A stretch of DNA of 61,722 nt, taken from assembly GCF_000337495.1 (NCBI RefSeq), contig NZ_AOIS01000003.1, positions 78,971 through 140,692 on the forward strand, read 5' to 3'. The position numbers and the translations under genes are program-made. The notes beneath the pieces were generated by a model. It was not told the DNA's origin. It did not search any database and saw only the letters and a program-made list of their open reading frames with translations. This DNA comes from Haloterrigena salina JCM 13891 (GTDB lineage Archaea > Halobacteriota > Halobacteria > Halobacteriales > Natrialbaceae). Shown here piece by piece: positions 1 to 61,722 of the stretch. Each line of letters starts with the position of its first letter. The stretch's first letter is position 1.

Positions 1-1246
1 GTTCGACGGCCTCGTCGACGTCCGAGAACGGGATGACCGGCGCGATGGGGCCGAAGTGCTCGTTGCACGCGGCGGCCATGTCGTTGGTCACGTCCGAGAG
101 GACCGTCGGCGCGACGACCAGCGAGTCGTCGACACCGTCGAGGTCGACCGTCTCGCCGCCGGTTTCCAGCGTCGCGCCCTGATCGATCGTCTCCTCGACG
201 TACTCGAGCATCTCGTCGCGCTGGGACTCGTCGATGATCGGGCCGACGATCGTGTCGGGGTCGTGGGCGCTGCCGACAGGCAGCGACTCGGCGCGCTCGG
301 TTAGCTTCTCGACGTACTCGTCGTAGACGTCCTCGTGGACGAGATGGCGATTGATCGAGATACAGACCTGACCCTGATGGACGAAGGAGCCGAAGACCGC
401 GGCGTCGATAGCCGCGTCGATATCGGCGTCGTCGGTTACGATGTGAGCGTTGTTGCCGCCCAGTTCCATCGCCGCTTCGGCGAGGTTCTCGCCCGCGGCA
501 GCGGCGACCCGTCGTCCGACGGGCGTCGAGCCGGTGAATGCGACGACGTCGCTTTCGGGATGGCTCGCGACTCGGTCACCGATTTCGGAACCGCGTCCCG
601 TGACGACGTTGAGAACGCCGTCGGGGAAGCCGACTTCCTCGAAGAGCCGAGCGAAGAGGAGCCCGCCTACGACCGGCGTGTTCGTCGCGGGCTTGAGGAC
701 GACCGTATTCCCGGCGGCGATGGCCGGTGCAACTGCGCGCATGGAGAGGTTGAGTGGGAAATTCCACGGCGAGATGACCGTGACGACGCCTTTCGCCTCG
801 CGCTCGACGATGTTCTCCTTGCTGGGAATATTCGAGCGAGCGTGCTCGCCTTTCATCCGCCGGGGGAGGGTTGCGGCCTCGGCGAGTTGGTCCTCAGCGA
901 GGTGAACCGACGTCCCCGCCATTACGGCCGAGCCACCGGCCTCGGTGGTCGCTAGTTCCATGATCTCCTCGCTGCGGTGCTCGACGGTTTCGAGAAGGTC
1001 CTGAATGAGTTCCTCGCGACGGGCTGGCGGCGTCGCCTCCCACCCGGACTGTGCCTCAGCAGCGGCCTCGTAGGCGGCGTCGACGTCTTCCTCGACGGCC
1101 GCAGGGACCTGTGTGACGACCTCACGGGTAGACGGGTCCTCAACGTCGATGGTCTCCCCGCTGGCAGTGGCGGTCCACTCACCATCGATGTATAGTTTGT
1201 CCCACCCTCCGGTAATTCGGTACGGTGATTGACTTTGTTGAGCCAT
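1..1246 (-). CDS. Aldehyde dehydrogenase (partial, C-terminus outside window)
   Basis: NAD(P)-dependent aldehyde dehydrogenase superfamily protein, oxidising an aldehyde to its acid in the cytoplasm. The frame is open from an ATG at 1246 (MAQQSQSPYRITGG) to the window edge, about 415 residues of a usual 480-500, so the C-terminus lies outside. Visible family motifs are the SPWNFP segment, the FTGSTPVGR cofactor loop, the MELGGNN stretch with the general-base Glu, and the catalytic Cys in GQVCISINRH. The NEHFGP stretch near the edge is also typical. The substrate cannot be told from sequence; short-chain or aromatic semialdehydes are both possible. Divergent from the amidohydrolase at 1910, across about 660 bases. 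Confidence 0.93.
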   Translation of the reverse strand, partial: MAQQSQSPYRITGGWDKLYIDGEWTATASGETIDVEDPSTREVVTQVPAAVEEDVDAAYEAAAEAQSGWEATPPARREELIQDLLETVEHRSEEIMELATTEAGGSAVMAGTSVHLAEDQLAEAATLPRRMKGEHARSNIPSKENIVEREAKGVVTVISPWNFPLNLSMRAVAPAIAAGNTVVLKPATNTPVVGGLLFARLFEEVGFPDGVLNVVTGRGSEIGDRVASHPESDVVAFTGSTPVGRRVAAAAGENLAEAAMELGGNNAHIVTDDADIDAAIDAAVFGSFVHQGQVCISINRHLVHEDVYDEYVEKLTERAESLPVGSAHDPDTIVGPIIDESQRDEMLEYVEETIDQGATLETGGETVDLDGVDDSLVVAPTVLSDVTNDMAAACNEHFGPIAPVIPFSDVDEAVE

Positions 1247-1827
1247 ATGGGAACATTTGGCGGGAAGCTAATCAAGCTTTGGGAACCCCGATACAGACGG
1301 TACGGTGTCCAGCGCTCCGTTCAGTTCGAATCGATTTGAGGTGAGCAAACCGGCGCGTGATCAGGTGTGTTCCGCTTCATCCGGGTCGGACGAGACCGGC
1401 GGCGAGCTCGGCCAGCTACCGAACACGTCGGTCCGGAATAGCTTCAAGTAACTACGAGACGCGGTAAGCCGGCCGAATTCAGCGGAAATCCGCTCTGCAG
1501 ATCGGCTCGTATCGACGTAGCGTCCGTACACGTGAGGCGATCGGCGGTCCGAAGGGGTTGCGAGAGCGGTGAACGGTGTCTCGGACGATCGATTCGGTCC
1601 GGAGCGTGCTTTCGCAGAACTCGGGTAGGTGTCAATATAGGGAACAGACCCTCGCGCTCTCGCTTCCGCCGATCGAGTGCTATTTGATATCCTCAACTAA
1701 GTTGTGGATCAATAACGATGCACATTAAACACTGATTCGTCGCTGTTTCGCCATCGGCCGAGACGACTGCTTCGCCAAATATTACGCCCATATGGTTGTA
1801 AAGATCGTTTCCGCGAATCGCTAATCT

Positions 1828-1846
1828 GCTTTGGTCTGATCAAAGC
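1828..1846. promoter_or_regulatory. Inverted repeat, possible operator
   Basis: GCTTTG and CAAAGC arms separated by 7 bases, seen directly. It lies about 40-60 bases upstream of the TATA-like box of the amidohydrolase gene, where haloarchaeal regulators commonly bind. The cognate regulator is unknown. Confidence 0.35.
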
Positions 1847-1883
1847 ACCGGCGATCAGTGATATAACTAAACAATCACACAGG

Positions 1884-1891
1884 CAATTATA
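1884..1891 (+). promoter_or_regulatory. TATA-like box of the amidohydrolase-Rieske pair
   Basis: AATTATAT about 22-26 bases before the ATG at 1910, matching the spacing of a haloarchaeal leaderless promoter and supporting 1910 as the start rather than the internal ATG at 1937. Confidence 0.45.
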
Positions 1892-1909
1892 TCCCCAAAA
1901 CGAGAGTGT

Positions 1910-3055
1910 ATGTTACGCGGTGAGTGTGGTACGAATATGCTCAGGTCGGACGAGAGTCAACCGAGACAAGAGACGTTAGACCAGTATTACGTCATCGACG
2001 GCGACTGCCACTACATGGAGTCGTTCCACGATGTCGCCGAGTACATGGAAGAACCCTGGAAGACGAAGTTCGAGAACAGTAACTTCGATGAGAAGGGGGC
2101 GAAGCAGAACCTCAGTTCCTTCTTCCCCTTCTCGACCGGCGACCGACAGGCCCACGGGAAGATCGAACGCGAGCACTCCTCGTACCCGGACGATCCCGAG
2201 ACGCCCGAGCGCATCCGCGAGGGAATGGAGTCGATCGGCGTCGACGAGACGCTGCTGATCTCGCATCTCATCCTCGCCGGCGCGGGGACGACCGCCGACG
2301 ACGACCGTCAGAGCGCGTTCGCGAAAGCCTACGTCGAGTACATGCGAGAAGAGGTGCTCGACCCCGACGACGGGATCCACGGCCTGGCACCGATCCCGTA
2401 CGGCGATCTTGAGGCGTCGATGGAGATTCTCGATCGGATCGAGGACGAGGAGGCCTACGTCGGCGCCTGTTTCGTCACCGCCGGTGCGACGCCCCCGCTG
2501 GGCAACCGCAAGTACGATCCGCTCTACGAGCGCTGCGAGGAGTTGGACCTCCCGGCAGTGTTCCATACCGGCGGCGCCGGCCTCGACGAGTACGTCCGTG
2601 CGGGCTACCAAGAGATGATCGAGACGCACACGCTCGGGTTCCTCGAGTCGAACATGTCCCAGATCGTCAGTCTTGTCTGTCAAGGCGTGCCGGAGAAGTT
2701 CCCCGATCTGGACATCGTCTTCATGGAGTCTGGAATTACGTACCTCCCCGGCCTGATGACGCGTCTGGACGAGGAGTACCTCAAGCGCCCCGAGGAGGCG
2801 CCGCTGCTCGAGAAGAAGCCGGGCGAGTACATCACCGACTTCTACTACGGCACGCAGCCCCTGGAGATCTCCGCCGAAGCCGAGTACCTCGAGAAGTGCT
2901 TCGACATGGTCGGGACGGACAGCCTCATGTACGCCTCGGACTACCCGCACTGGGACTACGGTCGTCCGACAACGGTCGCCGATCTCCCCTTCCTCTCGGA
3001 GGGCGAGAAGAAGCAGATCCTCTCGGAGAACGCGAAGGAGATGTTCGACCTGTGA
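1910..3055 (+). CDS. Amidohydrolase-2 family metal-dependent hydrolase/decarboxylase
   Basis: A 381-residue TIM-barrel protein of the amidohydrolase-2 family, whose members hydrolyse or decarboxylate aromatic and cyclic acids with a bound metal. The N-terminal DGDCHY (residues 30-35) replaces the usual D-x-H-x-H start of the barrel, with only one His retained. FHTGG (about 217-221) supplies the mid-barrel His and YASDYPHWD (about 342-350) the late Asp. The ending ILSENAKEMFDL is typical of the family. The stop codon overlaps the GTG start of the Rieske gene (GTGA), so the two are translationally coupled and probably work on one substrate. Similar proteins take part in breakdown of aromatic compounds. 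The substrate is unknown. An alternative start at 1937 would remove nine residues. Confidence 0.85.
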   Translation: MLRGECGTNMLRSDESQPRQETLDQYYVIDGDCHYMESFHDVAEYMEEPWKTKFENSNFDEKGAKQNLSSFFPFSTGDRQAHGKIEREHSSYPDDPETPERIREGMESIGVDETLLISHLILAGAGTTADDDRQSAFAKAYVEYMREEVLDPDDGIHGLAPIPYGDLEASMEILDRIEDEEAYVGACFVTAGATPPLGNRKYDPLYERCEELDLPAVFHTGGAGLDEYVRAGYQEMIETHTLGFLESNMSQIVSLVCQGVPEKFPDLDIVFMESGITYLPGLMTRLDEEYLKRPEEAPLLEKKPGEYITDFYYGTQPLEISAEAEYLEKCFDMVGTDSLMYASDYPHWDYGRPTTVADLPFLSEGEKKQILSENAKEMFDL

Positions 3056-3435
3056 GCGACGCGGACCTGATCGAGGTGAAATCCGAGGTGGAGTTCGAAG
3101 ACGGCGACCGCGAACTCGTCGACGTCAACGGTGCGGAGGTCGGCGTCCTCCGCGTCGACGGCGAGTTCCACGCAGTCCGGAACCGGTGTCTCCACGACTG
3201 CGGACCAATCGCCGAGGGCGCCGTCGGAAAGAAGCTCGTCGGCGAGTTCGTCGAACCCGGCAAGCGCGTCGAAAAGGACTACGACGACGACGAACCGATC
3301 ATCTCCTGTCCGTGGCACGGCTGGTCGTACGACCTCGAGACGGGCGAACAGCTCGCCGACGACGACATCGTACTGCCGACCTACGACGTGGTCGTCGAGG
3401 ACGGCGTCGTCTACGTGGACGGATCGTCCTCCTGA
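3052..3435 (+). CDS. Small Rieske [2Fe-2S] ferredoxin-like protein
   Basis: A 127-residue protein with a complete Rieske cluster site: Cys46-x-His48 (RCLHDC) and Cys86-x-x-His89 (CPWHGWSYD). It is a stand-alone Rieske ferredoxin, not a dioxygenase alpha subunit, because there is no catalytic iron domain. It probably passes electrons in the cytoplasm. About 37 residues separate the two cluster halves, more than in minimal Rieske ferredoxins, and hold an acidic insert (YDDDEP) as often seen in halophiles. The start is GTG at 3052, overlapping the stop of the amidohydrolase by three bases. A longer open frame upstream runs inside the amidohydrolase and was not used. Confidence 0.9.
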   Translation: MSDADLIEVKSEVEFEDGDRELVDVNGAEVGVLRVDGEFHAVRNRCLHDCGPIAEGAVGKKLVGEFVEPGKRVEKDYDDDEPIISCPWHGWSYDLETGEQLADDDIVLPTYDVVVEDGVVYVDGSSS

Positions 3436-4182
3436 CTCCGCCGGATGGCGGCCGCTGCGAACGTCGATAGCGGCGACAACGGAGCTGTGATCGCTGTCGC
3501 CCGTCACTCACGGAACCGAATTCTTCTGAACTGTGGATCGCGGATTCGACGTATCGCCTCGAGCACCGGCTGACGTGCCGTCGTTATCGTTCCGGACTGT
3601 CGCCGCACCGATCAGCTCGAGCGATCGACTCGAGAGTCGCTTCCGTCGATCCGAACGACACCGTCGCTCGAGTGGCTCACGACGCCGCCCGCGACGACGG
3701 GACGCCGTCTCGCACGCGTCGACTGACCCGTCCTCGATTCGGACGGGATCGACGACACCAATGTTGGGTTGAGACGAACACAAACCAGATCCCCATCCCT
3801 ATAAGACGTTCATCCATGAATAGCACGCATAGATATCTATTAACCGAATTCTCCTATTCTTCGGGAGAGTATGTCGTGTCCGAAATGATCGCCCACCGAA
3901 CCGCAGTACTACTCCAAATTTACCCTCGCGCCGGTGGTTCGATACGAGTTTTCCTCTCGTGCGGCCATTATTATTCTCCTCAGGTCAGAACAGAAACGTA
4001 CAGTATTGTGTTCCGATTTGGGATGTTAATTGCGATACTGATTACAAAATATGGTTGTCTAGATAGAGAGATTACAAAATTCGATACCGGTGTCGAGAAC
4101 GATCACGACGCGCCGTTGTCCCAGCCGGCAACAGCGGACGGATCACCGGTCTCGGAGACGGGATCAAACGCCGATTGCGGGC
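3436..4182. other. Intergenic region between converging genes
   Basis: About 750 bases between the Rieske gene and the stop of the YjiH-type gene. The first half is GC-rich and the part from about 3780 to 4080 is AT-rich. A 172-residue open frame (3672-4190) has no recognisable domain and runs into the neighbouring gene, so I do not call it. Nothing else recognised. Confidence 0.55.
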
Positions 4183-5643
4183 CTAGATGAGGCCGACGGC
4201 GGCGACACCGTGGGTCAACGCGGCCGCGATCGGGACGAGCAGCGCGGTTCGGAGGATCAGGAGGACGGTAAGGTCGCGGACGCGCATGGGAACATCGTCG
4301 AACATGTCGACCATCATCGGGACCGACGCGGCGAAGAAGATCGCCTGCGCGCTCGTGACGACGACGACGAAGACCTTCGTGGTGAGGCTCGTTCCGACGG
4401 CGACCGTCGAACCGACGAAGTACTCGCCGGCGCCGGCGAGGACGGCGATCGCGGCCGTCTCGGGCTCCGGGATGCCGAGGATCGTCATCAGCGGGACGAA
4501 CGGTGTCGCGATGAGTTCGAAGAAGTCGGTGTACGCCTCGAGCAGGAGGACGGTCGTCGCGATCACCAGCACGGTGCCGAGGATCGTCGCGGTGAGCTTC
4601 GTTCCGTCGATGAACCCGTTGACCGCCGCACGGGGGATCGATTCGCCCTCGTCCGCGGTTCTGACCCCCTCGTTGAAGGCGAAGCGGACGTAGTCGACGA
4701 CGGTGCCGGTGAATTGCGGTTCCGGGTCCGGTTCCGCGATGTACTCCTCCGGGACCGTCGAGAGCGGCGGGATCCGAACGAGTATCGCGCCGACGATGAG
4801 CGTCGCGATCAGGTACAGCGCGACGACGACCGGGAAGACGTGCAGGATGTCGAGAATGGCGGCGACCGCACCGACGCTGCCGAGGTTCGCGGTCGCGAAG
4901 CAGGTACAGATCGCGAACACCTCGCGCTTGTTGTAGCCGCCGCGGTCGAAGACGTTGCGGGTGAGGTAGTAGCCGATGCTGAACGAACCGAGCCACGACG
5001 CCGCGCTGTCCAGCGCCGACCGTCCAGGGAGGTTGAACAGCGGCCGCATAATCGGCTGCGCTAACGTGCCGATGAACTCGAGGCCGCCGAGTTCGGCCAG
5101 CAAGTTGACGAAGATGGCACCGACCGGGATCACGAGCACGATCGTGATCATGAGGACGTTCCAGGAAACGCCCGAGATCGCGTCGTTGATCAACCAGCCC
5201 GGACCGACGCCCATGAACATCGCGAATCCGACGGGGACCGAGATCACGCGGAGCGCCCAGAACAGTTTCGACGTCTGCCAGTACTCGGGCTGGACGATCT
5301 CCTGCGTGCGCTCGCTCAGCGCGAGCACGCCTTGATAGTGCAACATGCCGACGGTCGTCATGATACCGCCCATGAACAGGACGAACAGAACGAACAGTTC
5401 GACCGTGAGCAGCGACGTCGCCTCGATGTACGACAGCAATATGTCGAGCGGAATCGTTGTCTGTCCCTGATACTGAACTGGGAAGAGGAAGAAGAACGCC
5501 CCGGTCGTGAACGCCAAGATGAACTTGAGCGTCGGTCGCAATCGCTTCTCGACAAGGTTCACGTCGTCGATCGACTTCTGATCGGGGCTCACTGACTCCC
5601 CTGCTACGTGATCGTCATCTTCCCAGCTCTGACTACCGAACAT
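4183..5643 (-). CDS. YjiH family membrane protein with nucleoside-recognition (Gate) domains
   Basis: An integral membrane protein of about 486 residues with ten or so hydrophobic segments. It resembles YjiH-type proteins, which carry nucleoside-recognition Gate repeats; the GAGEYFVGSTVAVGT stretch and the conserved LPGRSALDSAASWLGSFSIGYY segment fit that family. Function is not established, but a transport role is likely. I chose the ATG at 5643 (MFGSQSWEDDD) because a TATA-like box sits about 29 bases upstream, inside what would be coding sequence if the ATG at 5685 were used. The gene stands alone, with UspA following on the same strand. Confidence 0.8.
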   Translation of the reverse strand: MFGSQSWEDDDHVAGESVSPDQKSIDDVNLVEKRLRPTLKFILAFTTGAFFFLFPVQYQGQTTIPLDILLSYIEATSLLTVELFVLFVLFMGGIMTTVGMLHYQGVLALSERTQEIVQPEYWQTSKLFWALRVISVPVGFAMFMGVGPGWLINDAISGVSWNVLMITIVLVIPVGAIFVNLLAELGGLEFIGTLAQPIMRPLFNLPGRSALDSAASWLGSFSIGYYLTRNVFDRGGYNKREVFAICTCFATANLGSVGAVAAILDILHVFPVVVALYLIATLIVGAILVRIPPLSTVPEEYIAEPDPEPQFTGTVVDYVRFAFNEGVRTADEGESIPRAAVNGFIDGTKLTATILGTVLVIATTVLLLEAYTDFFELIATPFVPLMTILGIPEPETAAIAVLAGAGEYFVGSTVAVGTSLTTKVFVVVVTSAQAIFFAASVPMMVDMFDDVPMRVRDLTVLLILRTALLVPIAAALTHGVAAVGLI

Positions 5644-5667
5644 GGTTCGACAGTTAGTGCCATGGGT

Positions 5668-5676
5668 CATAAAAAC
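5668..5676 (-). promoter_or_regulatory. TATA-like box of the YjiH-type gene
   Basis: Read on the minus strand as GTTTTTATG, centred about 29 bases before the ATG at 5643. This supports a leaderless transcript and the shorter start. Confidence 0.45.
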
Positions 5677-5939
5677 ATCGATCATATGTCGCCGTTCATA
5701 CCATTATAACAATAGTAATGTATATTCTATTATCCCATAGTCTGTTGAAAATATCATGAGACGCGATCGATAGCGTCTCGAGCGACGGTGAGCTATCGAT
5801 CAGCGGCCCGCTACCGTCACCCGCGAGCGTCGTATCAGAGACAATCTACTACGGTCGGTACGATCGGAAAACGGTGGTGCGGGTTCGCTGCGGTCGGCGA
5901 CTGCGCGGTCGCGATCGGTCCCGTCCGGTCGTCTCGGGA

Positions 5940-6332
5940 CTACTCGGCCGTACTCAGCAGCACCGTTCGGTTGGACTTCAGGATCACGTCCTGCGTGACG
6001 CTTCCGAACAGCGCCTTCCCAGTCGGGGACCGCTTCCGGCCGGCCAGACTGATCACGTCGGCATCGAGCTCCGCAGCCTGATCCAAAATGTTCCGAACGG
6101 CGTTGCCGCTCGACTGCGCGACCTCGACGGTAAAGCCCGCCTCCTCGAGTCGCTCGATCGCTTCCGAGACCGATTTCAAGTTCTCGGCGTCGGCGTTCTC
6201 GTCGTCGGCCCGGAAAACGTGATAGAGCACGATACGCACCTGCTCCGTCTCCAGTGGGAGCTCGGTTACCGATTTGACCTGTTCGTTCGCCCGTTCGACG
6301 TCCGTGTCAATGCAAAGTAGGATCGTTTTCAT
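5940..6332 (-). CDS. Universal stress protein (UspA family)
   Basis: A 130-residue UspA-fold protein. The N-terminal strand MKTILLCIDTD and the C-terminal ATP-binding-type loop GRKRSPTGKALFGSVTQ (G-x2-G-x9-G-S/T pattern, slightly varied) identify the family. It is a cytoplasmic nucleotide-binding stress protein. The ATG at 6332 is preferred over 6341 (MIPMK) because the family starts with the first beta strand. It follows the YjiH-type gene on the same strand order but lies 5' of it with about 300 bases between, so co-regulation is possible but not shown. A partner for a nearby carrier is one common arrangement in haloarchaea. Confidence 0.88.
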   Translation of the reverse strand: MKTILLCIDTDVERANEQVKSVTELPLETEQVRIVLYHVFRADDENADAENLKSVSEAIERLEEAGFTVEVAQSSGNAVRNILDQAAELDADVISLAGRKRSPTGKALFGSVTQDVILKSNRTVLLSTAE

Positions 6333-6527
6333 GGGAATCACCCCCGAGCGGTCGGCGGCGGAACCGATCGTCCGCTACCGTCGATCACTCGGATTGTCGT
6401 GTAGCCGTTACATCAGTTTACGGCATTATAGTATTTGTCATCACGTGCCATAATGGCAGCGCAGACCGACCCGCCAGATGATAGATCGATCGCGTGATTT
6501 TCATGCGACTTCGTCTCACGAGTGTGT

Positions 6528-6839
6528 ATGCCGGCCACGATAGATGATACCGACGGCCTCGAGTCCCTCGTCGCGGAGCTGCTGGTTCGCGACTCGGACA
6601 GACACGTCGTCGTCCTCCGGGACGAGACGAACGACATCGCGGTCTACGAGGCGCCGCCGACACCGGTCGAGCGCGACGGCGACGTGCTCGTCGACGACGA
6701 GGGCGAGCGCTGGGTGCTCACCCACGACGCGCTCGAATGCGAGAGCGACGGGCGTAGACTGTCCCGCGTCTCAGGGCGCCATGGGCTGTTCTTCGCGTTC
6801 CGGTCGCAGTACGAGACGGTCGAAATCGGACCGAACTAG
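6528..6839 (+). CDS. Hypothetical acidic haloarchaeal protein
   Basis: A 103-residue acidic protein (MPATIDDTDGLESLV start) with codon use and composition of a genuine haloarchaeal gene. No catalytic motif or membrane segment is seen. The sequence alternates short predicted strands (HVVVLRDE, IAVYEAP, VLVDDEGERWVL), suggesting a small beta-rich domain. ATG 6528 is preferred to the GTG at 6522. Its stop overlaps the stop of the convergent thioesterase by four bases. Function unknown. Confidence 0.65.
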   Translation: MPATIDDTDGLESLVAELLVRDSDRHVVVLRDETNDIAVYEAPPTPVERDGDVLVDDEGERWVLTHDALECESDGRRLSRVSGRHGLFFAFRSQYETVEIGPN

Positions 6840-7234
6840 ATGCCCGTTTCCAGCGCGTCGCGCAGGTCGTCGGGAACCGGGACGCCGCTGTCGCCGTCAA
6901 CGGGAACACAGACGCGGAACTCGGTGCCGCTGAAGACGACCTCGCCGTCGTGGGTCGCCCGGTAGTCGAACTGCACGCTCGACTCCCCGACCTCGGGTGT
7001 CAGTTCGATCTCGACCTCGTCGCCGCCGGCGACCTGTCCCTCGAAGTCGAAGTCCATCGAGACGAGGGGCAGTCCGACGCCGTGTTCCTCGGTCAGCTCC
7101 CAGAACGGCCACCCGATCTCTTCCATGAACATGTCCGAGGTCTCGTGGATCGCGTCGATCATCCGCGGATAGTGAGCGATGCCGAACGGGTCCGTATCCG
7201 AGAATCGGACGGTCCAGCTACGTGTGAATCCCAT
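6836..7234 (-). CDS. Acyl-CoA thioesterase, 4-hydroxybenzoyl-CoA thioesterase type
   Basis: A 132-residue hotdog-fold protein. RFSDTDPFGIAHYPRMIDAIHE near the N-terminus is the family signature, with the Asp of the DxFGxxHY motif expected to be catalytic. It hydrolyses an acyl- or aroyl-CoA thioester in the cytoplasm. Length is normal for the family. A TATA-like box sits about 31 bases upstream of the ATG, so the transcript is probably leaderless. Substrate unknown. Confidence 0.87.
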   Translation of the reverse strand: MGFTRSWTVRFSDTDPFGIAHYPRMIDAIHETSDMFMEEIGWPFWELTEEHGVGLPLVSMDFDFEGQVAGGDEVEIELTPEVGESSVQFDYRATHDGEVVFSGTEFRVCVPVDGDSGVPVPDDLRDALETGI

Positions 7235-7260
7235 GATGTCCCGAGCGTGTGCGCCGGGAA

Positions 7261-7269
7261 ATATAAAAG
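7261..7269 (-). promoter_or_regulatory. TATA-like box of the thioesterase gene
   Basis: CTTTTATAT on the minus strand, about 31 bases before the ATG at 7234; haloarchaeal leaderless promoter spacing. Confidence 0.5.
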
Positions 7270-7638
7270 TACTGTCGAACGCCGCACCGGCTGGTCGCTC
7301 GTCCCTCGTTCGATAGCAGCGAACGATAGTACCATATTATTCATGTGATTTTGCTATCTTCCCATACGAAGTAATCGAAGAACGAGATACTATCCCCGAG
7401 AAAACATTCATGGAGGTAGCGCTCAAAGAGAGGATGATAAATGGACATCGATATGTGGGTCGAGAAACCCCCGATGAGAGGGTCCAGCGGCGTGTCCGCG
7501 ACCGAAACCACCGACAGTACCTGCGGTGCCTTCGAACCGACCGTTACGAATCGCTCTCGGCGTGACGGCCCGATCCCTACTCCGGCGTACGATCGCGTCG
7601 AAAATTCCGACAGTTCCCTCGCGTGTGCCTGACGATTT
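7270..7638. other. Intergenic region
   Basis: Divergent spacer between the thioesterase and the large FAD/Fe-S gene. Short open frames on both strands have no recognisable domain. No operator or repeat stood out. Confidence 0.5.
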
Positions 7639-10600
7639 ATGACTGCGAGTCCTAACACTTCTCTCGACGTCGACGCACCAGATGCCGACGAGCGGGCGGT
7701 GTACGATTACGTCTCCAACGACGTCGAGCGACCAGACCTAGTCACCGCCCTCCGCGAACGGATCGCCGGCGACGTCCGGTTCGACACCTACACGCGACAG
7801 TTGTACGCGACCGACGCGAGCGCCTACGAAGAGACGCCGATCGGCGTCGTCTTCCCGACGTCGACCGAAGACGTCGCGAGCGTCGTCACCTACTGCGCCG
7901 ACCGCGAGATCCCCGTCCTCCCGCGAGGCGGCGGCACGAGCCTCGCCGGCCAGGCGGTCAACGAGGCCGTCGTCCTCGACTTCAGCCGTCACATGGACGG
8001 GATCGTCTCAGTCGACGCCGACGCCCGACGGGCCCGCGTCCAGTCAGGGGTCATCCTCGAGGAACTCAACGACGTGCTGGCCCCCCACGGGCTGAAGTTC
8101 GCGCCGGATCCAGCCGCCGGTAATCGGAGCGTCATCGGCGGCGCGATCGGCAACAACTCCACGGGCGCCCACTCGCTGAAGTACGGGAAGACCGACGCCT
8201 ACATCGAGGAAGTGGAAGCCATCCTAGCCGACGGCACCGTCGCGACCCTCGGCGAGGTCGACGTTGACGATCTCCGCGAGCGGGCCGATCCCGATGGTGA
8301 TCTCCTCGAGTGCGTCTTCGCGGAAGTCGTCCGAATCATCGACGAGGACGCTACCGAGGTCCGGGACCGGTTCCCGGATCTGAAGCGCAACGTCTCCGGC
8401 TACAACCTCGATATGCTCGTCGAGGAAGCCGAGAGCGGCACTGTCAACCTCGGTCGGTTGCTCGCGGGCAGTGAGGGAACGCTGGCCGTCATTACGGAGG
8501 CTGAGGTCTCCCTCGAGCCCGTTCCCGAGACGAAGGCGGTCTCCCTCCTGTTCTATGAGAGCGTCCTCGAGGCCGTGACGGATGTCCAGCACGTCCTCGC
8601 ACACGACCCCGCGGCGGTCGAACTCATCGACGACGTGCTGATCGGGCTGGCCCGCGAGACTGCGGAGTTCAAGGAGATCGCGGCGTTGGTCCCCGACGGC
8701 GCGCAGGCGGCGCTGCTCGTCGAATTCTACGCTGATGACGACGAGCACGGCCGAGAACGGACTGCCGGTCTCCTCGCCGATCGGGTGCCGGAGGGCAAGA
8801 GCGAGGCGACGCCGCCCGAGGACCGCCCCGTCGTCGACGAAACGTACGCCTTCGAGGGGCTCGAGGCCCATGCGGACGCCGAGCGCGAGAAGTTCTGGAA
8901 GCTCCGCAAGGCAGGGCTGCCGATCCTCCTCTCTCGCACCTCCGACGAGAAGCACATCAGCTTCATGGAGGACTGCGCGATCCCACCGGAGCACCTCCCC
9001 GAATTCGTCGAGCGGTTCCAGTCGCTGCTCGTCGAGAAGGACCGCGATGTCGACGCAGCCTTCTACGCCCACGCCGGGCCGGGCGTCCTCCACGTGCGTC
9101 CGCTGGTGAACACGAAGGCCGTCACGGACCGCGAGGACATGGTCGAAATCGCCGACGAGGTGACGGACATGGTCGTCGAGTTCGGCGGCTCCGTCTCCGG
9201 CGAACACGGGGACGGTCGGGCCCGAACCCAGTGGAACCGCAAGCTCTACGGCGACGACCTCTGGCAGACGTTCCGCGACCTGAAGACGGCGTTCGACCCC
9301 GACTGGCTCCTGAACCCGGGCAATATCTGCGGCGACCACGACATGACGGAAAACCTCCGGTATGACGACGAGTACGCGTACGACGCCGGATTCGAGCCGT
9401 CGCTGAACTGGGACAACGAGAACGGCATGCAGGGGATGGTCGAACTCTGTCACGGCTGTGGCGGCTGCCGGGGTGATCAGGAAACCACCGGCGGCGTGAT
9501 GTGTCCGACCTACCGTGCGGCCGACGAGGAGATTACGGCCACGCGAGGTCGCGCGAACCTCCTCCGGCAGGCCATGAGCGGCGACCTCCCCGACGATCCC
9601 ACCGACGACGAGTTCGCGGAGGAGGTGCTGGACCTCTGTATCGGCTGCAAGGGCTGTGCCCGGGACTGCCCCAGCGAGGTCGACATGGCCAAGCTGAAGA
9701 CGGAGGTCATGCACGCCCGTCATCAGGAACACGGTGCCAGCCTCCGCGACAAGCTGTTCGCCAACTTTGATCGGCTCGCACCGCTGGGCAGCGCGCTGGC
9801 ACCGATATCAAACCTCGCGCAGTCGCTCCCGGGTGCCGGGACGATCGCCGAGAAGACCGTCGGGATCGCCTGCGAGCGGTCGCTGCCCGAGTTCCACCGC
9901 GAGACCGTTCAGGACTGGTTCGAGGCCCGCGGCGGCTCCCGCGTCCCTAAAGCCGAGGCCGAACGGAAGGCCGTCTTCTTCGTAGACACGTACACCAACT
10001 ACAGCCATCCCGCAGTCGGGAAAGCGACGGTCCGCGTCCTCGAGGCCGCCGGGGTTCACGTTGACGTTGCCAAGCGAACCGACAGCGGCCGTCCGGCGCT
10101 GTCGAAGGGGTTCGTTGATCAGGCCCGTGAGACGATACGGGCGAACGTCGCCGAACTCGCGCCCCGCGTCGACGAGGGCTGGGACGTCGTCCTCGCGGAG
10201 CCGTCGGACGCGGTGATGTTTCAGTCCGATGCGCTCGATCTGCTCGGCGGGACCGGCGTCGAGGCCGTCGCGGCCAACGCCTACGGCGTCTGTGAGTACC
10301 TCGACGCGTTCCGCCTCGACGAGAACGTCGACTGGGCGGCCCCGTCGGAGTCAGTGGCTTACCACGGCCACTGCCACCAGAAGGCGACGAAGAAGGACCA
10401 CCACGCCGTCGGCGTCCTCCGACGCGCGGGCTACGCCGTCGATCCGCTCGACTCGGGCTGCTGTGGTATGGCCGGTAGCTTCGGCTACGAGGCCGAGCAC
10501 TACTCGCTGAGCCAGTCGATCGGCGACATCTTAGTCGACCAGATCGACGACAGCGACGCAACCGTCGTCACCGCGCCGGGAACGTCCTGTCGCACCCAGC

Positions 10601-10716
10601 TTGGCGACAAGCGACTCGAGCCAGTCCCATCGGGAAGTTCGCTCGCCGGCAGCGAACTCGACGACGAAGAGCCGCCGACCCCGGTCGAACTGCTGGCCCA
10701 CGCGCTTCCGCAGTAA
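7639..10716 (+). CDS. FAD-linked oxidase / Fe-S fusion, D-lactate dehydrogenase type
   Basis: A 1025-residue fusion of a GlcD-type FAD-linked oxidase with a GlpC-type iron-sulfur domain. The FAD-binding core has PRGGGTSLAGQAV (from residue 95) and the oxidase C-terminal motif SGEHGDGRARTQW. Two 4Fe-4S sites follow: CHGCGGC with a later Cys (about 604) and CIGCKGCARDCP (about 668). The C-terminal half carries CCG-domain motifs HGHCHQKATKKDH and DSGCCGMAGSFGYE (about 938). The family oxidises D-lactate or another D-2-hydroxyacid and passes electrons to the membrane carrier pool. D-lactate is the best guess; glycolate or D-2-hydroxyglutarate are alternatives. The ATG at 7639 is the first of the frame. 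No membrane segment is seen, so it is probably peripheral. Confidence 0.9.
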   Translation: MTASPNTSLDVDAPDADERAVYDYVSNDVERPDLVTALRERIAGDVRFDTYTRQLYATDASAYEETPIGVVFPTSTEDVASVVTYCADREIPVLPRGGGTSLAGQAVNEAVVLDFSRHMDGIVSVDADARRARVQSGVILEELNDVLAPHGLKFAPDPAAGNRSVIGGAIGNNSTGAHSLKYGKTDAYIEEVEAILADGTVATLGEVDVDDLRERADPDGDLLECVFAEVVRIIDEDATEVRDRFPDLKRNVSGYNLDMLVEEAESGTVNLGRLLAGSEGTLAVITEAEVSLEPVPETKAVSLLFYESVLEAVTDVQHVLAHDPAAVELIDDVLIGLARETAEFKEIAALVPDGAQAALLVEFYADDDEHGRERTAGLLADRVPEGKSEATPPEDRPVVDETYAFEGLEAHADAEREKFWKLRKAGLPILLSRTSDEKHISFMEDCAIPPEHLPEFVERFQSLLVEKDRDVDAAFYAHAGPGVLHVRPLVNTKAVTDREDMVEIADEVTDMVVEFGGSVSGEHGDGRARTQWNRKLYGDDLWQTFRDLKTAFDPDWLLNPGNICGDHDMTENLRYDDEYAYDAGFEPSLNWDNENGMQGMVELCHGCGGCRGDQETTGGVMCPTYRAADEEITATRGRANLLRQAMSGDLPDDPTDDEFAEEVLDLCIGCKGCARDCPSEVDMAKLKTEVMHARHQEHGASLRDKLFANFDRLAPLGSALAPISNLAQSLPGAGTIAEKTVGIACERSLPEFHRETVQDWFEARGGSRVPKAEAERKAVFFVDTYTNYSHPAVGKATVRVLEAAGVHVDVAKRTDSGRPALSKGFVDQARETIRANVAELAPRVDEGWDVVLAEPSDAVMFQSDALDLLGGTGVEAVAANAYGVCEYLDAFRLDENVDWAAPSESVAYHGHCHQKATKKDHHAVGVLRRAGYAVDPLDSGCCGMAGSFGYEAEHYSLSQSIGDILVDQIDDSDATVVTAPGTSCRTQLGDKRLEPVPSGSSLAGSELDDEEPPTPVELLAHALPQ

Positions 10717-10943
10717 CGGTTCGTCGGCTCCCCTCGGATACGTTCCCAATCGAACGCGATTCGACGAAAAAGAGTCCCCCTTATACGTCGCCTGAAACGA
10801 CGGATCGTCGGCCACTCGAACTAGTCCGTCGTCTCCAGCGAACGAAACTCATACACGAGTCTACCGGTGCCGAAGCGTTGCTGCAGCGTTCCTCCGATTG
10901 CGCGTGTTTCTACACCGATCGTCCGCATGAGATAGTGAATAAG

Positions 10944-10952
10944 CTTTTTACC
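10944..10952 (+). promoter_or_regulatory. TATA-like box of the Lrp-like regulator
   Basis: CTTTTTACC centred about 29 bases before ATG 10977. It argues for a leaderless start there rather than the upstream in-frame ATG at 10878. Confidence 0.45.
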
Positions 10953-10976
10953 ACGTGTCACACACTGACGATTACA

Positions 10977-11522
10977 ATGAACGACGACGATTCCTTCGAT
11001 GTCTCTCCCCGCGACATCGCCATTCTGAAAGCGAGAGTCGACAACCCGACGTCTTCGACGCGCGAACTCAGCCAACTCCTCGAGGAGGAGTACGGAATCT
11101 CGCTGTCCCACAACCGAATCAACGAGATCCTGCGGACGATGTCCGAAGAGGAAGTGTTCCGTGAGATGGTCCTTCCGAACCGGGAGATCTTCCGCCACTA
11201 CCTGTTCCGGGTCTCCTTCAACTTCCCGAACTTCGAGGACCACTGGCGGGACTGCTACGAGGCGCTTCAGAACGACCCGCACGTCCTGATGTTCTTCACC
11301 GCAGACACCGACTACCAGTGGCACGCCATTGCCCAGTTCCGGACGGACGATCAGATGGAAAGTTGGGTGCACGATTTCTTTATCGATCACGGTGATCTGA
11401 TTTCCGACTTCCACAACACAATGCTCCACAGCGTTCATAAATTCCAAACCGAGTCGGCCGTGTTCGACGACATCCTCGCGGAAACGGAAGAGGGACAGGA
11501 GTACCTCGAGCACGGCGAGTAA
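10977..11522 (+). CDS. Winged-helix transcription regulator (Lrp/AsnC-like N-terminus)
   Basis: A 181-residue predicted DNA-binding protein. Residues about 10-60 (SPRDIAILKARVDNPTSS, RELSQLLEEEYGISLSH, RINEILRTMSEEEVFRE) form a winged helix of the kind found in Lrp/AsnC and related regulators. The C-terminal part (RHYLFRVSFNFPNFEDHW to HSVHKFQ) is about the size of a ligand-sensing domain but I do not recognise its family. It lies 91 bases upstream of the acyl-CoA synthetase gene and just after the D-lactate dehydrogenase-type gene, so it may control one of these. ATG 10977 is supported by the TATA-like box; the open frame extends 99 bases further upstream. Confidence 0.72.
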   Translation: MNDDDSFDVSPRDIAILKARVDNPTSSTRELSQLLEEEYGISLSHNRINEILRTMSEEEVFREMVLPNREIFRHYLFRVSFNFPNFEDHWRDCYEALQNDPHVLMFFTADTDYQWHAIAQFRTDDQMESWVHDFFIDHGDLISDFHNTMLHSVHKFQTESAVFDDILAETEEGQEYLEHGE

Positions 11523-11581
11523 GCGAATTACAAATTCCGTGATTTGAAGGTATTTTGCAGGTCCAAGTCCATTCCCCCACA

Positions 11582-11591
11582 ATTTATATTA
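11582..11591 (+). promoter_or_regulatory. TATA-like box of the acyl-CoA synthetase gene
   Basis: ATTTATATTA centred about 28 bases before the ATG at 11614; leaderless promoter spacing. Confidence 0.5.
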
Positions 11592-11613
11592 CAATATTCG
11601 ATAGTGGACGAAC

Positions 11614-12948
11614 ATGGGAGTAACTGACTTCTTCGATCCGGACGGAATCGCCGTCATCGGTGCATCGAAGACCCCCGGGAAGCTCGGAAACGACGCGATG
11701 ACCAACATTCGTACCTACGACGGCGAGGTCTATCCGGTCAACCCCTCCAGCGAGGGGAGCGTCTACGGCTACGAGTTCGTCGACTCGGTCCACGACACCG
11801 ACGCCGATCTGGCGCTGTGTTGCGTTCCCAGTCCCGTCGTTCCGGAGGTCTTAGAGGAATGTGGCGAAGCGGGCGTCGGTGCCGCAGTGATCTTCGCCGG
11901 TGGCTTCGCGGAGGTCGACGAGGACGGCCGAGAGCGCGAGGACGAAATCGTCCGCATCGGCGATGAGTACGACATGACCATCCTCGGGCCGAACACGGCG
12001 GGCTACTGCATCCCGCATCTGGACCTCTACGGGTCGTTCGTCCCGGAGATCCGCGACGTCGAGACGGGGAACGTCGCCCTGCTCGCCCAGAGCGGCGGCG
12101 TCGGAATCACCTCCGCATTCCAACTGGACCGCGAGGAGTACGGTGTGTCGGCGATGTTTGGGCTCGGAAATCGGGCGAACACCGGGTTCGTCGAACTCAT
12201 TCCGGTCCTCGACGACGACCCGCGGACCGACGCGATCGCGCTCCACATCGAGGGGACCGAGGACGTCGACGCGTTCCTCGAGGCCTGCCGCGAGGCGGAG
12301 ACACCGATCGTCGCGTACAAGGCCGGGAGCGAGGAACTGAGCGACTTCGTCGCGTCACACACTGGCGCGCCGAACCAGTCTCGCGAGCGCTACGAGGAAG
12401 CCCTCACCGGCGAGAGTGTCGTCTTCGTCTCGTCGGTGACCGAACTCATCGACGCCAGTCGCGCAATCGCGGATACGCCGACCCCAGCGGGGCGAAACGT
12501 CGGCCTCGTCACGGCGCAGGCCGGCCCAGGGATCATCCTCGCCGATGATATCAACGAGCGCGGCGCCGAGTTCCCCGATCTCGAGGACGAGACCCAGGAG
12601 CGCGTGGACGACCTCCTGCAGGGGATCACCTACACGGAGAACCCGGTCGACACGGGTCGCCCGCTGCCCGAGTTCGGGCAGGTGATCGACGCCGTCGCCC
12701 GCGACGACAACGTCGACGTCGTCATCGTCTACGAGATCTACGAGGACTCGCTGGGGTACCCGGTCGAGGAACTCGAGACACTCGCCGACGACCTCGAGAA
12801 GCCGATCCTCTTCACGGTCGCTGGCCCAGAGAGCTTCGAGAAGGAGCGACTGCAGATGGAGGCGGCCGGAATTCCGACCTTCCAGGCGCCGGAGCGCGGG
12901 GCGAACGCGGTTGCGGCACTGATCGACTCGATCCCAGACGACGCGTAG
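11614..12948 (+). CDS. ADP-forming acyl-CoA synthetase, alpha-type subunit (orphan)
   Basis: A 444-residue CoA-binding protein of the ADP-forming acyl-CoA synthetase family. The N-terminal Rossmann domain (GIAVIGASKTPGKLGN) binds CoA, and succinyl-CoA-synthetase-like ligase domains follow (LLAQSGGVGITSAFQ; NVGLVTAQAGPGIILAD). The catalytic phospho-His is present as His249 in ASHTGAP. The ATP-grasp beta domain is absent from this protein and from the neighbouring genes, so it must pair with a subunit encoded elsewhere or do something other than acyl-CoA conversion. The reaction of the family is acyl-CoA + ADP + Pi to acid + ATP + CoA. It lies between an Lrp-like regulator and an SLC13-type acid carrier, which suggests carboxylic acid use. 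Acyl group unknown. Confidence 0.85.
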   Translation: MGVTDFFDPDGIAVIGASKTPGKLGNDAMTNIRTYDGEVYPVNPSSEGSVYGYEFVDSVHDTDADLALCCVPSPVVPEVLEECGEAGVGAAVIFAGGFAEVDEDGREREDEIVRIGDEYDMTILGPNTAGYCIPHLDLYGSFVPEIRDVETGNVALLAQSGGVGITSAFQLDREEYGVSAMFGLGNRANTGFVELIPVLDDDPRTDAIALHIEGTEDVDAFLEACREAETPIVAYKAGSEELSDFVASHTGAPNQSRERYEEALTGESVVFVSSVTELIDASRAIADTPTPAGRNVGLVTAQAGPGIILADDINERGAEFPDLEDETQERVDDLLQGITYTENPVDTGRPLPEFGQVIDAVARDDNVDVVIVYEIYEDSLGYPVEELETLADDLEKPILFTVAGPESFEKERLQMEAAGIPTFQAPERGANAVAALIDSIPDDA

Positions 12949-13126
12949 CTGCAGCGACAGCGGGGATCGATAGACGGAGCGGTCTGACTGCTCGTCAGCA
13001 GTGTTTCTGATATCGAACGCTGCAATCGATAGGGGTGGTCGCATTCGATCCGCCGCAGACTCGAGTTCTCGGCGCTGAAGGCCGTCCTCGCAGCGGGGCG
13101 AAGCGATCGCGGTCGCGGGTGAGCGA

Positions 13127-14539
13127 TCAGTACAGCAGCGTGAAGACGCCTAACTGCAGCGGGAGCAGGAGGACGATCGTCGCGACCGAGCAGGCCACCG
13201 TGGTACGAATGACGTCACCGGTGTCGGCCGTGCCTTCGGCCAGGATCACCACGAGGACCGCCGACTGGTAGGGGAAGAAGTACGAACTCAGCGCCAGCGT
13301 CTCCGACATCAATACTGGCGTCAGCGGCAACCCCACGGCCTCCGCGTAGGGGATGAGAACTGGCGTAAGGACGCTCGCGACGGCCAGCCCCTCCATCAGG
13401 AAGGTCAGTATGAAGGTAATTCCGAAGACGACTGAGAGGATGATCGCGAGCGGCGCATCGGTCGGGACCAACGCGAGCAGGTAGTCGGCCGCGTCCTCGG
13501 TGAAGCCGGTGTAGGCCAGCCCATCGCCGATCGCGAAAACGGCGGCGATGAAAAAGAGGATCGAGAAGTCTGTCTCGCCGACGCTCTCGAAGTCGGTGAC
13601 GCCGACGCGTGGGAGGAAGGCGAGCACGACGACGACGACCGCACCGACGACTGGGTGAAAGCCGTGGATGAAGTCGGTCGCCCAGATCGCCGCCCCGACG
13701 AGAAGGGCGGCCAGCATGCGCCGTTCGGTCCGTGACGCATCGCCGCCCGTTTCCGTCGGGACGTCAACGCTCGCGGACTGGTCCGGCCGGAAAAGGTAGT
13801 AGACGACAGCACAGACGAGCAACACGCGCGTCAGCCCCATAACCGGGTACATGTGGTACAGCCACTCCGTCCAGGAGACGGGATGATCTGCGATCGAATC
13901 CCCGAACCCGGTGAGCATGATGTTCGGAAGATCGGCGGTGAGAATGCCCGCCGAGCCGTAGAAGGTGGCGAACGCCGGACCAAGGAAAAGGCCGACACGC
14001 GCCGACCGATCGTCGAAGAGTTCGCCGGTCTCCGTGAGGATCGGTGCGATGATGAGGATCCGGACGAGCGACGAGGGGATGAGGAACGCCAACGCGTGCG
14101 CGCCGACGGAGAGCGCGAGTAGGAGCCGCCGATAGGTCTGTATCGGCTGCGTCTCGGCCGATTCGGAGACCGTTCGAGCGGTGATACGAGTCCCGGCCCA
14201 GTTCGCGAGACCGCTCCGGCGCGTCGCCTCCCCCATCAACAGTCCGAAGCCGATGAGCCACGTCGCTGGCTTCTGGAAGCCAGTCAGCGCCAACTCGGTC
14301 GAGAACGTCACGGCGATCAGTCCGATACCGATCAGCCCTGTGTACGCAGGCGGAATCGGCGTCATGACCCACAGCGAGATACAGAAGACCGTGATCGAGA
14401 GTATCCACGCGACATCACCGCCACTCCCGCCGGAGAGACCGACCCAGACCGCTGCGGCGAGTGCTATCGCAACGGTGAATGCTATTCGTGGAGTTCTGAA
14501 CGCCTCAAGCGCTGACCGACTGTCCATCGTTTCGTGCAT
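13127..14539 (-). CDS. SLC13/DASS-type anion permease
   Basis: A membrane protein of about 470 residues with roughly twelve hydrophobic segments arranged as two similar halves, as in SLC13 family sodium-dependent carboxylate or sulfate carriers. Conserved-looking segments include WVMTPIPPAYTGLIGIG, FGLLMGEATRRSGLA, the helix-hairpin IPSSLVRILIIAPIL and the second-half TFLMEGLAVASVLTPVL. It probably imports a di- or tricarboxylate or similar anion. The open frame begins at 14671, but ATG 14539 (MHETMDSRSALEAF) is preferred because an AT-rich TTTAA box lies about 22-25 bases upstream; 14527 is also possible. Convergent with the acyl-CoA synthetase, which may use the imported acid. Confidence 0.82.
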   Translation of the reverse strand: MHETMDSRSALEAFRTPRIAFTVAIALAAAVWVGLSGGSGGDVAWILSITVFCISLWVMTPIPPAYTGLIGIGLIAVTFSTELALTGFQKPATWLIGFGLLMGEATRRSGLANWAGTRITARTVSESAETQPIQTYRRLLLALSVGAHALAFLIPSSLVRILIIAPILTETGELFDDRSARVGLFLGPAFATFYGSAGILTADLPNIMLTGFGDSIADHPVSWTEWLYHMYPVMGLTRVLLVCAVVYYLFRPDQSASVDVPTETGGDASRTERRMLAALLVGAAIWATDFIHGFHPVVGAVVVVVLAFLPRVGVTDFESVGETDFSILFFIAAVFAIGDGLAYTGFTEDAADYLLALVPTDAPLAIILSVVFGITFILTFLMEGLAVASVLTPVLIPYAEAVGLPLTPVLMSETLALSSYFFPYQSAVLVVILAEGTADTGDVIRTTVACSVATIVLLLPLQLGVFTLLY

Positions 14540-14704
14540 ACGGTCACAGAGTTTAGGGTTAAATCTATCGAGATTCCCACAGCTATCTCCGATCCACGGT
14601 GGCCAATGGGTCACAGCGGCCCAGCGGGCGGACGACGCCTTGAGCGTCGCTCCTCCCCTAGCACCGATCACGGGCCACGGCGGGACCGCTCCGGTCCGTA
14701 TGCG

Positions 14705-14713
14705 AACAGTTAT
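14705..14713 (+). promoter_or_regulatory. TATA-like box of the MATE gene
   Basis: AGTTATTAC about 30 bases before ATG 14740. Confidence 0.4.
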
Positions 14714-14739
14714 TACGCGTCTTCGCGAGGTACCGGTGA

Positions 14740-16173
14740 ATGGTACCTCGATTGCTCAGAGCCGTCCTCGGTGCGCTCGCGGGGCTCTTAGAGCGAGCGA
14801 ACGTCATCAAGCGGACTCGGTTGCGAGCGACGGTGGATCTCGCGTGGCCGCGCATCGTTACCGGACTGGCGCGGATGTCGAAGCAGACCGCTGACGTCGC
14901 GATGGTCGGACTGGTCTCGGGGTCACCGGCGATCGCCGGGCTCGCGTTCGCGTACGCGTACTGGCAACTCGGCGACCGCATCTCGCTGGGGCTGTCCGGC
15001 GGTTCGATCAGCCTCGTTTCCCAGCACTATGGCGCCGACGAGATCGATCTCGCCAATCGGACGATCACGCAGAGCTATCTGATCGCGACGGCGCTGTCGG
15101 TGCCGCTGGCCGCGGTCTTCTACTGGCGGCCCGAGTTCCTTATCGGGCTCATGAGCGACGACCCAGCGGCGATCGAGTACGGGGCAACGTACTTGTTAGT
15201 CGTCGCGCCGGCAATCGTCTTCGAGTTCTACAACAAGATCGCCAGCCGCATCTTCGCCGGTATCGGCGACACCTTCACGCCGATGCTGCTCCGCGGTGGC
15301 GGCGCCGCGATCAACATCGTTCTCAACGTCGTGTTGATCTTCGGCCTCGGGATGGGTGTCGTCGGTGCGGCACTGGGCACCGCCGTCTCGACCGTGCTCA
15401 TCACGGCCGGGCTCTGCTGGGGCCTCGCTGGAAAGTCCTATCCGACGCGGGACACACTTCCCGTCCGCCTCTCGCTGTCGGGCCCGCTCGTCGATCCGTC
15501 GCTGCTTCGATCGCTGGTCTCCGTGAGCACGCCGCTGATATTCCAGCAGCTCGCCAGGGCCGCGGTCGCGTTCCCGCTACTGGCCATCGCCGCCGTCTTC
15601 GGCTCCGTCACGGTCGCCGGCTACGAGATCGCCCGTCGGATGCGGGACCTGATCAACAGCCTATCGTGGGGGTTCTCGATCGCCTCGAGCAGCCTCGTCG
15701 GACGCCACCTCGGCGGCGACGAGGAGGACGTTGCGGCGGCCTACGGCGACGAGATCATCCGGTTCTCGCTGCTCTCCTACGTCGCTGTCGCCGTCGTCGT
15801 TATCATCTTCGCGGAACCGATCGCGGGGCTGTTCGTCACTGATGAGGCGGTCATCGACCTGGCCGTGACGTTCGTTCGCGTCACTGCCGTCGCGACGATC
15901 GGACTTGGACTCGACGAGGCCGCCACCGGTGCGCTGCGCGGCGCCGGAGACACCCGCTGGCCGTTTTACGCGGCGTTGATCGGCCTCTACGGCGTCGCGC
16001 TACCGATCGCGTATCTCGGCGTCGCCACGCCGTTGGGCGTCACAGCGCTGTATCTCTCGCTGGTCGGAGAGATGTTCGTGCCCGCCGCGATCACGCTCTA
16101 TCGGTACTACACCGGCGCCTGGCGAGACGTCAGTCGCTCGCTCCGCGAGCGATCCCAGGGGACCACGGATTGA
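14740..16173 (+). CDS. MATE family efflux transporter
   Basis: A 477-residue multidrug/toxic-compound extrusion family protein with about twelve membrane segments. Motifs include the first-half stretch MVGLVSGSPAIAGLAFAYA, GIGDTFTPMLLRGGGAAINI, and the mirrored second-half GALRGAGDTRWPFYAAL. Family members export cationic drugs, toxins or metabolites in exchange for sodium or protons. The start at 14740 is supported by a TATA-like box about 30 bases upstream. Divergent from the SLC13-type carrier by 200 bases. Substrate cannot be predicted. Confidence 0.9.
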   Translation: MVPRLLRAVLGALAGLLERANVIKRTRLRATVDLAWPRIVTGLARMSKQTADVAMVGLVSGSPAIAGLAFAYAYWQLGDRISLGLSGGSISLVSQHYGADEIDLANRTITQSYLIATALSVPLAAVFYWRPEFLIGLMSDDPAAIEYGATYLLVVAPAIVFEFYNKIASRIFAGIGDTFTPMLLRGGGAAINIVLNVVLIFGLGMGVVGAALGTAVSTVLITAGLCWGLAGKSYPTRDTLPVRLSLSGPLVDPSLLRSLVSVSTPLIFQQLARAAVAFPLLAIAAVFGSVTVAGYEIARRMRDLINSLSWGFSIASSSLVGRHLGGDEEDVAAAYGDEIIRFSLLSYVAVAVVVIIFAEPIAGLFVTDEAVIDLAVTFVRVTAVATIGLGLDEAATGALRGAGDTRWPFYAALIGLYGVALPIAYLGVATPLGVTALYLSLVGEMFVPAAITLYRYYTGAWRDVSRSLRERSQGTTD

Positions 16174-17602
16174 GACGCGTGCGGTGCGTACCAGGAGAAT
16201 GCACCGACCGTACGCCATTGGGAAACGCTAACAGGACGATTACGCGGATGACGTCGTACATCCAGGGACGCGTTCGCTGTCCGCGAACCGGCCACCAACC
16301 GGGGAGACCGATCGACGGAGGACCGAACTGATAGCTGAAACCAGTCTACGACCCGATTAACCGATGGAGAGTACCATTCTGATCCAACAACGAATTCCGC
16401 TCGATGGACTTGGTACGGGCGAGTCTCTCGCGAGACATGTGGATCCGTCTTCGATCGATAACATTGTTCACTAATAGAGAACAGACATAGAACCTATCCG
16501 TTAGTAAGAATGAAGGGTACGAAAACAACGGAGATTATTACGAAAGTACGTCTGTAAACCACCTTGGTAGTCGGCGGCTCACGCAGCCGATCTCACGCGA
16601 AGCTAGTAGCCGAGACGAACTCGAATGCGGATTCCGAGACCCATGTGGATGTGAGTTCGGACGGATCCGCGATCGATACGGTCTCGGTGGTCTCGACGAC
16701 AGCGCGTCGCGCGCTGGACCGGCGAGAACGGCGCCCGATACGGTACGCGACAGCGCGCGACGGACGAAATTGGGACGAGATTGCAACCGGCGAGGTCGCA
16801 TGCGTATCGTGAAATCGTTTGTTCGTCCAGCTCATCGAGTATCACGTCCGTAGTCGAATTAGTCTCGAGCTATTCGAGAAGATCCTCGACATAGCGCTCG
16901 AGGTTCAGCCGGTAGTTGCCGAACCTCACTCTCCGTCGATTGTGATCGGGGGAAACGACTCGAGCGGCTCCGCCACAGGAGTCGCGCCGGCCAGTGTGGT
17001 CAGCCTCGAGAGGCCGCGCCCCGCTGAGATTCACCGTTCACGGTTCGCAGAGGGAGAGACCCGCGCAAAAACACACTTGATTATCGAAGTAATCACGTGT
17101 GTTCTACTCGATGATGGTTCCGTCGATTTCGGCGACTAAGAGCCGCCAACACCGCGAACACGCCATACATAAACACCATAATGCTATAGAGAATTTATCC
17201 GGTGTCACGACCACAACGTCGGGATGTAGATTACTATGTTCACTACGTGTGTGGACTGAAGTCAGAGTGTTTGATTACGCCAGTAGCTGCGGTCACTCGA
17301 GATTTTCGCTGCGCACTCGGATCAATATCATTTACGTGGCGTCGCGAGTACCGAACGGCAATGCATCTTGAGGCGAGTTCCTGAACCGATGACAAAGACA
17401 CGACACCGACGGTAGATCGACTTTCTCGCGGCGCACGGGTTCGAACAGTTTGATATGGTACCTTGATGCATTCGATGCTCCAGGGAGAGAAACCAAAACT
17501 GGAACTGTACATGGTGGCCGTCGACATGCCGAACTAACACGCGCCGTACCGTCGGCCAAACTTGCTACCGTCGAGACTCGACAGCGTTGATGAACGGGTT
17601 CA
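16174..17602. other. Gene-poor region of about 1.4 kb
   Basis: No reliable gene. Open frames here are all short (under 110 residues), lack recognised domains and overlap each other in several frames, the usual picture in decayed or non-coding haloarchaeal DNA. Base composition is mixed, with AT-rich patches near 16440-16550 and 17090-17350. Short stretches on the minus strand near 16860-16910 and around 17420-17530 could be eroded coding sequence, but I cannot name a parent gene. It precedes the decayed transporter at 17603-19417. Confidence 0.55.
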
Positions 17603-19123
17603 CTACTGTTCGTCTAGCATTATCGACTCAAGCCCGAATCGCAGTTCGGTCGGGTGGGGCTCATAGCCACTCACGCCAGTCGCGGTTGCGACCACATTCA
17701 CATAGTCGGTAAGAACGGCGATCGGTGCTTCCTCGACGATGATTTCCTGTACTTCGTAGTAGCGTTCCAGTCGCTCCTCGCGGTCGGTGAGTTCGCGGGC
17801 GTCCTCAAGCAACTTGTCGACGCGGTCGTTCTCGTACCCGTGATGAATCGTCGCGTCCGTTGAGTGGAACATCTCGGTGAGCCGATCTGGATCCGGATAC
17901 CAGAGCGTCCCCCAAGAGTCGAAATAGCCGTCGAACGAGTTCTGGCTGACGCGGTCGATCATCGCGCTGTACTCCATCATCGTCACGTCGACATCTATCC
18001 CAACAGCGGCGAGTTGATCCTGGATTGCCTGGGCGATCAGCGGCAGGCTTCTGGCATCGAACGTGAGGAATTCGACGGACAGTTCCTCGCCGTCGCGCGT
18101 CCGAACATTGTCGTTGTCGGCAGTCCACCCCGCGTCCGAGAGCAGCAATCGAGCGCGGTTGGGGTCGGCCGCGTTGACCTCGAGGTTGGGATTCGCCCAC
18201 TCGGTAACGTCGGATGAGAACGGACCGATAGCGGGATCGACGATGCCGTCGAAAAGCGACTCGGTAATCACCTCACGGTCGATAGCGTAGTGGACGGCCT
18301 GCCGAACGCGCTGGTCGTCGAACGGTTCGGAAGTCGTATCAAACGTGAGGAACCTGATTCGAGGAATTTCTGGAGTTAGGACCTCGATGTCGTCGTCGAC
18401 TTCGAGGTCGCCGACCATCTCGTATGGGAGGATGCGCGCCATCTCGAGTTCGCCGTTCTCGAGTTTCATCCTGCGGGTCTGATCATCCTCGACGACCTCG
18501 TAGCGGATGGACTCGAACGACGGCATCTCCCCGTAGTACTCGTCGTATCGCAGACCGACGATCTCTGACGCGGACTGGAACGAATCGAGGGCGAACGGGC
18601 CGGTACTAACCGGGTTCGTGACCGAGCCGTCGTCGTTGATAACATCTGGACTAACGATAACAGCCTCGTTGCGAGAGAGATGGGCCGGAAGCGGCGAGAA
18701 CGGTGTCTCAGTTTCGACGATGACGGTCGTCTCGTCGCCGGCCTCGACGGTTTCGATCGGTACGGCCGCGAACGCTGAGGAGTCGACAGTCCGACGCAGC
18801 GACTCGACAGCCGCCGACGCGTCAAACGACGCGCCATCATGAAACGTCACGTCGTCGCGCAGGTCGAACTGCCACTGACGGTCGTCAAGTCGCTCCCAGT
18901 CGGTTGCGAGTCCCGGAGCCGGGTTTGCATCGGAATCGACGGTGATCAGGGCCTCGGAGATTCCAATCCGGCGCAGCATTGTACCGCCGTCGAGGGGATC
19001 CCGGGCTGGCTTCCACGGGCCGCCGAGACGGAAGTCGGCCGTCTCCGGTTCGGTGGAGAGACAGCCGGAGACAGTCAGTGTCACGGCACCAAACGTCGTT
19101 TTCAGTGCGGTGCGTCGGTTCAT
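17603..19123 (-). CDS. ABC substrate-binding lipoprotein, nickel/peptide type (SBP family 5)
   Basis: A 506-residue extracytoplasmic binding protein of the Opp/Nik type. The N-terminus has a twin-arginine-like NRRTALK, a hydrophobic stretch and a lipobox ending at Cys21 (TVSGCLS), so it is expected to be an exported lipoprotein. Family features include WQFDLRDDVTFHDGASFDA and the mid-protein STGPFALDSF. The N-terminal WKPARDPLDGG is more like NikA-class proteins than peptide-binding ones. The gene 30 bases upstream is a truncated permease, and no ATPase follows, so the system looks broken; this protein may be a leftover or may use another importer. Substrate is uncertain. Confidence 0.83.
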   Translation of the reverse strand: MNRRTALKTTFGAVTLTVSGCLSTEPETADFRLGGPWKPARDPLDGGTMLRRIGISEALITVDSDANPAPGLATDWERLDDRQWQFDLRDDVTFHDGASFDASAAVESLRRTVDSSAFAAVPIETVEAGDETTVIVETETPFSPLPAHLSRNEAVIVSPDVINDDGSVTNPVSTGPFALDSFQSASEIVGLRYDEYYGEMPSFESIRYEVVEDDQTRRMKLENGELEMARILPYEMVGDLEVDDDIEVLTPEIPRIRFLTFDTTSEPFDDQRVRQAVHYAIDREVITESLFDGIVDPAIGPFSSDVTEWANPNLEVNAADPNRARLLLSDAGWTADNDNVRTRDGEELSVEFLTFDARSLPLIAQAIQDQLAAVGIDVDVTMMEYSAMIDRVSQNSFDGYFDSWGTLWYPDPDRLTEMFHSTDATIHHGYENDRVDKLLEDARELTDREERLERYYEVQEIIVEEAPIAVLTDYVNVVATATGVSGYEPHPTELRFGLESIMLDEQ

Positions 19124-19153
19124 AGCGGACTGTGATTGTAGGTCATGTCACGG

Positions 19154-19417
19154 TCAGCGTCGTGAGTCGGTCGTTTGATCGGTCGATTCGCTGGAGCCGT
19201 CGGACAGGAGGTACTGCACGACGAACGGTTCGTCGAATCCGTGTTCGGCGCGAAAGGCGTTGACTTCGCGCTCCGACGGCGGACTCTGTCGCTGCTCTCG
19301 CAGTATCTGGTAGGCCGGGTCGCCGAGTGTGAGGTCGACGAACCTGTACATGATCAGCGACACGGACGTCATAACGGCCGTCAGCGACCCGAGTCGAGTG
19401 AGCAGCACTCGTATCAT
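19154..19417 (-). pseudogene. Truncated ABC permease (DppB/NikB N-terminus only)
   Basis: An 87-residue frame from ATG 19417 matching only the start of a DppB/NikB permease: the first membrane helix (RLGSLTAVMTSVSLIMYRFV), the LGDPA loop and the ERELG-like AEHGFDEPFVVQYLL segment. Full members are about 310-340 residues, so roughly three quarters is missing; the frame ends in a low-complexity SSESTDQTTDSRR tail. It precedes the intact binding-protein gene at 17603 by 30 bases. The usual order places the binding protein first, so a deletion has probably removed the rest of the permease and other subunits. Confidence 0.7.
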
Positions 19418-20091
19418 GGCAGCGCCATTAGCCGTCTTCACCACCGTTGGAATAGACGGCCTGTCCGATAATCGAGAGGTGGTACTGACATCGACCGACC
19501 GTTAGCTCCGCGCCCAGCCGGTCGGCTGCACGCGATCGACCGCAACCGACGCGTTTCGACTGTTTTGACGGAGAACGATGCGCTCGGGAATTCGAGATCG
19601 GAGTCTGTCGTCATCAACTCAACTTTATTTGCTGAAAGCTGGTTTGTATATATTGTGTTTCGAGTCAGCGAGCAACAGAGCGTTTGATTCCGTCGGGAAC
19701 GACGCAGTCACCGGTGGACCGGGATCGTACGTCAGCGAGTGGATCGATGCGACCGTCCTTCCCGCGGAAGAGCACGCAGATCACGGTCACGACCACAAGC
19801 CAGATGACACGATATCGACGTTTCAGATGGTGCTCCAATTCGGTGCTGTCGCGACCATGGTTGTCAGGACACTTTCGACCGCCATCGAATGGGCGCAGAT
19901 ACCAAGAAGGAACGACTGAAGTGGCAGAGTATCCATTTGTTCTTATTCGGACACGGGGGCCGTACTCGAGAATTCAAACCGCGCCGCCGGAACCGCGAAC
20001 GAGAAGTCGGAAACGAGACAGCAATTCATTTCGACTACTATACCATAAGAGAAACTAACCGAGGGTCGAGATATTCGGTGTGGATTCATCT
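19418..20091. other. Intergenic region with a possible gene fragment
   Basis: The sequence changes here from GC-rich to AT-richer DNA. One plus-strand frame (about 19730-19919) contains a His-rich acidic run (EEHADHGHDHKPDD) followed by a hydrophobic segment (TFQMVLQFGAVATMVVRTL), which looks like the end of a membrane protein, but no start or promoter fits and I do not recognise it. It may be a gene remnant. The rest holds nothing recognised. Confidence 0.4.
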
Positions 20092-21642
20092 ATGAAAAGG
20101 CGGCGTTTCGTGCAAGCACTGGGTGGTGGAATCGCGGCCAGTATCGCTGGGTGTTCAAGTCAGGCCGAAAATGGTGTGCTAAATATGACAGTTCCGCGAA
20201 GTATAACGAATATCAGCCCGATCCATACTCCATCCAGATACGCCAATTTCATTCCTATTCGTATGATGTACTCGCAACTCTCGCGTATCAACTATAATAT
20301 GGAAAGGGAAGATGACCTCGCAACGGAATGGGAGGCACAAGACGACGAACTCACAGAATGGTCGGTAGAAATCCGCGATGACGCTGTATTTCACCACAAC
20401 GAGAAGACGGTCACCGCTGAAGATGTTGCTACTACTTATAATACAATTATTGAGGGAGAGCACCCAGGTGCAGGGACGCTTGGCGGGATCGAAAATGCCG
20501 AAGTAATTGATGAGTATACCGTCGGGTTCAATCTCACTCGGTCAAACCCAGACTTTCCGAAGTATCAATCGCTAGCATGGGCTTCAATCGTCCCGAAGGA
20601 TATCATCGAAAACGATTTCGAGTCGCTTCAGACCGAAGAGTATGGGAGTGGACCGTACATTTTAGACTCCTTTTCCAATCAGGACGAAATCATCATGCGC
20701 CAGAATCCTGATTTCTACCTCACGGATGAGGAAGGAAACACACTTCCATACGCCGACGAACTTACACTAAGTCACGTCCCCGACTCTGGGACAGAGGTCA
20801 CACGGCTTCAAAATCGCGAATCAGACATCATTCATCGAACAGATCCTAGCCAGTTCGATCGTCTCGAATCGATTGATCACGTTGAACCGCAGCGAGCCAC
20901 TGCTGGTAATTTCATCGCATTTGTGATGAACAACGAACACGAGCCGTGGAACGATAATCGCGTACGGAGAGCAATGAAGCTAGCAGTGAATCGAGAGGAG
21001 TTCGTTCAAAGCGTTCTACAAGGATACGGGAGAATCGGTCAAGATTCAGTTCTCGCACCGATGTTCCCATATCACACGGATCTTCCAAATCGGTCACAAG
21101 ACTTAGAACGCGCAAGGGAACTTCTCGCTGAGGCTGGATACGAGGACGGATTCCATCTCACGGAGGACTTCGATATCACGTTCTATACGCCATCAGAGCC
21201 CGCGGAGCAACGGAATTCAGCGGTCCTTTTTCAGGAACAGTTTAGTCAGATCGGTGTTGAAATGGACCTTGAACAGGTTAGTTACGATTACTTCAATACA
21301 GAAATTTGGGGAGAATCTCCGACGTATGCGGTCCACTACGGGACATATCTGAACGAGGACCACCTTTTGAGTAACTTGATCTGGTCCGACGGTGATTGGT
21401 GGAGCGAAAATAGTTGGGAAAACGAAGAGAAAGACCAGTTGATCGAGGAAGCAAGACGGACCACAGACGAAGAAGAACGGGGCGAAATGTACGAACGCGT
21501 TCAGGAACTTATGTACGAGGAAGGACCGTACGTTATCCCATTTCATATGGAGAATCTCGGAGCAAATGCAGAGCAAGTTGATGGTTGGGAACGCCACAGC
21601 ATGTTAGAACATGATCATTTAGATAGAGTGGAAATGCAATAA
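20092..21642 (+). CDS. ABC substrate-binding lipoprotein, oligopeptide type (SBP family 5)
   Basis: A 516-residue solute-binding protein of the Opp/Dpp class. MKRRRFVQALGGGIAASIAGCSS is a twin-arginine signal with a lipobox at Cys21. Family features include ATEWEAQDDELTEWSVEIRDDAVFHHNEKTVTAEDV near the N-terminus and NDNRVRRAMKLAVNREEFVQ in the middle. ATG 20092 is chosen over the GTG at 20080 because the signal peptide starts there. First gene of an operon with two permeases and a fused ATPase (21767-25724). Codons are visibly AT-richer than in the flanking genes: bases 20401-20460 contain 25 G+C of 60. Probably imports peptides or other small oligomers. Confidence 0.88.
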   Translation: MKRRRFVQALGGGIAASIAGCSSQAENGVLNMTVPRSITNISPIHTPSRYANFIPIRMMYSQLSRINYNMEREDDLATEWEAQDDELTEWSVEIRDDAVFHHNEKTVTAEDVATTYNTIIEGEHPGAGTLGGIENAEVIDEYTVGFNLTRSNPDFPKYQSLAWASIVPKDIIENDFESLQTEEYGSGPYILDSFSNQDEIIMRQNPDFYLTDEEGNTLPYADELTLSHVPDSGTEVTRLQNRESDIIHRTDPSQFDRLESIDHVEPQRATAGNFIAFVMNNEHEPWNDNRVRRAMKLAVNREEFVQSVLQGYGRIGQDSVLAPMFPYHTDLPNRSQDLERARELLAEAGYEDGFHLTEDFDITFYTPSEPAEQRNSAVLFQEQFSQIGVEMDLEQVSYDYFNTEIWGESPTYAVHYGTYLNEDHLLSNLIWSDGDWWSENSWENEEKDQLIEEARRTTDEEERGEMYERVQELMYEEGPYVIPFHMENLGANAEQVDGWERHSMLEHDHLDRVEMQ

Positions 21643-21766
21643 CGGGGATTCAGTGTGACAGCAACGATAGTCAATGGATCATCGTCCCCATGAGAAAATG
21701 ATACTGAAACCACTGCTTACAGGCGCTACGAACTGTAGTCAGACATATAATAGAAGGGCATAACAA

Positions 21767-22738
21767 ATGCACGTATCCAATCGATATCTTGCAAAACGGT
21801 TGGTATATATTATTCTTAATCTTATACTAATATCGATTATTGTATTTGGAATAACGACAGTACTTCCGGGGAATGCCGCCGAAACAATTCTCGGTCGCTA
21901 TGCCACTCCAGAAAAGGTCTCTACCCTCGAACGGGAATTAGGACTCGATCAACCAATCTATATCCAATATATCGATTGGCTCTCGAGTTTTCTGACGGGT
22001 AGTTGGGGAACCAGTTTCCAACACAACAGACCGGTATTTGACCTCATCGTAACCAGAGGCGCCCGGTCGCTCTATCTCGCAGTTATCACCCTGGCAACTA
22101 TTACATCAATTTCGATTCCGTTAGGAATTATCGCTGCTGTCTATCACGATAGCAAGATCGACTTCGGAATAACTGGTGTATCATACCTCGGGATCAGTGT
22201 TCCTGAATTCGTTACTGGAACCGGATTACTCGTCGTATTTGCTGGACCGGTGTTTGGGGTGTTTCCCGCTGGGGGGTATACTTCCATTTCCGATGGTGGA
22301 ATCCGACAGTGGTTATCACATATCGTCTTACCAGTTACGACATTAACGATACTGTCAATCGCACATCTGATGCGATTGACGAGAACCGAGATGGTTGACA
22401 TACTCAAGTCAGACTATATCCGGACTGCACGACTGAAGGGGCTCGATGAAAAAACGGTTGTCCTGAAACACGCGGTACGAAACGGATTGATGCCGACGGT
22501 CACACTCCTAGCGATGAGTTTAGGATCTCTCATGGGTGGTATCGTAGTGGTCGAAGAAGTGTTTGCCTATCCCGGACTTGGCCGGCTAATCGTCGATTCA
22601 GTCACCCATCGTGATGTCCCCGTTTTACAGGCCTCAATTCTGCTAGTTGCGTTCGTCTATACGTTTGCCAATTTAGCTGCCGACATCGTCTACACCTACC
22701 TTAATCCGCGTATCAGTTACGGCGGATCAGCGAGGTGA
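21767..22738 (+). CDS. ABC permease, DppB type
   Basis: A 323-residue inner-membrane subunit with six predicted helices. The N-terminus LAKRLVYIILNLILISIIVF, the TTVLPGNAAETILG loop and the ELGLDQPIYIQYIDWL segment are characteristic of DppB/OppB. The ATPase-coupling EAA-like loop reads SDYIRTARLKGLDEKTVVLKHAVRN. It forms the translocation pore with the DppC subunit that follows; the stop overlaps the GTG that is an alternative start of the next gene. AT-rich codon use as in the rest of the operon. Confidence 0.92.
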   Translation: MHVSNRYLAKRLVYIILNLILISIIVFGITTVLPGNAAETILGRYATPEKVSTLERELGLDQPIYIQYIDWLSSFLTGSWGTSFQHNRPVFDLIVTRGARSLYLAVITLATITSISIPLGIIAAVYHDSKIDFGITGVSYLGISVPEFVTGTGLLVVFAGPVFGVFPAGGYTSISDGGIRQWLSHIVLPVTTLTILSIAHLMRLTRTEMVDILKSDYIRTARLKGLDEKTVVLKHAVRNGLMPTVTLLAMSLGSLMGGIVVVEEVFAYPGLGRLIVDSVTHRDVPVLQASILLVAFVYTFANLAADIVYTYLNPRISYGGSAR

Positions 22739-22743
22739 CAATA

Positions 22744-23646
22744 ATGGCAACAGAAAAACAAAATTCGACGACCGTTCCGACTGGAGACACATTAGTTGAC
22801 CGGCTGAAAGTTTTGATTCATTCAGTTCTCTCAAACAGACGATGTGCAGTTGGACTGACGTTACTCACACCGATTGTTATACTGACTGTCCTTGCTCCAA
22901 TTATTGCACCGTACAACCCGACTGAAACTCACATGGGGGCTCAACTTGCCAGTCCAGGCGGAAAATTCCTTCTCGGAACGGACCACCTCGGCCGAGATCT
23001 GTTTTCCCGTGTGCTCTACGGCGGTCGTTCAAGCCTCCTACTCGGAGTTACTTCGACGGGGCTAGCAATGAGTATGGGCGTTCCTATCGGCGTTTTTTCT
23101 GGGTATATCGGCGGGAGGGTAGACGAACTGATTATGCGCCTCATGGATACGCTAATGAGTATTCCGTCCCTCTTACTCGCACTCTTGATCGTCGCGATGA
23201 TGGGGCCGGGCCTTTTCAATGCGGTGATCGCAATCGCTACCGTATACACGCCACGAATCGCGCGCGTTGTGCGAAGTAGCACGCTCTCCGTGAAACAAGA
23301 AGAATTCATTAGAGCAGCGGAAGCGCGCGGCGAATCGCGACTGTATATCTGTTTCAGAGAGATTCTGCCGAATATCTCCTCGCCAGTTATCGTTGAAGGA
23401 TCGATTCGAGTCGGATTCGCGATTCTTACCGGGGCGTCTCTCTCCTTCCTCGGGTTAGGTACGCAGCCCCCGACACCGGATTGGGGGTACATGATTTCAA
23501 CCGCCTATGATCACCTCTGGAGTACGATCTGGTACTGGTTGTGGCCGAGTGTGTGGCTCGGGGCAACTATTCTGGGATTCAATCTCCTTGGTGATGGATT
23601 ACGCGATGTTCTAGACCCGCGAGTAGAGGAGTCTAAGGTGATGTAG
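22744..23646 (+). CDS. ABC permease, DppC type
   Basis: A 300-residue membrane subunit. LLTPIVILTVLAPIIAPYNPTETH and the FLLGTDHLGRDLFSRVLYGGRSSL stretch are hallmarks of DppC/OppC; the coupling loop reads QEEFIRAAEARGESRLYICFREILPN. ATG 22744 is preferred because GGTGA at 22734-22738 could act as a ribosome binding site; the GTG at 22735 would add three residues and overlap the upstream stop. Partner of the DppB-type permease and of the fused ATPase three bases downstream. Confidence 0.92.
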   Translation: MATEKQNSTTVPTGDTLVDRLKVLIHSVLSNRRCAVGLTLLTPIVILTVLAPIIAPYNPTETHMGAQLASPGGKFLLGTDHLGRDLFSRVLYGGRSSLLLGVTSTGLAMSMGVPIGVFSGYIGGRVDELIMRLMDTLMSIPSLLLALLIVAMMGPGLFNAVIAIATVYTPRIARVVRSSTLSVKQEEFIRAAEARGESRLYICFREILPNISSPVIVEGSIRVGFAILTGASLSFLGLGTQPPTPDWGYMISTAYDHLWSTIWYWLWPSVWLGATILGFNLLGDGLRDVLDPRVEESKVM

Positions 23647-23648
23647 CC

Positions 23649-25724
23649 ATGTCACACGAAAGTTACCCAACCGACCGGAAAAACTGGAACAGTATCCTGG
23701 AAGTCGATTCGCTCAGTGTAACGTACGAAACACCAACTGGAGGTGTACAAGCGCTTCGCGACGTATCCCTCTCCCTTGAAACGGGTGAAACAGTCGGGAT
23801 TGTAGGGGAGAGTGGGAGTGGAAAGAGTACACTTGCACTCTCACTCCTCCAATATCTCGATGATAATGGACAAGTGACGAATGGATCGATTCAATTTAAA
23901 GATAGGGAAATCCAGAACCTTCCGAAGGTAGAACTTCAGAATCTCCGAGGAAAGCAGATCGCCCATGTCCCGCAGGACCCGAATACGTCTCTGAATCCCA
24001 GTCTGTGCGTTGGTGAACAAATTTCTGAGACAATCAGAGAACACGAGGATGTTACTAATCAGGAAGCTAGAGAACGGATGCATGAGATACTGAAGACGGT
24101 ACGTATCGGTGACCCCGAATACAATGCCGAACGATACCCACACGAATTGTCCGGCGGCATGCAACAGCGCGTCCTTATCGCGATGGCGCTTTCGTGCAAT
24201 CCGGAGCTCTTGATCCTTGACGAGCCAACGACCGGTCTCGATGTCACTACACAGGCGAAAATACTCGATCTAATTCAGGAACTCAAAGACTCGTTCGATA
24301 CCGCAATCATCCTCATCACGCACGACCTCAGTGTGATTGCAGAGACGTGTGATAGAGTTACCATCCTCTATGCCGGTGAGGTAATGGAACAGGGTCCTGT
24401 CACGGAGATATTCAATAACCCTGCAAACCCATATACGCAGGGTCTCCTCGCAGCTATTCCACGCGTGAAAGAAGATAGGAAGCTAAACCCAATCCCAGGA
24501 AAAATACCGGACCTAACCGAGATCTCGGATGGCTGTATCTTCGCAGAGAGATGTGAATTCTCAGAACGCGATTGCAAATCTGGGGAAATTACCACGGAAG
24601 TAGTTGACGAACGAACGAACCATCAGACACGGTGTCGACGGTGGAGTGACGCAATTGAGGACCCGATCGAACCGGATATAGAACCCGATCGGTCGAGTGC
24701 ATCGACAAGTAGCGAAGAGTTGCTCAAGGCGGAGGATGTGAAGAAATACTTTGGCGAGAATTCGTTCTTTGATCAAATCTTCGGCGGTGAGCCACCTGTC
24801 AAAGCCGTTGATGGTGTTGATTTAACCGTGAATAAGGGAGAGACGCTCGGACTCGTTGGTGAAAGCGGCTGTGGAAAAAGTACTCTCGGATCGACCCTTC
24901 TCAAGCTACTTGACATTACGGATGGAGAGATAACATTTAACGGAGAGAATATAAATAGTCTAGATAGTTCCGGACTTCAAGAATTCCGTTCAAATGCACA
25001 GATTGTCTTTCAGAATCCACATTCCAGCCTCAATCCACGTAAACGGGTTGGCAATCAATTGAAACGCCCATTGAAATTGCTTACTGATTCGAACAATGAT
25101 GAGCGTCACGAACGGATGAGTGAATTGTTGGATCAGGTTGGTCTTGACAGCAACTACGCTTCGCGGTATCCACACGAGCTATCGGGCGGAGAGAAACAGC
25201 GTGTTGCGATTGCGCGGGCATTCGCTGCACAACCAGCGTTTATCGTCCTCGACGAACCAGTTAGTTCACTTGATGTGAGTGTCCAGGCCACCATACTAAA
25301 TCTATTATCAATGCTTCGCGAGGAGTATAATTCGTCGTACCTGTTTATCAGTCACGACCTGAGCGTCGTGAAACACATTAGCGATAGGATTGCGGTCATG
25401 TATCTCGGAGAGATCGTGGAAGTCGGGTCACAAAAGTCGATTTTCGAACCCCCGTATCATCCGTATACTCGAGCGTTACTTTCAGCTAATCCAGATCTAG
25501 ATCCGAATCGGGAATCGGACCGCGTTCAACTCGAGGGGAACGTTCCGAGCCCCCGTGATCCACCTAGCGGGTGTCCGTTCCATACTCGTTGTCCTCAATA
25601 CATGGGTGCGAAATGTGAACACCAAGAACCAGAGCTCAAAACTATCGAAACCGATGACGGGGATACACATCAGATCGCATGTCACCTCGATGAAGAGGAG
25701 CTTGCGGACGAGATCTCCCGGTGA
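23649..25724 (+). CDS. Fused DppD-DppF ABC ATPase
   Basis: A 691-residue protein with two complete ABC ATPase modules. The first has Walker A GESGSGKST, signature LSGGMQQR and Walker B LLILDEPTTGLD; the second has GESGCGKST, LSGGEKQR and FIVLDEPVSSLD. Each is followed by an oligopeptide-transporter C-terminal region with clustered cysteines (CIFAERCEFSERDC and CPFHTRCPQYMGAKC), which in the family can hold an iron-sulfur cluster. Usually these are two genes; here a linker around residues 330-360 joins them. It powers import by the permeases upstream, whose genes precede it with two bases between. The AT-rich composition continues. Confidence 0.93.
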   Translation: MSHESYPTDRKNWNSILEVDSLSVTYETPTGGVQALRDVSLSLETGETVGIVGESGSGKSTLALSLLQYLDDNGQVTNGSIQFKDREIQNLPKVELQNLRGKQIAHVPQDPNTSLNPSLCVGEQISETIREHEDVTNQEARERMHEILKTVRIGDPEYNAERYPHELSGGMQQRVLIAMALSCNPELLILDEPTTGLDVTTQAKILDLIQELKDSFDTAIILITHDLSVIAETCDRVTILYAGEVMEQGPVTEIFNNPANPYTQGLLAAIPRVKEDRKLNPIPGKIPDLTEISDGCIFAERCEFSERDCKSGEITTEVVDERTNHQTRCRRWSDAIEDPIEPDIEPDRSSASTSSEELLKAEDVKKYFGENSFFDQIFGGEPPVKAVDGVDLTVNKGETLGLVGESGCGKSTLGSTLLKLLDITDGEITFNGENINSLDSSGLQEFRSNAQIVFQNPHSSLNPRKRVGNQLKRPLKLLTDSNNDERHERMSELLDQVGLDSNYASRYPHELSGGEKQRVAIARAFAAQPAFIVLDEPVSSLDVSVQATILNLLSMLREEYNSSYLFISHDLSVVKHISDRIAVMYLGEIVEVGSQKSIFEPPYHPYTRALLSANPDLDPNRESDRVQLEGNVPSPRDPPSGCPFHTRCPQYMGAKCEHQEPELKTIETDDGDTHQIACHLDEEELADEISR

Positions 25725-25838
25725 ACTATCCCCCCTACTCGCTCACGGCTGATGTCGTTCACTCCTTGCGGAAGGAGAGTTAGTACCTAGTTTCAGTTAC
25801 ATACCTGCAATCGGTTACTATACAGTTACGTTCGGCGG

Positions 25839-25845
25839 TTTTAAG
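25839..25845 (+). promoter_or_regulatory. TATA-like box of the HAD gene
   Basis: TTTTAAG about 30 bases before ATG 25872; gives the HAD gene its own promoter, separate from the importer operon. Confidence 0.45.
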
Positions 25846-25871
25846 ATCAGTGGCTTTGTCCAATCATACGA

Positions 25872-26555
25872 ATGACGTTCGAATCAAGCCAGGTTAACAC
25901 CGTACTGACAGATTCGTTCACGACCCTAGTTCACCAACTTTCTACTCCAGAGGTATTCGAGGGGTACACCGACGACCCAGAAGAAGCGGCTCGCATCTGG
26001 GGCACGAGGGCCACTCGGTATGGGTTAGTCGGCACAATGCTGGGTGAGTTCCGATCCTGTAGAGAGAAGTACGAGAAAGCATTAGACTACACTATCGAGC
26101 GGTTAGAAATAGATGTCCCTGAAAGCGAACGGGAAGAAATGCTCAGCCCATGGGAAAATCGACCGGCCTTCGATGATGTACCACCGGGACTCGAACGGCT
26201 AACGGATGCAGGGTACGAAGTATACGTGTTATCCAACGGTGACCACGATATGTTGGATGATATGATCGAGTCGGCCGGAATCGATGATTACGTCTCTGGG
26301 ACTATCAGCGCGAGCGACGTCGGTTTCTACAAGCCCGATCCGCGTCTCTATCGCCATGCAGCGGTACAGACTGGTACGCCAGTAACCGAAATCGCCCACG
26401 TGACAGCGTCGTGGAACGATGTTCTCGGCGCGATGCATACTGGTATGCAGGGGGTATGGCTAAACCGAGACGACCGCACGTGGGAAGATATTCTGGGCGA
26501 TGCAGACCTCGAGGTAAACACGTTCCACGAATTCGCAGATACTCTGGGAGATTGA
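25872..26555 (+). CDS. HAD superfamily hydrolase, haloacid dehalogenase type II-like
   Basis: A 227-residue HAD protein. Motif I reads TDSFTTLV, keeping the nucleophile Asp but with Thr in place of the common Gly of DxYGT. Motif II is the Ser of YVLSNGDHDM, motif III the Lys of DVGFYKPDPRLYRHA, and motif IV the Asp of TASWNDVLGAMHTGM. The helical cap between motifs I and II has the size seen in (S)-2-haloacid dehalogenases, but phosphatases share this fold. Function is therefore hydrolysis of a haloacid or phosphoester, unspecified. It follows the importer operon by about 150 bases and shares its AT-richer composition; it may have arrived with it. Confidence 0.8.
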   Translation: MTFESSQVNTVLTDSFTTLVHQLSTPEVFEGYTDDPEEAARIWGTRATRYGLVGTMLGEFRSCREKYEKALDYTIERLEIDVPESEREEMLSPWENRPAFDDVPPGLERLTDAGYEVYVLSNGDHDMLDDMIESAGIDDYVSGTISASDVGFYKPDPRLYRHAAVQTGTPVTEIAHVTASWNDVLGAMHTGMQGVWLNRDDRTWEDILGDADLEVNTFHEFADTLGD

Positions 26556-26579
26556 AATACGTTATAGCCTAACCTTTGC

Positions 26580-26754
26580 TTTGATGTACTGATCGTCGGT
26601 GGCGGCCTATCGGTTGTGCTACCGGTATCTTTACCGCCCGAAGCAGCCTTGAGACGTGCGTTCCGGATCGTAGTCTCTCCCCGATCCATCACTGTGCGTA
26701 TCTCGAGAACGATCTGGGCTTTCCCGCCGGTATCGATAGTGGAATGTTGCACGG
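26580..26754 (+). pseudogene. N-terminal remnant of an FAD-dependent oxidoreductase
   Basis: A frame-shifted remnant of the flavoprotein found intact at 33679. One frame gives FDVLIVGGG, the FAD/NAD-binding start; after a single-base shift another gives CATGIFTARSSLETC and then SPIHHCAYLENDLGFPAGID. The intact protein reads DVVVVGGG, CAAGVFTARHGLDTV and SSIQRCAHLENYLGFPAGID at the same places, so descent is clear. Similarity stops around 26750, right before the transposon-end hairpin at 26769. The remaining 250 residues are gone. No functional product is expected. Confidence 0.78.
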
Positions 26755-26768
26755 AGCGACGCGCTTCC

Positions 26769-26788
26769 TCCCACGGCTAAAGCCGTGG
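26769..26788 (-). mobile_element. Transposon-end hairpin, IS200/IS605-like remnant
   Basis: A perfect 8-bp stem (CCCACGGC / GCCGTGGG) with a TAAA loop. Haloarchaeal IS200/IS605-type elements that carry TnpB end in a hairpin of this kind, followed on the minus strand by GGAGGAAG as here. Orientation puts the element body to the right (26790 onward), but no tnpA or tnpB is present, so only the end remains. It sits exactly where similarity of the broken oxidoreductase stops. Confidence 0.55.
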
Positions 26789-27056
26789 GCTTCCGCGCTG
26801 CTACCGCTGTGAGATCCCAAAAACGTGGACACGAGACGGCAGCGACCCGGAAGAGGAGGTCGCCGTTCGCAATCAGTCGGGAGTAGCTGTCTCGAGAAAG
26901 CGGTTCTGAGTGACCTCGTACAGTTGCCGACCCATACAGTATCTGGTCGCGACCACCGTTCCACAACACAGATCATGACGGAGAGCGCTCGGACAGCGGT
27001 GTCCCCGGTGTTTTTCACGACGCAACGTGAGTGGCCACTAACGAGTCCGATATACG
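26789..27056. other. Intergenic region
   Basis: Spacer between the transposon-end hairpin and the HEAT-repeat gene. Short frames here are shadows without a domain. Any remainder of the mobile element is not recognisable. Confidence 0.5.
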
Positions 27057-28058
27057 ATGGAAGACGTCCCCGAACTACCGCCGATCGATATCGTAACGCA
27101 GCGTCTTCGTGACGGCGCTCGCGAGAGCGTCAGCACGTCGTTCCGGGCGTATCAGCGAGCGGAGCCCAAACGACGGAAGGAACTGCTCCGATCGGTGCGA
27201 TCGGTCGTGGACGATCATCCGGACGTTCTCGGCCCACACGTTCACGAATTAGTTCCATATCTCACCGACGAGGCTCGATCAGTTCGGCTGAACGCCGCGA
27301 AACTGTTCGTCGCCCTCTCGAGGGCGAATCCGGACATTGTGCTCGACGACATCGACGCTCTCGCCGGTCGGCTCGCCGACGAGGAGGAGTTCTACTACGT
27401 TCGAGCGCGCTCCGCCGAGGCGCTCGGCTACATCGGGGCTGACTACCCCGAGGACGTCGCGACGCCGGACCTCCTGGCGGATCTCGTGGTCGGACTGTCG
27501 TTCGACGAACCGGAAGTGAAGGAGAAACTCGCGAAAGCGCTCGCGTACCTCGCGCTGGGAGATCCGAGCCGGTTGCGTCACCGAATCGCCGATCTCGCGG
27601 CGCATCTCGACGCGGAGGAGAAACTCGTGCGCTATCACCTCTGTACGGCGCTCGTCGCAGTCGGCAGCGAGTATCCGGCCGCCCTGTCCGACGCGGTCGA
27701 CGCTCTCTCGGCGCGTCTCGAGGACGAGTGTCCGCACGTTCGCGGGCGCGCCGCCGAGGCGCTCGGGATGGTTGCGCGGACCGCTCCGAACGGATCGCCA
27801 ATCTCGTCCGAACGACTCGCGACGCTCGCCGAGGAGAGCGACGAACCATTCGTAACCGAACGCGCACGCTTTGCAGCGGCTGCGGGGGAGAACACGACCG
27901 ACAGTACCGACGAGATCGGGTCGCTCGAGTCGATTCGCGAACGGACGGACGAAATCGTCGACGAAATCACGTCGCCGGACCACGAATGTCCCCACTGCGG
28001 GACGGCAGTGCCGGAAGGTGGGCCGCCGCTGTGTCCGCACTGCGGCGGCCCATACTGA
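27057..28058 (+). CDS. HEAT-repeat protein with C-terminal zinc ribbon
   Basis: A 333-residue protein. From about residue 30 to 270 it is made of helical HEAT-like repeats of about 40 residues (for example DEARSVRLNAAKLFVALSRANPD, DEEEFYYVRARSAEALGYIGADYPE, DECPHVRGRAAEALGMVARTAP), giving a curved scaffold for protein binding. The last 25 residues form a small zinc ribbon of two CPHCG knuckles. The protein is acidic and has no signal or membrane segment. It starts 27057 with no strong promoter visible and stands alone, 250 bases before the iron-regulated promoter at 28258. The partner is unknown; a possible link with the iron locus rests on position only. Confidence 0.75.
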   Translation: MEDVPELPPIDIVTQRLRDGARESVSTSFRAYQRAEPKRRKELLRSVRSVVDDHPDVLGPHVHELVPYLTDEARSVRLNAAKLFVALSRANPDIVLDDIDALAGRLADEEEFYYVRARSAEALGYIGADYPEDVATPDLLADLVVGLSFDEPEVKEKLAKALAYLALGDPSRLRHRIADLAAHLDAEEKLVRYHLCTALVAVGSEYPAALSDAVDALSARLEDECPHVRGRAAEALGMVARTAPNGSPISSERLATLAEESDEPFVTERARFAAAAGENTTDSTDEIGSLESIRERTDEIVDEITSPDHECPHCGTAVPEGGPPLCPHCGGPY

Positions 28059-28257
28059 GAGTTGGGTCACGTCGGTGCAGACGTGTCGATTCTCCGACGG
28101 CGCCCGCAGTTGCAGAACCGGGACCAGTCTTCCAGTAGGATCGCCGCTCGCCAGCCGCTATCGTCTGATCGAACGGACCGATGGATCGGACGGAGACGAA
28201 GCGAAACCAGAGCGAAACGTACCGTAGGGAGCCACAGTCGTGATTACCGTTCAATCA

Positions 28258-28271
28258 TTAGGCTGGCCTAA
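28258..28271. promoter_or_regulatory. Iron-type palindromic operator 1 (TTAGGCTGGCCTAA)
   Basis: Palindrome TTAGGC-TG-GCCTAA, matching the TTAGGNNNNCCTAA type bound by DtxR-family metal regulators in haloarchaea. It lies just upstream of the TATA box at 28284. Confidence 0.8.
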
Positions 28272-28283
28272 AACCGTAACGGA

Positions 28284-28293
28284 TTTATATTTT
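28284..28293 (+). promoter_or_regulatory. TATA box of the iron permease transcript
   Basis: TTTATATTTT placed between the two palindromes and about 25 bases before the ATG at 28312. Metal-regulator binding at either side would block transcription factor access. Confidence 0.7.
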
Positions 28294-28305
28294 AGGCTGG
28301 CCTAA
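28292..28305. promoter_or_regulatory. Iron-type palindromic operator 2 (TTAGGCTGGCCTAA)
   Basis: Second copy of the same 14-base palindrome, 34 bases downstream of operator 1, overlapping the end of the TATA box and the expected transcription start. Confidence 0.8.
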
Positions 28306-28311
28306 ATCGGT

Positions 28312-28503
28312 ATGAGCAGCAAATTCGGGTGGCTGGAGGCGTCGGTTCAGCAACGCCGTCTGCCGCCTGGCGGTAGAGTCAGCGACGGCGTATCACTCGA
28401 ACGGCAGCTGAAGCCGTATGGAAACGGTGGCAACGCGCGCAACGAAACCGAGCGCACCGGAGAGCCGCTCTCGAGCGAACCAGCCGGAACGATCCGAGGA
28501 TGA
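28312..28503 (+). CDS. Possible 63-residue leader ORF ahead of the iron permease
   Basis: An ATG six bases after operator 2, at the expected start of a leaderless transcript, opens a 63-codon frame that ends in ATGA overlapping the permease ATG at 28500. The product (MSSKFGWLEASVQQRR start) has no recognised domain and is basic and Gly/Arg-rich, unlike most haloarchaeal proteins, so its role may be only to couple translation to the permease. A second metal-boxed promoter at 29755 has the same layout. Could also be a 5' untranslated region. Confidence 0.4.
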   Translation: MSSKFGWLEASVQQRRLPPGGRVSDGVSLERQLKPYGNGGNARNETERTGEPLSSEPAGTIRG

Positions 28504-29630
28504 GCGAGAAGAAGTCGAACGTCGGAACGGGACGAACCGCGAGCTCGCGGCTAACCGAGTCGCGATTCGGGTGGCTCCTGGATCCGAAACTCGCCACCGT
28601 AGTACTCGCCAGCATCGCCGTCGTCTTCGCCGGCGGGCTGATACAGATCAGTTACGGCGCCTACTCGATGACGTTTTTCGAGGCGTGGCGCGCGCTGTTC
28701 AATCCGGACGTGGTGTTCAACCCGCAGGCCTGGGACGCGTTCTTGCTGGGCGAAACGATGCCCGAGATGAGTTCCGAGAGCCTCATCGTCTGGAACATCC
28801 GGCTGCCGCGGGTCTTCGTCGCGGCGCTCGTCGGCATGAACCTCGGCGTCTCGGGAGCGATATTTCAGGCGGTGACCCGAAACGAACTCGCGAGCCCGTT
28901 CATTCTCGGCGTCTCCTCCGGGGCCGGACTCACGATTCTGTTGACGCTCGTCGTCTTCGGGAGCCTGACGGCATTCCTTCCGATAATCGCCGCGGTGGGA
29001 GGTGCCGTGGCGTTTCTCATCGTCTACGTGATCGCCTGGAAGAACGGAACCTCGCCGATTCGGCTTGTCCTCGCCGGCGTCATCGTCGGGACGGTCTTCG
29101 GATCGCTACAGACGGGACTGTTCTTCTTCGCGGACGATATCGGGGTCGTCCAGTCGGCGATCGCGTGGACCACCGGGTCGCTCACCGGGACCGACTGGGA
29201 TCAGGTGAGACTCGTCCTCCCGTCGACGGTCGTGGTGGTCCTGCTCGCCGTCGTCGGCTCGCGCCAGATGGACGTCCTCCTGCTGGGCGAACGGACCGCG
29301 CAGTCGCTCGGCATGTCCGTCGAAAAAGCCCGGTTCGCACTGTCGGGCGTCGCCGTCCTCGCGGCGTCGGCGAGCATCGCCGTCGCCGGAATCGTCGGGT
29401 TCGTCGGGCTCATCGTCCCGCACATGGTGCGAAACCTCGTCGGCAGCGACTCGAAGAAACTGATCGTCGGCTGTCTGTTCGTCGGTCCGGCACTGATGGT
29501 CAGCGCCGACGTGGGTGCGCGACTGGCGTTGAGCCCCACCCAGATTCCCGTCGGTATCGTCACCGGACTCCTCGGCGGCCCGTACTTCCTCTACCTGATG
29601 CGAAAACAGAAGAATATGGGCGAGATCTGA
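28500..29630 (+). CDS. FecCD-family iron/siderophore ABC permease
   Basis: A 376-residue membrane subunit with about nine or ten helices. Family motifs include LIVWNIRLPRVFVAALVGMNLGVSGAIFQAVTRNELASPFILGVSSGAG and the late GFVGLIVPHMVRNLVGSD, which contacts the ATPase. It imports iron chelates or a related cofactor with the binding proteins that follow. Expression is likely repressed by iron through the palindromes at 28258 and 28292. No ATPase gene (FecE type) is present downstream in the window; a shared ATPase must be encoded elsewhere. The N-terminal 30 residues before the first helix are an extension seen in some haloarchaeal members. Confidence 0.92.
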   Translation: MSEKKSNVGTGRTASSRLTESRFGWLLDPKLATVVLASIAVVFAGGLIQISYGAYSMTFFEAWRALFNPDVVFNPQAWDAFLLGETMPEMSSESLIVWNIRLPRVFVAALVGMNLGVSGAIFQAVTRNELASPFILGVSSGAGLTILLTLVVFGSLTAFLPIIAAVGGAVAFLIVYVIAWKNGTSPIRLVLAGVIVGTVFGSLQTGLFFFADDIGVVQSAIAWTTGSLTGTDWDQVRLVLPSTVVVVLLAVVGSRQMDVLLLGERTAQSLGMSVEKARFALSGVAVLAASASIAVAGIVGFVGLIVPHMVRNLVGSDSKKLIVGCLFVGPALMVSADVGARLALSPTQIPVGIVTGLLGGPYFLYLMRKQKNMGEI

Positions 29631-29754
29631 GCGGTGCGAGTCGATGCGGATGCAGATCGGGCTGGCGACTCGAGGCGCCTGCCGGACGTCGATATCGACC
29701 GGTCGACGAGGCGTGCGTCCCGTCTTTCGCAGACCGATCGATCAGCGATATGTT

Positions 29755-29768
29755 TTAGGCCCGCCTAA
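29755..29768. promoter_or_regulatory. Iron-type palindromic operator 3 (TTAGGCCCGCCTAA)
   Basis: Third TTAGG-N4-CCTAA element, upstream of the TATA box for the binding-protein genes. Its centre (CC) breaks perfect symmetry. Confidence 0.75.
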
Positions 29769-29778
29769 CAATCGGAGG

Positions 29779-29790
29779 ATTTATTATATT
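29779..29790 (+). promoter_or_regulatory. TATA box of the binding-protein transcript
   Basis: AT-only run TTTATTATATT bracketed by operators 3 and 4, about 25 bases before the ATG at 29809. Confidence 0.65.
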
Positions 29791-29804
29791 TTAGGTTAGC
29801 CTAA
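29791..29804. promoter_or_regulatory. Iron-type palindromic operator 4 (TTAGGTTAGCCTAA)
   Basis: Fourth TTAGG-N4-CCTAA element, 36 bases after operator 3, touching the TATA run. The arrangement copies that of operators 1 and 2. Confidence 0.8.
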
Positions 29805-29808
29805 ACTC

Positions 29809-29877
29809 ATGGTGAGAGACGAGATGAGACGCGTTCGGCGACGCGGAGATCGACTGATAACGGAGGCGAGCAAATGA
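29809..29877 (+). CDS. Possible 22-residue leader ORF ahead of the binding proteins
   Basis: ATG 29809 sits at the predicted transcript start and opens MVRDEMRRVRRRGDRLITEASK, ending in an ATGA overlap with the ATG at 29874. Very basic and too short to judge by composition. It has the same geometry as the 63-codon frame before the permease. Confidence 0.35.
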   Translation: MVRDEMRRVRRRGDRLITEASK

Positions 29878-31040
29878 AAGACACCGACGACAGCACGACC
29901 GAGACATCGACGCGAAGAGACGCGCTGAAGTACGGCGGCTCGCTCGCGGCCGGCACCGCCCTGGCGGGCTGTTCGGATCTGGTCGGGCGGAGCGACGACT
30001 CGAGCGACCAGAACGACGGCTCCTATTCGGTCTCGATGGAACCGGTGGGAACCGTCGCGTTTGACGAGGTACCCGAACGGTGGGCCGCGTACGACGGCGG
30101 TTACGCCGACATGGCCGTCGCGCTGGGGCAGGCCGACGGGCTAACGGGCGTCGGCGGTGCGGATCGTTACTACACGTACGTCTACGACGAACTGTCCGGC
30201 GTGACCGTCGACGAAGACGTCCTCGAGCGGTATCCGGAGGTCAGAACCAAAGAGGAGTTCTACGAACTCGAGAGCGACGTGCACCTGTACGACCCCCAGA
30301 TACTGGTCAACTGGTACGACTGGGACGAGGACGACGTCGACGAGATCGCGTCGACCGTCGCGCCGTTCGTCGGGAACCTGATCTTTCGGCGCTCCGACGA
30401 CTGGCACGATTACCGCTACTACACGCTGTACGAGGCCTTCGAGAAAGTGGCCGAGGTGTTCCAAGAACGAGCGCGCTACGAGGCGTTCAGCGAACTCCAC
30501 GACGAGTTCATCGCGTCGATACGGGAACGGCTCCCCCCGAGCGAGGACCGACCGGAGGTCTTCCTCACCTTCGAGGGGACCGACGAGCCGGAGACGTTCT
30601 CGCCGTACCGAATCGACGACGCGGGGACGAGCAAGAAACAGTGGCGCGACCTCGGCGTCCACGACGCGCTGACGGGGACGGACATCGACAACCTCAGCAC
30701 GACCAACCGCGGCGAGCTGGACTACGAGAACTTACTCGAGATCGATCCCGAGGTGATCCTCGTCCGCGGTCACGAGCGAAAGTCCGCCGCGGAGTTCCGG
30801 GACGTCGTGCTCGATTACATGCAGAGTCACCCCGTCGGGAGCGAGCTCTCTGCCGTCCGGAACGGGCGCGTCTACCGCGGCGGCTACCTCAATCAGGGGC
30901 CGATCCACAACCTCTTCCTGACGGAGCGAGCGGCGAAACAGCTGTTCCCCGAGGAGTTCGGAGACGTGACCGGCGACGACCGACTGTTCGACCGCCAGGC
31001 CGTTGCGGACATTATCAACGGCGACCTCACCGATGACTGA
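29874..31040 (+). CDS. Iron-type ABC substrate-binding lipoprotein, copy 1
   Basis: A 388-residue binding protein of the FecB/BtuF (Peripla_BP_2) type. A twin-arginine signal (TRRDALKYGGSLAAGTALAGC) with lipobox Cys33 predicts an exported lipoprotein. The body contains the shared segments EVPERW, YYTLYEAFEKVAEVFQ and NQGPIHNLFLTERAAKQLFPEEF. First of three tandem copies; less similar to copies 2 and 3 than these are to each other, and it lacks their EWPTYTEGPYPEIP tail. It starts immediately after operators 3 and 4, so iron control is likely. It should deliver its ligand to the permease at 28500. Confidence 0.87.
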   Translation: MKDTDDSTTETSTRRDALKYGGSLAAGTALAGCSDLVGRSDDSSDQNDGSYSVSMEPVGTVAFDEVPERWAAYDGGYADMAVALGQADGLTGVGGADRYYTYVYDELSGVTVDEDVLERYPEVRTKEEFYELESDVHLYDPQILVNWYDWDEDDVDEIASTVAPFVGNLIFRRSDDWHDYRYYTLYEAFEKVAEVFQERARYEAFSELHDEFIASIRERLPPSEDRPEVFLTFEGTDEPETFSPYRIDDAGTSKKQWRDLGVHDALTGTDIDNLSTTNRGELDYENLLEIDPEVILVRGHERKSAAEFRDVVLDYMQSHPVGSELSAVRNGRVYRGGYLNQGPIHNLFLTERAAKQLFPEEFGDVTGDDRLFDRQAVADIINGDLTDD

Positions 31041-32229
31041 GAACGCAGACCGGACGACCGGAGAACCGACGCGAAGAGACGCACTGAAGTACGGCGGGGC
31101 GCTCGCGACCACCGTTTCCCTCGCGGGCTGTTCGGAACTGGTCGGACGGGACGGTACCGGCGACTCCGAGCCGTCGGAAGGTGAGACGTACTCGGTGACG
31201 ATGGCCCCGAGCGGAACCGTCGAGTTCGAGCGACCGCCGGAGAACGTCCTCACGATCCTCCCACACCACGCCGACATGGCGCTCGCGGCCGGCCACGGCG
31301 ACGCCGTCTCCTCGATGCTGTACAACCCCGAATACAACGACACGATCTGGAACGCGTTCCTTGAGCGCCTCGACGGCGTCGCCGTCGACTGGGCGGATCT
31401 CCCCGGAACGTGGGATCCCGACAAGGAGTACCTCTACGAACTCGAGAGCGACCTCCATCTGGCCGATCCCGCCTACATGTCGATAATGGGGGGTTGGGGT
31501 ACCGACGATATCGAGGAGATCGGCGAGACCGTCGCCCCGTGGTTCGGGAACACGTTCAGTAACGCGAACAAGGAGCCGCCGGCCGAGTGGGCCGACCGCT
31601 ACGAGTATTACACGCTCTGGGAGATCTTCGAGCGGGTCGCACGGGTCTTTCAGGCGGAGGCGCGCTACGAGGCGCTCGCCGACGTCCACGCCGAGATGCT
31701 CGCGACCATCGAGGCAAACCTCCCGCCCGAAGACGAGCGGCCGAGCGTGGCGATGATCATCCTCAACCAGTCCGAGGACAGCATGTACGTGTACGCGCTG
31801 AACGAGCCGGGCTTCCTGACGGCACACACCCGGCCCCTCGGCGCGACGGACGTCTTCGCCGACGTGCCGACCGAGTCGACGGTCGACTACGAGGCGTTCA
31901 TCAAGGCCGATCCCGACATCGTCCTCTGTCTCGCGGGAATGTCCGAGGCCAGACACGTGACGAAAACGCGAGAGCGACTCGCGGACGATCCGACGACTGC
32001 GTCGGTGTCGGCCGTGGAGAACGGACGCATCCACACGCAGGGCGGACGGAATCAGGGGCCGATCATGAACCTCTTCCAGACCGAAATGGCGGCGAAACAG
32101 CTCTACCCCGACGTCTTCGGCGAGTGGCCGACCTACACCGAGGGGCCGTATCCGGAGATTCCGGCCGACGAGCAGTTGTTCGATCGCGACCGAGTTGCAG
32201 ACATTATTAACGGAGACTTCGACGCATGA
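31033..32229 (+). CDS. Iron-type ABC substrate-binding lipoprotein, copy 2
   Basis: A 398-residue paralogue. The start at 31033 (MTENADRTTGEPTRRDALKYGG) overlaps the end of copy 1 by eight bases; the frame opens 30 bases further upstream, inside copy 1. Twin-arginine signal and lipobox Cys33 (SLAGCSE). Conserved blocks are DRYEYYTLWEIFERVARVFQAEARYE and NQGPIMNLFQTEMAAKQLYPDVFG; the tail EWPTYTEGPYPEIP is repeated in copy 3 almost exactly, at the base level too (around 32110-32190 and 33287-33367). Same transcription unit as copies 1 and 3. Ligand may differ between the copies. Confidence 0.86.
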   Translation: MTENADRTTGEPTRRDALKYGGALATTVSLAGCSELVGRDGTGDSEPSEGETYSVTMAPSGTVEFERPPENVLTILPHHADMALAAGHGDAVSSMLYNPEYNDTIWNAFLERLDGVAVDWADLPGTWDPDKEYLYELESDLHLADPAYMSIMGGWGTDDIEEIGETVAPWFGNTFSNANKEPPAEWADRYEYYTLWEIFERVARVFQAEARYEALADVHAEMLATIEANLPPEDERPSVAMIILNQSEDSMYVYALNEPGFLTAHTRPLGATDVFADVPTESTVDYEAFIKADPDIVLCLAGMSEARHVTKTRERLADDPTTASVSAVENGRIHTQGGRNQGPIMNLFQTEMAAKQLYPDVFGEWPTYTEGPYPEIPADEQLFDRDRVADIINGDFDA

Positions 32230-33404
32230 ACAGCAATGACGAGATAACCGAGAGATCGACGCGCAGAAACGTACTCAAATACGGCGGAACGCTCGCGGCC
32301 GGAACGGCCCTCGCAGGCTGTTCGAGGCTGGTCGGACAAAGCGAGAACGGAGACGCCGACTCCGACGGAACCTATTCGGTGACGATGGCGCCGATGGGCG
32401 AGGTGTCGTTCGACTCGCCGCCGGAGAGCGTCTTCACGCGGCTGACCCACCACGCCGGCATGGCGTTCGCCCTCGGACGCGGCGACGACGTCAACGCGAT
32501 GCACGCGCCCGAGTACTACGACCAGCTGTGGAATCAGTTCACCGAACGGCTCCCCGGCGTCACGCTGGACTGGACGGGCCTGTACTCGTCCTGGGATCCG
32601 AGCAAGGAGAAACTCTACGAACTCGACAGCGACGTCCACCTCGCCGATCCGGCGAGCGTGAACGCTCTCGACAGCAAGAACTCATCGGACGTGGAGGAAA
32701 TTCGGGACACCATCGCCCCGTGGTTCGGGAACAAGTTCAGCGACAGACACGACGAGCCGCCGGCCGAGTGGGCCGACCGGTACGAGTATTACACACTCTG
32801 GGAGATGTTCGAGAAGGTCGCCCAGGCCTTCCGCGAGGAGGAGCGGTACGAGGGGCTCGCGGAGATACACGCGAACCTGATCGAGACGATCGAGGAGAAG
32901 CTGCCGCCCGAACAGGAGCGCCCGACCGCGGTGCTGGCGGGGATGAGCGACATCGATAGCATCTACGTCTACACGCTGGACACGCCCGGATTTCTGACGG
33001 CGCACGTGCGCCCGCTCAGTCCGGTCGGCGCGCTGAGCGACACCATCTCCTCCGGGGACGCGATCGATATGGAAGTGCTGCTCGAGGCCGATCCCGACGT
33101 GATCTTCTCGCTGGGCGGGCTCCACCCCGAAACCGATATGGCCGGGATTCGATCGTCGCTGCGAGATCACGCCGCCGGACGGAAGCTCTCCGCGGTCCAA
33201 AACGAGCGCGTCTATCCGCAGGGTGCCCGCTACCAGGGGCCGATCCTGAACCTGTTCCAGTTGGAGATGACCGCAAAACAGCTCTACCCCGACGTCTTCG
33301 GCGAGTGGCCGACGTACACCGAAGGGCCGTATCCGGAGATTCCCGACGACGAGCAACTGTTCGACCGCCAGGCGGTCGCAGAGATCATCACGGGTGATCG
33401 GTGA
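32226..33404 (+). CDS. Iron-type ABC substrate-binding lipoprotein, copy 3
   Basis: A 392-residue paralogue, its ATG overlapping the stop of copy 2 (ATGA). Signal TRRNVLKYGGTLAAGTALAGC with lipobox Cys32. Shares YYTLWEMFEKVAQAFREEERYE, YQGPILNLFQLEMTAKQLYPDVFG and the EWPTYTEGPYPEIP tail with copy 2. The stop is followed directly by the ATG of a 57-residue gene, so the operon continues. Having three binding proteins for one permease suggests a set of related iron chelates. Confidence 0.86.
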   Translation: MNSNDEITERSTRRNVLKYGGTLAAGTALAGCSRLVGQSENGDADSDGTYSVTMAPMGEVSFDSPPESVFTRLTHHAGMAFALGRGDDVNAMHAPEYYDQLWNQFTERLPGVTLDWTGLYSSWDPSKEKLYELDSDVHLADPASVNALDSKNSSDVEEIRDTIAPWFGNKFSDRHDEPPAEWADRYEYYTLWEMFEKVAQAFREEERYEGLAEIHANLIETIEEKLPPEQERPTAVLAGMSDIDSIYVYTLDTPGFLTAHVRPLSPVGALSDTISSGDAIDMEVLLEADPDVIFSLGGLHPETDMAGIRSSLRDHAAGRKLSAVQNERVYPQGARYQGPILNLFQLEMTAKQLYPDVFGEWPTYTEGPYPEIPDDEQLFDRQAVAEIITGDR

Positions 33405-33578
33405 ATGCGCGCTCGAGAGTGGGCGATCGCCGGCGCCTTCCGCGAGCCGGAAGCGTACGACATCCCCGACCTGCCGTCGTGGCGCGTTTGCCGAACCGAG
33501 TGCGGCGGACTGGCCTTCGCCGACGGGGAGAATGAGCCGTTCATCGCTGCCGACCGCCCAATGAAGGTCAGGCGCTGA
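33405..33578 (+). CDS. Small 57-residue protein in the iron operon
   Basis: A short gene beginning at the base after the stop of copy 3. The product starts MRAREWAIAGAFREPEAYD and continues IPDLPSWRVCRTECGGLAF; it holds two cysteines (CRTEC) and an acidic stretch. It has ordinary codon use and no gap to the gene before it, which argues for a real gene. The CxxxC pair could bind a metal or form a disulfide. I do not recognise the family. Confidence 0.6.
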   Translation: MRAREWAIAGAFREPEAYDIPDLPSWRVCRTECGGLAFADGENEPFIAADRPMKVRR

Positions 33579-33587
33579 CGACAGCCC

Positions 33588-33686
33588 ATGATCTGTATCT
33601 ATACCACTACCGAGACGACACCGCGAGTGCCGCTCGAGAGACTGCAAGCGGCGGACGGCACAACGGAGGCGTTCACCAGTGAGTGA
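33588..33686 (+). CDS. Possible 32-residue ORF coupled to the flavoprotein
   Basis: ATG 33588 opens MICIYTTTETTPRVPLERLQ and ends at 33686, overlapping the GTG of the flavoprotein gene by eight bases. It could be a small gene, a leader, or chance. No domain. Confidence 0.25.
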   Translation: MICIYTTTETTPRVPLERLQAADGTTEAFTSE

Positions 33687-34626
33687 GGGAGATCGCACCC
33701 AAACGGAGGCGGCGTTCGATCACGACGTCGTCGTGGTTGGCGGCGGTCCAGCGGGCTGCGCGGCGGGCGTGTTCACCGCTCGCCACGGGCTGGATACGGT
33801 CATCTTCGATCGCGGCCGCTCGTCGATCCAGCGGTGTGCACACCTCGAGAACTACCTCGGCTTCCCGGCGGGGATCGACATCGAGACGCTGTACGGGCTG
33901 ATGCATGATCACGCCGAGGAGGCGGGATGCGAGATCGTCCCCGCCCTCGTCGAGTCGATCGAGCGCAATGACGGCGGTGAGGGATTCGTCATCGATCTGC
34001 AGGAAGTGGTACCGGTCACCGCCCGTCGAGTGGTCGCGGCCACGCGCTACGACGGCGAGTACATGCGGGGGCTCGACGACGAGGCGGCGATGTTCGAGAC
34101 CTACGAACACGACGGGGAGAAACACGAGCATTTCGACAAGGGATACGCCGAGAGCGACGGGACGACGCCGGTCGACGACCTGTTCATTGCGTCACCGTAC
34201 GGGGACACCGGCTACCAGGCGCTGATGGCCGCCGGTCGCGGCGCTCGGACCGCACTCTCCGTCGTCGAGGCCGTCCGACGGGAGCGGGGTTACCCCGACT
34301 CGGTGGCCAACTACTACGACTGGGTGCGCCGAGAGACGGAACTCGAGGACGAATCGGCCGCTCGGAACCGCTGGCGCGAGCACTTCGACGACCGAGTGGC
34401 CGAAGATCACGACCTCGAGGAAGACCGACTCGCGGAGCTGCGCGAGCGAGAAATCGATCGCAGGATCGGCATGTACATCTCGGACGACGAGATCGAGCGT
34501 CGGGGAGCGCGCGGGCAGGAGCGACTGCTCGAACACATCGACGACGAACTGATCCTCGACGCAGCGCGGGCGATCGAGGCCGAGAAACGGCCTACACATC
34601 GACAGCAGGGAGCCGACGGCGAGTAA
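33679..34626 (+). CDS. FAD-dependent oxidoreductase, thioredoxin-reductase-like, without CxxC
   Basis: A 315-residue flavoprotein with GTG start. DVVVVGGGPAGCAAGVFTARHG is the FAD-binding GxGxxG fold and DDLFIASPYGDTGYQALMAAGRGARTAL the typical C-terminal FAD loop. It looks like a thioredoxin-reductase-type protein, but there is no CxxC disulfide and the middle NADPH domain is much reduced, with an acidic helical C-terminus (about 210-315) in its place. In an iron-controlled operon, it may reduce the imported ferric chelate, or modify the chelator; this is inference. A broken paralogue lies at 26580. Confidence 0.78.
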   Translation: MSEGDRTQTEAAFDHDVVVVGGGPAGCAAGVFTARHGLDTVIFDRGRSSIQRCAHLENYLGFPAGIDIETLYGLMHDHAEEAGCEIVPALVESIERNDGGEGFVIDLQEVVPVTARRVVAATRYDGEYMRGLDDEAAMFETYEHDGEKHEHFDKGYAESDGTTPVDDLFIASPYGDTGYQALMAAGRGARTALSVVEAVRRERGYPDSVANYYDWVRRETELEDESAARNRWREHFDDRVAEDHDLEEDRLAELREREIDRRIGMYISDDEIERRGARGQERLLEHIDDELILDAARAIEAEKRPTHRQQGADGE

Positions 34627-34994
34627 GTCGCATCAGGGCGTTCTGTAACTGTCCCTTCCTGCGACCGTTCTCCATGAAAGAGATCTCTTACACCCATCAC
34701 TAAGAATCTAATGTATGTATCATAGATTTGGATCTTAGGGAAGAGAAGAGCTCTCGATGGTATCGGGGTCGTTGTGACACGAGTTTAGCGGCTTTGTGGC
34801 ACCCTCCGTTCGCGACTAGTGGGACTTCCGCAGTCGGGGACACGACGTACGTTTGCGGAATTGCACCCACGGACTATCAGACGTGGTCGACAACGCCGTC
34901 AAAACGAGAAGCCACCTCGACGGGCGAATGCGAACGAACAAGGAGGGGGGAGACCAGCGTGAGCGGCCCCGAAGTACCCGAACCCAACTTTCAA
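34627..34994. other. Intergenic region
   Basis: Between two converging genes. No gene is seen. It includes the 12-base string GATTTGGATCTT (34725-34736), repeated at 55319-55330 before the lutC gene. Confidence 0.5.
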
Positions 34995-36881
34995 TTACGC
35001 CTTACCGTCGAATTCTATCCGTAGCCGTAGCGACGTCACGCGACTACTGACGGACTGTGCAACGCGAGCGCGCCAGATGTCGCGCGTCCCGTCGACCGTC
35101 TCGAGAGTGTCCGCGAGCCGTTCGACGCTGCGGTCGGCGTCCGGATCGTCTGGCGTCACTCGCAGGCGACCGCGTTCGCCGGCGACGACGAGGCGCCGCC
35201 CGTCGCTTCGAATCGGGAACGTGGAGACGAGCACGGACTCGAACGTGTTGTCCGCGTTCGCGAACACCGCGTCGTCGTCGACCGAGACGACGCCGTCGGT
35301 TCGGTCGAGCGTTATAGTCCGGCGGAGCGACTCGAGTCCGGCGTCCTCGGGGTAGCAATCCGCGAGATCCATCTCGAACGCGTCGACCGTCGACGAGGAA
35401 TGTCGGTCGAGTACCGTCGCAGTGAATTCCTCGCCGGCGGTCTGTTCGACGCCGTTCACGTACGGGACAGAGTGGCCGAGCGAGCGCGCGGCAACGTAGT
35501 CGTAGCGGGCCGGGCCGAAGTAGTCTCGGTCGTACTCGGGACGCCCCGGATCGGTGAGCAGCGACTCGCCGTTCGCGTGAACGACGAACGAGCCGCAGTC
35601 GTTGTGGTTGTGCGACTCGCCGTTGTGGCCGGCTTTCGCGGCGACGACGAGACCGTCCGGGTCGGCCGGGCTCGCCCGCGTAATCCACCACTCACAGCCC
35701 CCGAAGTATCGACGGATCGGCGGGGTGGCACGCGTCCACGAAGCGGGTACCGTCCGCGTCCAGTGGAGGTCGCGGACGATTTCGGGGAGCGACACGACGT
35801 TCGGGCCGGCGAACACGTCCGTACGGCGCGCCATCTCCCACCGTCCGCGAGCCGCCAGTCCCGGCTTCTCTAGGCGGCGTCCGAGCCACGCGGCCGCACG
35901 CGGCGCGACGACGCTCTCCTCGTCCGAGTCCGAGAACGGAACGAAGCGTCCGGGACTGAGTTCGACGGCGAGGGGATACGCGGCGAGGCGCTCGAGTTTC
36001 GGGGGCGAACACAGCGAGTACGAGCCGTCGGTCGCGCTCTCGAGGGCGTCCGCGAGCGCGACGTAGTTGCCCACGCCGTAATTCCAGTAGCCGACTCCCT
36101 CCGGCGTCCCGCCGTCGGCGCCGAAGCCGTCGAGGTAGTGGCCGAGACCGTCGGCGACGCGTTCGACGATGCGCGCCTGCCGGCCGGCGTCGTCTACGAG
36201 GAGGAGCGCGGCGAGCGCGACGCCCGCGCTACAGACCGCGTTCCAGTTGTTCGTCGCCGTCGTCCACCAGAGATCGTCGCGTTCCTCGTAGGGGGTGAAG
36301 ACGCGACGGTCGACTTCGGAGCGGATGCGCTCGCGGAGCGCGGGATGGAGACGGTCGCCGAGAATCGCGTCGACCTCCGCGAGGAGGAGCGCCGCGCCGA
36401 CGGTGAAGAGCGCGACCGTCCGTTCGTCGCTCGAGACGGCGCCCGGGAGCCCCTCTCGAGATACGTCTCCGAGGTGTGCGGGCCACGTCCACGTCGCCTG
36501 CTCGCAGATCGCCCACGCGTAGTCCAGGATCGGATCGAAGTCGTCGTCGCGCTCGACGCACGCGGCGATGACGAGCGCGGAGAGGCGACCCCAGCGTTCG
36601 CGGGCGGCGACTTCGTAGCGCGTCCGATCGCCCGTTCGCTCGTAGTCGAGATACTGGCTGGCCGTAAGCGACGGGATCTCGCCGTCACGAGCCAATTGGG
36701 CGTCGTCGAGCAGCGCCTCGACCGGCTCGCGGGTCAGTTCGTCCGTGCAGAGGGCCGTCCACGCCGCTTCGTCGTCGTACGTCGGGAGCGTGAACGCCTC
36801 TCCGGGGCCCTCGAGGGCGTCCCGGAGGCCACCGACCGTCCAGTCGCGGGGCGGATAGTCCTGATCGTGCGCCGTCGGCAT
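34995..36881 (-). CDS. Heparinase II/III family polysaccharide lyase-like protein
   Basis: A protein of about 628 residues. The N-terminal two thirds is a helical toroid-type domain, and the catalytic segment HNGESHNHNDCGSFVVHANG (about residues 420-440) is typical of heparinase II/III-like enzymes, followed by DPGRPEYDRDYF and a beta-rich C-terminus. Such enzymes cleave uronate-containing polysaccharides by beta elimination, or act as oligo-lyases. No signal peptide is seen when starting at ATG 36881 (MPTAHDQDYPPRDW), so it probably works on imported oligosaccharides. The frame extends to 36962 but begins with a poor N-terminus. Divergent from the isomerase at 36989; start of the sugar island. 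Confidence 0.83.
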   Translation of the reverse strand: MPTAHDQDYPPRDWTVGGLRDALEGPGEAFTLPTYDDEAAWTALCTDELTREPVEALLDDAQLARDGEIPSLTASQYLDYERTGDRTRYEVAARERWGRLSALVIAACVERDDDFDPILDYAWAICEQATWTWPAHLGDVSREGLPGAVSSDERTVALFTVGAALLLAEVDAILGDRLHPALRERIRSEVDRRVFTPYEERDDLWWTTATNNWNAVCSAGVALAALLLVDDAGRQARIVERVADGLGHYLDGFGADGGTPEGVGYWNYGVGNYVALADALESATDGSYSLCSPPKLERLAAYPLAVELSPGRFVPFSDSDEESVVAPRAAAWLGRRLEKPGLAARGRWEMARRTDVFAGPNVVSLPEIVRDLHWTRTVPASWTRATPPIRRYFGGCEWWITRASPADPDGLVVAAKAGHNGESHNHNDCGSFVVHANGESLLTDPGRPEYDRDYFGPARYDYVAARSLGHSVPYVNGVEQTAGEEFTATVLDRHSSSTVDAFEMDLADCYPEDAGLESLRRTITLDRTDGVVSVDDDAVFANADNTFESVLVSTFPIRSDGRRLVVAGERGRLRVTPDDPDADRSVERLADTLETVDGTRDIWRARVAQSVSSRVTSLRLRIEFDGKA

Positions 36882-36988
36882 ACGCACTAGGACCGACGGT
36901 ATGCCAATAAATCCCGAGGTCGTACCCGGACTCGGTCTGGGAACCAGCCGATGCCGTTTCACAAAAACCTACATGCGATCGACGAGTT

Positions 36989-37819
36989 ATGGCGACCATG
37001 CAACTCGCACTGTCGACGCTCGGCTGTCCCGACTGGGATCTCGAGCGAATACTGTCCGTCGGCCGGGACGCCGGCTACGACGGCGTGGACTTCCGTGGCT
37101 ACCGGGACGAGATCGACGTCACGCGCCATCCCCTGTTCACCGAGCGAGCCGACGAAACGCGGTCGAGACTCGAATCCGCCGGGCTGAGCATCAGTGCCCT
37201 CAGCTCGAGCATTACTCTCTGTGAAACCGACGACCGTTCGGCCCACGTGGCGGAGGCGCGCAGGCTGGTCGAGGTCGGCGACGCATTCGACGTCGACCGT
37301 ATCCGCGTGTTCGGCGGCGGCGATCCCGCCGTCCACTCGAGAGCCGAACTCGCACGTGCTGGGGGCGAAACCATGCGGGAGATCCTCTCGATCGACGGCG
37401 CAGAAAATTTCCGGTGGATCCTCGAAATGCACGACGCCTGGACCGCCTCAGATGACTGCCAGCAACTCTTAGACGAGCTTCCTGACGACGTCGGCGTTCT
37501 ATGGGACGCCGCACACACCATTCGCCTCGCCGACGAGTCCCCGCGCGATACCCTCGACGCGCTCGGTGACCGGATCGAATACGTCCACCTGAAAGACGCC
37601 GTCTACGACCCGGATCACCACGACGCCACCCACGACGGCTACGTGTACGCGGTCCCGGGCGAGGGAGACCTGCCGATGGCCGACGTCGTCGCTGCGCTCC
37701 GCGATCGAGGCTACGACGGCTGGCTCGTCTTCGAACACGAGAAGCGATGGCACCCCTCGATCGCCGATCCCGAGGTCGCTCTGCCGGCGTTCGTCGAGTG
37801 GTTCCACGACCGACGGTGA
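36989..37819 (+). CDS. Sugar phosphate isomerase/epimerase-like TIM barrel
   Basis: A 276-residue xylose-isomerase-like TIM-barrel protein. Putative metal ligands are the Glu of WILEMHDAW, the Asp/His of VLWDAAHT, the His of YVHLKDAVYD and the Glu of WLVFEHEKRW. Proteins of this fold isomerise or epimerise sugars and keto-acids or act as dehydratases. MATMQLALSTLGC begins at 36989; MQLAL (36998) is an alternative. It precedes the D-2-hydroxyacid dehydrogenase by 47 bases, so the two are likely co-expressed and may handle the sugar acids released by the lyase. Confidence 0.82.
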   Translation: MATMQLALSTLGCPDWDLERILSVGRDAGYDGVDFRGYRDEIDVTRHPLFTERADETRSRLESAGLSISALSSSITLCETDDRSAHVAEARRLVEVGDAFDVDRIRVFGGGDPAVHSRAELARAGGETMREILSIDGAENFRWILEMHDAWTASDDCQQLLDELPDDVGVLWDAAHTIRLADESPRDTLDALGDRIEYVHLKDAVYDPDHHDATHDGYVYAVPGEGDLPMADVVAALRDRGYDGWLVFEHEKRWHPSIADPEVALPAFVEWFHDRR

Positions 37820-37866
37820 GCGGACGGATCCCCTGTGTTTATAGTAACGGAAGAGTTACAGGAGAT

Positions 37867-38856
37867 ATGGAAATTTTCGTCACGCTACCGAAGGGAGAAC
37901 TCCGAGACGACTTCTTCCCGAACGAGGTCCGCCACCGACTCGAGTCGCTTGGCTCGGTTTCCTGGAATCCGTCGACCGACGACCTCTCGGAGGACGCTCT
38001 CCGCGAGCGCATCGACGGCGTCGACGTCCTGGTCACGGGGTGGGGTAGTCCGCAAATTACGGCCGACGTCCTCGAGGCGGCCGACGACCTGCAACTGATC
38101 GCCCACACCGGCGGGAGCGTCGGAACGCTCGTCTCCGAGGCGGTCTACGACGCGGGGATCCGCGTCGTGAGCGCCAACGACGTGATGGCTGACTATACGG
38201 CGGAACACACGTTCGGCTCGATCGTCGCGAAACTGCGGGCCGTTCCGGAACTCGACGCGTCGATGAAAGCGGGCGAGTTCGGCGCCGGCGACGTCGACAT
38301 TCGGACGCTCTACGGGAAAGACGTCGGGCTCGTCGGACTGGGAACCATCGGTCGGAAACTGCTCGACCACATGGCCTCGTTCGACGTGTCCGCCAGTGTC
38401 TACGATCCCTACGTAGACGCGGAAGAGCTAGCGGAGTACCCGTTCGCGACGCTGACGGATCTGGAGACGGCGCTGGACTCAGCGGTCGTTTCCGTTCACG
38501 CGGCGCGGACCGAAGAGACGATCGGCATGCTGGACGCGGATCGCCTGGCGCAGATTCCCGACGGTGCACTGTTCGTCAACACCGCGCGCGCCGAGATCGT
38601 CGACGAAGCGGCGCTCGTGGCGGAACTGCGGTCGGGTCGACTCTCCGGCGTCTTCGACGTCTATCATCGGGAGCCGCTTCCCGCCGACCACGAACTCCGA
38701 GCACTCGATAACGTCTTGCTCACTCCGCACGTCGGCGGCTCTCAGATCCGCGGACCGCTAACCGAGGCCGTCATCGACGACATCGAGCGGTTCGAGCGGG
38801 ACCAATCGCTCGAACACGAGATCCCGAGGCGACAGTGGAAGACGATGACTCGATAA
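37867..38856 (+). CDS. D-isomer-specific 2-hydroxyacid dehydrogenase
   Basis: A 329-residue NAD(P)-dependent dehydrogenase. Rossmann motif GLVGLGTIGRKLLDHM and the catalytic residues Arg (VNTARAEIVDE), Glu (YHREPLP) and His (LTPHVGGSQ) are present. It reduces a 2-ketoacid or oxidises the hydroxyacid. The frame starts further upstream at 37747 inside the isomerase gene; ATG 37867 (MEIFVTLPKGELR) is chosen because family proteins begin with this strand. Role in the island may be with 2-keto sugar acids, but no specific substrate can be assigned. Confidence 0.88.
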   Translation: MEIFVTLPKGELRDDFFPNEVRHRLESLGSVSWNPSTDDLSEDALRERIDGVDVLVTGWGSPQITADVLEAADDLQLIAHTGGSVGTLVSEAVYDAGIRVVSANDVMADYTAEHTFGSIVAKLRAVPELDASMKAGEFGAGDVDIRTLYGKDVGLVGLGTIGRKLLDHMASFDVSASVYDPYVDAEELAEYPFATLTDLETALDSAVVSVHAARTEETIGMLDADRLAQIPDGALFVNTARAEIVDEAALVAELRSGRLSGVFDVYHREPLPADHELRALDNVLLTPHVGGSQIRGPLTEAVIDDIERFERDQSLEHEIPRRQWKTMTR

Positions 38857-39362
38857 GACAGACGTAACGACCGATTCCTCTCGGCCGGAATCGTCGAGTC
38901 GACACGTCTCACGCGTTCGGTCGGAGACGAGTTCGGCTCGAGCGGCACCGCTCTCGGCGTTCGCCACCGACGAAAAAAGACGACGACTAGGAGTAGTCAG
39001 GAGATCCCGCGCTTCAGGACTGGGTTCGGCGCGCTCCGACGGACACGCCCGAGCCGCCGTCCGGTGATACCGGAAATTTCGCTGCTATCAGTGGACGCTC
39101 TTCGGACGAATATTACAGACGTACAACTGTAAACACCGACTGCTCTACCGACGGAGTGTCGTTCTACCGACCGAATTATAGCGGGAGAAGCGTTCGGAAG
39201 CGAAGTTCACTGCTGTCCGGCAGCACCGGACGGCCGTGATAAACGCTATCACGGGGAAGGTCACCAGAGCGAGTCGACGATCGCGCCAATCGTCGATTCC
39301 GCCGAGAAGATGATCGGTATGACGTTCCGAAAGCGACCGGTTCACACGATCCGCCGTGCCCG
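38857..39362. other. Intergenic region between converging genes
   Basis: About 500 bases with no convincing gene. An open frame on the minus strand (39145 onward) runs through the mutarotase gene in another phase and is a shadow. Nothing else recognised. Confidence 0.5.
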
Positions 39363-39668
39363 TCAGATCATTCGATACACCTCGTCCATCCACTGATCGG
39401 CGTCGTCGTCGAGAATGATCCCGTCCATTTCCTCGTCCCAGCGGGCCTGTGCGTCGCTCGTCTCCATCACGTTTCGAATCGCGTCCGGATCGTCGAGTTC
39501 CATGAACCCGAAGACGTGTCCGTCCGACTCGAAGACACTGTAGGTCTCGAGCCCGGCGTCGGAGTCGAGATACGTCTCCTCGAGCCACGTCGGGACGTCC
39601 TCGTGAGCCTCGCGGTACGCCTCGCGCTGTCCGTCAGCGAGTTCCAGATGGAATGCAATGCGTGCCAT
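39363..39668 (-). CDS. rhaM: L-rhamnose mutarotase
   Basis: A 101-residue protein matching the RhaM family in length and layout. It begins MARIAFHLELADGQREAYREAHEDV, where the Tyr-x3-His pair corresponds to the active site, and continues with FGFMELDDPDAI and ends with the EMDGIILDD and MDEVYRMI parts. It interconverts alpha and beta anomers of L-rhamnose in the cytoplasm. ATG 39668 is chosen over the frame opening at 39722. It is the last gene of the leftward set that includes the LLM enzyme and the dehydratase, about 200 bases downstream. Its presence is a good indicator that L-rhamnose is the substrate of this island. Confidence 0.86.
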   Translation of the reverse strand: MARIAFHLELADGQREAYREAHEDVPTWLEETYLDSDAGLETYSVFESDGHVFGFMELDDPDAIRNVMETSDAQARWDEEMDGIILDDDADQWMDEVYRMI

Positions 39669-39865
39669 ACGGGAGACGAATCGAGCGGGAGTCCCATAGC
39701 TATTCCCCCGACTCTCGACCACTCGAGCGGTACTCGCCGATATCGGATAGCCGGCAGTACCGGATGCCTCTCGGACGCGCCCAGGACGGACCGACGGCGG
39801 CGGAGGAACAGCGAACCGCTACAAAAACGAGACCGGGATCGGCGATCGACGGCTGCAACGCGGCG

Positions 39866-40897
39866 CTACCTGAACTGCGGCATCACTTCGTCGGCGAACA
39901 GTTCCATCCCGCCGGTGTCGGGGAAGTCGACGAACCAGCACTGGAACTTCGTGACGCCGGCGTCGATCCGCCGCTGGATGCCTTCGGCACACTCCTCGGG
40001 CGTGCCCATGAGGAAGTAGTCGCTGGCGATCTCCTCGGTCGTGATGTCGGCCTGGTCGACGTACTCCTCCTCGAACTGGATCGGAATCATCAGGTCGAGC
40101 AGGCGCTCGTACTTCTCGGGGTCGCGCGTACAGATGACGTGGCCGTCCCAAGAGTACTCGATCTCGTCCGGATCGCGGCCGACCGTCTCGCAGTGGTCCT
40201 CGATGACGTCGATCTTGTGCGCTACGGTCTCCGCCCTCCCGCTGAACACGTCCGTGTTCCAGACGTCGGCGTGTTTCGCGACGAGTTTGAGCGTCACGTC
40301 TTCGCCCTGTCCGCCGACGAGGATCGGCGGATGCGGATCCTGTATCGGACCGGGCTCGCAGTAGGCGCCGTCGATCTCGTAGTGGTCGCCCGCGAAGTAG
40401 GCGCCGTCGCCCGAATCGTCTGTCCACATCTCCTTCATCAAACGGATGCTCTCGTCCAAGCGCATCAGTCGCTCGAAGCCGTCGTGGTACTCCCAGCCGT
40501 AGGCCTCGTACTCGGGTTCGTGCCAGCCGGCGCCGAGCCCGAGCTCGAGCCGGCCGCCGGAGATCACGTCCAGCGTCGCCGCCATCTTCGCGACGAGCGC
40601 GGGGTTGCGGTAGTCGTTACAGAGGACAAGCGAGCCGAGGTTGATCTCGTCGGTGAGCCCCGCCAGCGCGGACAGCAGCGTCCAGCACTCGTACTCGGCG
40701 TGATCACGGCCGAGCATGAGGTGGTCGGGCGCCCAGGCGGCGTCGAAGCCGAGTTCCTCGGCCTTCAGGACGCCCTCCTTCGTGGTCTCCCAGTCGAGTC
40801 GTTCGTAACACGGCGTGTCGCGGTGGGAGGGATCCGTTCCCGACTCCGGCGCGCCCGCGAACACCGGCACGTTGTACTCGAATGTGACGTCAGTCAT
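39866..40897 (-). CDS. LLM-class flavin- or F420-dependent oxidoreductase
   Basis: A 343-residue luciferase-like monooxygenase family barrel. Typical parts are WAPDHLMLGRDH, the GGRLELGLGAGWHEPEYEAYG loop, PPILVGGQG and the C-terminal MGTPEECAEGIQRRIDAGV. Family members use FMN or, commonly in archaea, the deazaflavin F420, and include F420-dependent sugar-6-phosphate dehydrogenases. It lies three bases after the dehydratase gene (40901), so the two are co-translated. I infer it may oxidise L-rhamnose or 2-keto-3-deoxy-L-rhamnonate, but sequence alone does not prove a sugar substrate; a monooxygenase role is the alternative. Confidence 0.85.
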   Translation of the reverse strand: MTDVTFEYNVPVFAGAPESGTDPSHRDTPCYERLDWETTKEGVLKAEELGFDAAWAPDHLMLGRDHAEYECWTLLSALAGLTDEINLGSLVLCNDYRNPALVAKMAATLDVISGGRLELGLGAGWHEPEYEAYGWEYHDGFERLMRLDESIRLMKEMWTDDSGDGAYFAGDHYEIDGAYCEPGPIQDPHPPILVGGQGEDVTLKLVAKHADVWNTDVFSGRAETVAHKIDVIEDHCETVGRDPDEIEYSWDGHVICTRDPEKYERLLDLMIPIQFEEEYVDQADITTEEIASDYFLMGTPEECAEGIQRRIDAGVTKFQCWFVDFPDTGGMELFADEVMPQFR

Positions 40898-40900
40898 GGC

Positions 40901-42106
40901 TCACTCGACGGCGAAGTGTTCCAGCGCCTCGCGGTTCAGCTGGGTACTGATACCGGGTTCCTCGGGGAGCGGAATCGACCCGCCCTCGGGCGAGGGCGGG
41001 TTCTCGAAGATCACGTCGGCGTAGGTCGACTCCTTCTCCTCCTGCTGTTCCTGGAACCACTCCGGGGTCGGGAAGTACTCCGCCATGGGCATGTTCGTGT
41101 GCGCCGCGATGGCGTGCAGCGTCGGATTCGTGCCGGCGTGGGGAATCACGGGCACGTCGTGGACTTCGGCCATGTCAGCCACCTTCATCATCTCGGTGAT
41201 CCCGCCGACGCGGCCCACGTCGGGCTGGAGAATGTCGACGGCCTCCGCTTCGAGGAGGTCCTCGTGCCCCCAGCGGGTGAACTCGTGCTCGCCGCCCGAA
41301 ATCGGCATCGGCGCGGCCTCACGAACCTCGGCGTAGCCGTCGATGTCGTCGGCGATGACCGGCTCTTCGACCCACGCCATGTCGTACGGCTCGAGGCGGT
41401 CGAGCATTTTCTTCGCGTACCGAACCGACCAGCCCATGTAGGCGTCGGCCGCGATCTCGAGTTCGTCGCCGACGGCGTCGCGGACCGTCTCGACGACTTT
41501 CTCGTTCTCTTTCATTCCCGAGCGGCCGGCCTCCGGTCCGTGGGGGAAGCGCAGTTTCACCGCGTCGAAGCCGGCCTCGGCGTACTCCTGGGCCTCGCGC
41601 TCGAGTGTCTCCATGTCGACGGGGTGGAGGTTCGACGCGTAGGCGGGGATCTCGTCTTTGGTGGGGCCGCCGAGCAGTTCGTACACCGGCTTGCCGGCCT
41701 CCTTGCCCGCGATGTCCCACAGGGCTTGATCGACCGCGCTGATCGCCATGACGGCGACGCCCTTCCGACCGAAGGGCAGCGTCGCTCGGTACAGTTGCTC
41801 CCAGAGTTTCTCGCGCTGCGTGGGATCCTCGCCCACCACGATCTTCGAGAGCGTCTCCTCGACGACGGTGGCGATGGCGCCGGTACCCCAGTTCCCGACG
41901 CCGACGCCGGTGATGCCGGCGTCCGTCTCGACCTCGACGACGACGTCGCCCACGGGACCCATCCACTTGCGGCGGGCCTGGGGGTTCTCGCCGTCGACGT
42001 TCCGGTACTCCTCGTACTTCGACATGATCGTGACGAGGGGGAACTCGATAAACTCGCCCCACGACTCGTTGCTGATCTTGGTCGCGTTGATGTCTGTGAT
42101 CTCCAT
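40901..42106 (-). CDS. Enolase-superfamily sugar acid dehydratase, L-rhamnonate dehydratase-like
   Basis: A 401-residue mandelate racemase/muconate lactonising enzyme-family protein. Metal ligands are predicted as Asp in AADAYMGW (about 217-225), Glu in MAWVEEPV (about 244-250) and Glu in ISGGEHEFTRWGHEDLL (about 266). PHAGT (about 318) carries the acid/base His. GEHEFTRWG and ILQPDVGRVGGITE resemble the L-rhamnonate dehydratase group. It would convert L-rhamnonate to 2-keto-3-deoxy-L-rhamnonate. The frame has a TTG at 42121, but ATG 42106 is chosen. A TATA-like box lies at about 42152-42158. Followed closely by the LLM enzyme. Confidence 0.85.
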   Translation of the reverse strand: MEITDINATKISNESWGEFIEFPLVTIMSKYEEYRNVDGENPQARRKWMGPVGDVVVEVETDAGITGVGVGNWGTGAIATVVEETLSKIVVGEDPTQREKLWEQLYRATLPFGRKGVAVMAISAVDQALWDIAGKEAGKPVYELLGGPTKDEIPAYASNLHPVDMETLEREAQEYAEAGFDAVKLRFPHGPEAGRSGMKENEKVVETVRDAVGDELEIAADAYMGWSVRYAKKMLDRLEPYDMAWVEEPVIADDIDGYAEVREAAPMPISGGEHEFTRWGHEDLLEAEAVDILQPDVGRVGGITEMMKVADMAEVHDVPVIPHAGTNPTLHAIAAHTNMPMAEYFPTPEWFQEQQEEKESTYADVIFENPPSPEGGSIPLPEEPGISTQLNREALEHFAVE

Positions 42107-42151
42107 GGTAGTCGAACCCAATAGACTCGTATCGAGATGTGGGAAACAACC

Positions 42152-42158
42152 ATATAAG
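42152..42158 (-). promoter_or_regulatory. TATA-like box of the dehydratase operon
   Basis: CTTATAT on the minus strand, about 48 bases before ATG 42106, suggesting a short 5' leader. Confidence 0.4.
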
Positions 42159-42215
42159 TGTTCGCGATGTCGATCGAACGCCCGGCAGCGAGCGGTCGAC
42201 GAACCGGTCGACCGC

Positions 42216-42485
42216 TCAGAAGCGGTCCGCGCGACGGAGCAACACGAGACCGACGAGCACGTAGATCGTCCCGCTGATGAGGTTCATCGACGTGGGACTC
42301 CACGGAGCGTCCGACGGCATGTCGGCGAACAGCGGCGTCACGAGGACCAGGACGCCCATGATCAGGATGATCGCACCCGCGTACAGGTCGATCGGGAGGT
42401 CGTACTCGTCGGTTCCGGACCCCGGCTGCTCCCGCGGGTCATCGATCGGTTCGTCTTGCGTCTGCGTGAGTGAGTCGTCTGACAT
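42216..42485 (-). CDS. Small two-helix membrane protein after the symporter
   Basis: An 89-residue protein with an acidic soluble N-terminus (residues 1-30) and two hydrophobic helices (AGAIILIMGVLVLVTPLFA; SGTIYVLVGLVLLRR). ATG 42485 lies four bases after the symporter stop, so they are co-translated. It may be an accessory subunit of the symporter. I do not recognise its family. Confidence 0.68.
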   Translation of the reverse strand: MSDDSLTQTQDEPIDDPREQPGSGTDEYDLPIDLYAGAIILIMGVLVLVTPLFADMPSDAPWSPTSMNLISGTIYVLVGLVLLRRADRF

Positions 42486-42489
42486 GGTG

Positions 42490-44121
42490 TTACGCTTGGA
42501 AGATGATGATCGCGGAACCGAGTAACGCGAACGCGACGCCGATCGTTACGACGGCGATTCGCTTCACTCGCGGGGTCAGAGTGGCGGAATCCCCGGTAAG
42601 CGACGATTCGACGAAGTTGGTCGGCGATTCGTGGGCTTTCGGGGTCGTCAGGAGGCTGACGGTCACGACGATTCCGATTACGAGGAGGAACGCGTACAGC
42701 GAGCGAGAGTACAACGCCTCGTGTCCGAGCGCGAACCCCATGTAGACGCTGACCGCCAACCCGATCGCGATACCGAGTATCGCACCCGTGCTCGTCGAAC
42801 CGTCCCAGAGACCACCGACGATCGCCACGGCGGCGAACGTCGGCATGATCGTCGCGAGAATCGACTGCGCGACGAGGTACATCGAGTCCTCCATCGAGAA
42901 CAGGTACGCGACGCCGATACAGGCGACCATGAAGACGATCCCCGCGATCCGACCGACCCGAACGTAGTGGGACGGCTTCCGGTCCGACGCCACGTAGCGA
43001 CGGTAGATCCGTTCCGTGAACAGCGTCTGGAAGTTGTTGAGTTGCGAGTCGACGCTCGAGAGGACGCCCGCGATCAGGCCGACGACGACGACGCCGTACA
43101 GACCCGGCGGCATGACGTCGCTGATGAGCATCGGCATCGCGTGATCCGCGACCTCGAGGTTCGGATAGCGGACGGCGGCGACGAGCCCCGGGACGAGGAT
43201 GAAAAGCGGGACGAGGATCGCGTACCAGATGCTCGTGTACAGGTAGCCGATCTGCGCGGATTCCGGATCTTCGGCGGAGAGCGGTCGCTGGAGGACCTGC
43301 GATTCGGCGCTCCAGTAGGAGATCGCCGACGCGAGAAAGCCGAAGTACAGCAGGAACACCGCGATCGGGCCGCCGACCGGGAATTCGGCTGCCAGCGGGT
43401 GATCCGACGGCGTCATCGACGCCTGGTGCGTCGCCAGCCCGTCGATCAGGCCGGAGATGCCCCCCACCATGTACAGCGAAACCGGGAGCAGGAGGATCAG
43501 CGGAACGAACATGAGGACGAACTGGATGGTGTCCGAGCCGGCGACGGCGCCGAATCCGCCGAGGATCGTGTAGGCCGTTCCGACGACGATGATCGCGCCC
43601 ATCGAGAGCCAGAGATTCCATCCGAGGAGCGTGTTCAGAACGAGCGAGCCGGCGTAGATGTACAGCCCCATGTTGACGAACATCCAGACGAACGTCCAGA
43701 TGAAGTCGTACGCGTCGCCGACCGGTCTCGAGAAGCGTCGCGTGAGCCACTCGCCCAGCGAGAACGCCTGTATCTGCCTGATGAACGGAATGATCGCGAC
43801 GGTCGCGAGGACGATGGCGATCGCGTTCGTAATTGGGCCCAGCAGGACGATGATCCCGTACGCGTACGCGAACCCGGCGAGTCCGAGGAAGTCGTTCGCG
43901 TTCAGATTGGTCGCGACGGTCGAGAACGCCTGTACCGACGGCGGAAGCGACCGGTCCGCGAGGAACGTGCTCGCGGAGTCAGCGGTGTTCCGACGCATGT
44001 ACGCGCCGAACACGACCAACCCGACGATAAACACGCAGATGGCGATCCATTCGGTGAGGACGAGCGTCTGTCCGCCGATACCCTGGAGCGGATAGGGGCC
44101 CACAGTGGTAAGTGCAATCAT
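42490..44121 (-). CDS. Sodium:solute symporter (SSS family)
   Basis: A 543-residue carrier with about thirteen helices. Family motifs include NLNANDFLGLAGFAYAYG, the GGFGAVAGSDTIQFVLMF segment and the late AGVLSSVDSQLNNFQTLFTERIYRR. It couples solute import to sodium entry. It sits between the dehydratase and the rhamnosidase, in the same direction as both, so L-rhamnose or another sugar from the island is the probable solute. The start at 44121 has an AT-rich run (44151-44160) about 34 bases upstream. Confidence 0.9.
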   Translation of the reverse strand: MIALTTVGPYPLQGIGGQTLVLTEWIAICVFIVGLVVFGAYMRRNTADSASTFLADRSLPPSVQAFSTVATNLNANDFLGLAGFAYAYGIIVLLGPITNAIAIVLATVAIIPFIRQIQAFSLGEWLTRRFSRPVGDAYDFIWTFVWMFVNMGLYIYAGSLVLNTLLGWNLWLSMGAIIVVGTAYTILGGFGAVAGSDTIQFVLMFVPLILLLPVSLYMVGGISGLIDGLATHQASMTPSDHPLAAEFPVGGPIAVFLLYFGFLASAISYWSAESQVLQRPLSAEDPESAQIGYLYTSIWYAILVPLFILVPGLVAAVRYPNLEVADHAMPMLISDVMPPGLYGVVVVGLIAGVLSSVDSQLNNFQTLFTERIYRRYVASDRKPSHYVRVGRIAGIVFMVACIGVAYLFSMEDSMYLVAQSILATIMPTFAAVAIVGGLWDGSTSTGAILGIAIGLAVSVYMGFALGHEALYSRSLYAFLLVIGIVVTVSLLTTPKAHESPTNFVESSLTGDSATLTPRVKRIAVVTIGVAFALLGSAIIIFQA

Positions 44122-44150
44122 CGTACATACCGACGATCGACGCGCGTTGC

Positions 44151-44160
44151 ATTAAATATT
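44151..44160 (-). promoter_or_regulatory. TATA-like region of the symporter
   Basis: AATATTTAAT on the minus strand about 34 bases before ATG 44121, within a longer AT-rich run to 44182. Confidence 0.4.
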
Positions 44161-44239
44161 TACGTTAATAATTATATAATAAGTGCAATCGCTTGCCGGA
44201 AGATCGCTCGGAAGGTCGCGCCGTAGCGACGAGTCGGCG

Positions 44240-47200
44240 CTAGCGAACCGCGAACTCGTACGTGCCGGATCCGAGTTCGACGACGAGGGAATCACCGTCT
44301 TCGCGAACCGACTCGATCCCCGCGGTCTCCTCGGCGGATAGCGACGATCCAGACTCGGCCACGTCGGCCTCGGCGGCGTCCGGCAAGCGAACGGTTGCGT
44401 CCGTGTTCCAGGGAATGGTGACGGACAGTTCGTACGACCCGGCGTCGGCGTCGCGGCGCCACTCGGTCGCTAACTCGCCGTTGCGCGTCTCGAGACTGGC
44501 CGTGACCCACGAGAGATCGTCGACGAGCGCGGGAGCGACGGTCACGCGGTCGGTGACGGGGCGGTCGCCGATCCGAACGCCCGCGAGTACTTCGTAGAAG
44601 AACTCCGAGACGTGGGTGAACGGTGAGTGATTGAAGGAGTTCATCCCGTCGCCGACGCGGTCGTCGCTGTCCCAGCGTTCCCACATGGTCGTCGCCCCGT
44701 TACGAGCCATGTACACCCAGCCGGGTCGGTCGGGCTGGCTGACGACGTCGTACGCGACGTCCGCGTGACCGTGTGCGGTGAGCGTGTGGAGGAGCGGCCT
44801 GGTCCCGAGGAATCCCGTTTTGAGCGTGCGACCGTCGGCTTCGACCTTCTCGACGAGGTTGGCCACCACTGACTCGACCCTCGAGTCGGGAACCAGACCG
44901 AGAAAGAGCGGAACCGCGTACGACGACTGGGTTCCCGGCCCGTACGCGGCCTCGTCGGCATCGAAGAATCGCTCGTTGAACGCGTCCGCGATCCGATCGG
45001 CTCGATTTCGATACGCGTCCGCGTCCGCGTCGTTCTCCAGGACGGCGGCGATCTTCGCGAACGTATCCGTGACCTGGTAGAGGAATGCCGTGTTGTACAG
45101 GTCGTGTGGGAGACCGCGTCGGTCGTCCACGTTCTCGAAGGCGAGCCAATCGCCGAACTTCCCGTAGTCGTCCGTCAGAATGCCGTCCTCCGCGACCGAG
45201 AGCCAGTACTCGACGTAGTCTCGCATCCCTTCGTACTGCTCTTGAAGGAGGCGCTCGTTCCCGTCGTGGCGGTAGAGATACCAGGGGATCATCACCCTCG
45301 TGATCGACCACGTCGGATCGGCGGGATCCTCGCTCGCCTTGTTCGGAATCACGTCCGGAACGTAGCCCATCTCCGAGGCGACGTCGTCGTGATCGCGGGC
45401 CCACTTCTCGTCGAATCGGGCGGCGTCGAAGTTGAACAGGAGCGACCGCGTGGAGATGTGGGCGTCACCCGTCCACCCGAACCGTTCGTCGCGCTGCGGA
45501 CAGTCCTCGGGAACGGAGTGCGTGTTGCCGCGAAGCCCCCACACGGCGTTGTGTTGGACCCGATCGAGATCCTCGTTCGAACACGAAAAGGTTCCGCGAC
45601 GGTCCATCGCGGTGTGGACGACCTTCGCTGTGACGAGGTCCGGATCGAACCCGCCCGGATAGCCCGTGATCTGCGCGTACCGGAAGCCGTGGTAGGTGAA
45701 TCGCGGCTCGTACCGCTCTCCGTCGGCGCCGGCGGCGACGTAGACGTCCGTCGCGTCCGCGCTCCGAAGGTCGGTCGTCGACAGCTCCCCGTCTTCGGTG
45801 AGCCGTTCGGCGTGGCGAAGGGTGATCTCGTCGCCCTCGTCCGGATCCCGGATCTCGATCTCGAGCCAGCCGGTCAGGTTCTGGCCGAAGTCGAGGATCG
45901 GGCCGTCTGGATGCTCGTGAATCTCCGCCACGTCGAACGTCTCGACGATGCGCATCGGTTCGACGCGCTGCGGTCGAAGCGCCCCGCCGGGATCGGCGAC
46001 GACGGATGCGGGATCCCAGTCCCTGTCGTCGAACCCGGGCGAACGCCACCCGTCCTCGGACAGTCGAGCGTCGAACAGTTCGCCGTCGTAGATGTCGTTC
46101 TCCCGGATCGGACTCGCCGTCGCCCGCCAGTCACCGTCGGTCGCGATCGTCCGCGTCGAGCCGTCTTCGAACGTCGCAGTCAGTACGAGCCGGGCGCGCG
46201 GAGAGCCGTCGGGAACCCAGTAGGCACCCCCCTTCGAGAACCAGCCGCGACCGAGCCACACGCCGATCGCGTTCTCGCCGACCGCGACCCGGTCGGTCAG
46301 ATCGTAACTCGAGTAGCAGACGCGCTTCTCGTAGTCCGTCCAGGCGGGATTCAGCCGGTGATCGCAGACCCGTTCGCCGTTGACGTGGAGTTCGCCGTAG
46401 CCGACGGCGGCGAGGTGGGCGCGGACCGATTCGACCGGTTCCTCGAGAGCGAACTCCGTCCGCAGCAGTGGCGACGTCGCCGCGAGTTCGGACGCGACGC
46501 GCCCGTTCGCGAGGTGATCGCGGCCCCACGCGTCGGTTTCGACGGACGACGAGGCCTCGACCGGTCGTCCGCGAGCCAGGTCTTCGTTCCCGTTTCGCAC
46601 CTCGAGCGCCGCCAACGCGAAACACTGCCAGGCGTCGACGCGTTCGGTCCGCCGACCCGCACTCTGGGCGTGAGACGACTCCTCGGCGAGCGGTTCGAAC
46701 GCGAAGCGGTCCGTCGCGGTGACCCGCACGTACCGGCCGTCGGCCTCGAATCCGTCGTGCGTGCGGACGGGTTCCGTCTCCTCGGGGACGTCATCCGGGG
46801 GCTCGCCGTCGGCTTCGTCGGACGCGTCGACCTCGAGGACGGTCGTCGAGGATTCGAATCGCGGATCGTCCGCGACCTCGATCCGATAGGCGTTCGGAAA
46901 GCCGAAGCCGTCGAGCGGGTTGTCGAACCAGGATCTCGTGACCGCCACGTCGTCCGGCGTTCGAACGACGGTGACCGGCGACGACGGGTGAAGATCGACG
47001 GCCGTGATCCGTCGGCTGGAGCCGAGGTCCACCTGGACCCACTCTTCGACCGATTCGTCCGCGCTCCGCCACCGGCTTCGCCACCCGTTGGTGTCTCCCG
47101 CTCCCGGCTGGTGGGTTATCCATTCGCCACACCACCGCTCGGGGCGCAGCGCCGTGACGAAAGCAGACGGGTCCGCCCAATCGGTTTCACCCTCGTCGGT

Positions 47201-47509
47201 CCAGAGTTTCACCGACCAGTGATACCGCGTGTCGGAACCGAGGTCGGGACCGTCGTATGGAACGTTCGTCGACAGCGACGATTCGACGCGGCCGGAGTCC
47301 CAGAGCGAGCCCCGACCGGAGCCGACCGCACTCCTGTCGTGACCGACCACGATCCGATACGCGGTCTGGCGAGTTCCGCGAGCATCGGTCGAAACGCGCC
47401 ACGAGAACCGAGGCGGTTCCGTCGGGTCGACGTTCGTCGGGGCCGGTTCGTACTCGACTCGAAGATCCGTCGGGCGACGGTCACCCGCGGTATCGGCTAC
47501 CGAAGACAT
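44240..47509 (-). CDS. Alpha-L-rhamnosidase (GH78)
   Basis: A 1089-residue GH78 enzyme. The N-terminus holds fibronectin-like beta domains (EPAPTNVDPTEPPRFSWRV), then a discoidin-like sugar-binding insert (about 160-290), the WLGRGWFSKGG segment and the six-hairpin catalytic domain with CPQRDERFGWTGDAH (about 668-682), whose acidic residues form the active site, and a beta-sandwich C-terminus. It releases L-rhamnose from the non-reducing end of glycans or glycosides. Starting at ATG 47509 (MSSVADTAGDRRPTDL) there is no signal peptide, so it works inside on imported material. The upstream extension to 47659 is basic and unlikely coding. This is the key sign for rhamnose use. Confidence 0.92.
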   Translation of the reverse strand: MSSVADTAGDRRPTDLRVEYEPAPTNVDPTEPPRFSWRVSTDARGTRQTAYRIVVGHDRSAVGSGRGSLWDSGRVESSLSTNVPYDGPDLGSDTRYHWSVKLWTDEGETDWADPSAFVTALRPERWCGEWITHQPGAGDTNGWRSRWRSADESVEEWVQVDLGSSRRITAVDLHPSSPVTVVRTPDDVAVTRSWFDNPLDGFGFPNAYRIEVADDPRFESSTTVLEVDASDEADGEPPDDVPEETEPVRTHDGFEADGRYVRVTATDRFAFEPLAEESSHAQSAGRRTERVDAWQCFALAALEVRNGNEDLARGRPVEASSSVETDAWGRDHLANGRVASELAATSPLLRTEFALEEPVESVRAHLAAVGYGELHVNGERVCDHRLNPAWTDYEKRVCYSSYDLTDRVAVGENAIGVWLGRGWFSKGGAYWVPDGSPRARLVLTATFEDGSTRTIATDGDWRATASPIRENDIYDGELFDARLSEDGWRSPGFDDRDWDPASVVADPGGALRPQRVEPMRIVETFDVAEIHEHPDGPILDFGQNLTGWLEIEIRDPDEGDEITLRHAERLTEDGELSTTDLRSADATDVYVAAGADGERYEPRFTYHGFRYAQITGYPGGFDPDLVTAKVVHTAMDRRGTFSCSNEDLDRVQHNAVWGLRGNTHSVPEDCPQRDERFGWTGDAHISTRSLLFNFDAARFDEKWARDHDDVASEMGYVPDVIPNKASEDPADPTWSITRVMIPWYLYRHDGNERLLQEQYEGMRDYVEYWLSVAEDGILTDDYGKFGDWLAFENVDDRRGLPHDLYNTAFLYQVTDTFAKIAAVLENDADADAYRNRADRIADAFNERFFDADEAAYGPGTQSSYAVPLFLGLVPDSRVESVVANLVEKVEADGRTLKTGFLGTRPLLHTLTAHGHADVAYDVVSQPDRPGWVYMARNGATTMWERWDSDDRVGDGMNSFNHSPFTHVSEFFYEVLAGVRIGDRPVTDRVTVAPALVDDLSWVTASLETRNGELATEWRRDADAGSYELSVTIPWNTDATVRLPDAAEADVAESGSSLSAEETAGIESVREDGDSLVVELGSGTYEFAVR

Positions 47510-47664
47510 GACTCCGATGTCACCGGTTCCGCCCGTAAATGTTTGCCCGAGCCCTCGAGAGACGGCGGTACAGCGTGACAGTTCCACGCGTTCGTAATCG
47601 AGGGGAACGGTGGGTCGGCTGGTACCGCCCGCAATCAGTCGACGGCCGGTCGATTGCACCTAAA

Positions 47665-47673
47665 GTTATATAT
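47665..47673 (+). promoter_or_regulatory. TATA box and ribosome-binding site for the MDR dehydrogenase
   Basis: TTATATATG about 55 bases before ATG 47724, leaving a leader of about 25-30 bases that has GAGGT (47711-47715) in position to act as a ribosome binding site. Confidence 0.45.
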
Positions 47674-47723
47674 GTGAGAGTCCCCCACGTATTGATAGCT
47701 CGACCAGAGCGAGGTAACCCTAG

Positions 47724-48758
47724 ATGAAGGCCATAGTACATACCGGTCCCAGAGCCATCGAGATCCGCGAGCGCGAGAAGGCCGTCCCCGACGACGACGA
47801 GGTGCTCGTTCGCGTTCACTCGGCGGGACTCTGTGGTAGCGACGCGCACGCGTACAAGTACGAAGACGGCTACGAGTGGATTCCGATTCCCCGAACCATG
47901 GGCCACGAGTACTCCGGCGAGGTCGTCGAAGTCGGCGACGACGTCACCGACTTCGCGGTCGGCGACCACGTCGTCGAGGAGCCGATCCACGACTGCGGCT
48001 CGTGTTTTCAGTGCAAGAACGGGCAGCCGAACGTCTGCCAGAACTTCGAGATCACGGGCATGCACAACGACGGCGCGTACACCGAGTACACGACGGTCCG
48101 GCCGCGAGATTTGCACCTGATTCCCGAGGACGTACCGCTCGGCCACGCGAGCATCACCGAGCCGCTCAGCATCGCGACGCGGGCGGTGTTCGATCAGTCC
48201 GCGGTGACACCGGGCGATACCGTCCTCGTCGAAGGGCCCGGCCCGATCGGCGTGCTCGTCGCGGCCGTCGCGGACTCGCTGGGCGCCGACGTCGTCGTCT
48301 CTGGACTGGGCAAGGACACCACGTACCGGCTGCCGCTGGTCGAAGACCTCGGGATCGAGACGATCGATATCGAGGCGACTGATCTCGAAGCAATCGTCGA
48401 CGAGCGGACCGACGGCGTCGGCTTCGACGCGGTGTTCGATACGACCGGTCACTCGAGCGGCGTCGAGATGGCCATCGACCACGTCCGGAAGGGCGGACAG
48501 GTCGTCGTCGTCGGTCTCCCCGGCTCCCCCAGCGAAGTGTTCATGACGCCGGTCGTCCGCGGCGAGGTCGACGTGAACACCTCCTACGGCTCGACCTGGC
48601 GGAACTTCGAACAGGCCATTCGACTCCTCTCGGCCGGCGCGATCGACGCCGACGCGATCATCGATCGCTCGTTCAGCGTCGACGAGCCGACCGCCGCGTT
48701 CGAGGCGTTCCTCGAGTCGGAGACGTGCAAGCCGGTCTTCTCGTTTGCGGACAGCTGA
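47724..48758 (+). CDS. Zinc-dependent sugar (alcohol) dehydrogenase, MDR family
   Basis: A 344-residue medium-chain dehydrogenase. Catalytic zinc ligands are expected at Cys of GLCGSDAHAYKY and the His/Glu of TMGHEYSGE; the structural zinc site is CGSCFQCKNGQPNVC. The cofactor fold is EGPGPIGVLVAAVA. It resembles threonine/sorbitol/galactonate-type dehydrogenases. In the island it is a candidate for one of the two oxidations of the rhamnose route, either L-rhamnose to the lactone or 2-keto-3-deoxy-L-rhamnonate to the 2,4-diketo acid. It is divergent from the rhamnosidase. Confidence 0.88.
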   Translation: MKAIVHTGPRAIEIREREKAVPDDDEVLVRVHSAGLCGSDAHAYKYEDGYEWIPIPRTMGHEYSGEVVEVGDDVTDFAVGDHVVEEPIHDCGSCFQCKNGQPNVCQNFEITGMHNDGAYTEYTTVRPRDLHLIPEDVPLGHASITEPLSIATRAVFDQSAVTPGDTVLVEGPGPIGVLVAAVADSLGADVVVSGLGKDTTYRLPLVEDLGIETIDIEATDLEAIVDERTDGVGFDAVFDTTGHSSGVEMAIDHVRKGGQVVVVGLPGSPSEVFMTPVVRGEVDVNTSYGSTWRNFEQAIRLLSAGAIDADAIIDRSFSVDEPTAAFEAFLESETCKPVFSFADS

Positions 48759-48900
48759 GCGATCGCCTCTCCTGCAGGTGCGCCCGCTTACCGGCGCATC
48801 GGCCGTCATCGACGGCGTCCGACCAGCCTAACGGCACCGTCTCTCCGCTCACGGAATTACAAGTCGAATCTTTGATATTGATGACTCGAGGACGGTGCGT

Positions 48901-50616
48901 ATGGTTCAGCTCACGGATCCCGACGGTGCGATCACGGTCGACGTGGACCCGAACGGAACGTTACGCGTCGACCGATCCGGAGAGACGGTTTTCGAACCGT
49001 CGCCCTACGGGCTTCCGACGCCGTACGGCTCGTTTCCCGAGGAGTTCGAGCTCGACGACGTGCGAACCCGGACGATCGACGACTCGTACGAACTCGTTCA
49101 CGGGAAACGGTCGAGTCCGCGCCACCGAGCGGTCGAGAAGACGCTCTCGTTCGAGGGCGACGGCGGCTCGGTGGAGCTCCAGATCCGCGCCGCGGACGAC
49201 GGAATCGCGTACCGATACCGGTTGCGAGGCGAGCGGGACGAGTATCTCCACCCGGGCGACGAGTCCGGCTTTCGGTTCCCGCCGGGCGCCGTCGCGTGGC
49301 TCTCCGACTACCAGGCCAACCACGAGGGACACAGCCGGCAGATCCCGGTAACAGCCGTCGACGGAGAGTACAATCTCCCCGGCCTCTTTCACGTTGACGA
49401 CACCTGGGCGCTCGTCTGCGAGGCCGGCGTCGACGGCGACTGGATGGCCGGCCGACTCGTCGGGACGCGCGACGACGCGCCGGGCGTCGACATCGGATTT
49501 CCCGAGTCCCATCCGACGTCACACGTGTGGGCCAACGACCCCGCGACGACGCCGTGGCGCGTCGCGATCATCGGCGACCTCGCGACCGTGGTCGAGTCGA
49601 CGCTCCCGACCGACCTCGTCGACGGGCCGCGGATCGACGGCGACTGGGTCGAACCAGGCCGCGTCGCGTGGTCGTGGTGGTCGAGCGGCTCGAGCGTCCG
49701 GTCGCTCGAGGAGGAGCGTGCGTACGTCGACTACGCCGCGGAGCGAGGGTGGGAGTACGTGTTGGTCGACGCCGGCTGGGACGACGAGTGGCTCCCCGAC
49801 CTCGTCGCGTACGCGAACGACACCGGCATCGACGTCGAACTCTGGTCGCACTTCATCGACCTGAACACGGAGTCCAAGCGCGAGGAGCGCCTCTCGAGGT
49901 GGGCCGAGTGGGGCGTCGCCGGCGTCAAGGTCGACTTCATGGACAGCGACGACCAGGGGCGGATGCAGTTCTACGACGACCTCGCTCGCGACGCCGCCGA
50001 ACACGAACTGACCGTGAACTTCCACGGGTCGGCCGTCCCGACGGGACTCCGTCGGCGCTGGCCCCACGTCATGACCTACGAGGGCGTTCGCGGCGCCGAG
50101 TACTACAAGTGGACGACGAATACGCCCGAACACAACGCGACGCTCCCCTTCACCCGCAACGTCGTCGGTCCGATGGACTACACGCCCGTGACGTTCTCCG
50201 CCGATCGGCGCGCGACGTCGGCGGGCCACGAACTCGCGCTGTCGGTCGTCTACGAGTCCGGACTTCAGCACTACGCCGACGGCATCGAGATCTACGAGTC
50301 GTACCCGATCGCAGAGCGCGTCCTCGAGGCCGTGCCGGCGGCCTGGGACGAGACGAGGTTCCTCCGCGGCCGACCCGGATCGGAGGCCACGTTCGCGCGA
50401 CGGGCGGGCGACGACTGGTTCGTCGGCTCGATCACCGCCGGTCCGGCGGGTTCGATCGAGGTTCCGCTCTCGTTTCTCGACGGGAAGACGACGGCCGTCA
50501 TCGCGACCGACGCCGACGAGGAACACGGCCTCGAGGAGTACGAACGCACAGTCTCGCCGGACGAATCGCTTCGCGTGTCGGTCGCGGAGAACGGCGGCTT
50601 CGTCGTCCGGCTCTGA
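48901..50616 (+). CDS. Glycoside hydrolase family 97 (retaining-type) alpha-glycosidase
   Basis: A 571-residue GH97-type enzyme. N-terminal beta-sandwich (about 1-230), a TIM barrel (about 240-480) and a short beta C-terminus follow the family plan. AGVKVDFMDSDDQGRMQFY (KVD from residue 343) holds the Asp nucleophile of the retaining branch, and TYEGVRGAEYYKW (about 394) the Glu expected to act as acid/base. Retaining members are alpha-galactosidase-like. Start ATG 48901 is used rather than the GTG at 48895. There is no signal peptide. It would cut a further alpha-linked sugar from the imported oligosaccharide. The MDR gene precedes it by about 140 bases. Confidence 0.87.
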   Translation: MVQLTDPDGAITVDVDPNGTLRVDRSGETVFEPSPYGLPTPYGSFPEEFELDDVRTRTIDDSYELVHGKRSSPRHRAVEKTLSFEGDGGSVELQIRAADDGIAYRYRLRGERDEYLHPGDESGFRFPPGAVAWLSDYQANHEGHSRQIPVTAVDGEYNLPGLFHVDDTWALVCEAGVDGDWMAGRLVGTRDDAPGVDIGFPESHPTSHVWANDPATTPWRVAIIGDLATVVESTLPTDLVDGPRIDGDWVEPGRVAWSWWSSGSSVRSLEEERAYVDYAAERGWEYVLVDAGWDDEWLPDLVAYANDTGIDVELWSHFIDLNTESKREERLSRWAEWGVAGVKVDFMDSDDQGRMQFYDDLARDAAEHELTVNFHGSAVPTGLRRRWPHVMTYEGVRGAEYYKWTTNTPEHNATLPFTRNVVGPMDYTPVTFSADRRATSAGHELALSVVYESGLQHYADGIEIYESYPIAERVLEAVPAAWDETRFLRGRPGSEATFARRAGDDWFVGSITAGPAGSIEVPLSFLDGKTTAVIATDADEEHGLEEYERTVSPDESLRVSVAENGGFVVRL

Positions 50617-50709
50617 GGCCGACCGTCGGGGACCGCTCTCCCGGTCGCGATGCGACTGTCGTTTTCTCACAAGGTTTAGTATCGTCGGATCCGTCACTGG
50701 TCGTGAACG

Positions 50710-51579
50710 ATGGTATTTGATACGCATACTCACGCCTGGGCGCAACCGAACCGGGACCACCCCTGGGTGAACGGCCCGCTCGTCGAAACCGTCGACGAGT
50801 TCGACGTCGACACGGTCTACACCGCCGAGAAGCTCCTCAAGGATATGGACGCCGTCGGTATCGACGAGGCGGTGGTCGTCGGCTACCCGATCTGCGAGTG
50901 GACCGACAACTGGTACACCGTCCAGTGCGTCGAGGAGCACGACGACCTCACCGGGATCGTGATGCTCGACCCGTTCGCCGACGGCGCGGCCGACCGGCTG
51001 CGCGAGGCGATGGCCGTCGACGGCGTGCTCGGCGTCCGCCTCGGGGCGATCTGCCCGTACGATCGCATGTGGGAGACGTTCGATCCCGGTGTCGAGTGGC
51101 TGCGCGAGGCGGTCGACGAGACCGCGTTCTGGGAGGCCGCGCGCGAGACCGACGCGCTGGTCCAGATCCTGGCCCACGTGGACCAGCTCGAGCAGGTGCT
51201 CGACCTCGTCGAGACCTATCCCGAGCTCTCCTACGCGCTCGATCACTTCTGTCACGCCGGTCCCGAGGTCCCACCCGGCGAAGCGCTCGCCGCACTCGAG
51301 CCCCTCGCCGTCGACGGGTACGACGTCGCCGTGAAGATTTCCGAGGTCGTCCACCGCTCGGAGGAGGGGTTCCCCTACGCCGACATGCACGACCACGTCC
51401 GCTGGCTGCTCGAGACCTTCGGCCGCGAGCGGATCGTCTGGGGCTCGGACTTCCCGAACGTCAGCGACGAGGCGAGCTACGAGGAGAGCCTGCGGTGGCT
51501 CGAGCACGTCGACTGTCTCTCGAAGAACGACCGCGAGTGGCTCACCGGTCGGGCGATGCGGGAATTGTGCGGAATCTGA
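50710..51579 (+). CDS. Amidohydrolase-type sugar lactonase, L-rhamnono-1,4-lactonase-like
   Basis: A 289-residue amidohydrolase-2 family protein. FDTHTHAW (D-x-H-x-H) at the N-terminus, the His in DHFCHAG and the Asp of VWGSDFPN mark the metal site; the helix ending in NDREWLTGRAMRELCG is typical. This family includes lactonases of L-rhamnonate and L-fuconate. In the island it fits hydrolysis of L-rhamnono-lactone to L-rhamnonate. It follows the GH97 gene by 93 bases and meets the FAH gene tail to tail. Confidence 0.83.
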   Translation: MVFDTHTHAWAQPNRDHPWVNGPLVETVDEFDVDTVYTAEKLLKDMDAVGIDEAVVVGYPICEWTDNWYTVQCVEEHDDLTGIVMLDPFADGAADRLREAMAVDGVLGVRLGAICPYDRMWETFDPGVEWLREAVDETAFWEAARETDALVQILAHVDQLEQVLDLVETYPELSYALDHFCHAGPEVPPGEALAALEPLAVDGYDVAVKISEVVHRSEEGFPYADMHDHVRWLLETFGRERIVWGSDFPNVSDEASYEESLRWLEHVDCLSKNDREWLTGRAMRELCGI

Positions 51580-51582
51580 GCG

Positions 51583-52425
51583 CTACTGTTCGACGACGTG
51601 GTTCTCGAGCGTTCCGATCCCCTCGACCTCGGCTTCGACCGTGTCGCCGGGCGAAAGCAGTTCCGGCGGGTCGCGGAAGATGCCGACGCCGCCAGGAGTG
51701 CCGGTCGAGATGACGGTACCGGGCTGGAGCGTCATGCGGTGGCTGAGGAACTCGATGGTGTCGCCGACGTCGAAGATGAACTCCGCCGTCGAGGACTCCT
51801 GTTTCACCTCGCCGTTGACCCGGAGTTCGACGCCGACGTCGTTGGCGTCGATCGAGTCGGGCGCGGTCAGGGCCGGCCCCATCGGCGCGAACGTGTCGTA
51901 GCTCTTGCCTCGGAAGAACTGGCCGTCCTCGAACTGGGCGTCGCGCGCGCTGACGTCGTTGACGACCGTATAGCCGGCGACGTACTCCTCGGCCTCGTCA
52001 GCCGAGACGTCGCAGGCGGTCCGGCCGATGACGACGCCGAGTTCGACCTCGTAGTCGACCTGCTCGACGTCTTCGGGGTGGACGATCGGCGCGTCGGGCC
52101 CGGTGACGCTTCCGGGCGATTTCGCGAACAGCATCGGGGTGTCGGGGATCTCCTCGTCCTGCTCTTCGGCGTGGTCGTAGTAGTTCAGGCCGACGCAGAT
52201 GATCTGCTCGACGGAGGGGATCGGCACCAGCCGGTCCCCGTCCGCGGGACCGTCGATCTCCGGGAGTTCGCCGGTCTCGACGGCGCGCTGGACGCGGCGG
52301 CGGTAGCCGGGCGTGGCGAGGTCCTCGAGTGACGGTGCTCCGAAGCGGTCCAGCGCGTAGGTCCGGTCGTCGACGGAAACGCCCCAGCGGACGCCGCCGT
52401 CGGTCGCGAATCGAACGAATTGCAT
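51583..52425 (-). CDS. FAH-family hydrolase, 2,4-diketo-3-deoxy-L-rhamnonate hydrolase candidate
   Basis: A 280-residue fumarylacetoacetate hydrolase-family protein. The metal ligands are in DYEVELGVVIG (two Glu) and VNDVSARDAQ (Asp); GLNYYDHAEE precedes them and ISTGTPGGVG is near the C-terminus. The family splits C-C bonds of diketo acids. Here it should cleave 2,4-diketo-3-deoxy-L-rhamnonate to pyruvate and L-lactate. The frame extends to 52710, but the family begins around MQFVRFATDGG, so ATG 52425 is taken. Adjacent on the same strand is the L-lactate oxidation complex. Confidence 0.87.
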   Translation of the reverse strand: MQFVRFATDGGVRWGVSVDDRTYALDRFGAPSLEDLATPGYRRRVQRAVETGELPEIDGPADGDRLVPIPSVEQIICVGLNYYDHAEEQDEEIPDTPMLFAKSPGSVTGPDAPIVHPEDVEQVDYEVELGVVIGRTACDVSADEAEEYVAGYTVVNDVSARDAQFEDGQFFRGKSYDTFAPMGPALTAPDSIDANDVGVELRVNGEVKQESSTAEFIFDVGDTIEFLSHRMTLQPGTVISTGTPGGVGIFRDPPELLSPGDTVEAEVEGIGTLENHVVEQ

Positions 52426-52552
52426 CGTCTCGAAATTCCGGTCCTGAATCTTGAATCTTTCTCTCGACGGATCGCAGGCGGAACCATCCGCCCCGTCGCA
52501 CGGACTCGCCGAGCGAACCGGTCTCGTCCGGTGGACCGAAACCGTCCGGAGA

Positions 52553-54778
52553 TCACTCGGACCCGTCCGGGTCGACCAGCGAGACCGGATGCCGCGGCTG
52601 CCGAGCGAGGAGGCCGTCCAACTGCTCGAGACACGACGTCCCGCTCGCGACGACCGTTCGATCGGCGGCGTCGGGCGCCTCGAACTGTTCTTGCAGTCGG
52701 TCGCCGACATCCACGCTCAACTCGTAGTACTCGCGCTTGTAGCCGAAGCTCCCAGCCATCCCGCAACACTCGACATCGGAGGTGCGGACGTCGTAGCCCA
52801 GCCGTTCGAGGACGTCCGTCGTGTAGGCCTCGAGTTCGAGCGTCCGCTGCTGGCAGTGGGAGTGGTACGCGAGGTCGGAGCCGACGCCGTTCCCGTTGTC
52901 AGCGCTCCGCAACGGCGCGGGATCGACCCCGTTCTCCAGCAGGCCGTAGACGTACTCGAAGACCTCGTAGCTGCGCTCGGTGATGGCTTGGTAGCGTCGC
53001 TCGTCGAGCAGTCGCTCGTACTCGCCGCGGAACATCGCGAGGTCGCTGGGCTCGACGGCGACGACGTCGTACCCCGCTTCGAGGTAGGGCTCGAGATCCG
53101 CGGAAACCTCGCGGGCGTGGTCTTCCGCGGTGGCGATCATCCCCTGGGAGAGCGGCGCGCGGCCCGAGGAGGCGACCTCGGGGACCTCGACCGCGACGCC
53201 CAGCGCCTCGAGCGTTCGCACCGTCGCCTTCCCGCGGTCGGTCCGGATGTAGTTCGTGTAGAGGTCAGGGTAGACGACCGCGTGGTAGTCGGCGTCAACG
53301 GGTCGGGGAACGTCGCGGTTCCGGAACCACTCCACGAACGTCTCGCGCTCGAACTCGGGCAGGTCCCGGCGGCGATCGACCCCGAGGACGCGTTCCATGG
53401 CCAGCCGCGAGGGCAGCGTCTCCGCGACCCAGTTCGACACGGGCGCGGTCGCTGAGCCGAGTTTCGCCAGCGTCGAGAAGTTGCCGAAGAAGCGCTTTTG
53501 CAGGTCCATCCCGGCTGGCTCTTCGTCCGGCGAGAGCCCCTCGACCAGAAAGTCGAGTCGACCGTCCTCGGCCCCGCGATTGCGCCGGTCGCGGACGACC
53601 GTGTTGATCCATGGGATGTCGATCTTCACCGGGCACTGGTTGACACACCGCGAGCAGCCGGTACAGAGGTCGTTGAACTCGTCGGCCGACTCCTGACCGT
53701 GAACGCCGGCCTCCCAACCGGTCGCGATCCCGCCCGAGTAGGTCTCGCCGCCGAAGACGTGGCCGCCGACGGACTGGAAGTTCGCACACGAGTTCGAGCA
53801 CGCACCGCAGCGGATGCAGTACAACGTCTCCCGGAGCTGGTCGTCCTCGCGCATGTCCATCCGGCCGTTGTCCAGCAAGACGAGGTGGAACTCCCGGTCG
53901 GCCGGGTCGTCGGCGATCGGCCCGTCGTCGTCGAAGTCGACCGGCGGCGTCGACACCGGCGGCGAGAACAGCGAGACGTAGGAGGTGATGTCCTGGCCCG
54001 TCCCCGAGCGCGCGATCAGTTCGACGAACGGCTGGAGGTCCTCGAACGTCGGCACGATCTTCTCGACGCCCGCCACGGCGACGTGGGTGTCGGGCACGGC
54101 GACGGTCTTTCGAGCGTTCCCTTCGCTGGTGACCAGCGCCATCGTCCCCGTGTCCGCGGTCACGAAGTTCGCGCCGGTGACGCCGATGTCCGCGTCCTCG
54201 ATTCGTTCGCCGAGATACTCCCGTGCGAACGCGGTCAACTCTTCGGCCGTCTCGAGTTCCGTATCCGGGTCGAAGTACTCGTTGAACAGGGCGGCGATCT
54301 CCTCCCGGGACTGGTGGATCGCCGGCGCGACGAGGTGGCTGGGCGCCTCGTCGGCCACCTGCAGGACGAACTCGCCGAGATCGGTCTCCCAGACGTCGCA
54401 GCCCTCGGCGGCGAGGGCCTCGTTGAGGTCGATCTCCTCGGTCGTCATCGATTTCGACTTGACGACGGTCTCGGCGTCCCGCTCGCGGGCTAGTTCGCGG
54501 ACGTACCGGTTCGCGTCGGCGGCGTCGTCGGCGACGTAGACGGTCCCGCCGTTTTCCTCGACCGTCTCGCGCACCCGCTCGATCAGTTCGGGGAGGCGCT
54601 CGATCGCGTCCTCCTTGATCGCCCGCGCCCGGTCCTTGTAGGCGTCGTAGTCCTCGAGTCGGGCGACGGACTCGTATCGGCCCTCGTTGAACCCGCGGGC
54701 GTTGCGCTCGACGCTGTCGCCCTCCGTGGCCATGATCTGACGGATCCGCTCGGCCTTCCGGGATCGTTCGCTCGACAT
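52553..54778 (-). CDS. LutB-LutA fusion, L-lactate oxidation iron-sulfur subunit
   Basis: A 741-residue fusion. Residues about 1-300 are the LUD domain of LutB, followed by two 4Fe-4S sites, CIRCGACSNSCANF (about 320) and CTGCSRCVNQCPVKIDIPW (about 370). The C-terminal 250 residues are CCG domains as in LutA, with HSHCQQRT (about 638) and ECCGMAGSFGY (about 666). The usual lutABC arrangement has these as two genes. Together with LutC it oxidises L-lactate to pyruvate. The start ATG 54778 overlaps the lutC stop by one base (TAATG). The longer open frame to 55480 runs through lutC in another phase. Lactate is the expected product of the FAH step. Confidence 0.9.
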   Translation of the reverse strand: MSSERSRKAERIRQIMATEGDSVERNARGFNEGRYESVARLEDYDAYKDRARAIKEDAIERLPELIERVRETVEENGGTVYVADDAADANRYVRELARERDAETVVKSKSMTTEEIDLNEALAAEGCDVWETDLGEFVLQVADEAPSHLVAPAIHQSREEIAALFNEYFDPDTELETAEELTAFAREYLGERIEDADIGVTGANFVTADTGTMALVTSEGNARKTVAVPDTHVAVAGVEKIVPTFEDLQPFVELIARSGTGQDITSYVSLFSPPVSTPPVDFDDDGPIADDPADREFHLVLLDNGRMDMREDDQLRETLYCIRCGACSNSCANFQSVGGHVFGGETYSGGIATGWEAGVHGQESADEFNDLCTGCSRCVNQCPVKIDIPWINTVVRDRRNRGAEDGRLDFLVEGLSPDEEPAGMDLQKRFFGNFSTLAKLGSATAPVSNWVAETLPSRLAMERVLGVDRRRDLPEFERETFVEWFRNRDVPRPVDADYHAVVYPDLYTNYIRTDRGKATVRTLEALGVAVEVPEVASSGRAPLSQGMIATAEDHAREVSADLEPYLEAGYDVVAVEPSDLAMFRGEYERLLDERRYQAITERSYEVFEYVYGLLENGVDPAPLRSADNGNGVGSDLAYHSHCQQRTLELEAYTTDVLERLGYDVRTSDVECCGMAGSFGYKREYYELSVDVGDRLQEQFEAPDAADRTVVASGTSCLEQLDGLLARQPRHPVSLVDPDGSE

Positions 54779-55290
54779 TATTCCGCGTCGTCCTCCACGA
54801 TGATCGCGTGGGTCTCTCGCGGGCCGTGCACGCCGTACACCAGTTCGCCCATGTCGGCGGTCGCGCTCGGACCGGTCGCGAGCACGGCGTCGTCGTCGCC
54901 GTCGCGGAACCGCTCGCCCAAGCGCTCGAACGCCGCGGCCATGTCGTCGACGAGATCCCGCTCGCGGACGACGACCACGTGCCGGTCGGGGAAGAGCCCG
55001 GCGAGTTCGGCACCCGCCGGCGTCGACTCGAGGACGACCGTCCCGTAGTCGGCGACGCCGAGCGCGGCGGCCGTGACGCCGCAGGCCGCCTCGCGGAGCT
55101 GGTCGGGCGTCGGCTCGAGGACGACGCCGGTCCCCTCGAGCGAAACGTCCGCGAAGGGAAGCGGCGCGCCGATGGCGGGCTCGTCGACGACGTCGGCGAG
55201 CGCGTCCTGGAACGCGGCCGGCGAGGTCCGGGTAACGGCGGTCCGGACGCTGCCGAGGTTCGTCTCGAACGTCTCTAGCTGTGTCTGCAT
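54778..55290 (-). CDS. lutC: LutC, L-lactate oxidation subunit (LUD domain)
   Basis: A 170-residue LUD-domain protein, the partner of the LutB-LutA fusion. MQTQLETFETNLGSVR starts at ATG 55290 and the domain continues with GVADYGTVVLESTPAGAELAGLFPDRHVVVVRERDLV and ends GELVYGVHGPRETHAIIVEDD, a typical LutC ending. The upstream frame to 55518 is low-complexity and basic and is not used. First gene of the lutC-lutBA pair; its stop overlaps the next start. Confidence 0.88.
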   Translation of the reverse strand: MQTQLETFETNLGSVRTAVTRTSPAAFQDALADVVDEPAIGAPLPFADVSLEGTGVVLEPTPDQLREAACGVTAAALGVADYGTVVLESTPAGAELAGLFPDRHVVVVRERDLVDDMAAAFERLGERFRDGDDDAVLATGPSATADMGELVYGVHGPRETHAIIVEDDAE

Positions 55291-55652
55291 TGCGTGGTCG
55301 TGAGTAACCGAGGCCAGGGATTTGGATCTTGTCATTGACCACCATATCGCGCGACGAACGTGCCGATCGATCGCGCAGCGGGCAGGACCGTATCGGAGTC
55401 GACGCACCCGGATCGCGGTCGGTCGGAGTCGAGAGCCGAGCGAATTCGTCCGGTGACAGCGAAGCGCACCAACACGGCAACCGGACGGACGCGTCGGTAT
55501 CGGCTCAAGCGGAGACACACGCGCCGCCGCACGGCCGAGTCGGCTGGCGGTTTCGACGGAAAGGCGGGGTCTCCGCCCGAGTCGCCGCGGCAGTTACCCG
55601 CAGCCGAGCGGGAGACCGCGTGGAGCGTGACGTCCGGCGTGGCCGGACAACT

Positions 55653-55663
55653 ATTAAATATAT
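55653..55663 (+). promoter_or_regulatory. TATA box of the IclR regulator
   Basis: ATTAAATATAT, 20-30 bases before ATG 55683. Leaderless spacing. Confidence 0.6.
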
Positions 55664-55682
55664 CCTAGTTGTATGCGTGTGT

Positions 55683-56447
55683 ATGTCCAGCAAACCACGA
55701 CAGCCGGTTCAGGCCGCCGCGACGACGTTCAGGATCATCGAGACGCTGCACGAACTCAACGGGGCCGGCGTCTCCGAACTCGCCGACGAACTCGAGATGC
55801 CCAAGAGCACGGTTCACGACCACCTCCAGACCCTGAACGAGGCCGAGTATCTCGTCAAGCGGAACGGCGACTACCACGTCGGCGCGCGATTTCTCGAGTT
55901 AGGCGGGTTCGCTCGCAGTCAGATGAAGCTGTACCAGATCGCCTCTCCCGAAATCGAGAAGTTGGCGGAGGAAACGGGCGAGCACGCGAATCTCATGATC
56001 GAAGAGCACGGCAAGGGAATCTTCCTCAACAAGGCGAAAGGCCGAGACGCCGTGAACCTCGACACGCACATCGGCAAGCGCGTGCACCTCCACACCACCG
56101 CGCTGGGGAAGGCGATCCTATCGAAGCGACCCGAGTCGGCCGTCGACGAGGTAATCGAACGCCACGGTCTCCCCCGTGTGACCGAGAAGACGCTCACGGA
56201 CGCCGACGAACTCAAGAGCCAGCTGGCGGAGATCCGCGAACGGGGGTACGCGATCGACGACGAAGAACGGGTCGCCGGAATGCGGTGTGTCGCGGCCCCG
56301 ATCTGCGACGGTGACGGGGACCCCCTCGGAGCGATCAGCGTCTCGGGGCCGACGAACCGATTCAACGACGAGACGTTCAGGACCGAGATTCCAAAGACCG
56401 TTCTGAGCACCGCGAACGTCATCGAAGTGAACATGACCTACTCCTGA
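55683..56447 (+). CDS. IclR family transcription regulator
   Basis: A 254-residue regulator. The N-terminal winged helix (VQAAATTFRIIETLHELNG, VSELADELEMPKSTVHDHLQTL) is followed by an effector-binding domain with LHTTALGKAILSKRP, RGYAIDDEERVAGMRCVAAPI and GAISVSGPTNRF, all characteristic. ATG 55683 is set by the TATA box; the open frame runs upstream to 55329 without start support. It lies between the lut genes and the ABC importer, and probably controls the island with a sugar acid or lactate as effector. Confidence 0.9.
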   Translation: MSSKPRQPVQAAATTFRIIETLHELNGAGVSELADELEMPKSTVHDHLQTLNEAEYLVKRNGDYHVGARFLELGGFARSQMKLYQIASPEIEKLAEETGEHANLMIEEHGKGIFLNKAKGRDAVNLDTHIGKRVHLHTTALGKAILSKRPESAVDEVIERHGLPRVTEKTLTDADELKSQLAEIRERGYAIDDEERVAGMRCVAAPICDGDGDPLGAISVSGPTNRFNDETFRTEIPKTVLSTANVIEVNMTYS

Positions 56448-56655
56448 GCCGTCGGCCGTTACCGATCGGCGGCGTCGTTCGTTGGACGAGACGACATCGC
56501 GAGGGACGCCGTGGACCGTATCGACGAGGGTGCCGGCCGCTGGGCTCAGTTGGGGTGGAGAACCGTACTCGTGGGGTCGACGGCACGACGCCGCAGGCGG
56601 TGCTATCGACAGCTGACGAGCACGGACAACGTACAAAAGCGATCGAGCGGCGGCG

Positions 56656-56910
56656 CTACGAGCCGTAGCGATACCAGATTCGGTACGCGACGGACCCGAC
56701 GATAGCGGCCCCGAGAAGCGAAAGCCCCCACAGCCCGAGGACGCCCGCCATCGGCCCGTCGAAGAGGAGTATCCCGGCGCCCATCAACGCGATCGCGACG
56801 GCGATCGAGATCCGGAGCGCCCGACTGCCGGGGAGGCTCACGGATCGGCGGCGTTCTGCGTTCGATTCGCTGGACGGTTCCATCGTGGTAGTGTCGGTCA
56901 TGTCGGACAT
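56656..56910 (-). CDS. Small two-helix membrane protein, end of importer operon
   Basis: An 84-residue protein with a polar N-terminus and two hydrophobic helices (ISIAVAIALMGAGILLFD; VLGLWGLSLLGAAIVGSVAY). It starts 22 bases after the DppF-type gene and so is probably co-transcribed. Family unknown. A role with the importer is only suggested by position. Confidence 0.6.
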   Translation of the reverse strand: MSDMTDTTTMEPSSESNAERRRSVSLPGSRALRISIAVAIALMGAGILLFDGPMAGVLGLWGLSLLGAAIVGSVAYRIWYRYGS

Positions 56911-56932
56911 TGCTGTGTTGGGAAACGGCCGC

Positions 56933-58018
56933 TCACGGTGAATCGACCGGCGGTTCGTCCGCTATCTCGGGGCTATGCCAGTACTCGTGGGTGTCGTCCG
57001 CCCGGAAGCACCGCGCGTAGTTCTCCTCGTCGCCGCCCGCGTGGATTCGCCCCGGATGCTGGCGTTTGCACACCTCTCGAGCGTTCGGACAGCGCGGGTG
57101 GAAGCTGCAGCCGGAGGGGAGGTTCGTCGGATCGGGGACGTCGATCTTCCGCAAGGGGAACTCCTCGTCGTCTTCGTCCTCGTAGAGGTTCGCCGTCGCC
57201 CACTGCAGCGCCTTCGTGTAGGGGTGTTGGGGGTTCTCGACGATCTCCTCGACGGTGCCGATCTCGACGATCTCGCCGAGGTACATCACTGCGATCCGCC
57301 CGCCGGACTTCTCGGCGATGTACCGCGCGTTCGAGAGGTCGTGGGAGATGAACAGGTACGAGGTCTGGAACAGGTCCTGCAACTCGAGCATGAGGTCCAT
57401 CATCTCGACGCGCAGGGAGACGTCAAGCGCCGAGATGGCCTCGTCGGCCAGGATCAGATCGGGGTTCAACAACAGCGCGCGAACGAGGACCGCGCGCTGG
57501 GTTTCCCCGCCGCTCAGCTGGTGGGGGTACCGGTTCAGGTAATCGCTTGGCGGCGACATCCCGACGCGCTCGAACAGCGTGTGGATGCGCTCCTCCCGCT
57601 CCTCGCGGCCGAGTTCGGGGTACCACTTCTTCAGCGGGAGCTGCAGCGAAGTGAGGATCCGCTGGTTCGGGTTGAGCGCGCTCCCCGGATCCTGGTGGAT
57701 GATCTGGAGCGAGTGGCGGATCTCGTCGAACGGGATCGACGCGTTTTTGGAATCGTTTCGCGCCTCCCAGATGTCCTGGCCGCGGTAGCTGACCGTTCCG
57801 CTGGTCGGCTTCTGGGCGCCGATCGCCGTCTTTCCGAGCGTCGATTTCCCGCAGCCGCTCTCGCCGATCAGCGTGAGCGTCTCCTCTTCGCCGAGCTCGA
57901 GGGAGACGTCGTTGACCGCGCGGACCGTCTCCGAGTCGCCGAAGAGATCGAGCACGCCACCGTCGTCGGTGAACTCGACAGAGACGCCGTCCATCGAGAG
58001 CATCGGGTCGGACGCCAT
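56933..58018 (-). CDS. ABC ATPase, DppF type
   Basis: A 361-residue ATPase: Walker A GESGCGKST, signature LSGGETQR, Walker B LILADEAISALD, with the C-terminal cysteines CSFHPRCPNAREVC. Walker B has Ala-Asp-Glu-Ala instead of the usual LDEP. Its start overlaps the stop of the DppD-type gene by one base. Energises import with its partner. The permeases upstream complete the system. Confidence 0.93.
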   Translation of the reverse strand: MASDPMLSMDGVSVEFTDDGGVLDLFGDSETVRAVNDVSLELGEEETLTLIGESGCGKSTLGKTAIGAQKPTSGTVSYRGQDIWEARNDSKNASIPFDEIRHSLQIIHQDPGSALNPNQRILTSLQLPLKKWYPELGREEREERIHTLFERVGMSPPSDYLNRYPHQLSGGETQRAVLVRALLLNPDLILADEAISALDVSLRVEMMDLMLELQDLFQTSYLFISHDLSNARYIAEKSGGRIAVMYLGEIVEIGTVEEIVENPQHPYTKALQWATANLYEDEDDEEFPLRKIDVPDPTNLPSGCSFHPRCPNAREVCKRQHPGRIHAGGDEENYARCFRADDTHEYWHSPEIADEPPVDSP

Positions 58019-59082
58019 CAGTTCTCACCCCCGTCGGTCGCGGCGCTTTGACCGCTCGCCGGGCGGGTCTCGGGCGCGGCGCTGATCGTCACGGCGTCGT
58101 CGGCCTCGTCGTAGTAGAAACACGCGGACTCGTGGGAGTTGCTTACCGTCATCATCGGCGGGTCGTCGGATCGGCATCGTTCGTCGGCCATCGGACACCG
58201 GGGGTGATACGAACAGCCCGGAATGTGGTCGACCGGATCCGGCTTGCTCCCCTCGATGATGTTCATCTCCTCGACCGGCACGTTCAGATCCGGCGTCGTG
58301 TCGAGGAGCGCGCGCGTGTACGGGTGCGACGCGTTGTAGAGCAGGTCGTCCGTCGTCCCGATTTCGACGATGTTGAACGCGTACATCACGGCGATGCGGT
58401 CGGCGAGCTTGGTCAACAGCGGGAGGTCGTGCGTGATGAACACGAGCGTCAGATCGTACTCCGCCTGGAGGTCGCGCAGGAGCGTGACGATCGAGCGCTG
58501 CATCAGCAGGTCCAGCGCGGCCGTCGGCTCGTCGAGAACGAGGACGTCCGGCTCGAGGACCAGCGAGAGCGCGATGAGCGCGCGCTGTTTCATCCCGCCG
58601 GAGAGTTCGTGGGCGTACGAGTCGAGGATCCGGTCCGGATCGAGATAGACGCTCTCTAAGAGTTCGCGCGCGCGATCCATTCCGGCGGGAATATCCCGGT
58701 TGTGGTCCTGCAGGGTCTCCCTGAAGTGCGTCCGAATCGTCGTGACGGGGTTGAACGAACTCATCGCCCCCTGGAACACCATAGCGATCTCCTCCCAGCG
58801 GAACCGGTTCAGTTCGGACTCGGAGAGGTCCAGCACGGAGACCGGTTCGCCGTCGTCCGGATGGTAGGTGACCTCGCCGGTCGAGACGCCGGGTTCGACG
58901 ACGGCGTTGAGAAACGACGAGGCGAGCATGGACTTTCCGCTCCCGCTTTCGCCGATGATGCCGAGCGTCTCGTTGCGAGCGACGTCGAGATCGGCGTCGC
59001 GGACGACGCGCGACTGTCCACGGTTCATCTCGAACGTGACGTTGAGGTCGCGGACCTCCACGATCGTGTCTGAGTTACTCAT
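58018..59082 (-). CDS. ABC ATPase, DppD type
   Basis: A 354-residue ATPase with Walker A GESGSGKSM (Met replacing the usual Ser/Thr after Lys-Ser), signature LSGGMKQR, Walker B VLVLDEPTAALD and Cys motif CSYHPRCPMADERC. It follows the permeases after a 69-base gap that includes AT-rich sequence (59107-59134), which may hold an extra promoter. Pairs with the DppF-type subunit. Confidence 0.92.
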   Translation of the reverse strand: MSNSDTIVEVRDLNVTFEMNRGQSRVVRDADLDVARNETLGIIGESGSGKSMLASSFLNAVVEPGVSTGEVTYHPDDGEPVSVLDLSESELNRFRWEEIAMVFQGAMSSFNPVTTIRTHFRETLQDHNRDIPAGMDRARELLESVYLDPDRILDSYAHELSGGMKQRALIALSLVLEPDVLVLDEPTAALDLLMQRSIVTLLRDLQAEYDLTLVFITHDLPLLTKLADRIAVMYAFNIVEIGTTDDLLYNASHPYTRALLDTTPDLNVPVEEMNIIEGSKPDPVDHIPGCSYHPRCPMADERCRSDDPPMMTVSNSHESACFYYDEADDAVTISAAPETRPASGQSAATDGGEN

Positions 59083-59151
59083 GCGTTGTCTTGTCAGTGT
59101 GAATTGTGGACAGTGATATAGTACTACCGTTATATCTATCCGTTGATGTTT

Positions 59152-60147
59152 TCATGGTTCGGGACCTCCGTCGTCGTCGATCGTCGACGAGTGTCGCGCC
59201 CTGAGTCGGACGTTGAACACGCTGTCCATCCCCTGGGAGAACAACACGAGTCCGAACGACATCAGGAAGATCGTCAGTAACGGGAACGCGAGGAAGTGGT
59301 ACATGCTCGGCTTACTCAGTGCGTTCCCCTCGTAGGCGATGTTCATCATGACGCCCCAGTTGAGCGTCGTGAACGGAAGGATCCCGAGGAAGTACAGCCC
59401 GACGGACTCGAAGATGATGCGGCGAGACGCCAGCGCCGCGTTCACCGTGATGTAGGGCATCAGCTGAGCGAGCACGTCCCGGCGGAGGATCGTCCCCGTC
59501 GAGATGCCCATGATCTGCGATGCCTCCACGTACGACTCCTCTCGGATGCTAAGCACCTGCGACCGCACGGTCCTCGCCAGACCGGGCCAGTTGTCGAGCC
59601 CGAGCAGGACGCCGATGACGTACGGGTCTCCGGGCTGGAAGATCGCGATGAGGACGATGACCAGCGGAAGTCCGGGGATCGTGATGATGATGTCGGTGAT
59701 CGACATCAGGATCGTGTCGATCTTCGACCCCCGGAGGAACCCCGAGAGGACGCCGACCAGCGCCGCGAACCCGATGCTCACGACCGCCCCGGCAAACACC
59801 ATCCGGAACATGTCCGGCGTCGCGTGGATGAGTTGCGCCCCGATCGGCTGGCCGAAGGTGTCCGTCCCGAGAATGTAGTTGGGGTTCTGGAACGGCGGTA
59901 CGAGAGTGGGCGCGTCGCCACTCGTCGGTCTGTCGACGAGCCAGACGCCGACGGTCCCCATCAGGACGTACATCGCGATGATCGCCGTCCCGAGGACGGC
60001 TCGCCAGTCGGTCATCGCTACCCGGGCGGGCGCGACGACGTACAGGTCGAACTGTCGCTTGAGCCGCTGGGACCGCGGCGTCGGTTCCCGGTCGATATCC
60101 GCGTCGAAGAGCGTCTCGAGGTCGTCGTCGGGTCGTTCGTTACTCAT
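59152..60147 (-). CDS. ABC permease, DppC type
   Basis: A 331-residue membrane subunit with about six helices. The NYILGTDTFGQPIGAQLIHATPDMF stretch and coupling loop REESYVEASQIMGISTGTILRRDVLAQLMPY fit the DppC family, and the N-terminus has a longer cytoplasmic extension (about 1-40). The gene overlaps the DppB-type gene by eight bases. In an island of sugar enzymes this Opp/Dpp-class system may import oligosaccharides, as known for several archaeal systems. Confidence 0.92.
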   Translation of the reverse strand: MSNERPDDDLETLFDADIDREPTPRSQRLKRQFDLYVVAPARVAMTDWRAVLGTAIIAMYVLMGTVGVWLVDRPTSGDAPTLVPPFQNPNYILGTDTFGQPIGAQLIHATPDMFRMVFAGAVVSIGFAALVGVLSGFLRGSKIDTILMSITDIIITIPGLPLVIVLIAIFQPGDPYVIGVLLGLDNWPGLARTVRSQVLSIREESYVEASQIMGISTGTILRRDVLAQLMPYITVNAALASRRIIFESVGLYFLGILPFTTLNWGVMMNIAYEGNALSKPSMYHFLAFPLLTIFLMSFGLVLFSQGMDSVFNVRLRARHSSTIDDDGGPEP

Positions 60148-61159
60148 TGTTTCCTCCGGACGAGATTCGGGGGTCGATGAAGCCGTACGTCAGATCCGCG
60201 ATCAGGATCGCGACGATCGTCACGAGCGTGAAGACGATGAGCGATCCCATGAGTACGGGATAGTTTCGCACCTGGATGGCGTCGTACACCAGCAGTCCCA
60301 CGCCCGGGTAGGAGAAGATCTCCTCGACGATGACGGAGCTGCTGAGCACGCCGGCGATACCGATCATGAACTGCGTGTACATCGGCAAGATGGCGTTCCG
60401 ACCCACGTACTGGGTGGCGATACGGGAGTTGCGCAGCCCGCGCAGCTCCGCGACGCGGAGGTAGTCCTCTCCGAGGACGCGGACGGAGTTCCCCCGCATC
60501 GTTAGCGCCGTGCCGAGTCCGAGCACGCTCATCGACAGTATCGGGAGCGCGGCGTGGAGCGCGATGCTCTGCATGAACGCCGGGTTGAATCCCGGCTCGA
60601 TACCGAGGCCGTACCGGCCGCCCGTCGGGAAGACATTGTTCCGAATGCTAAAGAAGAAGATGAACAGGATCCCCGCGACGTAGTACGGCGTGGAGTTGAG
60701 CCCGATAACGACGACGGACGACACCGAGTCGAATCGGGACTTCTCCTTGAAGGCCATCACCGCGCCGAGCACGATGCTCACGGAGTAGCCGATGACCATC
60801 GCGTAGACGCTGATGAGCATCGACCACGGGAGTCGCTCGGCGAGGAGCGACGTCACGGTGTCCTCCGAGTAGAGCGACTCGCCGAGATCGAACTCGAGGA
60901 AGACGCTGCTCATGTACTGGTAGTACTGCACGTAAATCGGCGCATCGCTCTCGAGATTCGTGTAGTTCTCGACTAGCTGTTCGATTTGCTCCGGATTGAT
61001 CGTATTCGACGATCCCATCTGCTGGGAGAGGATCTGATTCCGAAGCGCCTGCTCAGGACCGCCCGGCATCATCTGGTACAGAACGAACGTCAGCGTTACT
61101 GTCGCGAAAAACGTCAGTAGCGCCTGTCCAATGCGCTTCGCGAGGTAATTCCCTTGCAT
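60140..61159 (-). CDS. ABC permease, DppB type
   Basis: A 339-residue membrane subunit. LAKRIGQALLTFFATVTLTFVLYQMMPGGPEQALR at the N-terminus and the coupling loop GEDYLRVAELRGLRNSRIATQYVGRNAILPMY are as in the DppB family. A long periplasmic loop (about 45-75) is present. First permease of the operon, 49 bases downstream of the binding-protein gene. Confidence 0.92.
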   Translation of the reverse strand: MQGNYLAKRIGQALLTFFATVTLTFVLYQMMPGGPEQALRNQILSQQMGSSNTINPEQIEQLVENYTNLESDAPIYVQYYQYMSSVFLEFDLGESLYSEDTVTSLLAERLPWSMLISVYAMVIGYSVSIVLGAVMAFKEKSRFDSVSSVVVIGLNSTPYYVAGILFIFFFSIRNNVFPTGGRYGLGIEPGFNPAFMQSIALHAALPILSMSVLGLGTALTMRGNSVRVLGEDYLRVAELRGLRNSRIATQYVGRNAILPMYTQFMIGIAGVLSSSVIVEEIFSYPGVGLLVYDAIQVRNYPVLMGSLIVFTLVTIVAILIADLTYGFIDPRISSGGNNE

Positions 61160-61208
61160 GTCCTATAGTCCTATATCCTGTTGTTACGGGTATTGTGATC
61201 GAGACGGT

Positions 61209-61722
61209 CTAATTCGTCGAAATGAGCCCTCGCAGTAGCGCGAACGGTCCCGGGTTCGGACGGTCCATCCGGAACTCGTCCTCGCTCGGGAAGTCGAAGT
61301 TCTCGACGTCGCCGCCGAACCCGCGGTTCTCCTGTAAGTGGATGATCGCGGGCAGGTCGAAGTTGACCCACTGAACCAGCGTTCGCGTCAGTTCCTTCGT
61401 TTCTTCCTCGGAGGACGCTCCCTCGAGGTCGACCATGAGCTGGGCCGGGTTGATCTCGACGCCGTTGCTGCCGACTTCCGTCGCGCCGACTTCCTCGGGG
61501 ATCTCGAGCGAGAACGGCACGCCGGTCGGTCCCGTATCGCTATCGCTGGTGACGTCGCCGGCGAGGAGACCGTAGAAGTCGTTCGAGAAGTACGCCATGG
61601 GGTGCCAGTACGGCAGCGCGACGTGCCACATCCAGGCGATGTCGAACTCCCACTCCTGAACCCGCGAGTAGTAGTCCTGGCCGACGGCCTCCATCTCCGC
61701 GTTCAGCCCGAACGCGTTGAGA
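61209..61722 (-). CDS. ABC substrate-binding protein, C-terminal part (gene runs off the window)
   Basis: The last about 171 residues of an SBP family-5 binding protein, with the frame still open at the window edge. It includes EWEFDIAWMWHVALPYWHPMAYFS and ends with SEDEFRMDRPNPGPFALLRGLIS. It is the first gene of the importer operon that continues leftward through the permeases and ATPases. The N-terminal signal lies outside. Confidence 0.8.
   Translation of the reverse strand, partial: LNAFGLNAEMEAVGQDYYSRVQEWEFDIAWMWHVALPYWHPMAYFSNDFYGLLAGDVTSDSDTGPTGVPFSLEIPEEVGATEVGSNGVEINPAQLMVDLEGASSEEETKELTRTLVQWVNFDLPAIIHLQENRGFGGDVENFDFPSEDEFRMDRPNPGPFALLRGLISTN

Follow-up and report, generated by a model that had tools for sequence, protein, structure and literature searches.

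An rhc-type L-rhamnose cluster in a Haloterrigena-like archaeon and the luciferase-like oxidoreductase gene beside its dehydratase gene

Which sugar is degraded by the genes clustered between 39.4 and 56.4 kb of the window, and which enzyme carries out the first oxidation? The window, the whole stretch of 61,722 nucleotides that was analysed, comes from a Haloterrigena-like archaeon and is part of contig C3 of a 4.84-Mb genome that is 99% complete. A preliminary description had proposed a near-complete L-rhamnose pathway from glycan to pyruvate, an interpretation that is, as a whole, partly supported. All gene families that it named were found, by Pfam and NCBIfam matches or by ortholog comparison, but it overlooked a GH97 glycosidase, an IclR-family regulator and a small membrane protein. 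Table 1 gives the order and orientation of the genes. The gene models are based on Pfam and NCBIfam matches and on gene lengths in the H. salifodinae plasmid pHTS220, and the start of the GH78 gene agrees with the 3270-bp H. salifodinae gene. The gene island is real and its co-location is not due to chance, the same set recurring in dozens of haloarchaea.

Table 1. Genes of the rhc-type island, with positions counted from the first nucleotide of the window
Feature	Position	Strand	Details
RhaM, L-rhamnose mutarotase	39363..39668	-	101 aa from internal Met; PF05336, 51.7 bits; 97% to H. salifodinae ortholog
LLM, luciferase-like F420/flavin oxidoreductase	39866..40897	-	343 aa; PF00296; core gene of all rhc clusters
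RhcD, L-rhamnonate dehydratase	40901..42106	-	401 aa; PF13378, PF02746; 94% to H. xanaduensis RhcD; recombined allele
Small membrane protein	42219..42485	-	~89 aa; two hydrophobic helices, judged by eye from translation
SSS sodium:solute symporter	42490..44121	-	PF00474; TIGR00813 above cut-off
GH78 alpha-L-rhamnosidase	44240..47509	-	1089 aa; PF17389, 347.8 bits; further GH78 domains
RhcE ortholog, zinc MDR, 2-keto-3-deoxy-L-rhamnonate dehydrogenase	47724..48758	+	71% to H. halophila RhcE
GH97 glycosidase	48901..50616	+	PF10566, PF14508, PF14509
RhcC ortholog, amidohydrolase-type L-rhamnono-lactonase	50710..51579	+	PF04909; 65-67% to proteins named rhcC
RhcF ortholog, 2,4-diketo-3-deoxy-L-rhamnonate hydrolase, FAH family	51583..52425	-	PF01557; 57% to Halocatena RhcF
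LutB-LutA-like fusion, L-lactate oxidation	52553..54778	-	LUD PF02589, 4Fe-4S PF13183, CCG PF02754
LutC-like LUD protein	54778..55290	-	170 aa; PF02589
IclR-family regulator, probable RhcR counterpart	55683..56447	+	PF01614, PF09339; IclR genes in most rhc clusters

The island is very probably devoted to L-rhamnose, obtained from imported rhamnosides and degraded by the diketo-hydrolase route, with activities, substrate and regulation assigned by orthology to the Haloferax pathway. L-rhamnose is favoured because RhaM and GH78, two rhamnose-specific companions, share the cluster. Moreover, as in haloarchaeal rhc clusters, orthologs of RhcC, RhcE and RhcF lie together with that of RhcD; the four orthologs, from annotated haloarchaeal plasmids, carry NCBI names that are automatic transfers (identities in Table 1). 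The GEHEFTRWG motif noticed earlier is indeed present in the dehydratase, in which residues D226, E252, E278, D301 and H328 (numbering of the 406-aa ORF), which we take to be the catalytic residues of the RhmD type within the enolase superfamily, are invariant. Among sugar-acid dehydratase models, the best NCBIfam match of RhcD is L-rhamnonate dehydratase, with 263.6 bits for an equivalog cut-off of 393, and that of the FAH protein is 2,4-didehydro-3-deoxy-L-rhamnonate hydrolase (DhyDRhmHlse, 201.9 bits); the best NCBIfam matches of the island enzymes lie below the equivalog cut-offs. It is highly improbable that a different deoxy-sugar or sugar acid, such as L-fucose, D-galactonate or D-arabinose, is the substrate of the island: enolase-superfamily and FAH enzymes are broad, and the galactonate and arabinonate dehydratase models match RhcD as well, but both best models belong to rhamnonate degradation, RhaM and GH78 come from families specific for rhamnose, and the orthologs are rhc-named.

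The diketo-hydrolase L-rhamnose pathway of Haloferax volcanii and its list of enzymes were reportedly described by Reinhardt, Johnsen and Schonheit in 2019, and the RhcC, RhcD, RhcE and RhcF orthologs agree with the earlier proposal that the island follows this route. Rhamnosides would be taken up by the SSS symporter and cleaved in the cytoplasm by GH78, with GH97 acting on the remaining glycan, and RhaM would equilibrate the L-rhamnose anomers. Oxidation at C1 to the lactone would be performed either by the island LLM or by an SDR encoded off the island. RhcC would then open the lactone ring, RhcD would dehydrate the acid to 2-keto-3-deoxy-L-rhamnonate, the RhcE-type MDR would oxidise the latter, and cleavage by RhcF would yield pyruvate and L-lactate. 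The L-lactate would be oxidised to pyruvate by LutBA and LutC, as had been suggested before, and the island is probably under the control of an RhcR-like activator of the IclR family. Among the island promoters, the search for a shared operator gave only weak 15-16/18 matches, none of them consistent. The LUD, 4Fe-4S and CCG domains of a LutABC/LUD system are found in the LutB-LutA fusion, and the LUD domain in LutC. The proposed role of Lut matches known biology, since Haloferax volcanii catabolises rhamnose to pyruvate and lactate and grows less well on this sugar once its LUD pair HVO_1692/1693 is deleted (PMC8305020).

The rhc pathway is thus already known, and its presence here is no new discovery; the island confirms that it is widespread in haloarchaea, where it is paired with different transporters and glycosidases. 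The Haloferax volcanii rhc cluster shares with the island the RhcC, RhcD, RhcE and RhcF orthologs, the mutarotase and the IclR regulator, as well as an LLM gene beside rhcD, as seen in other Haloferax species. It differs from the island in its RhcG-J ABC transporter, replaced here by the SSS symporter, whereas the island has GH78 and GH97 built in, carries its Lut genes inside the cluster and has no cluster SDR. Among named relatives, H. salifodinae comes closest at this locus: the rhc island of its plasmid pHTS220 is colinear over 20.5 kb and has an identical gene order. The bacterial Lra diketo-hydrolase pathway would use the same chemistry, with a lactonase, a dehydratase, a dehydrogenase and an FAH hydrolase. 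Its KDR dehydrogenase is an SDR, whereas the island has a zinc MDR, and no LLM gene lies beside the RhcD relative in the one bacterial neighbourhood examined.

Transport and glycan cleavage vary among these clusters. Orthologs of the RhcG-J ABC (CUT1) transporter are absent from the island and from many of the clusters examined, and are therefore variable rather than defining. The SSS symporter was found in seven of the rhc clusters examined, including that of the window, never alongside a CUT1 ABC transporter and in 6/7 cases together with GH78; it is probably the importer of rhamnose or rhamnosides. The small membrane protein encoded between the symporter and rhcD, where a hypothetical protein is annotated in H. 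salifodinae, is possibly a symporter accessory. The proposal that the pathway starts from glycan would require import. No Tat or Sec signal is visible, as judged without a predictor, in GH78 (which starts MSSVADTAGDRRPTD) or in GH97 (which starts near MVQLTDPDGA), and rhamnosides would thus be split intracellularly.

What is new here is that the LLM gene is a core member of the rhc cluster, bound to the pathway no less strictly than the dehydratase gene. Neither the NCBI annotation nor the literature examined gives it a function. Among 292 haloarchaeal genomes, 37 encode RhcD orthologs, accompanied by RhcC in 37/37, RhcE in 36/37 and RhcF (at least 55% identity) in 34/37. An LLM ortholog (at least 75%) is found in the same 37 genomes, in each case as the immediate neighbour of rhcD, and is missing from all 255 others (Fisher p ~1e-47, the relatedness of genomes being ignored). 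All full-length rhcD orthologs in named haloarchaeal contigs are also accompanied by LLM. In Salinigranum salinum (L051), the LLM ortholog occurs with RhaM, an SDR and an amidohydrolase but with a non-orthologous dehydratase, which indicates that LLM tracks the pathway and not the dehydratase alone. In comparison with Haloferax denitrificans, LLM is the second most conserved protein (83%), after RhcD (89%) and before MDR (72%), RhaM (69%), RhcC (64%) and RhcF (57%). Two rhc copies (L076 and L077) are present on a Haloarcula litorea plasmid, with LLM broken and unannotated in one of them. Two rhcD-positive genomes (G179 and G243) carry RhcD, LLM and SDR without a close RhcF ortholog, and may use another last step.

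The LLM protein scores 230.9 bits against TIGR03560, the model of F420-dependent LLM oxidoreductases, for a curated cut-off of 231.4, and its Halocatena ortholog is so named by NCBI. A structure model built from a diverse alignment reached a pLDDT of 78.8, an earlier one from close orthologs alone being poor (pLDDT 51). The fold of this predicted model is nearest to the F420-dependent methylene-H4MPT reductase Mer (Z 33.6), followed by luciferase (31.8), F420 alcohol dehydrogenase and FMN monooxygenases (Z 31-32), with FGD at Z 30.4-30.6, a comparison that cannot separate F420 from FMN. Relatives of about 45% identity, termed LLM2, occur in other sugar clusters, some of which contain genes for an SDR, a D-mannonate dehydratase and an SMP-30 lactonase, others those for a cyclase and a sugar ABC transporter.

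The earlier claim that each step has a candidate in the island finds no support in that form. The MDR is the RhcE ortholog and belongs to step 4, not to step 1. As an L-rhamnose dehydrogenase it was rejected as first choice because of the naming of its orthologs, although MDR sugar 1-dehydrogenases do exist. The rhc clusters of Haloferax and several Haloarcula contain an SDR, presumed to be their L-rhamnose dehydrogenase; its best match in the whole genome studied here has 38% identity, and none was found at 1e-60. Since this SDR is absent and the MDR serves step 4, step 1 is left without an assigned island enzyme, the uncharacterised LLM being its sole island candidate. Among the 37 rhcD-positive genomes, the SDR is variable and not defining: it is present in 16, absent in 21, and found in 0/14 of the window's own family. 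In the archaeon studied here, step 1 would be catalysed either by LLM or by an off-island SDR, which are rated roughly equal.

An SDR encoded elsewhere in the genome (G000:C57:108515-109336) is 65% identical to a second SDR, which adjoins LLM in the Halopiger rhc cluster. Its match to the NCBIfam L-rhamnose 1-dehydrogenase model Lra1 is below the cut-off (170.7 of 400 bits), and many general SDR models outscore Lra1. At a loose threshold, the Halopiger SDR family is widespread (62/255 rhcD-negative genomes), and only its close subfamily is strongly associated with the pathway, occurring in 12/37 rhcD-positive but 1/255 rhcD-negative genomes. This subfamily lies within ~15 kb of rhcD in five genomes and is found mostly where the first SDR is missing (11/21 genomes, as against 1/16 of those that have it), but these counts are confounded by phylogeny, most carriers belonging to the window's own family. 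In addition, four genomes without the first SDR also lack the second family (E<=1e-60), and the neighbours of the gene on C57 are arabinan/xylan genes, namely GH43, arabinofuranosidase and Gfo/Idh genes, so that L-arabinose may be its substrate. That this enzyme performs step 1, with LLM playing another role in the pathway, is quite possible but short of probable.

The assignment of step 1 to the island LLM itself must be considered somewhat unlikely. It would account for the strict association of LLM with rhcD, and for its retention in Salinigranum salinum beside a non-orthologous dehydratase. Besides lactate oxidation, only two steps of the pathway need an oxidoreductase, one of which is filled by the MDR, and the 21 genomes devoid of the Haloferax/Haloarcula SDR include the four that lack the second SDR too. 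The nearest folds, by VIA-align, are F420-dependent, and F420 synthesis is likely in this genome, as judged from CofD. However, genomes with the SDR carry LLM just as regularly, so that LLM is no simple replacement. Sequence comparison brings it no nearer to F420 sugar dehydrogenases (51-53 bits for FGD) than to FMN monooxygenases (70 bits for RutA), FGD ranking below RutA, Mer and SsuD, and in the fold comparison the Z-scores of the F420 and FMN enzymes are only 1-3 apart. Moreover, sugars without a phosphate group are poor substrates of the F420 sugar dehydrogenases known so far (PMC6279831). The wider proposition, that LLM is an obligate enzyme of rhamnose catabolism in archaea, which uses coenzyme F420 or a flavin to oxidise C1 of L-rhamnose, is unlikely. 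If LLM did oxidise L-rhamnose with F420, the coenzyme would have a role in haloarchaeal sugar catabolism; according to one review, only one F420-dependent reaction had been reported in halophilic archaea, where the importance of F420 is enigmatic (PMC8305020).

The history of rhcD differs from that of its neighbours. Its flanks are mostly 95-100% identical to H. salifodinae in 60-base windows, whereas the ORF (from about 42110 to 40905) is ~80% identical to H. salifodinae and ~92% to Halopiger. The H. salifodinae rhcD belongs to the other of two allele classes, with 76% protein identity. These classes cut across taxonomy in the rhcD tree, whereas in the LLM tree the window groups with H. salifodinae. 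Forcing the window rhcD together with those of Haloterrigena and Natrinema, a group picked after seeing the data, was rejected (AU p ~1e-44). The two classes differ at about two dozen positions, including G/H303 and V/C305, which adjoin the catalytic Asp301. On these sequence comparisons, rhcD alone has been replaced, in a single-gene swap. Such a swap within an otherwise conserved operon illustrates neatly how haloarchaea recombine gene by gene.

Finally, the surroundings of the island hold further genes. Positions 34995-38856 encode a heparinase II/III-like protein, a TIM-barrel sugar isomerase-like protein and a D-2-hydroxyacid dehydrogenase, and H. turkmenica and H. salifodinae have the same genes next to their rhc islands. 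Next to the H. turkmenica island lies a mycofactocin biosynthesis cluster (mftA, B2, C, E and F; L011:24502-29307). Elsewhere in the window, the region 20000-26000 has a GC content of 47-50%, as against ~65%, encodes an Opp/Dpp-type ABC transporter and a HAD hydrolase, and looks recently acquired.

Follow-up and report, generated by a model that had tools for sequence, protein, structure and literature searches.

An LLM-class oxidoreductase paired with a probable L-rhamnonate dehydratase in haloarchaeal rhamnose clusters

An LLM-class oxidoreductase is a strictly conserved redox enzyme of rhamnose catabolism in haloarchaea, its gene lying beside that of a probable L-rhamnonate dehydratase wherever the two occur. 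It coexists with short-chain dehydrogenases (SDRs), and hence is no simple stand-in for a missing SDR. We tentatively view it as a core pathway enzyme, most likely dependent on the rare deazaflavin cofactor F420, that acts upstream of 2-keto-3-deoxy-L-rhamnonate (KDR), with oxidation of rhamnose at C1 as the best fit; our confidence in this assignment falls somewhat short of even.

The rhamnose cluster of Haloterrigena salina

The window, the whole 61,722-nucleotide stretch of Haloterrigena salina JCM 13891 DNA that was analyzed, contains the following genes and ORFs of a rhamnose cluster:

39363-39668 (-): RhaM, L-rhamnose mutarotase family (PF05336, 52.5 bits, cut-off 23.4)
39866-40897 (-): LLM-class oxidoreductase, TIGR03560-like, 343 aa, ATG start (PF00296, Bac_luciferase)
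40901-42121 (-): probable L-rhamnonate dehydratase, enolase superfamily (PF13378/PF02746)
42490-44121 (-): sodium:solute symporter, probable sugar uptake (PF00474; TIGR00813, 221.7 bits, cut-off 184)
44240-47659 (-): probable alpha-L-rhamnosidase, GH78-like (ORF and translation; assigned from sequence and family knowledge)
47724-48758 (+): MDR dehydrogenase, probable KDR 4-dehydrogenase (PF08240/PF00107)
50710-51579 (+): amidohydrolase-2 family, probable rhamnono-lactonase (PF04909; weak match to the L-fucono-1,5-lactonase model)
51583-52437 (-): FAA hydrolase, probable 2,4-diketo-3-deoxy-L-rhamnonate hydrolase (PF01557; best NCBIfam model NF053535)
52553-54780, start approximate (-): LutB-like lactate oxidation subunit (ORF, assigned from sequence)
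after the LutB-like ORF, to ∼55400: LutC-like ORF (assigned from sequence)
55679-56447, start approximate (+): IclR-type regulator (ORF)

The ORF list adds a GH97-like ORF to this cluster. Lactonase, dehydratase, MDR, and FAA hydrolase genes thus occur together in the window, the combination that marks a haloarchaeal diketo-hydrolase rhamnose cluster. For the dehydratase, the best NCBIfam model is L-rhamnonate dehydratase (263.6 bits, under the cut-off of 393), and for the FAA hydrolase the closest is NF053535, 2,4-didehydro-3-deoxy-L-rhamnonate hydrolase (203 bits, cut-off 500). Haloferax volcanii requires LudBC for growth on rhamnose (PMC8305020), and the rhamnose genes of Haloferax are under the control of the IclR regulator RhcR (PMC11519228).

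An earlier note, made from the sequence of this stretch, had described an LLM-class ORF three bases behind the dehydratase gene, an MDR enzyme at 47724, and no SDR, and all three points held. The dehydratase stop codon occupies 40901-40903, leaving a gap of exactly 3 bases, and in a Pfam profile search the LLM protein scored 184.8 bits for PF00296 (cut-off 27.9); the MDR domains were found at the expected place, and tblastn with two haloarchaeal SDRs as queries (E 1e-3) detected no SDR in the window. A first-step dehydrogenase is, as that note had argued, otherwise missing from the window's cluster.

Several further features stood out. The RhaM-family mutarotase gene, on which the earlier note was silent, sits just downstream of the LLM gene. 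Elsewhere in the window, three related lipoprotein ORFs of 388, 408, and 392 aa, apparently binding-protein paralogues, lie in tandem behind an iron-siderophore-type permease ORF (28500-33404), and positions 7639-10716 encode a 1025-aa protein of the D-lactate/glycolate oxidase type in which an FAD-linked oxidase is fused to an iron-sulfur domain.

Conservation of the gene pair and distribution of dehydrogenases

We searched a sample of 391 Halobacteria genomes for LLM orthologues, defined by at least 75% identity, and found them in 49 (75-100% identity), with the next matches falling to 50%. A separate search for the dehydratase returned 49 of the 391 genomes, and this was the same set. The two genes are neighbors in the same order in 49/49 genomes, lie on one strand in the window as in all 48 loci retrieved, and are spread over 24 sampled genera belonging to six families, with Haloferax, Haloarcula, Haloterrigena, Natrinema, and Halogeometricum among the carriers. 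Given the gap between 75% and 50% identity and the adjacency in every genome, the pairing is not due to chance, and the LLM protein can be counted, as previously proposed, as a rhamnose-pathway enzyme.

The amidohydrolase (lactonase) is likewise present in all 49 pair-bearing genomes, MDR in 48, and FAA hydrolase in 46 (E 1e-60), and the invariant set across them consists of dehydratase, lactonase, and LLM. Among the oxidoreductases tested (LLM, MDR, and two SDR types), LLM alone was present in every genome.

The window's dehydratase shares 95% identity with its counterpart in another genus (G271) but only 76-77% with those of its own genus, whereas the adjoining LLM protein is 92-95% identical within the genus. 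Recombination apparently exchanged the dehydratase gene and left the gene pair intact.

Slightly less probable, in our judgment, than our main reading is an alternative in which every species uses an SDR, linked or unlinked, as its rhamnose dehydrogenase. The LLM enzyme would then have a different redox function connected with the dehydratase, such as clearing a by-product or oxidizing a related sugar or acid whose breakdown joins the pathway at the dehydratase. A Haloferax-type SDR is linked to the cluster in 19/49 genomes (0/17 in the window's own family, f1), and a second SDR type lies right beside the LLM gene in four others (G379, G062, G105, and G242), so that 23/49 genomes, including all eight sampled from the genus Haloferax, have a linked SDR that could serve as a conventional first dehydrogenase. 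By Reinhardt in 2019, a rhamnose dehydrogenase was reportedly characterized in Haloferax volcanii; if that enzyme is the SDR, the LLM protein would be dispensable for the first step there. Unlinked SDRs could perform this step in Haloterrigena salina, whose genome encodes ten SDR matches to the Lra1 (L-rhamnose 1-dehydrogenase) model, all far below the cut-off, and, on contig C57, an SDR that shares 66% identity with the linked one in G379. Unlinked SDRs are also encoded in the genomes that have no linked one, although no SDR exceeded the Lra1 model cut-off in the 41 genomes checked. The LLM gene is retained in every SDR-bearing genome and hence is not redundant with the SDR there.

Against an SDR as the first dehydrogenase in all species, 26 genomes, the window's included, have neither SDR type near the cluster although the other steps are all clustered. 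Neither type was found within 20 kb around the LLM gene in 30/48 loci, nor in the window. The C57 SDR lies among a second MDR, a second enolase-type dehydratase, an FAA-like protein, and an ALDH, apparently the cluster of another sugar. PDB neighbors of the SDR and MDR proteins named no substrate for them.

The same distribution bears on the idea that the LLM enzyme simply replaces an SDR, which the earlier note had proposed to check by asking whether genomes with the LLM gene lack the SDR. Not all do: with 19 plus four genomes carrying both, a simple swap was rejected. As a separate observation, the C57 region at 80-118 kb (L191-L192) is a sugar-acid cluster with an SMP30-like lactonase, MDR (53%), dehydratase, ALDH, FAA-like protein, and SDR, and resembles a pentose oxidation cluster.

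Cofactor and proposed step

The LLM protein probably uses F420, judging from family matches and genome distribution, which supports the cofactor proposed earlier. Its best curated family is TIGR03560 (F420-dependent LLM oxidoreductases; 230.9 bits, cut-off 231.4), all 35 aligned relatives match this family, and two Halocatena orthologues carry the TIGR03560 annotation in PLSDB. CofD scored above the cut-off in all 49 LLM host genomes, as expected for haloarchaea, and in 41/49 non-haloarchaeal genomes with LLM relatives (31-45% identical over the aligned part) vs 3/14 control genomes; because the control genomes are few and of different composition, the comparison supports the use of F420 in the wider family without proving it.

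The AlphaFold model (pLDDT 80.9) has the TIM-barrel LLM fold, and its top match is the F420-dependent Mer (8qpl; Z 32.5, rmsd 2.3 over 298 residues). The FMN enzymes SfnG, MsuD, RutA, and 7oh2 (sulfoquinovose monooxygenase) follow within 1 to 2 Z, and owing to this overlap the fold search does not decide the cofactor. It is nevertheless unlikely that the LLM protein is a monooxygenase dependent on FMN or FMNH2, with a rhamnose derivative as substrate, and not an F420 dehydrogenase. Such an activity would agree with these Z values, with the nearest PDB sequences in the tree (3rao and SfnG, support 89/68), and with a Gemmatimonadota relative that lies beside an enolase-superfamily gene and whose genome gave no CofD match, but the NCBIfam neighborhood consists of F420 families, relatives occur chiefly in CofD-bearing genomes, and no flavin reductase was recognized in the cluster.

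In that Gemmatimonadota MAG (L124, 6745-9035), the enolase-superfamily gene directly precedes the LLM gene, and the arrangement may be an FMN-based counterpart of the haloarchaeal pair. It was the one adjacent bacterial enolase-LLM pair found, and we left it uncounted as support for an ancient association because of its 36% identity and the lack of CofD in its genome.

Oxidation of KDR probably falls to another enzyme. The window's MDR is the probable KDR 4-dehydrogenase, since MDR is missing from a single genome (G226), in which a DHDPS-family aldolase adjoins the dehydratase (L076, 7660-8556), and since a KDR dehydrogenase of MDR type is indicated for Sulfobacillus by the title of Bae 2015, as cited in PMC10444878. 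G226 retains the LLM gene, has neither SDR type within the 20 kb examined, and encodes an FAA-hydrolase homologue elsewhere in the genome. If the aldolase splits KDR there, a KDR dehydrogenase would be unneeded, and loss of MDR would fit its proposed function; gene order points to such an MDR-to-aldolase swap, with the persisting FAA-hydrolase homologue to be kept in mind. In this haloarchaeon, rhamnose breakdown likely runs through the aldolase branch. That the LLM protein is itself the KDR dehydrogenase, as its place beside the KDR-forming dehydratase and the presence of Adf among its fold neighbors might suggest, is very unlikely and was rejected, because the near-universal MDR is of the type known for this step from that title and G226 has lost it while keeping LLM alongside the aldolase.

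Because the lactonase must be supplied with a lactone, an aldose dehydrogenase is required in every genome, and LLM is the only one of the tested oxidoreductases that all of them share. This argues for C1 oxidation as the best fit, by elimination rather than demonstration. In the proposed scheme, the RhaM mutarotase would supply the L-rhamnose anomer, from whose C1 the LLM enzyme would pass a hydride to F420, giving L-rhamnono-lactone. The amidohydrolase would open this lactone, the adjacent dehydratase would convert the opened product to KDR, and MDR and the FAA hydrolase would lead on to pyruvate and lactate, the latter being oxidized by the LutBC-type enzyme. Where a linked SDR is present, it might provide a second, NAD(P)-linked route for rhamnose or a related sugar. 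The broader claim, that a new non-FGD lineage of F420-dependent LLM enzymes oxidizes L-rhamnose at C1 as the obligate partner of L-rhamnonate dehydratase, with a sister lineage acting likewise elsewhere, is more doubtful.

Haloarchaea carry F420 biosynthesis genes. Only one F420-dependent reaction has been reported in them, and the importance of F420 there has been called enigmatic (PMC8305020). Oxidation of C1 by an F420-dependent LLM enzyme, if true, would mean that haloarchaea use F420 in catabolism, and our results suggest that the published rhamnose pathway may miss an enzyme. With an F420-type gene locked to one sugar pathway in 49/49 genomes, and genetics available in Haloferax, the question of what F420 does becomes directly testable.

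Relation to known enzymes and pathways

LLM proteins at 44-50% identity form a sister clade to the rhamnose-linked group (98/92 in the tree). In several genomes they are encoded near genes for an amidohydrolase, a mutarotase of the RhaM family, a dehydratase of the UxuA type, a DUF4432 protein, an SDR, or an RraA-like protein; because of these neighbors, the sister branch appears to serve sugar pathways in general. A cyclase/BKACE-like set accompanies other sister LLMs, and amidase and peptidase genes are the neighbors of a more distant branch. Five of the sugar clusters (L089, L090, L094, L099, and L100) may represent a second sugar pathway with an LLM enzyme.

The F420-dependent glucose-6-phosphate and sugar-6-phosphate dehydrogenases and Adf share the LLM fold with the window protein, and to this extent the kinship suggested by the earlier note stands; beyond the fold it does not. 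FGD, FGD2, and Adf group in a separate clade (100/88) in a tree with partial PDB sequences, whereas the LLM protein falls in another (96/90). Of His40, Trp44, and Glu109, which we take to be the catalytic residues of FGD1, HMMER alignments to the FGD/Adf type show the histidine kept as His59, the tryptophan aligned with Gly63, and the glutamate with Trp125. With one of three catalytic residues kept and a separate clade, membership among FGD/Adf kin was rejected. F420-dependent sugar enzymes of the LLM fold do oxidize sugars with F420 (PMC6279831), but the known ones favor phosphorylated sugars.

The curated family that scores best for the window's protein, TIGR03560 (type Rv1855c), is missed by 0.5 bits. 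To our knowledge, no member of this family has a known substrate. The SDR-type Lra1 would catalyze the same step as that proposed for the LLM enzyme, with an unrelated fold and cofactor. The closest pathway is the Haloferax rhc diketo-hydrolase pathway (Reinhardt 2019), which has dehydratase, lactonase, MDR, FAA hydrolase, and IclR regulator in common with the window; Haloferax clusters also bear the LLM gene, whereas Natrialbaceae clusters, the window's included, lack the Haloferax-type SDR.
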